From NCBI RefSeq assembly GCF_913773995.1, contig NZ_CAJYES010000252.1:1-32118 (forward strand): 32,118 nucleotides of DNA, written 5' to 3'. The DNA comes from an uncultured Pseudacidovorax sp. (GTDB lineage Bacteria; Pseudomonadota; Gammaproteobacteria; Burkholderiales; Burkholderiaceae_C). A model generated the notes under the pieces. It saw nothing but the letters and a program-made list of their open reading frames with translations. It made no database searches and was not told the origin of the DNA. Position 1 is the stretch's first letter. Every line of letters starts with the position of its first letter. This document shows positions 1-32,118 of the stretch, piece by piece. Made by a program: the position numbers and the translations under genes.

Positions 1-198
1 CTCCACGTCCTTCAGCGGCCGCACCTGGGCGGCCGCGGCCGGCGACTCCAGGAAGACCACCGCCTGGGGCAGAGGGCGCCCCGATCCGTCCACCACCGTG
101 ACCTCCACCGTCCCGGCCTGGGCAGCCAGCGGCAGCCCGGCCGCGGCCAGCGCACGCAGCACAGGCAGCGCTCGCCGGCGGGCGCGCATCGGCGACAT
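1..198 (-). CDS. Exported protein, N-terminal part only; possibly cupredoxin-like ('methylamine utilization'-type)
   Basis: The reading frame runs to the left window edge, so only about 66 residues are visible. It opens with an Arg-rich start and an Ala/Leu-rich export signal ending near AAQA. A beta-rich segment follows (VEVTVVDGSGRPLPQAVVFL), then VRPLKDVE. From memory this resembles small periplasmic cupredoxin-like proteins of Burkholderiales that are often labelled methylamine utilization proteins. The copper-ligand region would lie off the window, so this is a family guess. ATG at 198 or at 189 are both possible starts, and neither has a clear ribosome binding site. It begins 20 bases after the DUF4394 gene and is probably cotranscribed with it. 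Confidence 0.5.
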   Translation of the reverse strand, partial: MSPMRARRRALPVLRALAAAGLPLAAQAGTVEVTVVDGSGRPLPQAVVFLESPAAAAQVRPLKDVE

Positions 199-218
199 GG
201 ACGGCAGGGTCCGCAGGA

Positions 219-1139
219 TCAGGGCTCGATGGCGAAGCCCAGCACCGGTGCGCCCTGGCCCAGCGTGCCCAGCAGGGTGCTGGCGCCCGACTCCAGGCGG
301 ATGCGGTAGAGCTGCGTCGGCGACGTCGGGGTCAGGCGGATGGCCGCGAGGGCGTCGTTGTCGCGATCGGCGATGTCGAACTGCACCGCCTCGATCCGGC
401 CCATGCCCAACGAGCCGACGGTGGTGAGCTGCCCGGTGTTGGGCGACACCACCGGCGTCGCACCTTCGCGGCTGCCCTGCATCAGCAGCCAGCCCTGCGA
501 GGCCTCGATGGCGTAGTTGGTGGTGATCTTGGCGTCGCGCTTGTTGTAGGTGTAGGCCACGGCCTTGACGCACACGCCCTTGCCGGCACCCGAATCGGTG
601 GATGCATAGGCAAGCCGGCCGTCGAGCTGCACGCCCTCGGTCGCCGGATCGTTGTCGACCACTTCGTTGGTCAGCGGATGCAGACGGAAGTTCTGACCGG
701 CGCAGTTGACCACCCGCAGCCGGTCGGCGCTGGGGTTGAAGTTCATGGCGTAGACCTCACGGCCGTCCATCGGCACGGACGTGGCCGCGGCGCTCACGGC
801 CTTGGCCTCGCCGGACTCGGTGTCCAGCACATAGAGCCGGCCGCTGCGCGTCAGCGCATAGAGCTGGCCATAGGCCACGCGGTAGTCGATGCCCACCACC
901 GGATCGCCGGCCGGCAGGCCGGCCACGGGGCGGCTGACCTGCTCGACGCCGGGTTCGGCGGCCGAATAGCGATGCAGGACGCGATCGGCGGTGAGCGTCC
1001 ACAGCGTGTGCGGACTGGCCTTGCGCGCCGGCTGGGCCGCAGCCGGGCCCGACAGCAGGAGGAGTGCGAGCAGCGGGGCGCTGGCGGCGAAGCGCGTGGC
1101 GGGCATCACCCACTGGCGCCGGAAGTTCGGCAAGGTCAT
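219..1139 (-). CDS. Exported DUF4394 domain protein
   Basis: The 306-residue protein has a signal peptide (basic start, hydrophobic LLALLLLSG run, cleavage near PAAAQ). The body shows the repeated beta-propeller-like motifs typical of DUF4394: VVGIDYRVAYGQLYALT, then NFNPSADRLRVVNCAGQNFRL, then a closing segment IEAVQFDIADRDNDALAAIR. The family is widespread in bacteria and its function is not established. A secreted or periplasmic propeller fold is the reasonable reading. The upstream 234 bases are shared with the divergent c-di-GMP gene and contain an FNR/ANR-like box. The small exported protein gene follows after 20 bases. Confidence 0.85.
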   Translation of the reverse strand: MTLPNFRRQWVMPATRFAASAPLLALLLLSGPAAAQPARKASPHTLWTLTADRVLHRYSAAEPGVEQVSRPVAGLPAGDPVVGIDYRVAYGQLYALTRSGRLYVLDTESGEAKAVSAAATSVPMDGREVYAMNFNPSADRLRVVNCAGQNFRLHPLTNEVVDNDPATEGVQLDGRLAYASTDSGAGKGVCVKAVAYTYNKRDAKITTNYAIEASQGWLLMQGSREGATPVVSPNTGQLTTVGSLGMGRIEAVQFDIADRDNDALAAIRLTPTSPTQLYRIRLESGASTLLGTLGQGAPVLGFAIEP

Positions 1140-1373
1140 GTTTTGATTTTCGGCAATTCCAGGGCGGACTTGAGCTGGCTGTGACGTAACAGCCCCGCCT
1201 GGAGTGAGCGAACGGGGGACCGACCAAATCCCTACGCGCGTCCGGGACGGATCGAAAACCGTCCAATCCGGCCTTGATCCAGCTCAAGTTAGGCCGCGCA
1301 CGGCCGAAATCTTGAGAGATCACCCCCACTCTGGGCTGCGCTCGGGCTCCAAACCGGCGGGCCGCATGCCGCC
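1140..1373. promoter_or_regulatory. Divergent promoter region between the DUF4394 gene and the MHYT-GGDEF-EAL gene
   Basis: These 234 bases separate two divergently read genes and hold no convincing gene. They must carry promoters for both directions, but no strong -35/-10 pair is evident. The clearest element is the FNR/ANR-like dyad at 1274-1287, annotated separately. Confidence 0.55.
1274..1287. promoter_or_regulatory. FNR/ANR-type binding site (candidate)
   Basis: The sequence TTGATCCAGCTCAA matches the FNR/ANR consensus TTGAT-N4-ATCAA at nine of ten fixed positions. It lies in the divergent intergenic region, about 87 bases before the GTG of the MHYT-GGDEF-EAL gene and 135 bases before the DUF4394 start. 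Either gene could be controlled by oxygen through it. Transcription starts are unknown, so the direction of control cannot be assigned. Confidence 0.45.
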
Positions 1374-3512
1374 GTGAACCTGCTCCTGCCCCGTTACGAC
1401 CCCTGGATCGTCGCCGCCTCGATCCTGATCGCCACCTTTGCGTCCTACGTGGCGCTGGACCTGGCCAAGCGGGTCCACACCCGCGACCGCGTCGTCTCGC
1501 GCACCTGGTGCGCCGCCGGCTCGCTGGTGATGGGCACCGGCATCTGGTCGATGCATTACGTGGGCATGCTGGCGTACTCGCTGCCCATCGAGCTGGGCTA
1601 CACCTATGCGCTCACGGTGCTGTCCTGGCTGGCGGCGGTGGCGGTGTCGGCCCTGGCGCTGCAACTGGCGGCCAAGCGCTCGCTCAGCGCGCAGTCGCTG
1701 CTGTACGGCTCGGCAGCGATGGCGCTGGGCATCTGCGCCATGCACTACCTGGGCATGGCCGCCATCGATGTCGCGCCGGGCATCCAGTGGAACTGGTCGA
1801 TGGTCGCGACCTCGGCCCTGATCGCCTGGGGCGCCTCGGCGGCCGCCCTGCTGCTGTTCTTCCTCGTGCGTGACCGCGAGGGCGGCCAGGCCCGGCTGCT
1901 GCAGCTGGGCGCGGCCGTGGGCATGGGCCTGGCCATCAGTGGCATGCACTACGCAGGCATGGCGGCGGCCGGCTTCGTGGAAGGCAGCGTGTGCATGAGC
2001 GCCGGGGAGCTCAACGGCAGGAGCCTGGGCCTGATGGTGATCGGCGCCACGCTGCTCATGCTGATGCTGACCCTGTTCACCTCGGTGCTCGACGCGCGGC
2101 TGCGCGGACGCACCATGCAGCTCGCCCGCTCGCTGAAGGAAGCCAACAGCCAGTTGCAGGAGGCCAACGAGGAGCTGCACCGCCGCGCCTTCCTCGATCC
2201 ACTGACCGACCTGCCCAACCGCGTGCTCTTCGACGACCGGCTGACGCACGCCCTCGCGCGCATGGACGGCGGCAAGGAGAAGCTGGCCGTGCTGTTCGTG
2301 GACCTGGACGGCTTCAAGCCGGTCAACGACTCTTTCGGCCATTCGCTGGGCGACACGGTGCTGCGCGATGCGGCCGACCGCCTGCGCAGCGTGGCCGGCG
2401 GTACCGACACCGTCGCCCGCATCGGCGGAGACGAGTTCGTGGTGCTGATGGAGAACGTGGCCTATGCCGCCGACTGCACCGAAGTCGCCCGTCGCATCGT
2501 GGAGACCATCCGTGCGCCGTTCCTGGTGGGGCAGCGTCCGGTGCAGATCTCGGCCTCGGTGGGCATCGTGGTCTACCCCGACCATGGCGAACGGCACAAG
2601 CTGGTGGCCTGCGCCGATGCCGCCATGTATGCGGCCAAGCGCGCCGGCGGCGGCAGCTACGCGATGTTCGAGTCGCGCATGAACACCAACGCCGAGGAGC
2701 AGCTGAGCCTGCAGTCCGACCTGCGCCAGGCCGTTCAGCGCGGCCAGCTGGCCCTGCACTATCAGCCCAAGATCGATGGCCAGCGCAACCAGATCCGCGG
2801 CGTGGAGGCACTGCTGCGCTGGACGCATCCGACGCTCGGCCTGGTCAGCCCACTGGTGTTCATTCCGCTGGCCGAACGCTTCGGCCTGATCAACTCGCTG
2901 GGCCACTGGGTGATCGAAGAGGCCTGCCGCCAGGTCGGGCAGTGGGAGGACGAGGGCCTGCACATGCGGGTGGCCATCAACCTGTCGGCCCACCAGTTGC
3001 GCGAACCTGACCTGGTCGAGCGCATTGCCGACGCCCTGGGCCGCCACCGCGTGTCGGCCGACCGGCTGCTGTGCGAGATCACGGAGAGCGTGGCCATGGA
3101 GGACGTGGCCGCCACCCAGCGGGTGTTCGACGGCCTCTCGCGCATCGGGGTGTACCTGTCCATCGACGACTTCGGCACCGGCTATTCCAGCCTGAGCTAC
3201 CTGCGCCAGTTGCCGGCACGCCAGCTGAAGATCGACCGCAGCTTCGTCAGCGATCTCGAAACCAGCGCCGACGCCCGGGCCGTGGTCGACGCGGTGGTGC
3301 GCCTGGCCCATGCCCTGGGTCTGCGCGTGGTGGCCGAGGGCGTGGAGACGGCCGGCCAGCGCGACATCCTGCTGTCCATGGGCTGCGACGAGCTGCAGGG
3401 CTTCTTCTTCGCCCGGCCGATGCCCGCCGACCAGCTGCTCGCCTGGAGCCTGGGCCAGCGCCCGGCGAATACGCACGGCGACTTCTCGCCCTCGGTGATC
3501 GCGCCGCTGTGA
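1374..3512 (+). CDS. MHYT-GGDEF-EAL membrane protein (diguanylate cyclase/phosphodiesterase)
   Basis: The 712-residue inner-membrane protein is predicted to make and/or degrade cyclic-di-GMP. The N-terminal sensor is an MHYT domain with three MHY-x-GM units at residues 60-65, 123-128 and 191-196 between hydrophobic helices. Such domains are proposed to bind a metal and sense a diatomic gas. A short coiled coil (about 245-270) leads to a GGDEF domain with intact GGDEF at 351-355. The inhibitory RxxD site expected at 342-345 is absent (GGTD). The EAL domain looks active: EALLRW at 478-483, ESVAMED near 571, DDFGTGYSSL at 598-607 and KIDRSF near 619. The start is GTG at 1374; the nearby ATG at 1366 hits a stop after three codons. 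Convergent with pilY1. Confidence 0.93.
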   Translation: MNLLLPRYDPWIVAASILIATFASYVALDLAKRVHTRDRVVSRTWCAAGSLVMGTGIWSMHYVGMLAYSLPIELGYTYALTVLSWLAAVAVSALALQLAAKRSLSAQSLLYGSAAMALGICAMHYLGMAAIDVAPGIQWNWSMVATSALIAWGASAAALLLFFLVRDREGGQARLLQLGAAVGMGLAISGMHYAGMAAAGFVEGSVCMSAGELNGRSLGLMVIGATLLMLMLTLFTSVLDARLRGRTMQLARSLKEANSQLQEANEELHRRAFLDPLTDLPNRVLFDDRLTHALARMDGGKEKLAVLFVDLDGFKPVNDSFGHSLGDTVLRDAADRLRSVAGGTDTVARIGGDEFVVLMENVAYAADCTEVARRIVETIRAPFLVGQRPVQISASVGIVVYPDHGERHKLVACADAAMYAAKRAGGGSYAMFESRMNTNAEEQLSLQSDLRQAVQRGQLALHYQPKIDGQRNQIRGVEALLRWTHPTLGLVSPLVFIPLAERFGLINSLGHWVIEEACRQVGQWEDEGLHMRVAINLSAHQLREPDLVERIADALGRHRVSADRLLCEITESVAMEDVAATQRVFDGLSRIGVYLSIDDFGTGYSSLSYLRQLPARQLKIDRSFVSDLETSADARAVVDAVVRLAHALGLRVVAEGVETAGQRDILLSMGCDELQGFFFARPMPADQLLAWSLGQRPANTHGDFSPSVIAPL

Positions 3513-3526
3513 GGGCCGATGCGGCG

Positions 3527-3548
3527 CCGGCCGCGGGTGCCGCGCCGG
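3527..3548. terminator. GC-rich stem-loop between convergent genes
   Basis: CCGG-C-CGCGG pairs with CCGCGCCGG around a GTG loop, giving a nine-pair stem with one bulged C. It lies in the 48 bases between the convergent ends of the MHYT-GGDEF-EAL gene and pilY1, where a shared terminator is expected. There is no clear T-run on either side, so termination is only probable. Confidence 0.35.
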
Positions 3549-3560
3549 CCGCCTCGGCCG

Positions 3561-6500
3561 CTACTTGACGGTGCCGATCTCGCGCCAGCCCAGCTGCCGC
3601 GGATCGTACTTCCAAGGGTCGACACCCGGCGACGAGACGACACCGTTGCTGCTGCCCACGACGAGCCGGACCTTGCCCATCACGTTGAGGAAAGCGAGTT
3701 CGGTGGCGATGGCGCCCTGCGAGACGTAGGCCGCCGAGCCGTCCAGCACCGACGTGGCCTTGGCGTAGTTCAGCGCGAAGACCCGGCTCTGGCCATCAGG
3801 ATTGCAGGCATCGCCCGTGGGCAGCGTGGCACTGAAGGCGACCAGGCCGTTGAAGGCGGTGGCCGGCGTGATCTGCCGCCAGCCGACGTTGCCGGTCGTG
3901 CCCAGGTCGATGTACCAGCCGGCCTTGTTGGTCAGCGTCACAGGCGTGGCCAGCTTGCCCGAGGTGTCCGGCGCCACGGCGGCCAGGCGCGTTCGGGTGT
4001 CCACCGGGTAGGCCTGCGTGTCCGCGCCCTGGGCGGCGAAGGCGGCAATGCCACCGTCCATCAGCGCATAGAAGCTCTGGTTCTGGCCGCTGAGCAGGTC
4101 CGAGCGGTCGAGCAGCCGGCCCGTGCCCACGAGCACGAAGCGCTGGCGGGTGACCGGGTGCACTTCCACCAGCGGTTGCGTGGTGATCGGCTGCACGGCG
4201 TTGTTCGCATCCTTGAGCACCGCGATGCGCGTCGGCGTCGGATAGGCCGCGCCGCCGCGCGGTGACGTGAGGTCGAAGCGCCACACCTGGCCGGCCAGGT
4301 CGCCCACATACACCGAGTCGGCGGTGAAGTCGTTGTAGTCGCGCACATAGGCCGTCGGCCGGGCCATGCCGTCGGCCGCGACGCCGGTCGACACCTTTTC
4401 GAGCAACTGGCCATTGCGCGGATCGACCACGAACAGCCAGCCCTTGCCGTCCTGGTTGTTGTAGCCCGAGCTGAACAGCGCCACCCAGCCGTACTTGGCG
4501 GTCTTGACGACCACCGGGTCGCCGAAGCTGTAGCCCATGTCCACGCAGTTGCCGCTGGAGATGTTGCAGTTGCCGCCGGCCGCCGTCGGCAGGTTGGCCG
4601 CGCCCGGAAACTCCCACAGCACCTTGCCGGCCACCGCGGCCTCGGTGGTCATCACCGATGGATCGCTCACGTCGATGGCGTAGTAGCTGCGTCCGCCCTT
4701 GCCCAGCCCGCCGATCAGCACGCTGCGCCAGTCGGAGGTGGTCACGCCCTGGGCATTGGTGACATTGGCGAAGGCCCCGCCCGCGTTGAGGAAGTCGATG
4801 TCGTAGACCTGCGGCGTGGCGTCCACGTAGTTGCGATGGACGTACAGGGGCTTGCCGAGCTGCGCCAGCAGGCCGTCGGCCGGATTGGTGGCATCGCCGG
4901 GATCGCGGCCGAACAGCACCGAGGGCACATAGGCGAACAGCTCCTGGCCGGCATTGGTGCCCGTGCCGCCGCGGAAGGCGTGCAGCATGCCGTCGTTGGC
5001 GCCCACATAGAGCATGGTGGCGCGCGAGGCCTTGCCCTGCTTGTAGGCGCTGTAGCCCGGATTGGCCGCATCCGAGTAGGCGGCTGCGGGCGGCCCCACC
5101 ACCGTGACCTTGGAGTCGACGATGTCCCCCAGCCGCCGGGGCTGCTGCACCGTGTTGCCGCTGCCGTCGGTAGTGGTCACGGTGCGGATGCGGTAGCCCT
5201 GGCCTTCGCGGCTGCGGTCGCCACGCAGCCACTGCAGGTAGTTGGAGCCGTCGTTGCCGCTCACATAGCTGGTGTCCAGCGCGGTCTGCTGCGCCGACGT
5301 GAGGTTGGCGTAGCGGAAGGGCACGCCAGCGGTGCCCGACCACGTCACGACCTGGCGGGCCGTGCTCCAGCCGGTGCCGGAAGTGGTAGTACCGAGTTGT
5401 CCTTCGAAGGTGGTGGTGGTGGACCAGGCGGGCGTGGAGTTGGGCGTCGGCGTGCCGTCGTCGGCAAAGCTGATCTGCGTGGCCGTGACTTCCCCGGTCC
5501 AGTTGGCCGGGTTGTATTGCGCCGCATAGGAGACGTTGCCCGAGGAGGTGGCGGTCACCTGGCGGCTCAGCAGGTTCACGGCGGTGGAGAAGGCCCCGCG
5601 GGACTTGTTGGCGATGCTGTCGAAGGCCTGGCGCAGGCCGGCCACCATGGTGTCGGGCCGGCCCGCGGTGAAGTAGTTGTCGGGCCGCGGCTGGGTGGTG
5701 CCGTTGCGGTTGTCGGTGAGCATGTCGCCGCTGGTGGACCACCAGTCCTGCGGGATGGTGCCGGCGAAGGTGTAGGGGTCGAAGTCCTGCGGCACGTTGA
5801 GGCCGCCGAACTTGGCCGCCAGATAGAACTTGTTGTTGCTCTGGAAGGGCTGCTCCAGCACGTCCACCCAATACGTCTGCACCGTCTGCTTGCCGATGGT
5901 CTGCGGCTTGCTCGCATCGTCGGGCCGGATGTCCTTGGTGTTGGCGTCGAAGGCCAGGCCTGCCATGTAGTAGCGCGAAGCACCGGCGCCGGTGTTGACC
6001 GACGCCAGGTTCTGGCTCACCGACGCGTCGACCTTGTTCTGCAGGAAGCCGACCCGGTTGGTGGCCACCACCGCATCGACCGAGTTGTCGTTGGCCACCA
6101 GCGTCGGCTTGGTGGGCTCGGAATCGGTGCCGGTGTTGTTGCCCGGAACGTTCTTGTCGTTCCAGGTGTAGATGTCGCCGATGCCCAGCACGAAGTTGCG
6201 CTGGCAGGAGTACTGGATCGGGTCGTCCCAGTTGGTGATCACCGGGAAGCCGTCCAGCTGTTTGCGCTTGGTCGCGGCGTCGGTGGCGGTGATATTGGAC
6301 CACTCGGGCACATTGCCGAGGTTGCGGAAGTAGCGCAGCGTCGCGTAGTACAGCTCGTTGACGGGGTCGTAGTCCTTGTAGCTGCCCGGATAGATCTGGC
6401 CGAACTTGTTGAGGTAGTTGGCCACGCCGCTGTCGGCGATGGTGCTGCCGGTGTTGTTGGTCGTGGAGGTGGCGTCGGCCGAATCGGGGTTGCGCACGAA

Positions 6501-7841
6501 GGTCCCGTCCGTGCTGCTCCATTCCGCCGCGGCGTTGGTGACGCTCGGCTGCCCTGGTACCGGCGCGGTCGGTCCCACGAACTTCTGCCGCGCCCGCATC
6601 ACACCGCCGTCACGCAGCGCCGCGCCGTCGTTGAGATAACCGAAGGCGCTGAAGCGGATGTCGTTCGCGTACTGCTGGACCAGGCCCTCCGGCTTCCAGT
6701 TGCTGCCGTACTGCTTGCAGTTGGACTCGACCCCACCGGAGCCGCTGGAGGAATCGCACACCTTCACGCGCACGGTGTAGTCCTGCGTGGGCGCCAGCTG
6801 GGCGGACAGCAGGCCCCAGCTGCCGCCGGGCTGAAGCATCTCGAGCTTGGCCACCGCATCGCCGCCGCGCTCGTAGTACTTCATCTGCACCTGGATGTTG
6901 TCGCCGGCGTTGAAGCTGATCGCGACCGTGGTGTCCACCGTCGAGCCGTGGTCGTTCCAGTTGTTCACCCGCAGCACGCCGTTGATGTACAGCAGCACGC
7001 CGTCGTCCGAGGTGGTGCGGAAGGTGTAGGAGCCCGAGGAAGGCGCCGGGAAGCTCACCGTGTAGATGGCGGTGAAGTTGTCGCTGCTGACCCCGGGCGC
7101 GGGGCTGGTGCCGCCCCAGTTGTAGTTCACCGGGTCGTTGAGGTTGGTGTAGGTCGGCGTGCCGGCCGGGTTCTGGTTGATCGTGTTGCTGTAGTAGTCG
7201 CCGCGAATGCCCGTGGTGGGCGTCAGGCGCATGGCGAAGCCGCGGCCGTTGATGGTGATGCCCAGCGAACTGGCATTGCTGAACGGTGTGGCGCCGGCGA
7301 TGAATTGCTGGGGCAGGCTGCGGTCGCCGAACAGGCCCTGGCCCGAGTGCCAACCCTTCTCGATGATGGTGGTGGTGGCGGTGTCGACCACGCGCCGGCC
7401 GCCGGTCATGGCCCAGCGGAAGGGATCGATGGCCGCGGTGGTGGCCCAGTTGAGGAAGTTGCCGCTCCATGCGCCGCTGCAGGTGCGGTTGGTGGCCGCG
7501 CCGATGGGTGTGAAGTAGCTCTGGTCCCCGTAGCCGGCGGCGATGGTCACACCGCCGTCGGTCACGTTGGCCGCCGTGTTCTGCACATAGCGGTAGCACT
7601 TCTCGGTGTCGAAGTAGCCGAGGAAGGCACTCGCGTTGGTGTAGTTGTCGGTGTGGGCCGTGCGCGAGGCGGTGGGCCATTCCACCGACAGGGCCAGCGC
7701 CAGGTTGCCGGGCGCGCTGGAGTTGGTGAACACCGGCTGGTCGGCCAGCGAGGCGGCCAGCGACAGGCCGTGGAAGGGCAGCACCAGCATGAGCACCAGC
7801 GCACACAGGCGCTGGGCGGTTCGGCGGGACGAATGGAGCAT
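3561..7841 (-). CDS. pilY1: PilY1, type IV pilus tip adhesin/assembly protein with inserted PA14 domain
   Basis: PilY1 proteins sit at the pilus tip with the minor pilins, promote pilus extension and act in adhesion and surface sensing. From ATG 7841 the protein has 1426 residues with a signal peptide (basic start, CALVLMLVLPF, cleavage near residues 29-33). The N-terminal part has the PilY1 motif SGNFLNWATTAAIDPFRWAM (about 126-145). Residues about 212-338 form a PA14-like domain (GIRGDYYS, TTSDDGVLLYINGVL, a basic YYERGGDAVAKLEML end). The C-terminal half is the PilY1 propeller, ending with YVGDLAGQVWRFDL preceded by an Asp/Asn-rich loop near 1168-1175 where other PilY1 proteins bind calcium. 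A GTG overlapping the pilX stop (GTGA) is an alternative start, but the ATG gives a better signal peptide. Last gene of the minor pilin operon. Confidence 0.93.
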   Translation of the reverse strand: MLHSSRRTAQRLCALVLMLVLPFHGLSLAASLADQPVFTNSSAPGNLALALSVEWPTASRTAHTDNYTNASAFLGYFDTEKCYRYVQNTAANVTDGGVTIAAGYGDQSYFTPIGAATNRTCSGAWSGNFLNWATTAAIDPFRWAMTGGRRVVDTATTTIIEKGWHSGQGLFGDRSLPQQFIAGATPFSNASSLGITINGRGFAMRLTPTTGIRGDYYSNTINQNPAGTPTYTNLNDPVNYNWGGTSPAPGVSSDNFTAIYTVSFPAPSSGSYTFRTTSDDGVLLYINGVLRVNNWNDHGSTVDTTVAISFNAGDNIQVQMKYYERGGDAVAKLEMLQPGGSWGLLSAQLAPTQDYTVRVKVCDSSSGSGGVESNCKQYGSNWKPEGLVQQYANDIRFSAFGYLNDGAALRDGGVMRARQKFVGPTAPVPGQPSVTNAAAEWSSTDGTFVRNPDSADATSTTNNTGSTIADSGVANYLNKFGQIYPGSYKDYDPVNELYYATLRYFRNLGNVPEWSNITATDAATKRKQLDGFPVITNWDDPIQYSCQRNFVLGIGDIYTWNDKNVPGNNTGTDSEPTKPTLVANDNSVDAVVATNRVGFLQNKVDASVSQNLASVNTGAGASRYYMAGLAFDANTKDIRPDDASKPQTIGKQTVQTYWVDVLEQPFQSNNKFYLAAKFGGLNVPQDFDPYTFAGTIPQDWWSTSGDMLTDNRNGTTQPRPDNYFTAGRPDTMVAGLRQAFDSIANKSRGAFSTAVNLLSRQVTATSSGNVSYAAQYNPANWTGEVTATQISFADDGTPTPNSTPAWSTTTTFEGQLGTTTSGTGWSTARQVVTWSGTAGVPFRYANLTSAQQTALDTSYVSGNDGSNYLQWLRGDRSREGQGYRIRTVTTTDGSGNTVQQPRRLGDIVDSKVTVVGPPAAAYSDAANPGYSAYKQGKASRATMLYVGANDGMLHAFRGGTGTNAGQELFAYVPSVLFGRDPGDATNPADGLLAQLGKPLYVHRNYVDATPQVYDIDFLNAGGAFANVTNAQGVTTSDWRSVLIGGLGKGGRSYYAIDVSDPSVMTTEAAVAGKVLWEFPGAANLPTAAGGNCNISSGNCVDMGYSFGDPVVVKTAKYGWVALFSSGYNNQDGKGWLFVVDPRNGQLLEKVSTGVAADGMARPTAYVRDYNDFTADSVYVGDLAGQVWRFDLTSPRGGAAYPTPTRIAVLKDANNAVQPITTQPLVEVHPVTRQRFVLVGTGRLLDRSDLLSGQNQSFYALMDGGIAAFAAQGADTQAYPVDTRTRLAAVAPDTSGKLATPVTLTNKAGWYIDLGTTGNVGWRQITPATAFNGLVAFSATLPTGDACNPDGQSRVFALNYAKATSVLDGSAAYVSQGAIATELAFLNVMGKVRLVVGSSNGVVSSPGVDPWKYDPRQLGWREIGTVK

Positions 7842-7867
7842 GGTGGTCCGGGAGAGGCGTAGGGCCT

Positions 7868-8476
7868 TCACTCCGGTTTGGTGAACGAACTCTGGACGAA
7901 GACCTGGAGGTTGCGCGCGCCGCTGACACGCACCGTGACGCGGTAGACCGGCTGCACCGGTGGCGGCGCACCCGAGGCCAATTGGTTGCTGCCGCCCCGG
8001 GCTTCGCGCGTGATGGGCACGCAATGGCTGCGCCCCTGGTCGGTGGCGCTCTGGGTGGCGATGTCGCACAGCCGATCGACCACGTAGCGGATCGTCACGT
8101 CGGGCGTGGCGCCAGTGAGGTCGGCCGCGCTGGCCACCGTCGCGAAGGTGGCATCGCTCAGCAGCGCCAGCGGAATGCCCATGTCGTTCACGGCCAGCGG
8201 CGTGGGGCTGTAGTTGAGGGCCTTGTTGGCCGAGGCGCTGGCATTCACCGGGTAGGTTGCCGCCATGGCCAGCGCGACCGCCGGCTCCGCCTGGTTGACC
8301 AGATCGCGCCGGATGGCCAGGCTGCCCACGCCGGACAGCGCGCTGTTCATGGAGCGGCTCACGGCCACGCCGCCAGCCAGCAGCACGACCAGCACGATCA
8401 GGCAGAAGATCAGCACGACGCCCTGCTGGCGCCGCGCCGACGGGGCGCGATGGATGCGTGAAGCGCGGGGTCTCAT
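7868..8476 (-). CDS. pilX: PilX-type minor pilin
   Basis: The 202-residue prepilin-like protein belongs to the priming complex of the type IV pilus. A basic 19-residue leader ends in QQG, followed by a hydrophobic helix (VVLIFCLIVLVVLLAGG). Position 5 after the predicted cleavage site is Phe, not the usual Glu, which may suit a subunit placed at the tip of the complex. The rest is a pilin head with two Cys residues near 137 and 152. Its ATG overlaps the pilW stop (ATGA), and pilY1 starts 26 bases downstream. Confidence 0.85.
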   Translation of the reverse strand: MRPRASRIHRAPSARRQQGVVLIFCLIVLVVLLAGGVAVSRSMNSALSGVGSLAIRRDLVNQAEPAVALAMAATYPVNASASANKALNYSPTPLAVNDMGIPLALLSDATFATVASAADLTGATPDVTIRYVVDRLCDIATQSATDQGRSHCVPITREARGGSNQLASGAPPPVQPVYRVTVRVSGARNLQVFVQSSFTKPE

Positions 8477-9771
8477 GGGGCGGGCTGCTTCATCAGCAGG
8501 TTGCGCAGGGGCACGATCGTTTCGACCACGCGGTAGCGGTAGTGCAGGTCGTCGCCGCTCAGGCTGATGGTGTACTTCTGCGATGGCACGCCCGGAAACA
8601 GGACGTACGGGGGCTGGGCCACCTCTTTCTGCTCGTAGACCGTGCTGCGCAGCAGCAGGGCCACACGCACGCCGATGATCTTGCGCATGACGTCGGGCTT
8701 TGTCATGACGTTGTCGATGGCGTAATTGGTCTCGGGACTTCCGCCGTTTGCCGGCCGCACCCAGTCATCGAGCACGCCGTCGGGCGTCGTGCTCGTGTCC
8801 ACGCCGTACAGCGCGCGCATCGCATACACCCCTTCGGCCATCGGCTCCGCCGCGGCGCTGCCGGCCGAATTGAGCAGGTCGTAGCGGTAGAGCACATGGT
8901 CGCTGCCCACGCCGAACATCTGCAGCTGCAGGTTGTCGCCGTCGGTGTTGCCCAGCGCCGTGACATAGGCGTCCGGGCTCTTGGCCAGCGCATCGAAGGT
9001 GGTACTGCCGGCGCTGGCGCGGTAGTAGGTGCCGCCCACCGGCAGGGTGTCCGTGCCGCCGGTGGGCGGCACGAAGTTGCTGTCCACCTGCGTGACCAGG
9101 CAGTCCGTCACGTTCTTGGCACTGAGCAGCAGCACGTCGGCCGCCTGCATGCCGATGGTGTTGTCCAGCAGCAGCTTCTGTGTGCCGCCGGTGCCCCGCA
9201 CCAGGCGCGGGATGTCGCCCAGCGGCGCGCTGCCGCCCATGGTGACCAGGATGTCGGAACCATCGGCGCCCTGGCCCTGCCCGATCAGCACCGGCGCCAG
9301 CCGCAGGTTGGCGCTGCCCGACGCACCGCCGAGCAGGCTCGCGAAGGGCGCCGGAAAGGCGGAGGACACCGGCAGCACGCTGGTGGTGGTGGAGCCGGCC
9401 GTGCGGCTGGCGTTGAGCTTGCAGCCCAGCACGCCCCAGTCGTAGCCTTGCGCCAAGCCGGCGCCGGCCGAACGCAGCGCCCGGTCGATGACCGTGCTCG
9501 CGAAGCCGCCGCTCTGGTTCATGTCGTTGGTACCGGTGGTGGTGCGGCGGTTGGATTCGCCCAGCACCAGCACGCTCATCACGGCCAGCACCACCACGAG
9601 CCCGAGGGCCATGGCCACGAGCAGTTCGAGCAGCGAGACACCGCTCACGGCCGGCCGGCGCGCCGCCGGAACCCGACCCAGGGCATGGCCACCGCCCCGT
9701 AGGCGATGCGCCGTTGCGGCAGGAAGGCGGCGCGGGGCGGCAACGCGGGCGTACATGGCGGGCTCGTTCAC
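8473..9771 (-). CDS. pilW: PilW-type minor pilin
   Basis: PilW is a large minor pilin of the type IV pilus initiation complex. The class III prepilin signature is clear: SG followed by VSLLELLVAMALGLVVV, with Glu at position 5 after the cleavage glycine. The GTG at 9771 gives 432 residues but an unusually long 44-residue leader. ATG at 9756 or a later start is possible, and no ribosome binding site decides between them. The large Ser/Thr/Gly-rich C-terminal region is typical of the family. It begins 6 bases after pilV and overlaps pilX by four bases. Confidence 0.88.
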   Translation of the reverse strand: MNEPAMYARVAAPRRLPAATAHRLRGGGHALGRVPAARRPAVSGVSLLELLVAMALGLVVVLAVMSVLVLGESNRRTTTGTNDMNQSGGFASTVIDRALRSAGAGLAQGYDWGVLGCKLNASRTAGSTTTSVLPVSSAFPAPFASLLGGASGSANLRLAPVLIGQGQGADGSDILVTMGGSAPLGDIPRLVRGTGGTQKLLLDNTIGMQAADVLLLSAKNVTDCLVTQVDSNFVPPTGGTDTLPVGGTYYRASAGSTTFDALAKSPDAYVTALGNTDGDNLQLQMFGVGSDHVLYRYDLLNSAGSAAAEPMAEGVYAMRALYGVDTSTTPDGVLDDWVRPANGGSPETNYAIDNVMTKPDVMRKIIGVRVALLLRSTVYEQKEVAQPPYVLFPGVPSQKYTISLSGDDLHYRYRVVETIVPLRNLLMKQPAP

Positions 9772-9777
9772 GCCGAG

Positions 9778-10206
9778 TCAGAGCGACGGCAGGGTGACGC
9801 GCGTGCTGAAGCTGCTCGCGCTGTCGGTGGCGCTGCGGGAGGGCGCCTTCCAGGTGATCACGATGTCGGCGGCGTTGGTGGTCCCGGAAACCGGCGTGAT
9901 CGTCCCCGAGCCGTTGGGCAGCTGGCTGGCCGTGGACGTCGCCACCTTGGTGGTCCACGGCGTGGTGATGGTGCTGGACAGGCTCACCGTCTTGTACAGC
10001 CACATCTGCCCGACGATCTCGTCGGCCAGCAGGCTCGCGCGGCTGCGGTAGTCGGCCTCCAGCGACAGTGCGATGGCCTGCGCCTGCAGTCCGATCAGGC
10101 CTAGGATCGCCACCGAGAACAGCAGGATCGACACCAGCACCTCGATCAGGGCCACGCCGCGCTGGCGCAGCGGCCGGGAGGGGGAACGACGTGCACGCAT
10201 CGGCAT
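9778..10206 (-). CDS. pilV: PilV-type minor pilin
   Basis: The 142-residue minor pilin has a 17-residue basic leader (many Arg) ending in RG. The conserved helix VALIEVLVSILLFSVAILGL follows, with Glu5 present. The LGLIGLQAQA continuation is typical of PilV, as is the early segment with Ala/Arg (YRSRASLLADEIVGQMW). Start ATG at 10206 or the in-frame ATG at 10200. It lies 7 bases after fimT/gspH in the minor pilin operon. Confidence 0.9.
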   Translation of the reverse strand: MPMRARRSPSRPLRQRGVALIEVLVSILLFSVAILGLIGLQAQAIALSLEADYRSRASLLADEIVGQMWLYKTVSLSSTITTPWTTKVATSTASQLPNGSGTITPVSGTTNAADIVITWKAPSRSATDSASSFSTRVTLPSL

Positions 10207-10213
10207 GGGGCGC

Positions 10214-10837
10214 TCAGCTATAGCAGCCGTCCGGGCTGCTGGTGATGTTGCGGGCCGGGTCGCACATGCGGACCTGACCGCTGAGGCCCACGGTCACGCG
10301 CAGCGGGCGATTGGCCCCGGTGAGCGTGATCGCGAAGCTCTGCAGCGGCGGCGTGCCGGTGGGCGCCTGGCAGGTCGATCCCAGGCCGGAGCTCGCCGCC
10401 GCGCCCGTGACCCGGCCCAGGCTGCTGAAGCACACCTCGGCCGGGCCGGTGATGGCGACGCCATCCGCCGCTCCGCTGAAGTTGCCGGTGCCGATCAGCT
10501 GCGCCGACTCGGCGGAGCCGCCCACCGGCAGCTGATAGACGGCCCAGAACTTGCCGCCGCTGGCTGCCGATACCGAGGCCGGCGCTGTCGTCGGGGCGCT
10601 GTTGGTGAACATGAACACCATCGGCCGGCTCCGGCCCAGCGCCTCGTTCTGCGCGGTGCGCAGGGCGTCCTGGACGTTGTTGGCGGCGGTGCGGATGCGG
10701 CTGTTGCGGATCCAGTCGGCCAGCGAAGGCACGCCCACCGCCAGCAGGATGGCCAGCAGCGAGAGGGTGATCATCAGCTCGACCAGCGTGAAGCCGGACG
10801 CCCGCGTGGCCGCGGGACGGACCGCGCTCACGGGCAT
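10214..10837 (-). CDS. fimT: FimT/GspH-type minor pseudopilin
   Basis: The 207-residue protein has a 15-residue leader ending in SG, then [23 protein letters not shown] with Glu5. It continues with [26 protein letters not shown], the hallmark of the GspH/FimT family. FimT-like proteins join the minor pilin complex, and some bind DNA during uptake. The chosen ATG at 10837 overlaps the pilE end by ten bases. The same frame stays open much further upstream, but that part is a shadow of pilE. Four Cys residues occur in the C-terminal half. Confidence 0.88.
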
Positions 10838-11304
10838 GTCTGGCCTCGCTTGACGATCCAGGCCGTGCCGCAGTTCGCGCCCCAGCCGGAGGGCAGGCTC
10901 GAGGTGCTGCGCGAGCCGTCCTGCTTGACGGTGTACGTCAGGTTGCCCAGAGAACTGGCGACGGCCTGGAGGGTGTATGTGGTGGCCGTCGGCGTGCCGC
11001 TGCAGGAGACCAGGAACTTGCCGAACGTCCGCGTCGTGTCCGCACCGGCCGAGCACGGCGGCGTGGCGGTGCTGCCGACGGCCGCATAGGTCCGGTTGTC
11101 CTGGAAGTAGCGCTCCGTGTTGGCCTGCATCGCGGCCAGCGCATTGGTGCCTTCGACGATCTGCCCGCGCAGCACGTAGTCGCGATAGCTGGGCAGCGCG
11201 ACGGCCGTGAGGATCGCGACGATGGCGACCACGATCATCACTTCGATCAGCGTGAAGCCGGAAAAACGCTGCGTGGAAGGCGTCGGGCGGGGCATCTGGA
11301 GCAC
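10828..11304 (-). CDS. pilE: PilE-type type IV pilin (minor)
   Basis: The protein of about 158 residues has leader ending SG, then [23 protein letters not shown] and [34 protein letters not shown]. This is the classical type IV pilin N-terminus of the PilE class, usually a minor pilin in clusters of this type. Cys residues in the head could form the C-terminal disulfide. The start is GTG 11304 or ATG 11295. It is the first gene of the minus-strand operon, whereas related clusters often place pilE after pilY1. Confidence 0.9.
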
Positions 11305-11762
11305 AAATTGACCAATTGATCACCGATTGTGTCATTGTGTGGAATTTGTAAAGCACGGTACCCCCACCCGCTCACCGCAAAAAGTGCACATGCTCTTTGC
11401 ATACCGTTGTTCGAAAACGTCATTTTGGCCCTCGTGCGCAGGGAAATGGCCTCCGGACCCGCCGATTCGCCCCGCTCTCCCTTGACACGCGCAGGCGAGG
11501 CGCACGAAAGCATTACAGCCCACGGGCCGCCGCAGCGGGCCGATCGCGGTCAGGCCCCGCTGGGAAAGCGCGGCGACCCTCCGGTCAAGTTCACAATAGT
11601 TCACGTTTCAGCGATCTTTCAACGGGATGGTCGGCGTCCCGTCTGACACGCTGGATACCATAGTTAACCAAAGTTAACATTCAGCGCCAATCCAACCATG
11701 GCGCCCCCAGTGGGACGCCGTCCGACACGGGGGCCGGCTCGGTGGGCGCTTTCCGCTTCCCG
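11305..11762. promoter_or_regulatory. Divergent regulatory region between the minor pilin operon and the exopolysaccharide operon
   Basis: These 458 bases contain no convincing gene; short open frames here lack recognisable domains. The region is more AT-rich than its surroundings near 11300-11350 (towards pilE) and near 11585-11690 (towards wecB), as expected for promoters. Two spaced pairs of GTT[C/A]AC hexamers are the most regular elements. No confident -35/-10 pair was found. Confidence 0.5.
11589..11678. promoter_or_regulatory. Two pairs of GTT[C/A]AC half-sites upstream of wecB
   Basis: GTTCAC occurs at 11589-11594 and 11599-11604. GTTAAC occurs at 11663-11668 and 11673-11678. Within each pair the copies are ten bases apart, and the pairs are 74 bases apart, about seven helical turns. 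GTTAAC is self-complementary, so the second pair also forms a palindrome. The regularity suggests a cooperative regulator binding one DNA face before the exopolysaccharide operon. The regulator is unknown. Confidence 0.4.
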
Positions 11763-12938
11763 ATGCACGTCCTTTCGATCTTTGGTACCCGCCCCGAGGC
11801 CATCAAGATGGCCCCCCTGGTGTCCGCCCTGGCGGCTGAACCGCAACTGCGCAGCACCCTGTGCATCACGGGGCAGCACCGCGAGATGCTGGCCCAGGCC
11901 ATGGGCCTGTTCGGCCTCAAGGCCGACCGCGACCTGGACGTGATGCAGCCCGACCAGACGCTCAACCAGCTCAGCGCCCGCCTGACCACGCGGATGGACG
12001 ACGTGCTGCGCGAGCTGCGTCCCGACTGCGTGCTGGTGCATGGCGACACGACCACGGCCGCGGCCTGCGCGCTGGCCGCCTTCCATCTGCGCATTCCGGT
12101 CGGCCATGTGGAGGCGGGCCTGCGCAGCGGCGACATGCGGGCGCCCTTTCCCGAGGAGATGAACCGCCGCGTCGTCGACGTGATGAGCGAATGGATGTTC
12201 GCGCCCACGCCCGCCGCCCGCGACGCCCTTCGGCGTGAACACCTGGGCGGACGCGCCTGGGTGACCGGCAACACCGTGATCGACGCGCTGGCCGCGACGC
12301 TGGCCCGGCTGGATGCCGACCCGGTGCTTGCGGCCACGGTGGGCGGCCGCTACGGGTGGGTGGCGCCCGACCGGCGGCTGGTGCTGGTCACCGGCCACCG
12401 GCGCGAGAACTTCGGCGAGGGCTTTCGCAACATCTGCGCCGCCCTGCGCGAGCTGGCCCTGCGCGACGACGTGGAGATCGTCTATCCGGTGCACATGAAT
12501 CCCAATGTGCGCGGCGTCGTCATGCAGCTGCTGCACGGCCTGCCCAACGTCCACCTGATCGAGCCCGTGGGCTACCTGGACTTCATCTGGCTGATGCGCC
12601 GCGCGCACCTGATCCTCACCGACTCCGGCGGCGTGCAGGAAGAAGCACCCCACCTCGGCAAGCCGGTGCTGGTGATGCGCGATGTGACCGAGCGCCCGGA
12701 GGCCGTGGCCGCCGGCACCGCACACCTGGTGGGCACGGCGCCCGAACGCATCCTGCGCGCCGCGCGCCGCCTGCTGGACGACCCCGACGCGTACGCCGAG
12801 ATCCGCCGCCGCGGCAACCCCTACGGCGATGGCCATGCCTGCCGCCGCATCGTCGATGCGCTGTGCGGCCGCCCCGTGGCCGAGTTCGCGCCCCCGCCCC
12901 TCCAACCCGCTTCCGTTCCGAGCCTGGACTTCGCATGA
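11763..12938 (+). CDS. wecB: UDP-N-acetylglucosamine 2-epimerase (non-hydrolysing), WecB
   Basis: WecB interconverts UDP-GlcNAc and UDP-ManNAc in the cytoplasm. The 391-residue protein starts MHVLSIFGTRPEAIKMAPL, and the family residues are at expected places: Asp95 (HGDTTT), Glu117 (GHVEAGLRS), Glu131 (FPEEMNRR) and His212 (TGHRRENFGEG). The nucleotide-binding LTDSGGVQEEAP is also present. ATG 11763 is chosen over the upstream GTG 11742 because it reproduces the usual WecB N-terminus; no good ribosome binding site is seen. No UDP-ManNAc dehydrogenase (WecC) follows, which points to ManNAc itself as the product used. The stop overlaps the next ATG. First gene of the exopolysaccharide operon. 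Confidence 0.95.
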   Translation: MHVLSIFGTRPEAIKMAPLVSALAAEPQLRSTLCITGQHREMLAQAMGLFGLKADRDLDVMQPDQTLNQLSARLTTRMDDVLRELRPDCVLVHGDTTTAAACALAAFHLRIPVGHVEAGLRSGDMRAPFPEEMNRRVVDVMSEWMFAPTPAARDALRREHLGGRAWVTGNTVIDALAATLARLDADPVLAATVGGRYGWVAPDRRLVLVTGHRRENFGEGFRNICAALRELALRDDVEIVYPVHMNPNVRGVVMQLLHGLPNVHLIEPVGYLDFIWLMRRAHLILTDSGGVQEEAPHLGKPVLVMRDVTERPEAVAAGTAHLVGTAPERILRAARRLLDDPDAYAEIRRRGNPYGDGHACRRIVDALCGRPVAEFAPPPLQPASVPSLDFA

Positions 12939-15130
12939 GACTGCCCCACCGCCTTCTTCGCCCCCTACCGCTGCTCCTCGGCGCCAGCCTGCTCGCGCCG
13001 GTGGCCGCGCTGGCCAGCCCCGCGGGCGACGCCCTGCAGCGCCTGCAGGGCGAGACCTGGGTCACGCGCACGTTCACGTTGGCCGACCTCGGCATCACCC
13101 GCACCGTGCTGCTCACCGGCTTCGATGCCAAGCAGGAGTTCTACCTGCCGGTGCCGCGCAACGTCGCCATCGCCGACGCGGGCATCGACTTCCGTGGGCG
13201 CTACTACAAGCCCGAGGAGGCCCGCACCTCGATCACGCTCACCGTCAACGGCCGGCCGAGCTACGCGACGCGCGTGGACACGGCCGAGGGCGATGCCACC
13301 CAGACGCTGAAGGTGGACACCCGCACCATCGTCGACGGCTTCCTGCGTCTGGGCGTCAGCTGGATCAACAACTCGCCCGAGCGCATCTGCGCCTACGAGC
13401 GCCCGTCAGGCAACGTGCTGGCGGTCGAACCCGACACCCGCTTCACCTACCGCTTCACCAGCGGCGCCCTGGTCAATCTGGCAGATGCCTGGGTGGCACT
13501 GCCTGCCAAGCCCACGATGATCGTGGCCGGCAAGCGCCTTTCCAAGACCGCCTACGACAGCGCCTGGCGCATGGGCCTGGCCATGGAACAGGCCGGCCGC
13601 CAGATCAACGTGCGCAGCTTCCCCGCGGTGGGCGACAGCATCGACACCCAGGGCTGGCAGATTCCGCCCGCACTGGCCGGACTGCCCGCTTTCTCGGGCC
13701 TGGCCGCCGGCGAGCCGCGCCACCAGATCCGCGATGCCGCCGAGGTGGGCGCGCTGATGGTGCTGGGCTCCGGCGCCGCCACGGGCGACCTGCTCGTGAT
13801 GGACGCCCCGCTGCGCCAGCAGATGAATGCCGCCCTCGACGCGCTGGCCGCGCAGCTCAATGGCGATGCCGACGCCGCACGGGCCCTGTCCGAGTGGCGC
13901 GGCCGCCAGACGGCCCTGGCCGCCGACGGCATGCCCTCGCACATGGTGCGCCTGGCCACGTTGGGCGCGCGGCCCGTGATCGTGCTGGCCGAGGACGCCG
14001 GCGCGCAGGCCGCCGGTGCCTTCGCCGATGCCTGGCGCAACGTGCTGGTGGGCCGCAATGCCGTGATCGACAAGGCCGACCAGGCCGAGGCCGGCAGCCG
14101 CACCATCATCCACCCGACGCAATGGGGCGGCACCAACCCCAACTTCGACGTGCTCGCCAAGGGTGACTGGACCGTCACCATGCCGCTGGCCGCGCTGTCG
14201 GCCGACGGCCGCCTGCCCACCGACATCGCCGTCGACCTGGCCGTGTCGCCCAGCGCCGGCCGCTCCGCGCCGGTCGCCACGATCTACTGGAACGACACGC
14301 TCCTGGGCGCACGCCGGCTCAATGCCGACGGCCATCCCGAGCGCATCGACGCCCGCGTGCCCAGCTACGTGCTGGGCCTGAACAACGTGCTGCGAGTGGC
14401 CATCCAGCGCCAGCCCTACTACGACGGCTGCAACGAGGCGCCCCAGCCCTACCCGGTCCAGGTGCTGCGCACCACCGCCCTGCGCACCGGCGACGCCACG
14501 CCCGACGGCACCTTCGTCGGCCTGCTGCCGCTGATGGCCTACCACCCCCAGGTGGCCGTGCCCGAGTCCTACCTGGCCGATGCCGTCGCCACGCTGCCGC
14601 GCCTCGTGCGCATTGCCGCCGCTGCCGGCGTGAGCCCGGTGCGCGCCGAATTGGTGGTGCAGGGCCAGGGCGCCTTCAACCCCGCCCGCCCCTTCCTGGC
14701 GCTGCAGGTGCCGGTCGACGGGGCCAACGCCCGTGTATCGGTCAAGGACGGCCATCTACGCATCAACGGCAAGCAGTCGCCCTGGCTGGACGTGGGCGGC
14801 CTGGCCCAGGCCAGCGCCATCGAAGTGGCCAGCAGCCATGGCCAGTACGGCCTGGTCTACCAGGTGCTGGGCACGCAGCCGGCCCTGGGCAAGCCCTTCG
14901 TGCTGAACCGCGGCGACCTGGCCGTGCTGGGCGATGAAGGCCCGGTGGCCTGGTCCGACGGCAGCACCGCCGCCAACAGCGACGCTGCGCCGGAGAGCGC
15001 CGGCTTCCTGGCCCAGTGGCAGCGCCACCTGTCGTGGGGCGTGCCGCTGATCGCCTTCGCGCTCTTGCTGCTTCTGCTGCTCTTCGTCATCGCCCACCGC
15101 CTGAAGCGCCGCCATGACCGGAACAAGTGA
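12935..15130 (+). CDS. BcsB-like periplasmic polysaccharide-synthase partner
   Basis: The 731-residue protein has a signal peptide (about 1-28, ending LAS), a long periplasmic body and a single C-terminal membrane helix (WGVPLIAFALLLLLLLFVIA) with a basic tail. This is the BcsB layout. The N-terminal jelly-roll signature is visible: FTLADLGITRTVLLTGFD, EFYLPVPRNVAIADAGIDF and SITLTVNGRPSYATRV. BcsB proteins stay attached to the synthase and guide the nascent glucan across the periplasm. No BcsA with PilZ is present, so the partner is most likely the NfrB-like glycosyltransferase downstream, and the polymer need not be cellulose. It overlaps wecB by four bases (ATGA). The following 198-base gap is the only large break in the operon. 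Confidence 0.82.
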   Translation: MRLPHRLLRPLPLLLGASLLAPVAALASPAGDALQRLQGETWVTRTFTLADLGITRTVLLTGFDAKQEFYLPVPRNVAIADAGIDFRGRYYKPEEARTSITLTVNGRPSYATRVDTAEGDATQTLKVDTRTIVDGFLRLGVSWINNSPERICAYERPSGNVLAVEPDTRFTYRFTSGALVNLADAWVALPAKPTMIVAGKRLSKTAYDSAWRMGLAMEQAGRQINVRSFPAVGDSIDTQGWQIPPALAGLPAFSGLAAGEPRHQIRDAAEVGALMVLGSGAATGDLLVMDAPLRQQMNAALDALAAQLNGDADAARALSEWRGRQTALAADGMPSHMVRLATLGARPVIVLAEDAGAQAAGAFADAWRNVLVGRNAVIDKADQAEAGSRTIIHPTQWGGTNPNFDVLAKGDWTVTMPLAALSADGRLPTDIAVDLAVSPSAGRSAPVATIYWNDTLLGARRLNADGHPERIDARVPSYVLGLNNVLRVAIQRQPYYDGCNEAPQPYPVQVLRTTALRTGDATPDGTFVGLLPLMAYHPQVAVPESYLADAVATLPRLVRIAAAAGVSPVRAELVVQGQGAFNPARPFLALQVPVDGANARVSVKDGHLRINGKQSPWLDVGGLAQASAIEVASSHGQYGLVYQVLGTQPALGKPFVLNRGDLAVLGDEGPVAWSDGSTAANSDAAPESAGFLAQWQRHLSWGVPLIAFALLLLLLLFVIAHRLKRRHDRNK

Positions 15131-15328
15131 CCCCCAGGCTGCGCGCTGCGCGCTCCGCTCCCCCCCTGAAGGGGGCGCACCCGGCGGCCTGGCAAAGCCA
15201 GTTCCGCGGGTGCCCGCGCGTGGCCTGCTCCGCGGCCCCTTCTTTTGCAAGAGCGCCCGGTCCCGCGGCGGCTGGCACGGGATGGCGCTGACGTCGGCCA
15301 GGGTCGGGCGCTGAGGCGCTTTCCAAGC
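15131..15328 (+). repeat. GC-rich intergenic repeat-like element with hairpins
   Basis: This 198-base stretch separates two genes of an otherwise overlapping operon. It contains CCCCC-TGAA-GGGGG (15162-15175), CTGGC-AAA-GCCAG (15189-15201) and a long Cys/Gly-rich non-coding run ending in CCCCTTCTTTTGCAAG. From memory it resembles an element found between many Comamonadaceae genes. Only this copy is seen in the window, so repetition is not shown here. It could attenuate or stabilise the operon transcript. Confidence 0.5.
15162..15175 (+). terminator. Hairpin just after the BcsB-like gene (attenuator candidate)
   Basis: CCCCC pairs with GGGGG around a TGAA tetraloop, 31 bases after the bcsB-like stop. 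No T-run follows, so it is not a canonical intrinsic terminator. It may reduce read-through into the synthase gene or protect the upstream mRNA end. Confidence 0.3.
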
Positions 15329-17023
15329 ATGGATTCGCTTTACTGGCCGTACCTGCTGGCCGACTACTACCACCTGCTGGAGGTGATGACGGCGACCGTG
15401 GCGGTGCTGGTGCTGATCTCCGGGCTGGACGACCTGTTCATCGACCTGTGGTACTGGGTGCGCGAGGCCTGGCGGGCGCTCACGGTGCGGCGGCGCTATA
15501 CGCCGCTGTCGGTGGCGCAGTTGCGCGAGCGCGAGGAGCAGCCCATGGCCATCATGGTGCCGGCCTGGCACGAGTACGACGTGATCGCGCCGATGCTGGC
15601 CAACATGGTCTCGACGCTGGAGTACCGCGACTACGTCATCTTCGTGGGCACCTACCGCAACGACGCCCGCACCATCGAGGAGGTGGAGCGCATGCGCCGG
15701 CGCTACCGCCACCTGGTGCGCGTGGAAGTGCCCCACGACGGCCCCACCTGCAAGGCCGACTGCCTCAACTGGGTGGTGCAGGCCGTGTTCAAGTACGAGA
15801 AGTCCACCGGCCAGCGCTTTGCGGGCGTGGTGCTGCACGACAGCGAGGACGTGCTCCACCCGCTGGAGCTCAAGTACTACAACTACCTGCTGCCGCGCAT
15901 GGATTTCATCCAGCTGCCGGTGACCTCGCTGGAGCGCCACTGGTTCGAGCTGGTGGCCGGCACCTACATGGACGAGTTCGCCGAATGGCACAGCAAGGAC
16001 CTGGTGGTGCGCGAGAGTCTGGCCCATGTGGTGCCTTCGGCCGGCGTGGGCACCTGCTTCTCGCTGCGAGCGCTGCATACGCTGGCCGAGGCGACGCAGA
16101 ACCAGCCCTTCAACGTCGACAGCCTGACCGAGGACTACGACATCGGCAACCGCCTGGGCCAGCTCGGCATGAAGCAGATCTTCGGCCGCTTCGAGGTGGA
16201 CTACGTGACGCGCCGCTCCAAATGGTTCGGCCTGGGCGGCGAGAAGGTGCACGCGCTGCGCATGCCGCTGGGCGTGCGCGAGTTCTTCCCCGACACCTTC
16301 CGCACCGCCTACCGGCAGAAGGCCCGCTGGACTTTGGGCATCGGCTTCCAGGGCTGGGAGCAGGTGGGCTGGCGCGGCTCGCTCGCCGCCAAGTACCTGC
16401 TCTACCGTGACCGCAAGGGGCTGGTGACGTCCTTCGTCGCCATGTTGGGCTATCTGCTGGTGCTCAACTTCATGCTGTTCTTCGTGGCCTACCAGCTCGG
16501 CTGGTTCGACGTGCACTACCCGTCCCTGCTGCAGCCCGGCAGCTGGGTGGTGACGGTGATGGCCATCAACGGCGTGCTGCTGCTGTGGCGCGTGCTGCAG
16601 CGGGCCTGGTTCGTGACCCGCATGTACGGCTGGGAGCACGGGCTGCTGTCGGTGCCACGCATGGTGGTGGGCAACTTCATCAACGCCGCCGCCGCCGCCC
16701 GGGCCTGGCGCCTGTTCCTGTCGCACAAGCTGCTGGGCACCCGGCTGGTGTGGGACAAGACCATGCACGACTTCCCCTCCGACGACCACCTGGTGCAGAC
16801 GCGTCAGCGGCTGGGCGAGCTGCTGCTGTCCTGGCGCGCCATCGACCCCGAGCACCTGGAGGCGGCCCTGCGCCTGCAGGCGCAGTCGCGTCGCCCCCTG
16901 GGCGCGATCCTGGTGGACAACGGCTGGCTGGACGACGCCACCCTCGACGAAGCCATCGCCTTCCAGGAAAACGACTCGCAGTTCGTCGGCCTCAAAACCC
17001 ATACCCAACACGCAACCGCATGA
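15329..17023 (+). CDS. nfrB: NfrB-like family 2 glycosyltransferase with C-terminal MshEN c-di-GMP receptor domain
   Basis: The 564-residue inner-membrane protein is the predicted polymer synthase. It has an N-terminal membrane helix (about 19-40), then a GT2 domain: nucleotide-sugar site PAWHEYDVI (79-87), metal site HDSED (170-174), catalytic TEDYD (267-271 region) and QKARW (330-334), the QxxRW acceptor motif of processive synthases. Further helices lie at about 366-392 and 405-425. The C-terminus has two 24-residue MshEN motifs at 494-517 and 523-546 with a five-residue linker (RLG and PLG openings, terminal Gln in both), the arrangement that binds c-di-GMP. E. coli NfrB has the same plan but is longer (about 745). 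ATG 15329 gives the natural membrane start. The stop overlaps nfrA (ATGA). Confidence 0.92.
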   Translation: MDSLYWPYLLADYYHLLEVMTATVAVLVLISGLDDLFIDLWYWVREAWRALTVRRRYTPLSVAQLREREEQPMAIMVPAWHEYDVIAPMLANMVSTLEYRDYVIFVGTYRNDARTIEEVERMRRRYRHLVRVEVPHDGPTCKADCLNWVVQAVFKYEKSTGQRFAGVVLHDSEDVLHPLELKYYNYLLPRMDFIQLPVTSLERHWFELVAGTYMDEFAEWHSKDLVVRESLAHVVPSAGVGTCFSLRALHTLAEATQNQPFNVDSLTEDYDIGNRLGQLGMKQIFGRFEVDYVTRRSKWFGLGGEKVHALRMPLGVREFFPDTFRTAYRQKARWTLGIGFQGWEQVGWRGSLAAKYLLYRDRKGLVTSFVAMLGYLLVLNFMLFFVAYQLGWFDVHYPSLLQPGSWVVTVMAINGVLLLWRVLQRAWFVTRMYGWEHGLLSVPRMVVGNFINAAAAARAWRLFLSHKLLGTRLVWDKTMHDFPSDDHLVQTRQRLGELLLSWRAIDPEHLEAALRLQAQSRRPLGAILVDNGWLDDATLDEAIAFQENDSQFVGLKTHTQHATA

Positions 17024-20000
17024 AACCGCTGCACCGCAAAGCCACGCTGGCGATGGCCCTGGCTGCGGCCTGGCCGGTGATGCCCGCCCTCGCCTCGGTC
17101 GCGCCCCTCGCTGCCGAGGCGCCGCCCGGACAGGACGCCGGCATCCAGTTGCGCATCGCCGCACGCCTGACGCTGCCCGAGACGGCCACGGCCGCTGGCC
17201 AGCCCGCCCCGTCACCCGCACCCTTGCCCGACACGCCGCAGGACGCGCTGCAGATGGCGGAGCTGCCCGGTTGGCGGCGTCGCCTGTCCGGCGACAGCCT
17301 GGCCATGGTGCGCATGGCCCGCATCGAGCCGCGCGGCATGCCCTCCTCTGCCGACGCCGACCCGCTGATGCAGATCGGCGGTGCGCCGCCGCCGGCACCA
17401 CCGCAGGGCCCCTTCCCGCCCGGTGGCCCCGACGTGGTGCTGGGCGCCGGTGCGCGCCGGCTGCCGACGATCCCCACGCGGCTGGACCTGGCGCAGTTGC
17501 AGGAGCCGCCCTCGCCCGACGCGCCCGCGCAGTTCGTGCGTCCCGGCGAGCGCCGCGCGGCGCCGGCCGCGCGTGCGTCCGGCCCCCGCACCGGCCGCGC
17601 GAGCCGCGGCGGCAACCGCCTTCGCGGCGCCGCCTGGCGCCTGGCCGCGCAGGGCTACCGTGCCTACAACCGGGGCCGCTACGACGTGGCCCTGCAGCGG
17701 GCCGATGCCGCGCTCCGGCTGCGGCCGGACGTCGCGCGCCTGCAGCTGCTGCGCGTCTATTCGCTGCAGAAGCTCGGCCGGCTGGACGAAGCCGCGCGCA
17801 GCGCCGCCCAGGCCATCGCGCAGGGCCACGGCAGCCCGGAGCTGCAGGCCGCGCTGGTCAACCTGCGCCCCGCCGCCCCCACGGCCGCCGACGGCACGCC
17901 CACCACCGAGGCCTACCGCCGAGGCTTTCCCATCGCCACCGAGGCGTACACGCTCTACAACGACGGCAAGTACGCCGAGGCCGCCAAGCTGGCCGAACAG
18001 GCGGTGCGCATCGACCCCAGCCAGGGTCCGTGGACGCTGCTGTGGCTCAACGCGCTGGAGAACCAGCAGCGCTATGACGACGTCGTGCAGTACGGCAACG
18101 TGGCCATGGCCCTGGGCGCACCCAACAAGGACGCGATCATGGCCCGCATGCGCCTCGCCCGGCAGCAGATCGCCAACCTGCATGCCCAGGCCGCCTACGC
18201 CGCCCTCAACAAGGGCCGCAACCGCGAGGCGCTGGCCGAGGCCCGCGACGCGGTGCGCATCGCGCCCGACGTGGCCAGCCACCGCATGCTGCTCATCGGC
18301 GTGCTGCAGGCCATGCGCGACGACGCCGCGGCCGAGAAGGCCGCCACCGAAGCCCTGTCGGCCGACGACGAGAACACCGGCGTGCAGCTGCTGCGCGCCT
18401 ACCTGCGCCAGTCGCTGGGCGACACCGCCGCCGCGCAGAAAGACATCGACGATGTGCTGGCCCTGGACTGGATCACCGACGACCAGCGCCGCAATGCGCG
18501 GCTGATCGGCGCCGATCTGGCGCTGGCAGCCGACCAGCCCGATCGCGCCCGCGCCCTGGTCGCACCGCTGCCCGCGGACGACGCCCAGGCGCAGGCCCGC
18601 CTCAAGCGCGCCAGCCGCTTCGCCGGCTGGGGCCCCGGTGCCGACAACAGCCTGACTGCCCTGGCGCCGATCCAGCTGTGCCGCGACACGCCCTACGGCA
18701 CCGTCTGCGAACTGGCGCCCTGGGACGATCCGGGCACCGACAGCCCCGCCAGTCGCGCCTATGCCGCCTACGGCCGGCAGGAGTACCCCAAAGCCATCGC
18801 CCTGGCCCGCCGCGCCGTGGCCGAGCAGCCCGACAGCGAAGCCAACCAGACCCTGCTGACCACCACGCTGGCCTCGGGCACGGCGCAGGAGCAGCAGGAG
18901 GCGATGGACCGCCTCAACACCGCGCTGGCCGCCAAGCCCCAGGACGCCGGCCTGCTGCGCCAGCGCGCCTACCTCTACACCAACCGCAAGCAGTACGACC
19001 TGGCGCTGCAGGACTTCGTGGCCGCGCGCAGCACCGGCGAGGCCCCCGAGACCAACGTGCTGGACGAGGCCTATGCCACCGCCGCCGTCGGCAACCGCCC
19101 GGCCGCCGCGGCCATGCTGCGCCAGGCCATCGACGATGCCGACGCCGGCAAGATCACGCTCGACAAGCAGCAGCGCTTCGACACCCGCAGCGCGGTGGCC
19201 AACTTCTCGCGCGAATGGGGCGTGAACGCCTCAGTGGGCTACCGCGGCGCGCGCTCGCCCTCCAACGCGCTGGCCGGCCAGCCGATCTCGGTGCCGGGCA
19301 ATGCCACGTTCAGCACCGTGGAAGCGTACTGGCGGCCGCCGGAGTTCCTCAACAGCAGCAACCGCACCTTCGAGGTGTACGGCCGCCTCTCCAACACGCT
19401 GCACAGCGGCAACACGGTCACGGGCGCGCAGGTGGTGGACAACCCCTGCGGCGGCACCACCACCGTGAGCCAGGGCACCTTCAACAGCGCCTCGGGCTGG
19501 CCGTCGACCGTGGGCGCCATCGGCGCACGCTTCACGCCCGATGCCGGCACCAACCTCACCTTCGGCATCGAGCGGCAGTTCCTGCTGGGCACGGCCACAC
19601 GCTCGGGCGCCATCAACGCCGGTCCGGCCTCGGTGCGCTGCGCCCTCAACAGCCAGGCCGCCACCATCGACTACCAGGGCGGCAAGGCCTCGGGCGGCTG
19701 GCAGGCCTACATGCTCTACGGCTTCTACGACGGCACTGCGCTGCGGCTGGACAAGTCCAGCTGGTACACGATGGAAGGCTATGTGCAGGCCGGCTACACG
19801 CTGCTGGACCATGGCGTGGACTACACCGAGCGCGACGCATCGGGCAACACGCTCGCCACCGGCGACGGGCGCCTGCGCCGGGGCCAGGGCTTCGCCGCCG
19901 GCGAGGTGCGCGTGGGCCGCAGCTTCCTGACCTCGTACAGCGACCGTCTGGTGGTGTTCCCGCACGTCACGCTGGCGGCCGACTGGTACTCGACCCAGGC

Positions 20001-20232
20001 GCGCGTCAGCGGAGTGCCGCTGGCCGGCGCCAGCAGCTTCGCGCTCGCGGGCAACGGCAGCAGCTGGTCCGCCGGCGCCGGCATCGGCGTCAACCTGCGC
20101 TACTGGCTCAACGAGGACCGCTACAACGCCCAGCGCTCGCATGCCGATCTGAGCGTGCAATACCGCGCCCGCCTGGGCGGCGATGCCGACCGGGCCAAGG
20201 GCGTGTTCATGACGCTGTCCTATTCCTACTGA
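17020..20232 (+). CDS. nfrA: NfrA-like TPR/beta-barrel outer-membrane export protein
   Basis: The 1070-residue protein is predicted to carry the polymer across the outer membrane. It has a signal peptide (about 1-24, PALA-SV), a Pro/Ala-rich low-complexity stretch (about 60-200), and TPR-type helical repeats from about 204 to 700 (for example AYNRGRYDVALQRADAALRL and LYNDGKYAEAAKLAEQAVRI). From about 730 a beta-rich domain resembles the NfrA C-terminal barrel: VNASVGYRGARSP, FEVYGRLSNTL, YMLYGFYDG, GYVQAGYTLLDHG. It ends in SYSY, an aromatic C-terminus as usual for outer-membrane barrels. E. coli NfrA, the phage N4 receptor component, is of similar size and plan. BcsC has the same logic but a different barrel. 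It overlaps nfrB by four bases. Confidence 0.88.
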   Translation: MKPLHRKATLAMALAAAWPVMPALASVAPLAAEAPPGQDAGIQLRIAARLTLPETATAAGQPAPSPAPLPDTPQDALQMAELPGWRRRLSGDSLAMVRMARIEPRGMPSSADADPLMQIGGAPPPAPPQGPFPPGGPDVVLGAGARRLPTIPTRLDLAQLQEPPSPDAPAQFVRPGERRAAPAARASGPRTGRASRGGNRLRGAAWRLAAQGYRAYNRGRYDVALQRADAALRLRPDVARLQLLRVYSLQKLGRLDEAARSAAQAIAQGHGSPELQAALVNLRPAAPTAADGTPTTEAYRRGFPIATEAYTLYNDGKYAEAAKLAEQAVRIDPSQGPWTLLWLNALENQQRYDDVVQYGNVAMALGAPNKDAIMARMRLARQQIANLHAQAAYAALNKGRNREALAEARDAVRIAPDVASHRMLLIGVLQAMRDDAAAEKAATEALSADDENTGVQLLRAYLRQSLGDTAAAQKDIDDVLALDWITDDQRRNARLIGADLALAADQPDRARALVAPLPADDAQAQARLKRASRFAGWGPGADNSLTALAPIQLCRDTPYGTVCELAPWDDPGTDSPASRAYAAYGRQEYPKAIALARRAVAEQPDSEANQTLLTTTLASGTAQEQQEAMDRLNTALAAKPQDAGLLRQRAYLYTNRKQYDLALQDFVAARSTGEAPETNVLDEAYATAAVGNRPAAAAMLRQAIDDADAGKITLDKQQRFDTRSAVANFSREWGVNASVGYRGARSPSNALAGQPISVPGNATFSTVEAYWRPPEFLNSSNRTFEVYGRLSNTLHSGNTVTGAQVVDNPCGGTTTVSQGTFNSASGWPSTVGAIGARFTPDAGTNLTFGIERQFLLGTATRSGAINAGPASVRCALNSQAATIDYQGGKASGGWQAYMLYGFYDGTALRLDKSSWYTMEGYVQAGYTLLDHGVDYTERDASGNTLATGDGRLRRGQGFAAGEVRVGRSFLTSYSDRLVVFPHVTLAADWYSTQARVSGVPLAGASSFALAGNGSSWSAGAGIGVNLRYWLNEDRYNAQRSHADLSVQYRARLGGDADRAKGVFMTLSYSY

Positions 20233-20288
20233 ACCCACCGACCCTGCCGATGCGCGGCTCCGGCTGCCGCGCGCGCAGACGATCCACC

Positions 20289-20299
20289 CGAGGGGATTG
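20289..20299 (+). promoter_or_regulatory. Ribosome binding site of the first AlgJ/AlgX-like gene
   Basis: A purine run (GAGGGG) ends at 20295, ten bases before ATG 20306, after a 73-base gap following nfrA. It favours ATG 20306 over the in-frame TTG at 20297, which would sit directly on it. Confidence 0.5.
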
Positions 20300-20305
20300 C
20301 ATCCA

Positions 20306-21292
20306 ATGAACGACGACCGCACCGACCGCGGCATGCGCCGCCGCCACCTGCTGGGCCTGCCGATGGGTCTGGCCCTGGCCGGGCTGGCCCGCGCCCAGGC
20401 CGACACCCTGGCCTTCGTGGGACAGGACAACTTCATCTTCGCGGCCTGGGACAGCCTGGCCGCGCCCGACTGGAAAGCCATCGACGCCACCGTCGCGCGC
20501 GTGGCGCAGGTGAGCCAGCTGCTGGCGGCCAAGGGCGTGGCGCTGGTGGTGCCGGTGCTGCCCGACAAGATGCGCATCTATGCGGAGAAGCTGCCCGCGG
20601 ACAAGCCCATGGCGCCCGAGATGCGCCAGCGTTATGCCGGCATCCTCTCGCGCCTGCAGACGGCCGGCGTGGCCACCTTCGACGACGACAAGCTGCTGAT
20701 GGCCCTCAAGGCCGCCGGCCAGCCGGTCTACTACCGCACCGACCAGCACTGGGCGCAGCCCGCGGCCGACGCCACGGCCCAGGCCACGGCCGACCTGATC
20801 CGCCAGAAAGTGCCCAACTTGTCTGGGCAACCGGGCACCGGCATGACGCTGGGGCCGCTGATCAACGAGCGCCGCTACGGCGATCTGGCGGACCGCTTCC
20901 TCTCGCCCGAGCAGCGCCGGGCCGTGGGCCGCGAGATCTATTCCGTGCGACGCGCGGGCGATGGCGAAAGTCTGCTGGCCGATGCCCCTGCGCCCGTGCA
21001 CGTCACCGGCAACAGCATGGTGCAGCCCTACTTCGGCTTTCCGCAGAAGCTTTCGAACGTGCTCGACCGGCCGGTGTCGGTCAACTGGAAGCCGGGCGAC
21101 GTCGGTTTCTGGCGCGTGCTGATCGAGTACGTGGAGTCCAACGGCTTCAAGCAACAGAAGCCGCAGGCGCTGGTGTGGCAGCTGTTCGAACCCAACTTCC
21201 ACCTGGGTCCGGACGCCCGCGGGCTGTGGGACAGCGCGTCGGTGATGTCGGCCGAGGAGTGGCAGCGCCGCATCCAGGCCGCGTTGGCGTGA
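20306..21292 (+). CDS. AlgJ/AlgX-like SGNH O-acyltransferase (periplasmic)
   Basis: The 328-residue protein has a twin-arginine-like signal (MRRRHLLGLPMGLALAGLA, cleavage near ARAQA at 28-32). This suggests export in a folded state. SGNH motifs of the AlgJ/AlgX family are complete: a PDKMRIY block (86-92), the Asp-x-His pair in RTDQHW (Asp146, His148) and the nucleophile in TGNSM (Ser237). In alginate such proteins receive acetyl from the MBOAT AlgI and place it on the polymer. The start is ATG 20306, supported by a ribosome binding site. The stop overlaps the next gene (GTGA). AlgJ and AlgX orthology cannot be told apart by eye. Confidence 0.85.
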   Translation: MNDDRTDRGMRRRHLLGLPMGLALAGLARAQADTLAFVGQDNFIFAAWDSLAAPDWKAIDATVARVAQVSQLLAAKGVALVVPVLPDKMRIYAEKLPADKPMAPEMRQRYAGILSRLQTAGVATFDDDKLLMALKAAGQPVYYRTDQHWAQPAADATAQATADLIRQKVPNLSGQPGTGMTLGPLINERRYGDLADRFLSPEQRRAVGREIYSVRRAGDGESLLADAPAPVHVTGNSMVQPYFGFPQKLSNVLDRPVSVNWKPGDVGFWRVLIEYVESNGFKQQKPQALVWQLFEPNFHLGPDARGLWDSASVMSAEEWQRRIQAALA

Positions 21293-22395
21293 GCCAGGCC
21301 GCGCCCCCGGCGCAGAACACGGCCGTGCCGCCCGCCCGGCGGCATGCACCCTTCGCCTTCGTCATCGGCCTGCTACTGGTCGCCGGCCTCGCCTGGGGCC
21401 TGTGGCGGCTGGCGGCGGCGGATCGCAGCGCCTGGCAGCAGGCCGGCGCCGAAGCCGCCATGAACCGCACCCTGGGTGCCCTGCCCGGCCAGGGCGACTG
21501 GACACGCTGGGGCGCGGGGCTGCGCTGGCGTCTGATGGGCGACCTGGGCCCGCAGGTGGCCCAGGGCTGCCCCGGTTGGCTCTTCTACCGCGACGGGCTG
21601 CGCCCCCAGGCGGGCGAGGCGGCTGCCGCTGCGGCCTACGAGCGGCGCGTGGCCCTGATGCGGCATTGGGCGCAGGTGCTGCGCGCGCGCGGTGTGCAGC
21701 TCGTGGTGGCCACGGTGCCTGACAAGTCGCGCATCGAGGCCACGCACCTGTGCGGCCTGCCGGTGTCCGCCGCCATGCAGGCCCGGCTGGACGACTGGCA
21801 ACGGCGCCTGGCCGAGGCCGGCGTGCCGCAGGTCGACCTGCGCCCGGCGCTGGCGGCCCTGCCGCAGGCCTACTACCGCACCGACGTCCACATGGCCCCG
21901 GCCGGCGCCGAGGCGGCGGCCGACGCCATCGGGCGCACCGCGTTGCCGATGCTGGGCGGCCCCGGCACCCAGCGCTTCGACGACCAGCGCGGCACGGCAC
22001 CCGAGCCGCGCATGGGCGACCTGATCGTGCTGGCCGGCCTCGACACCCTGCCCGAAGGATGGCGCCCGGCGCTGGAGCGGTTCACGCCCGAGCGCATCGT
22101 GCCGGTGGCCAGCGGCGGCCTGCTGGACGCGGGGCCGTCGGCCGAGGTGCTGCTGGTGGGCGACTCCAACGGACTGCGCAGTGAATTCCCGGGACGCCTG
22201 GGCCGCCAGCTCGGACGCGAGGTCTGGACCCTCAGCCACGACGGCGGCTACTTCTCCGGCGCCATGCTGGCGGCCCTGGCCCAAAAGGAGCGCTGGCCCA
22301 CCAGCCTCAAGCTCGTGGTGTGGACCTTCTCCGAGCTCTCGCTGTCGCTCCCCCTGAGTGCCGACGAGGCGCGTGCCGCCGCCGCCCTGCCCTGA
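21289..22395 (+). CDS. AlgJ/AlgX-like SGNH protein, membrane-anchored
   Basis: The 368-residue protein starts at GTG 21289 overlapping the previous stop. A cytoplasmic Pro-rich stretch of about 20 residues is followed by a membrane helix (FAFVIGLLLVAGLAWGLW, about 22-40) and a periplasmic SGNH domain. Family motifs are GWLFYRDGL (96-104), VPDKSRIE (143-150), Asp199-x-His201 in RTDVHM and Ser293 in VGDSNG. All three catalytic residues are present, so it is probably active. Like AlgJ it is tied to the inner membrane, while its neighbour looks soluble as AlgX is. A two-step transfer (MBOAT to anchored SGNH to soluble SGNH to polymer) is a reasonable inference. Confidence 0.85.
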   Translation: MSQAAPPAQNTAVPPARRHAPFAFVIGLLLVAGLAWGLWRLAAADRSAWQQAGAEAAMNRTLGALPGQGDWTRWGAGLRWRLMGDLGPQVAQGCPGWLFYRDGLRPQAGEAAAAAAYERRVALMRHWAQVLRARGVQLVVATVPDKSRIEATHLCGLPVSAAMQARLDDWQRRLAEAGVPQVDLRPALAALPQAYYRTDVHMAPAGAEAAADAIGRTALPMLGGPGTQRFDDQRGTAPEPRMGDLIVLAGLDTLPEGWRPALERFTPERIVPVASGGLLDAGPSAEVLLVGDSNGLRSEFPGRLGRQLGREVWTLSHDGGYFSGAMLAALAQKERWPTSLKLVVWTFSELSLSLPLSADEARAAAALP

Positions 22396-22400
22396 CGCGC

Positions 22401-23984
22401 ATGCTGTTCAACTCGTACCTCTTCCTGTTCCTCTTCCTGCCGGTGGCGCTGGGTGGCTACTACGCCCTGGCTGCGGCCGGCAGGCGCTGGGCGGCGCTGT
22501 GGCTGTGCCTGACCTCCTTCGTCTTCTACGGCTGGTGGAACCCGCGCTTCGTCGCGCTGCTGGCCGGCTCGATCCTGGTCAACCATGTGTTCAGCCGGCT
22601 CATCATCGGCAGTGCTGCCGACAAGCGCCGGCAGTGGTGGATCACGGCCGTGGGCGTGGGCTGCAACCTGGCGCTGCTCTTCTACTACAAGTACTTCACC
22701 ACGCTGCTGGGGGCGCTGGCGGACCTGGGGCTGCGTGCGGGGCCGGTGCAGGACATCCTGCTGCCCCTGGGCATCTCCTTCTTCACCTTCACGCAGATCG
22801 GCTACCTGCTGGACTGCCAGGCTGGCGCGGTGAAGAAGGCGAGCCTGCTCAACCACACGCTGTTCGTCACCTTCTTCCCGCACCTGATCGCGGGCCCGGT
22901 GCTGCATCACAAGGAAATGATGCCGCAGTTCGACCAGGACCAGACCTACCGCTTCCGTGCCGAGAACCTGTCGGTGGGCGGCACGCTCTTCGTCATCGGA
23001 CTGGCCAAGAAGGTGCTGCTGGCCGACAGCATCGCGCCCTATGCCGACGCCGGCTTCGCGGCGCCCGGCGACCCGCAGTTCTGGGGCGCCTGGGGCGCCG
23101 CGCTGGCCTACACGCTGCAGCTGTACTTCGACTTCTCGGGCTATTCGGACATGGCGCTGGGCCTGGCCAAGATGTTCGGCGTGCGCTTTCCGCTGAACTT
23201 CAACTCGCCCTTCAAGGCGGCGAGCATCATCGACTACTGGGCGCGCTGGCACATGACGCTGACGCGCTACCTCACCACCTACCTGTACTACCCGATGGCC
23301 ATGAAGGTATCGCGCTGGCGCAGCCGCCGCGGCCTGCCGGTGGGCGCCGCCGGCAGCCGCACGCCGGCCGGCTTCGCGCTGATGATCGGCTGGCCCACGC
23401 TCTACACCATGGGCCTGGCGGGCGTGTGGCATGGCGCGGGCCTGCAGTTCTTCATCTACGGGCTGCTGCATGGCAGCTACCTGTGCCTCAACCACGCCTG
23501 GCGCATCGCCCTGGCGCCGCGGGTCGCTCCGCAGGGCACGCGCGGCAGGCGGGTGTGGCTCTTGGCCTGCGTGGCGCTCACCTTCGCGGCCGTGACCGTC
23601 GCCCATGTGTTCTTCCGCGCCAACGATGTGCCCGACGCTCTGGCGCTGCTGCAGGGCATGGCGGGGGGACGCGGCGTCGAATCGCTGGGCGGTGCCCAGG
23701 CCGCCGCTCTGCTGGCGCAGGGCTGGACCGGCTGGCAGACGCTGGTCGGCCGCCACATGCAGGCGCTGCTGATCGTGGCGCTGCTGGCCGTCGCCTGGGG
23801 CGCACCCAACGCCTACCAGATCCTCGGTCGCTTCTCGCCCGCCCTGGGCCGCGTGCAGGAAGGCCGGCCTGCGTGGCTGCGCTGGCAGCCCAGCGTCGCC
23901 TGGCTGGTCGTCGTGCTGCTCCTGTTGCTGGTCAGTGTCATGAACCTGCATCGCGAAGCGCGGTTCCTCTACTTTCAATTCTGA
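22401..23984 (+). CDS. algI: AlgI-like MBOAT O-acyltransferase
   Basis: The 527-residue polytopic protein belongs to the MBOAT family that passes an acyl group across the inner membrane to periplasmic polymers (AlgI for alginate, DltB for teichoic acid). It starts MLFNSYLFLFLFLPV, the typical AlgI opening. Signature parts are FFTFTQIGYLLD (127-138), YFDFSGYSDMA (242-252), the RWHMTL histidine (His284) and the invariant histidine in GVWHGAGLQF (His344). The ATG follows the previous stop by five bases, and its stop overlaps the algF start (TGATG). The usual donor for AlgI is acetyl of unknown immediate source. The nearby Dlt-like module raises another possible donor. Confidence 0.93.
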   Translation: MLFNSYLFLFLFLPVALGGYYALAAAGRRWAALWLCLTSFVFYGWWNPRFVALLAGSILVNHVFSRLIIGSAADKRRQWWITAVGVGCNLALLFYYKYFTTLLGALADLGLRAGPVQDILLPLGISFFTFTQIGYLLDCQAGAVKKASLLNHTLFVTFFPHLIAGPVLHHKEMMPQFDQDQTYRFRAENLSVGGTLFVIGLAKKVLLADSIAPYADAGFAAPGDPQFWGAWGAALAYTLQLYFDFSGYSDMALGLAKMFGVRFPLNFNSPFKAASIIDYWARWHMTLTRYLTTYLYYPMAMKVSRWRSRRGLPVGAAGSRTPAGFALMIGWPTLYTMGLAGVWHGAGLQFFIYGLLHGSYLCLNHAWRIALAPRVAPQGTRGRRVWLLACVALTFAAVTVAHVFFRANDVPDALALLQGMAGGRGVESLGGAQAAALLAQGWTGWQTLVGRHMQALLIVALLAVAWGAPNAYQILGRFSPALGRVQEGRPAWLRWQPSVAWLVVVLLLLLVSVMNLHREARFLYFQF

Positions 23985-24670
23985 TGAAGCCTCTCGCCTT
24001 CCTCCTTCGCGCGCTGGTGCTGCCTGCCGCCTACGCCTTCGTGACACTGCCCGCCCTGGCCCAGGACGGCGCGCTGTCGCAGCTGTATGCCGCGCGGCCA
24101 CCGGCCGGCTCGTCCTTCGTGCGCGTGGTCAACCCTACGAGCGAGACGCTGCTGGTGCAGGTGGCCGGCGGCCCGGCCCAGCGCATCGGGCCGCAGACAC
24201 CTGCCACCAGCTACGCCATCGTGGCCGGCGGCAAGCCCTTCGTCGTGCAGGTGGGTGGCAAGAAGGCGGCAACGCTCGAAGTGAAGCCCGACAGCTTCGG
24301 CACCTGGGTGCTGCGGCGCGAGGGCAGTGGCCATGCCTTCACCGCCATCGACGACACGGGCGACGTGCCCGATGCGCTGAAAGCCGATCTGCGCTTCTAC
24401 AACCTGGTGCCCGGCTGCGCCAAGGCCCAGTTGCAGATCGCACCCGCCGGCACGCCCGTCGTGCGCGACGTCGGGCCGATGACGGCCGGTGCGCGCTCGG
24501 TGAATCCGGTGCAGGCCCAACTGGCGGCGGCCTGCGGCAGTGCCACGAGCGCGGCGCAGGCCCTGCCCGCGCTGCAGGCCGGCGACCACCTGAGCCTGTT
24601 CATGACCGGCACGGCCGACAAGCCGGTGCTGACGATGCAGCCGGCCCGCACCGACACCTTCAAGCGTTGA
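23984..24670 (+). CDS. algF: AlgF-like periplasmic O-acetylation protein
   Basis: The 228-residue protein has a signal peptide (about 1-26, PALAQ). The early sequence LYAARPPAGSSFVRVVNPTSETLLVQVAGG and later FYNLVPGCAKAQLQIAPAG match AlgF, a small periplasmic protein needed for alginate O-acetylation, built of two beta-sandwich domains. Two Cys residues (about 145 and 185) may form a disulfide. It is the last gene of the operon. It converges with the DltA-like gene, and their 3' ends overlap by 11 bases, leaving no room for an independent terminator between them. Confidence 0.88.
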   Translation: MKPLAFLLRALVLPAAYAFVTLPALAQDGALSQLYAARPPAGSSFVRVVNPTSETLLVQVAGGPAQRIGPQTPATSYAIVAGGKPFVVQVGGKKAATLEVKPDSFGTWVLRREGSGHAFTAIDDTGDVPDALKADLRFYNLVPGCAKAQLQIAPAGTPVVRDVGPMTAGARSVNPVQAQLAAACGSATSAAQALPALQAGDHLSLFMTGTADKPVLTMQPARTDTFKR

Positions 24671-26099
24671 GCGTCTCGTACAGCCGCGCCAGCTTGGCGC
24701 GGTCGGTCTTGTAGTTGACCGACACCGGCAACTGCGCGCAGGGCAGCAGCTCCGACGGGATCATGTAGTGCGGCAGGCGCGCGGCCAGCAGCGCCTTCCA
24801 GTCGGCGAGTTCGGCCGGCAGCGCGGGGGCGTCGCTCCCGGTCTCGACGAAGGCCACCAGCCGGGCCACCGCACCGTTGGGCCGCCTCAGGGCCACGGCC
24901 GAGGCGCCGCGGCTGCCCGGCAACGTGGCCAGGGCCGCATCCACCTCCATAAGCTCCAGCCGGTAGCCGTTGAGCTTGATCTGGTCGTCGATGCGGCCAT
25001 GGCAGAAGAGCAGGCCGTCGTCGCTCTCGGTGCCCAGGTCGCCGGTGCGAAAGCCGCGCTGGCCATCGCGGACGAACATGCGCGTGGCATTGAGGTCGGG
25101 CCGGTTGAGGTAGCCGCGCATCACGTGCGGGCCGGCGATGCACAGCTCGCCTTCGTCGCAGTACACGGCACTGTCCCGCTTGGCGCGGCCGATGGGCAGC
25201 GGCGTGTCGGTGGCCAGCATGGCGTCTTCCACCACCAGCAGCGTGGTCGCGACCGTGGCCTCGGTCGGGCCGTAGGTGTTGAGCAGCGGCACATCGGGAA
25301 AGCGCTTGCGCAGTTGCCGACACAGCGGCACGGGCAGCGGCTCGCCGCAGAAGACGAAGGTGCGTAGCTGCGGCAGCGCGGCCTGCGTGAAGCCCGGGTT
25401 GACCAGCTGCTGCTGCGCGAAGGACGGCGTGGACACCCAGGTCGTCACGCCATGCTCGGCCATCAGCGCCGCCACCTTCAGCGGCGAGGCGGCGTCCTGC
25501 CGGTCCAGCATGAGGATGGTGCCGCCCAGCGCCAGCGTGCCGAACACGTCGTAGAGCGACACGTCGAAGCTGAACACCGTCTGGTCGAGGAAGACCGGGC
25601 GTTCGCCCAGGCCGAAGTCCAGCCGCATCCAGTCGATCAGGCCCTGCACGCTCTCGCGGCCGATCTGCACGCCCTTGGGCTGGCCGGTGGTGCCCGAGGT
25701 GAACATCACGTAGCACAGGTCCTTCTCGGCCAGCGGCGTGCCGGTGCCGTCGCGCAGCACCTCGAAGCGGCCCTGGGCTGCGTCGTAGAGCAGGTGGGCA
25801 TCGAGGATGTCGCAGATGCTGGCCAGCCGCTCGGCCGGATAGACGGCATCCACCGGCACGAAGGGCGCGCGCAGCATCAGCGCACCGGTCAGCGCCACCA
25901 TGAAGGCGGCCTCCTTGTGGCCGCGGATGACGATGGGCATGTCCGCGCCCAGGCCCAGGCGGCGGGCCTCGTTGCACCAGGCCTCGGCCTCGCGTTGCAG
26001 TTGCGCCCAGTCCAGGTGGCGGTCGCGGGCCACGATGGCGGGCCGCTCGCCCCCGGCCTCGGTCTGGACGAAGCGGCCGCTGTCGTAGTCGAAATGCAT
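24660..26099 (-). CDS. DltA-like D-alanine (amino acid)-carrier protein ligase
   Basis: This 479-residue adenylating enzyme should activate an amino or other acid with ATP and load it on the adjacent carrier protein. The core motifs are present: P-loop FTSGTTGQPKGV (133-144), FSFDVSLYD (176-184), STPSF (223-227), NTYGPTEATV (274-283), GRIDDQIKLNGYR (368-380) and the catalytic Lys464 in NYKTDR. The set STPSF, FCGE (250-253), NTYGPTEATV and the length are closest, from memory, to DltA. The Cys of FCGE corresponds to a residue linked to D-alanine preference in a Bacillus DltA. D-alanine is therefore plausible but unproven. It begins 16 bases after the carrier gene. Confidence 0.85.
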   Translation of the reverse strand: MHFDYDSGRFVQTEAGGERPAIVARDRHLDWAQLQREAEAWCNEARRLGLGADMPIVIRGHKEAAFMVALTGALMLRAPFVPVDAVYPAERLASICDILDAHLLYDAAQGRFEVLRDGTGTPLAEKDLCYVMFTSGTTGQPKGVQIGRESVQGLIDWMRLDFGLGERPVFLDQTVFSFDVSLYDVFGTLALGGTILMLDRQDAASPLKVAALMAEHGVTTWVSTPSFAQQQLVNPGFTQAALPQLRTFVFCGEPLPVPLCRQLRKRFPDVPLLNTYGPTEATVATTLLVVEDAMLATDTPLPIGRAKRDSAVYCDEGELCIAGPHVMRGYLNRPDLNATRMFVRDGQRGFRTGDLGTESDDGLLFCHGRIDDQIKLNGYRLELMEVDAALATLPGSRGASAVALRRPNGAVARLVAFVETGSDAPALPAELADWKALLAARLPHYMIPSELLPCAQLPVSVNYKTDRAKLARLYETLNA

Positions 26100-26115
26100 G
26101 GCCGTGGACGGACGC

Positions 26116-26355
26116 TCAGGCGGCGTTGGCGACCACGAAGTCGGTCAGTGTGCGCACCGAGTACAGATGCTCCTGCGCCTCGGTGATCGGCACCGTGCAG
26201 CCGAAGCGGCTTTCGACGGCCAGCATCAGCTCGACGGCGGCGACGGAATCGAGCAGGCCGGATTCGAGCAGGGGCACCTCCGGGTCCACCTTCTTGAGGA
26301 TGGCGGACTGGATCAGGGCGATGAGTTGTTGTTCGATCTCGGCGGGCGTGGTCAT
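26116..26355 (-). CDS. DltC-sized acyl/peptidyl carrier protein
   Basis: From ATG 26355 the protein has 79 residues, the usual size of a free-standing carrier such as DltC. The phosphopantetheine serine is in GLLDSVAAVELMLAVE (Asp-Ser pair near residues 36-37). The four-helix pattern and acidic composition fit. A GTG at 26376 would add seven residues (MPPPFPS), which look unnatural for this family. No clear ribosome binding site is seen for either. It lies between the dehydrogenase-like gene (34-base gap) and the DltA-like gene (16-base gap), so the three probably form one transcript. It is the expected acceptor of the DltA-like enzyme. Confidence 0.9.
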   Translation of the reverse strand: MTTPAEIEQQLIALIQSAILKKVDPEVPLLESGLLDSVAAVELMLAVESRFGCTVPITEAQEHLYSVRTLTDFVVANAA

Positions 26356-26389
26356 GGATGGAAAAGGCGGAGGCACGAGGCCTCGATGT

Positions 26390-27562
26390 TCAAAGGTCGC
26401 GGTTGAGCGGCACGCCCAGTACCACGGTGGAAAGGCTGCCCAGGATGCGGTCGTCGTTGACCATCACCGCCGCAGCATGCGCGTCGCGGATGTGCCGGCT
26501 CAGGTAGAACTCGCCCGGTTCCATGTAGCCCTGGATGCCGCAGATGCGCAGCGCAATGTCGGTCACACGCACCACCAGCTCCGAAGCGCCGACCTTCAGC
26601 GCGTTGTAGCTGACCATGCGCTCGGTGGCGGTCTGCGGGCCGTCGACATCTTCATAGAGCGCCATGCAGGCCGCCAGCGTGCCGCGGAACTGCTGCACCA
26701 GCGTCTCGCCTTCGGCCAGGCGCAGGTTGGCGATGGGATTGAGCGGCGCACCGCTGCGGTTGCGGTGCCGCAGGAAGGCCCGCGCCCGGCCCAGCGCCGA
26801 GACCGCGATGCCCAGCCACACGGCACCCAGCAGCAGGTGCGAGGTGGGCAGCATGGTCTGCGACATGTGCACCGAGAAGGGCTCGGCATAGACCTGGTCG
26901 GCGCCGCAGTCGGCGGCCAGGTCGTAGCGGTCGGTGCGGGCGCCGCGCATGCCGATGGGGTTCCAGGGCGTATGCGGCTGCAGCTGGATCTGATCACGCA
27001 GCACGGCCACCAGCCGCTGGTCGGTGGCGGCGGCATCCTCGGCGCGGCGGGCACTCACCAGGAACACATCGGCCGCGGGGGCATAGGAGATGACGGCGCC
27101 GTTCTTGCGCAGGTCCAACCGCCCCTCGGGCTGGTGGTCCAGGAAGCAGGCGCTGGCGCGGATGGCGCCGCCCGTCGAACCTTCGGTGGTCGCCGAAGCG
27201 ACCAGCATCTGCTCGGCGGCCATGCGCGCGAGGAGGCCCTGGTGCCATTCGCTGTCCTGCGCGTGGTGGATAGCCACGGCGGACTGCGACTGGTGCATGG
27301 CGTAGATCAGTCCCGTGGCGGCGCAGGCTTCGGAGAGGCGCCGGCAGACATTGACCACCGCACGCAGCGGCAGGCCCGGACCGCCGAATCGGGTGGGCAC
27401 CAGCAGGCCCATCAGGCCCTCCGCGCGCAGGGCCGCGAGCACTTCGACGGGCAGCCGGCCCTCCTGGTCCACGGCGTCGGCATGGGCGGCGGCAACTTGC
27501 GTCGCCCGGGCCACGGCATCCTCCCAGGATGCGGCGGGAGACAACGGTTCAGCGGCCTTCAT
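26390..27562 (-). CDS. Acyl-CoA-dehydrogenase-like flavoprotein acting with the carrier protein
   Basis: The 390-residue protein has the acyl-CoA dehydrogenase fold: N-terminal helical domain (LRAEGLMGLLVPTRFGGPGLP), a middle beta domain with ASATTEGSTGG and NPIGMRGARTDRYDL, and the C-terminal helical domain ending ICGIQGYMEPGEFYLSRHIRDAHAAAVMVNDDRIL. By hand alignment the catalytic Glu of the usual IYEGT segment is Val here, and the alternative helix-G Glu of isovaleryl-type enzymes is also not obvious. It could oxidise the carrier-bound acyl group, use another base, or catalyse different flavin chemistry. First gene of the dehydrogenase-carrier-ligase operon. Confidence 0.8.
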   Translation of the reverse strand: MKAAEPLSPAASWEDAVARATQVAAAHADAVDQEGRLPVEVLAALRAEGLMGLLVPTRFGGPGLPLRAVVNVCRRLSEACAATGLIYAMHQSQSAVAIHHAQDSEWHQGLLARMAAEQMLVASATTEGSTGGAIRASACFLDHQPEGRLDLRKNGAVISYAPAADVFLVSARRAEDAAATDQRLVAVLRDQIQLQPHTPWNPIGMRGARTDRYDLAADCGADQVYAEPFSVHMSQTMLPTSHLLLGAVWLGIAVSALGRARAFLRHRNRSGAPLNPIANLRLAEGETLVQQFRGTLAACMALYEDVDGPQTATERMVSYNALKVGASELVVRVTDIALRICGIQGYMEPGEFYLSRHIRDAHAAAVMVNDDRILGSLSTVVLGVPLNRDL

Positions 27563-27698
27563 TCCCGCCCCAAGCTTTGAGAGTGTTGATACATTTTCAG
27601 TATAAATTCACTTTTCGTAAGCTTTGCGGAGAAGCTGTGACCAGCACCTGACGCAAGGCGCCAAGTGTGGAATCCGACACGGTTTGGAGATGCGCTTC
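27563..27698 (-). promoter_or_regulatory. AT-rich promoter region of the Dlt-like operon
   Basis: These 136 bases before the dehydrogenase-like gene contain the most AT-rich stretch of this part of the window (about 27585-27630), including TATACT on the minus strand, a possible -10 box. No matching -35 box is convincing. AAGCTTTG occurs twice as a direct repeat near 27572 and 27619. The break suggests transcription independent of the genes upstream. Confidence 0.4.
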
Positions 27699-28667
27699 TC
27701 AGGAATCGCCGCCACGCCAGTCGCGCAACAGCTTCTGGGCCTCGGGGGTGTCGCCGAGCAGCCAGGGATCGATGGCAAAGGCGAGCACATGCTCGGCGCC
27801 ATAGGTGCGCGCCACGTCCAGCTGGGCGCGCACGCGTTCCAGCGTGGCCGCCCGGGCACGGAAGCCGTCGGGCTGTCCGGGCGGGTTGGGCAACTGCTCG
27901 AACAGCTCCACGATCAGGTCGAAGGCCACGCCGCGCTGGCGCAGCAGGCGGCGCAGCGGCTCCAGGCCCGCGTAGTTGCCCATGCCGGCGACGCCCACGC
28001 CATCCTGCAGCATGGGCCGCAGCGGCGCGGCGTCGAGGATCTCGGCCCACAGGCCATCCAGCGAGCCCGGGGTGGGAAGGCGGCTGTAGAAGGTGGAGAC
28101 GGCCAGGCGCGGCTGCCCGCGCTTCGGCGGCTCGGCCGCCAGGTCGCGCAGCCAGGCCGTGAGCAGGCGGCGCCGCTCCGGCGTGGCCCAGTTGTACTGG
28201 TCGATCTCGTAGGGCAGGTACCAACCCCGGAAGGCGGCATGCCCGGGCCACGGCTCGCTGCGCATGGCCGCCAGGCTGCGCTCGCGCGTCTGGTCCAGGA
28301 AGGCCGGCAGCGCCTCGGGCTGCTTGGCGCCGAGCGTGGTCCACCAGCGCTCGTCGTAGGGCAGGCCCAGGCGCACGCCCATGCCCTGGCGCGCCGCTTC
28401 GTCGAACAGCATCTGCAGCAGCGCGGGCGGCAGCATCCAGTCGTTGGCGCCGCCGTACAGGCCCATCCACTGGACGACCACCTCGCGGCAGCCCAGCGCG
28501 CGCGTCACCCGCAGACGGCGCTGCCATTCGTCCAGCGAAAGGGCCTCATGGCTGCGCCAGGGCTGCAGGAAGGTGCCGTCCAGCCGCATCGGCGCGGGGG
28601 CGCAGCCGGCCGCCATCAGGGCTGCCGCAGCGCCCGCGGCGCCAAGCCAGGAACGTCGGGTGGGCAT
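27699..28667 (-). CDS. DUF4434-type TIM-barrel lipoprotein (glycosidase-like)
   Basis: The 322-residue protein begins MPTRRSWLGAAGAAAALMAAGC: a twin-arginine-like start and a lipobox with the lipid-bearing Cys at 22. The DUF4434 signature follows: GTFLQPW, DEWQRRLRVTRALGCREVVVQW, then a barrel-like alternation with GMGVRLGLPYDERWW, GWYLPYEIDQYNW, LAVSTFYSR and DLIVELFEQ. Members of this family have glycoside-hydrolase-like barrels and no settled function. Conserved acids such as Glu in YLPYEID and in LIVELFEQ are candidate catalytic residues. It starts 12 bases after the methylisocitrate-lyase-like gene, but a role in polysaccharide trimming next to the exopolysaccharide locus is more attractive than a metabolic one. 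That role is inference. Confidence 0.72.
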   Translation of the reverse strand: MPTRRSWLGAAGAAAALMAAGCAPAPMRLDGTFLQPWRSHEALSLDEWQRRLRVTRALGCREVVVQWMGLYGGANDWMLPPALLQMLFDEAARQGMGVRLGLPYDERWWTTLGAKQPEALPAFLDQTRERSLAAMRSEPWPGHAAFRGWYLPYEIDQYNWATPERRRLLTAWLRDLAAEPPKRGQPRLAVSTFYSRLPTPGSLDGLWAEILDAAPLRPMLQDGVGVAGMGNYAGLEPLRRLLRQRGVAFDLIVELFEQLPNPPGQPDGFRARAATLERVRAQLDVARTYGAEHVLAFAIDPWLLGDTPEAQKLLRDWRGGDS

Positions 28668-28679
28668 CGTGTCGCCCGT

Positions 28680-29540
28680 TCAGGTGTAGCGCTTTTCGAG
28701 CGCGTCCCAGCCGGGCTTGCCCACCAGGCGCTGGCGCTCGGCGAAGGGCGCCACCAGGCCGCTGGACTCCTGCACTTCCTTCTGGTCGCGCAGCGCGGTC
28801 AGGGCCTTCTGCATGCCCATCATGGCCCCCTGCAGCGCGGCATTGGCGTAGAGCACGATGCCGTAACCCAGCTCGCCCAACTGGTCGGCATTGAAGATGG
28901 GCGTCTTGCCGCCGATGACCATGTTCATCAGCTGGGGCTTGGCCAGGCGCTGCGGCAGCGCGCGCACCTCGTCGGCCTTCGTCACCGCCTCGACGAAGAG
29001 GATGTCGGCCCCGGCCTCGGCGAACTGCTGCGCGCGCTCGATGGCGGCCTCGAAGCCGTGCGTGGCGGCCGCGTCGGTGCGGGCCATGATCATCAGGTCT
29101 GCATCGCGGCGCGCGTCGACGGCCGCCTTGATCTTGCTCACGGCCTCTTCGGTGCTGATCACTTCCTTGCCCGAGAAGTGGCCACAGCGCTTGGGCGCGA
29201 CCTGGTCTTCCAGCTGGATGCAGTCGGCGCCCGCCCGCTCAAGCGTGCGCACCGTGTGGTAGACGTTGAGCGCATTGCCGAAGCCGGTGTCGGCGTCGAC
29301 GATCAGCGGCAATTCGACGGCGTCGCGGATGCGCGCCGTGTGGTCGGCGATCTCGGCCAGGCCCATGAAGGCCTGGTCGGGCATGCCGAACCACATGTTG
29401 GTGACGCCGGCGCCGGTGACGTAGATCGCCTCGAAACCAAGGTCTTCGATCACGCGGGCCGAGAGGGCATTGAAAGCGCCCGGCACCAGCACGCCGCGGC
29501 GGGCCTCGACCAGGGACTTGAGTTGTTTGCGAGTGGACAT
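28680..29540 (-). CDS. Isocitrate lyase/PEP mutase family protein, methylisocitrate-lyase-like
   Basis: The 286-residue cytoplasmic enzyme of this TIM-barrel superfamily has VDADTGFGN (81-89, metal-binding Asp), QLEDQ near 109-113 and PKRCGH (116-121) with Cys119. The KRCGH loop Cys is the catalytic acid of lyases (PrpB, isocitrate lyase) and speaks for C-C cleavage. After acnD and prpF in the same direction, cleavage of 2-methylisocitrate to pyruvate and succinate is the natural guess. Related proteins act on dimethylmalate or oxaloacetate, so the substrate is not certain and prpB is not assigned. ATG 29540 is chosen; the frame stays open upstream only as a shadow of prpF. Confidence 0.82.
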   Translation of the reverse strand: MSTRKQLKSLVEARRGVLVPGAFNALSARVIEDLGFEAIYVTGAGVTNMWFGMPDQAFMGLAEIADHTARIRDAVELPLIVDADTGFGNALNVYHTVRTLERAGADCIQLEDQVAPKRCGHFSGKEVISTEEAVSKIKAAVDARRDADLMIMARTDAAATHGFEAAIERAQQFAEAGADILFVEAVTKADEVRALPQRLAKPQLMNMVIGGKTPIFNADQLGELGYGIVLYANAALQGAMMGMQKALTALRDQKEVQESSGLVAPFAERQRLVGKPGWDALEKRYT

Positions 29541-29555
29541 GCAGGGAAGGGGTTC

Positions 29556-29598
29556 GACGGCCGGGCGCGCGCGGAGTGTCTGGCGCGTGTCGGCCGTC
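29556..29598 (-). other. Inverted repeat between prpF and the lyase gene
   Basis: GACGGCCG at 29556-29563 pairs perfectly with CGGCCGTC at 29591-29598 across a GC-rich loop. It begins five bases after the prpF stop within the 62-base gap. It could be an RNA processing or attenuation hairpin separating expression of prpF and the lyase. There is no T-run. Confidence 0.35.
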
Positions 29599-29602
29599 CA
29601 GT

Positions 29603-30796
29603 TCAGAAACAGTCGCCGGGCACGCGCACCCAGCCTTCCATGAGCACACGGGCACTGCGGCTCATGAGGGCCTTGGTGACCTGCCATTGCGGCCCGGCCG
29701 GCCCATCGACCTGCCGCGCCTCGGCGCCGACCCGCAGTAGACCAGAGGGATGGCCGAAGCGCACGGCGCTGCGTTCGCCGCCCCCTGCGGCCATGTTGAC
29801 CAGCGTGCCCGGAATAGCCGCCGCGGTGCCGATGGCCACGGCCGCGGTGCCCATCATGGCGTGGTGCAGCTTGCCCATGGAGAGCGCGCGCACCAGCAGG
29901 TCGATGTCGGCCGCGCGCACGCGCTTGCCGCTGGAGGCCACGTAGTCCTGCGGCGGCGCGACGAAGGCCACCTTGGGGGTGTGCTGCCGCGTGGCGGCCT
30001 CGGCCACGTCGCGGATCAGGCCCATGCGCACAGCGCCCCAGGCGCGGATGGTCTCGAAGCGCGCCAGCGCGGCGGCGTCGCCATTGATGTCCGGCTGCAG
30101 CTCGGTGCCGGTGTAGCCAAGGTCGGCCGCGTTGAGGAAGATGGTGGGGATGCCGGCATTGATCAGCGTGGCCGCGAAGGTGCCGACGCCGGGCACCTCC
30201 AGTTGGTCCACAACCCGGCCGGTCGGGAACATCGCGCCGCCCTCGCCCTCCTCGGCCGGGTCGAGGAATTCGAGCGGCACCTCGGCGGCCGGGAAGGTCA
30301 CGCCGTCGAGCTCGAAGTCGCCCGTCTCCTGCACCTGACCGTCCGCCATCGGCACATGGGCCACGATGGTCTTGCCGATGTTGGCCTGCCAGATGCGCAC
30401 GGTGCACGCGCCCTCGGCGGGCACACGGTCCGCATCGACCAGGCCGGCCTCGATGGCAAAAGGCCCGACGGCGGCCGACAGATTGCCGCAGTTGCCGGAC
30501 CAGTCGACGAAGGCGCTGTCGATGGCGACCTGGCCGAAGAGGTAGTCCACGTCATGGCCGGGCCGGCTGCTCTTGGACAGGATGACCACCTTGCTGGTGC
30601 TGGAGGTCGCGCCGCCCATGCCGTCGGTCTGCTTGCCATACGGGTCGGGGCTGCCGATCACGCGCAGCAGCAGCGCGTCGCGCGCGGGGCCGGGCTCGCG
30701 GGCGCGCTCGGGCAGGTCCTGCAGGCGGAAGAAGACGCCCTTGCTGGTGCCGCCGCGCATGTAGGTGGCGGGGATCTTGATCTGAGGGGCGGGCAT
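29603..30796 (-). CDS. prpF: PrpF, AcnD-accessory isomerase of the 2-methylcitrate cycle
   Basis: The 397-residue protein begins MPAPQIKIPATYMRGGTSKGVFF, the classic PrpF start, and keeps SGNCGNLSAAVGPFAIE and the later NAGIPTIFLNAADLGYTGTEL and GKLHHAMMGTAAVAIG. PrpF resembles diaminopimelate epimerase. It isomerises methylaconitate, so that AcnD and PrpF together replace PrpD in propionate degradation. It starts three bases after acnD, a pairing seen in many betaproteobacteria. Confidence 0.95.
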   Translation of the reverse strand: MPAPQIKIPATYMRGGTSKGVFFRLQDLPERAREPGPARDALLLRVIGSPDPYGKQTDGMGGATSSTSKVVILSKSSRPGHDVDYLFGQVAIDSAFVDWSGNCGNLSAAVGPFAIEAGLVDADRVPAEGACTVRIWQANIGKTIVAHVPMADGQVQETGDFELDGVTFPAAEVPLEFLDPAEEGEGGAMFPTGRVVDQLEVPGVGTFAATLINAGIPTIFLNAADLGYTGTELQPDINGDAAALARFETIRAWGAVRMGLIRDVAEAATRQHTPKVAFVAPPQDYVASSGKRVRAADIDLLVRALSMGKLHHAMMGTAAVAIGTAAAIPGTLVNMAAGGGERSAVRFGHPSGLLRVGAEARQVDGPAGPQWQVTKALMSRSARVLMEGWVRVPGDCF

Positions 30797-30799
30797 GGT

Positions 30800-32118
30800 T
30801 CAGTCCGTGGCCGGTTGAAGGGGGGCAGTCTGCCCCGCCAGGAAGTCCTGCGCAAAGCGCTGCAACACGCCGCCGGCCTCGTAGACCGACACCTCCTCCG
30901 CCGTGTCCAGCCGGCAGCGCACCGGCACGCGCAGAGGCTCACCGCTGGGGCGATGAATGACCAGCGTCAGCTGCGCGCCGGGCGTGCGCCCGCCCTCCAC
31001 GTCGTAGGTCTCGGTGCCATCCAGCCCCAGCGTCAGCCGCGTGGTGCCGGGCAGGAACTCCAGCGGCAGCACGCCCATGCCGATCAGGTTGGTGCGGTGG
31101 ATGCGCTCGAAGCCTTCGGCCACCACCGCCTCCACGCCCGCCAGGCGCACGCCCTTGGCCGCCCAGTCGCGGCTGGAGCCCTGGCCGTAGTCGGCGCCAG
31201 CGATGACCACCAGCGGCTGGCGGCGCTGCAGGTAGGTCTCGATGGCCTCCCACATGCGCACCACGCGGCCCTCGGGCTCGATGCGGGCGAGCGAGCCCTT
31301 CTTCACCACGCCATCGACAACGGCCATCTCGTTGACCAACTGCGGATTGGCGAAGGTGGCGCGCATGGCCGTGAGGTGGTCGCCGCGGTGCGTGGCGTAG
31401 GAGTTGAAGTCCTCCTCCGGCAGGCCCATGCGCGCCAGGTACTCGCCGGCCGCGCTGTCGGCCAGGATGGCGTTGGAGGGCGACAGGTGATCGGTGGTGA
31501 TGTTGTCCGGCAGCAGGGCCAGGGGCCGCATGCCGCGCAGCGTGCGGGGTTGCGCCGCGAGGGCGCCCATGCCCTCGGTGTCCCAGTAGGGCGGGCGGCG
31601 GATGTAGGTGGACCGCGGGCGCCAGTCGTACTGCGGGCTGGCGCTGGAGTCGCCCTCGGCGCGGATGGCGAACATCGGCTCGTACACGCGGCGGAACTGC
31701 TCGGGCTTGACGCTGGCGGCGACCACGGCGTCGATCTCCGCGTCGCTGGGCCAGAGGTCGGCCAGGCGCAGCTCGCGGCCCTGGTCATCGGTGGCCAGCA
31801 CGTCGCGTTCGATGTCGAAGCGGATGGTGCCGGCGATGGCATAGGCCACCACCAGCGGCGGCGAGGCCAGGAAGGCCTGCTTGGCATAGGGATGGATGCG
31901 GCCGTCGAAATTGCGGTTGCCCGAGAGCACGGCGGTGGCGTAGAGGTCGCGGTCCACGATCTCCTGCTGGATGGCCGGGTCGAGCGCGCCGCTCATGCCG
32001 TTGCAGGTGGTGCAGGCGAAGGCCACGATGCCGAAGCCCAGGCGTTCCAGCTCGCCGAGCAGGCCGGCTTCCTGCAGGTACAGCTCGACGGCCCTTGAGC
32101 CGGGCGCCAGCGAGGTCT
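30800..32118 (-). CDS. acnD: AcnD, Fe/S-dependent 2-methylcitrate dehydratase (C-terminal part)
   Basis: About 438 residues are visible; the N-terminus lies beyond the right window edge. The frame starts with TSLAPGSRAVELYLQEAG, then FACTTCNGMSGALDP with two of the three iron-sulfur cysteines. VLSGNRNFDGRIHP, PDNITTDHLSPSNAI and YGQGSSRDWAAKG follow, the last typical of aconitase domain 4. The CNGMSG variant and the downstream prpF separate it from housekeeping aconitases. The usual partners prpC and a regulator are not seen and may lie upstream off the window. Confidence 0.93.
   Translation of the reverse strand, partial: TSLAPGSRAVELYLQEAGLLGELERLGFGIVAFACTTCNGMSGALDPAIQQEIVDRDLYATAVLSGNRNFDGRIHPYAKQAFLASPPLVVAYAIAGTIRFDIERDVLATDDQGRELRLADLWPSDAEIDAVVAASVKPEQFRRVYEPMFAIRAEGDSSASPQYDWRPRSTYIRRPPYWDTEGMGALAAQPRTLRGMRPLALLPDNITTDHLSPSNAILADSAAGEYLARMGLPEEDFNSYATHRGDHLTAMRATFANPQLVNEMAVVDGVVKKGSLARIEPEGRVVRMWEAIETYLQRRQPLVVIAGADYGQGSSRDWAAKGVRLAGVEAVVAEGFERIHRTNLIGMGVLPLEFLPGTTRLTLGLDGTETYDVEGGRTPGAQLTLVIHRPSGEPLRVPVRCRLDTAEEVSVYEAGGVLQRFAQDFLAGQTAPLQPATD

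Follow-up and report, generated by a model that had tools for sequence, protein, structure and literature searches.

The question raised by this locus is which group its alginate-type acylation genes attach to an Nfr-type exopolysaccharide, and from which donor that group is drawn. The DNA comes from Pseudacidovorax sp. (assembly GCF_913773995.1, contig NZ_CAJYES010000252.1); hereafter, the window means the whole stretch analysed, 32,118 nt in length (positions 1-32,118). A preliminary description had proposed an eight-gene exopolysaccharide operon at 11763-24670 and had named profile searches as one test that might refute it. The operon is real: all eight plus-strand ORFs are open, with strong GC3 bias and concordant family scans, and the profile searches upheld every family assignment, reassigning no protein to an unrelated family. 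Its end at 24670 was set too early, since we assign four more genes, on the minus strand at 24660-28667, to the same system. The features are as follows:

11763..12938, plus strand: WecB/NfrC, UDP-GlcNAc 2-epimerase (TIGR00236, 468 bits, cut-off 210)
12935..15130, plus strand: BcsB-like periplasmic, membrane-anchored guide protein (PF03170, 28.5 bits, cut-off 21)
15329..17023, plus strand: NfrB, GT2 synthase with a C-terminal MshE-type c-di-GMP domain (NF012033, 943 bits)
17020..20232, plus strand: NfrA, TPR and outer-membrane barrel export protein (PF13283, 77 bits, and TPRs)
20297..21292, plus strand: AlgX-type SGNH acyltransferase (PF16822, 199 bits; D-x-H and GNS motifs)
21289..22395, plus strand: AlgJ/AlgX-type SGNH acyltransferase with an N-terminal hydrophobic anchor (PF16822, 213 bits; D-x-H and GDS motifs; GTG start)
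22401..23984, plus strand: AlgI-type MBOAT (PF03062, 67 bits; WHG histidine; C-terminal FLYFQF acyl-shuttle hexapeptide)
23984..24670, plus strand: AlgF-like adaptor (PF11182, 63 bits, cut-off 34)
24660..26099, minus strand: DltA-like aminoacyl-carrier-protein ligase, the adenylation enzyme (PF00501, 191 bits; pocket code DVYVVCTVAK)
26116..26355, minus strand: DltC-like acyl carrier protein (PF00550, 32.4 bits, cut-off 20.8; DSV phosphopantetheine site)
26390..27562, minus strand: ACAD1, flavoprotein of the acyl-CoA-dehydrogenase fold (PF02771, PF00441)
27699..28667, minus strand: DUF4434 protein, homologue of E. coli YbcH (PF14488, 173 bits; lipoprotein-like signal by eye)

The gene families, motifs, conserved linkage and pocket residues reported here rest on direct analysis. 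The AlgX-type gene at 20297..21292 begins with TTG, and an alternative ATG start is possible nine bases in. Tight linkage within the operon (overlaps or gaps below 80 bases) holds for six of the seven junctions; at the remaining one, bcsB-nfrB, the gap is 198 bases. In the window, the minus-strand genes converge on the exopolysaccharide operon, with the adenylation gene abutting algF and the start of the DUF4434 gene near prpB. This layout raises the question of co-transcription and counts against the aminoacylation reading set out below.

The Nfr-type chassis

NfrB is the sole synthase found in the operon: BcsA with PilZ is absent, and the Pfam scan of NfrB itself returned GT2 domains and no PilZ. 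The glycosyltransferase motifs HDSED (D.ED), SLTED (TED) and QKARW (QxxRW) are all present. The preliminary assignment to NfrB with an MshEN domain stands in part. Both NF012033 (cut-off 537) and NF053729, which covers the MshE-related c-di-GMP domain (55 bits, cut-off 38), were exceeded in the profile search. On the other hand, the Pfam MshEN model, which gives 52.9 bits on E. coli NfrB, had no match on the window protein, and the NCBIfam equivalog model for NfrB (NF008411) gave 587 bits against a cut-off of 1170. The first MshE motif reads R/Q-A where we take the consensus to have Gly.

In NfrA, the NfrA_C match (PF13283) covers the second half of the model, with TPR matches besides. The PF03170 match of the BcsB-like protein is confined to its N-terminal quarter; its AlphaFold model (pLDDT 82.5) had BcsB or BcsB-containing cellulose synthase complexes as its top 22 PDB matches in Foldseek (TMt 0.59 against 6yg8_D).

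The co-occurrence of NfrB, BcsB and AlgI, proposed earlier as a check, was borne out in a survey of the best 80 of 430 stretches matching NfrB, those nearest to the query, among which related genomes are non-independent. BcsB was found in 80/80 of these loci, WecB in 75/80 and AlgI of the window's lineage (at least 56% identical to the window AlgI) in 56/80. Thus, wecB and bcsB are usual members of these nfr loci.

E. coli YbcH belongs to the same DUF4434 family (235 bits), and the window DUF4434 protein matches it in BLASTP with E=6e-11; this homology ties the minus-strand genes to the Nfr system. A DUF4434 match lies beside the donor genes in 10/20 regions (L177-L180, L182, L183, L185-L188); it was recognised by eye only in L173-L176 and L189, and none was seen in L184, another of the 20. 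Within the sequence stretch examined, DUF4434 occurs in 19 of the best 80 of 430 NfrB loci.

The carrier-loading pair and the acyltransferases

The adenylation enzyme scores 357 bits on the DltA model TIGR01734 (cut-off 560), and the carrier 39.8 bits on the dltC model TIGR01688 (cut-off 52). When the pocket region was compared with the PDB, the six best sequences were all D-alanine carrier ligases (99.7-131 bits), the next, a non-DltA sequence, reaching 82. Over its full length, the protein scored 287 bits with DltA against 168 with an L-prolyl ligase; gramicidin synthase reached 305 as the sum of two domain matches. The enzyme retains the DltA cysteine and the NTYGPTEATVA motif, although 4/9 pocket positions read differ from B. 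subtilis DltA, including Y for M. It is 58% identical to the enzyme of a dra-type operon in Achromobacter, whose pocket code, DLYVLCTVAK, differs from that of the window by two Leu-to-Val changes only. The dra genes are reported, in the available part of the source, to place D-alanine in the outer membrane of Bordetella pertussis. To judge from these pocket comparisons, D-alanine would be the most likely substrate of the window ligase.

Other nfr-linked adenylation enzymes form a second clade, with the code DFFAVGSCSK in 25/29 rows and close variants in the other 4 (the alignment and tree omit the L181 match and the duplicate rows from L172-L180 and L182-L189). Pseudomonas putida NBRC 14671 (L078) carries the pair with this other code, together with ACAD2. 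Such a different code suggests that the activated amino acid is not uniform across nfr loci.

AlgI keeps the WHG histidine and ends in the fused FLYFQF motif; AlgF is present, and both SGNH partners carry the catalytic D-x-H and Ser motifs. AlgI scores 168 bits on the DltB model TIGR04091 (cut-off 375). We dropped this score as a sign of a carrier donor, because a Herbaspirillum AlgI without a carrier gives 159 and an FkbH-type one 175. The FLYFQF ending is likewise identical in AlgI with and without a linked carrier.

Linkage of the pair to AlgI across genomes

Two of the 56 loci with this AlgI lineage, among the best 80 of 430, end at a contig edge. The remaining 54 include 48 with an adenylation enzyme (match above 200 bits) and carrier and 6 with FkbH. 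The pair was found in 0/16 AlgI-less loci whose visible downstream sequence spans 9 kb or more and in 0/3 loci with a divergent AlgI (34-35%) from the same best 80 of 430. It occurs in three arrangements: convergent, as in the window, L177-L180 and L217; between algI and algF, hence inside the nfr operon, in L037, L182 and L185-L188; and downstream of algI, algF having shifted to an upstream position, in L088, L091, L098, L099, L101 and L085.

Two further samples bear on the linkage. In 16 genomes, each of 14 nfr-linked AlgI genes lay within 1.5 kb of an adenylation enzyme (12 cases) or of FkbH (2 cases); neither lay that close to any of the eight AlgI paralogues located outside nfr or dra-type loci. 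Among 250 genomes of the host's order (E<=1e-100), 10 had NfrB and 7 the adenylation enzyme; four had both, within 8 kb of each other in 4/4, and 6/10 NfrB genomes had no adenylation enzyme at this threshold. Fused-motif MBOATs together with a carrier-loading pair occur in several beta- and gammaproteobacterial genera. That a DltA/DltC-like pair or FkbH travels with this AlgI lineage indicates a donor that is probably carrier-bound and amino-acid-derived.

Proposed pathway and alternative explanations

Taken together, these data lead us to favour, with fair but not full confidence, an Nfr-type c-di-GMP-activated exopolysaccharide whose polymer is aminoacylated, probably with D-alanine or a derivative, by AlgI and AlgX-type proteins that receive the group from a Dlt-like carrier. 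Several results count against this reading: the ligase's score under the DltA cut-off and its pocket differences, the second pocket code in other nfr loci, the DltB-model score and FLYFQF ending common to AlgI with and without a carrier, the doubtful dehydrogenation chemistry of the flavoprotein, the convergent layout, a second AlgI-type gene in the host genome, and the NfrB genomes of the order in which no adenylation enzyme reached the threshold. We infer the polymer chemistry, the c-di-GMP control and the direction of transfer from homologues. WecB would supply UDP-ManNAc, and NfrB would polymerise in the inner membrane once its MshE-type domain has bound c-di-GMP. The BcsB-fold protein would guide the chain across the periplasm, and NfrA would export it. 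The DltA-like enzyme would activate a small amino acid, D-alanine being the likeliest, and load it onto the DltC-like carrier, where the flavoprotein may oxidise the aminoacyl group. AlgI would then draw the acyl group from the carrier onto the tyrosine of its fused FLYFQF hexapeptide and pass it across the membrane; esterification of the polymer would fall to the two serine enzymes of AlgX/AlgJ type, for which AlgF would serve as adaptor. Of the acylated aminosugar polymer under c-di-GMP control envisaged in the preliminary description, the c-di-GMP-controlled ManNAc-type exopolysaccharide can be retained by analogy with E. coli, while plain alginate-type acylation is probably too narrow.

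The step assigned to the flavoprotein is open to another explanation. Its fold matches spread throughout the acyl-CoA-dehydrogenase superfamily, dehydrogenases and monooxygenases not being separated by the search, and the best Foldseek match is the nitrososynthase 3mxl. In the alignment, Val368 and Ser241 stand at the candidate catalytic-Glu positions, which we take to be the usual site and the alternative one, respectively; with Glu missing from both, ordinary dehydrogenation is doubtful. The enzyme lies in the same place in L177-L180 and L217, and in a sample of the genus the 6/15 genomes with NfrB were the same six that had the flavoprotein. No such flavoprotein was seen, within the stretch examined, in 11/48 pair-bearing loci (best 80 of 430). 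It is thus conceivable, if somewhat less than an even prospect, that the protein is a monooxygenase (nitrososynthase or DszC-like) or inactive, and that the acyl group is a plain amino acid.

The ligase, carrier and flavoprotein resemble the trios PltF/PltL/PltE or PigI/PigG/PigA. A pyrrole-2-carboxylate pathway was rejected for the window, as the ligase is nearer to DltA (pocket 131 against 82 bits) and the flavoprotein scores far under the cut-offs of RedW (45 bits) and PigA (41 bits).

We regard it as unlikely that AlgI, AlgX and AlgF simply O-acetylate the polymer from acetyl-CoA, with the adenylation, carrier and flavoprotein genes as unrelated neighbours serving, for example, a small metabolite or prp propionate metabolism. 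This explanation agrees with the convergent layout in the window, with the closeness of DUF4434 to prpB and with the available parts of PMC8669472 and PMC8669469, both of which name such genes acetyltransferases. The available part of PMC12148441, moreover, describes MBOATs with a fused hexapeptide as users of acyl-CoA without a carrier protein. Against it, many genomes have the pair within the nfr operon, with algI on one side and algF on the other; the pair accompanies AlgI in 48/54 visible loci, with FkbH instead in the other 6 (best 80 of 430), and adjoins none of the eight other AlgI paralogues within 1.5 kb. As for propionate, prpB, prpF and acnD adjoin DUF4434 in the window and, by eye, alike in the Pseudacidovorax locus L180; the neighbours past DUF4434 differ in L177-L179, so we rejected the link and consider the prp adjacency incidental.

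It is very improbable that the minus-strand genes form a separate, merely co-located dra-like Dlt system that D-alanylates another envelope component: Achromobacter does own a separate complete operon of carrier, DltD, DltX, DltB and the DltA-like enzyme 58% identical to that of the window, and the host genome has a second AlgI-type gene (43%) on another contig (C63), but tblastn of the window with the Achromobacter dra proteins gave only DltB on AlgI, all other matches having E >0.3, so that neither DltD, DltX nor a second MBOAT was found there, AlgI is the sole FxYxxF-ending ORF in 11601-28800, and the DltD model TIGR04092, positive in the control genomes of Bacillus subtilis and Lactococcus lactis, had 0 matches in the host genome (DltX was sought in the window).

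Returning to carrier-fed aminoacylation, it is tempting to extend it to one Nfr chassis whose donor modules are interchangeable: an aminoacyl module, whether or not a flavoprotein goes with it, an FkbH-type module for a glyceryl-like group, or no module at all. In the window lineage, the flavoprotein might turn carrier-bound D-alanine into a dehydroalanyl or a pyruvoyl group, which as an acylation of a polysaccharide would be new to the literature. We hold this extension to be speculative and rather unlikely. The Nfr glycan is a phage receptor in E. coli, and, if modules are indeed interchangeable, a change of group could help to evade phages that use it.

Relation to known systems

The chassis itself is known. 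The E. coli NfrBA-YbcH/NGR glycan made with WecB shares with the window the NfrB GT2 and MshE-type domains, NfrA, a YbcH homologue and the WecB supply (PMC8669469, PMC8669472); unlike it, the window has wecB and a BcsB-fold gene in the operon, as well as acyl-transfer genes accompanied by a module for loading their donor. Nor can we maintain the earlier statement that no described system has exactly the set of eight genes. In the available part of their paper, Sellner et al. (2021) report that in Achromobacter xylosoxidans nfrA, nfrB and wecB cluster with homologues of BcsB and of O-acetyltransferases (PMC8669472), and the available part of Junkermeier and Hengge (2021) describes a Simplicispira suum nfr locus that includes alginate-type acetylation genes (PMC8669469). 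What these loci have in common with the window is an nfr cluster containing alginate-type acyltransferase genes, and for Achromobacter BcsB is named as well; the adenylation enzyme, carrier, flavoprotein and FkbH are unmentioned in the main-text parts examined of both papers. Fig. S5 of Sellner et al. could contain the donor-module genes. The locus of Simplicispira hankyongi (L036/L178) has the gene order of the window. Among the matches listed from open-licence PMC titles and abstract starts, none connects NfrB or an AlgI-type MBOAT with DltA, a carrier or FkbH. On this known chassis, the acylation would be a new variant, with a carrier-borne, amino-acid-derived group in place of plain acetyl.

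The Dlt pathway and Bordetella dra share with the window a DltA-like pocket, a DltC-like carrier and an MBOAT distantly related to DltB. In the window, by contrast, the MBOAT is AlgI-type with a fused motif and stands with AlgX/AlgJ-type enzymes and AlgF beside a synthase-dependent exopolysaccharide; no DltX or DltD was found there. Alginate AlgIJFX and PatA/PatB resemble it in the FXYXXF-ending MBOAT, the SGNH partners and AlgF; these systems are described, in the available part of PMC12148441, with an acyl-CoA donor and no carrier, whereas the window has a linked carrier-loading pair. The scheme in that part assigns carrier-protein donors to DltB/DltX/DltD and acyl-CoA donors to fused-motif MBOATs. 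If our reading is true, a fused-motif MBOAT with a carrier-loading pair crosses this scheme, and it is a mistake to annotate such loci with alginate-type acetylation. Biofilm matrices would then gain positive charge from aminoacylated exopolysaccharides, and the donor modules would offer direct access to the decoration of the Nfr glycan.

For the flavoprotein, the nearest parallel is offered by CaeB1 and ColB1, relatives of acyl-thioester dehydrogenases that act on a carrier-tethered aminoacyl group. According to the available part of PMC8149447, they serve antibiotic assembly lines, and the base in CaeB1 is likely Glu372, whereas Val replaces the usual Glu in the window enzyme. A flavoprotein 38% identical to that of the window, at L215, has a DUF1839 neighbourhood. 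This neighbourhood recalls the amino acid:carrier-protein ligase clusters reportedly described by Mocibob in 2010.

The nfr operon and the genes adjoining it

Three groups of genes in the window are considered here:
3561-11356, - strand: genes resembling those of type IV pilus minor pilins, with PilV above cut-off and a PilY1 homologue that also bears a PA14 domain
11763-24670, + strand: wecB, bcsB-like, nfrB, nfrA, algX1, algX2, algI and algF
24660-28667, - strand: a DltA-like adenylation enzyme (the ligase), a DltC-like carrier, a flavoprotein of acyl-CoA-dehydrogenase fold (ACAD1) and a DUF4434 protein

ORFs and family scans bore out the eight + strand genes of the preliminary description and their order. 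The tight linkage claimed for them holds at six of the seven junctions, which are overlaps or short gaps; bcsB and nfrB are separated by 198 bases. The BcsB-like gene has a weak Pfam score, despite which its identity is backed by structure: with its model (mean pLDDT 82.5, built from 38 sequences), PDB matches 1-22 of a structure search were BcsB chains or BcsB-containing cellulose synthase complexes. NfrB carries processive-GT motifs and, according to NCBIfam, an MshE-related domain; Pfam MshEN gave no match on it, and it falls below the NCBIfam NfrB equivalog cut-off.

The - strand genes abutting algF had been overlooked. The 3' end of algF overlaps the end of the ligase gene by 11 bases, and the carrier, flavoprotein and DUF4434 genes lie upstream of the ligase on its strand. 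YbcH of E. coli, the third gene of nfrBA-ybcH, belongs to the same DUF4434 family (235 bits, against 173 bits for the window protein), and the two proteins align with E=6e-11. Because of this shared family, the - strand genes are very probably also part of the Nfr system.

Distribution of the hybrid set

A collection of 84,980 genomes gave 430 stretches matching NfrB, of which the best 80 loci were compared. The closest four NfrB loci, at 96-97% identity, were all Pseudacidovorax, which marks the source genome of the window as Pseudacidovorax-like. Among these best 80 of 430, BcsB was matched in 80, NfrA in 78, WecB in 75 and AlgI in 59, and the hybrid set is their ordinary form. Such a set had already been described in the literature. 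The cluster description for Achromobacter xylosoxidans comprises nfrA, nfrB and wecB with homologues of BcsB and O-acetyltransferases (Sellner et al. 2021, PMC8669472), and that for Simplicispira suum places an alginate-type acetyltransferase cluster within the nfr cluster (Junkermeier & Hengge 2021, PMC8669469). The export and synthesis chassis is already known; donor-loading modules in an nfr context were not found among the papers listed by full-text searches of open-licence PMC.

In Achromobacter xylosoxidans B_1 (L056), wecB-bcsB-nfrB-nfrA and DUF4434 are present and no acylation genes were matched, in contrast to the cluster described for this species; the acylation module thus varies within Achromobacter. 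In the nfr locus of Pseudomonas aegrilactucae (L075:14404-16071), algX1 is followed directly by algF, and algX2, algI, carrier and ligase were not found there, as if one block had been lost.

Linkage of the ligase/carrier pair with AlgI

Presence in the 80 loci was called from the best tblastn match to the window proteins, with over 200 bits needed for the adenylation enzyme. AlgI at least 56% identical to that of the window occurred in 56 of these best 80 of 430 loci, and 48 of the 56 contained both ligase and carrier (12 with ACAD1, 25 with ACAD2, the other such flavoprotein family, and 11 with neither within the stretch examined). Two more (L031, L041) stop at a contig edge. The pair was found in none of the three loci with divergent AlgI (34-35%) and in none of the 21 without AlgI (9 kb or more of downstream sequence was visible in 16 of them, and 5 were cut short). 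Where Achromobacter, Pseudomonas and Pandoraea loci carry the pair, it sits between algI and algF. It follows algI, with algF shifted upstream, in Paraburkholderia, Ralstonia A12 and Trinickia fusca, and most Comamonadaceae and Ideonella share the convergent arrangement of the window. Since the linkage survives such rearrangement, it argues for a shared function.

In the remaining six loci (L045, L059, L060, L062, L071 and L084; e.g. L059:16994-18895), an FkbH-domain protein (TIGR01686, 314 bits, cut-off 147) and a glyoxalase-fold gene adjoin AlgI in place of the pair. No separate carrier protein was detected in them with the window ACP as query. Such a replacement suggests a glyceryl-type acyl donor.

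As a control, 25 AlgI-like matches in 16 genomes were considered. In nfr loci of the window lineage, all 14 had ligase (12) or FkbH (2) within 1.5 kb, while one Herbaspirillum nfr locus had neither; two were DltB-like genes in dra-type operons with ligase present. The eight paralogues elsewhere had no ligase, carrier or FkbH, and some of them adjoin AlgJ/AlgX- or AlgF-like genes. Across 250 genomes of the order, the ligase (E<=1e-100) occurred in 7 and NfrB in 10; four had both, in each case within 8 kb, and the ligase at this threshold was missing from 6 of the 10 NfrB genomes. Of the other ligase loci, in G200, G280, G293 and G298, the contexts of two were read: the second copy of G200 sits in a dra-type operon (L222), and the ligase of G280 in a DltB-DltA-DltC-DltD-like cassette of a polysaccharide-type cluster (L221:6854-10834).

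An apparent crossing of two acylation schemes

Carrier-protein donors are described with DltB/DltX/DltD, and acyl-CoA donors with an MBOAT having a fused shuttle motif (PMC12148441). The window AlgI ends in FLYFQF, as do 57 of 59 AlgI frames; the exceptions are L041, cut by its contig, and L043, whose frame ends elsewhere and lacks WHG. Neither DltX nor DltD was found in the window, AlgI being the only ORF with an FxYxxF end in 11601-28800, and DltD had no match in the window's own genome. Given this ending and the failure to find DltX and DltD, the locus appears to combine elements of both schemes. The motif alone does not reveal the donor, since the divergent Herbaspirillum AlgI ends alike. 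A second AlgI-type MBOAT of the same genome, 43% identical, lies on another contig (G000:C63:14761-16248, L225).

Putative substrate of the ligase

With its pocket region, the window ligase matched D-alanine carrier ligases as its top six PDB sequences (99.7-131 bits), followed by gramicidin synthase at 82 bits. In the alignment, its ten pocket residues read DVYVVCTVAK. Six other loci (Acidovorax, Paracidovorax, Simplicispira and a Burkholderiaceae MAG) have DVYVLCTVAK, and DLYVLCTVAK is common to the Paraburkholderia type and the dra-type operon of Achromobacter. In the nfr clade of Achromobacter, Pseudomonas and Pandoraea, 25 of 29 rows read DFFAVGSCSK and the others are close variants. The Bordetella dra operon is described as placing D-alanine in the B. 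pertussis outer membrane. Taken together, the PDB matches, pocket codes and dra report make D-alanine our best guess for the window ligase, and a different amino acid our best guess for the DFFAVGSCSK clade.

The flavoproteins

ACAD1 and ACAD2 share 22-25% identity; nfr loci have thus taken up two dehydrogenase families. By alignment, at what we take to be the usual and alternative catalytic Glu positions, ACAD2 has Gly and Glu, and ACAD1 has Val368 and Ser241, respectively. Six of the 15 genomes of the genus contained NfrB, and exactly these six also contained ACAD1 (Fisher p=2e-4, relatedness ignored). Among all 60 relatives, 11 genomes had NfrB and 8 had a relative of ACAD1; the one in G026 shares just 39% identity and is not linked to nfr. 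A precedent for acyl-CoA-dehydrogenase-type enzymes acting on carrier-bound amino acids is CaeB1, described as dehydrogenating a cysteinyl-carrier protein, with a product that hydrolyses to the pyruvoyl type (PMC8149447). Another relative, with 38% identity to the flavoprotein of the window, occurs at L215:7572-10019, unlinked to nfr and next to a DUF1839 gene and a carrier protein.

Related cassettes elsewhere

Achromobacter genomes hold a second, unlinked dra/dlt-type operon (L170:7418-11625, L171, L222), comprising carrier, DltD, DltX ending in FQYQQF, DltB and a DltA-like gene. On a Klebsiella electrica plasmid (NZ_CP041250, L115:6555-10607), a DltD-MBOAT-ligase-carrier cassette lies between insertion sequences, and ligases of the same identity occur on one Enterobacter plasmid and another Klebsiella plasmid. 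Finally, a more distant nfr locus (L219:13982-15715; NfrB 44%) has downstream a gene of the DUF2334 family, which may act as a polysaccharide deacetylase.
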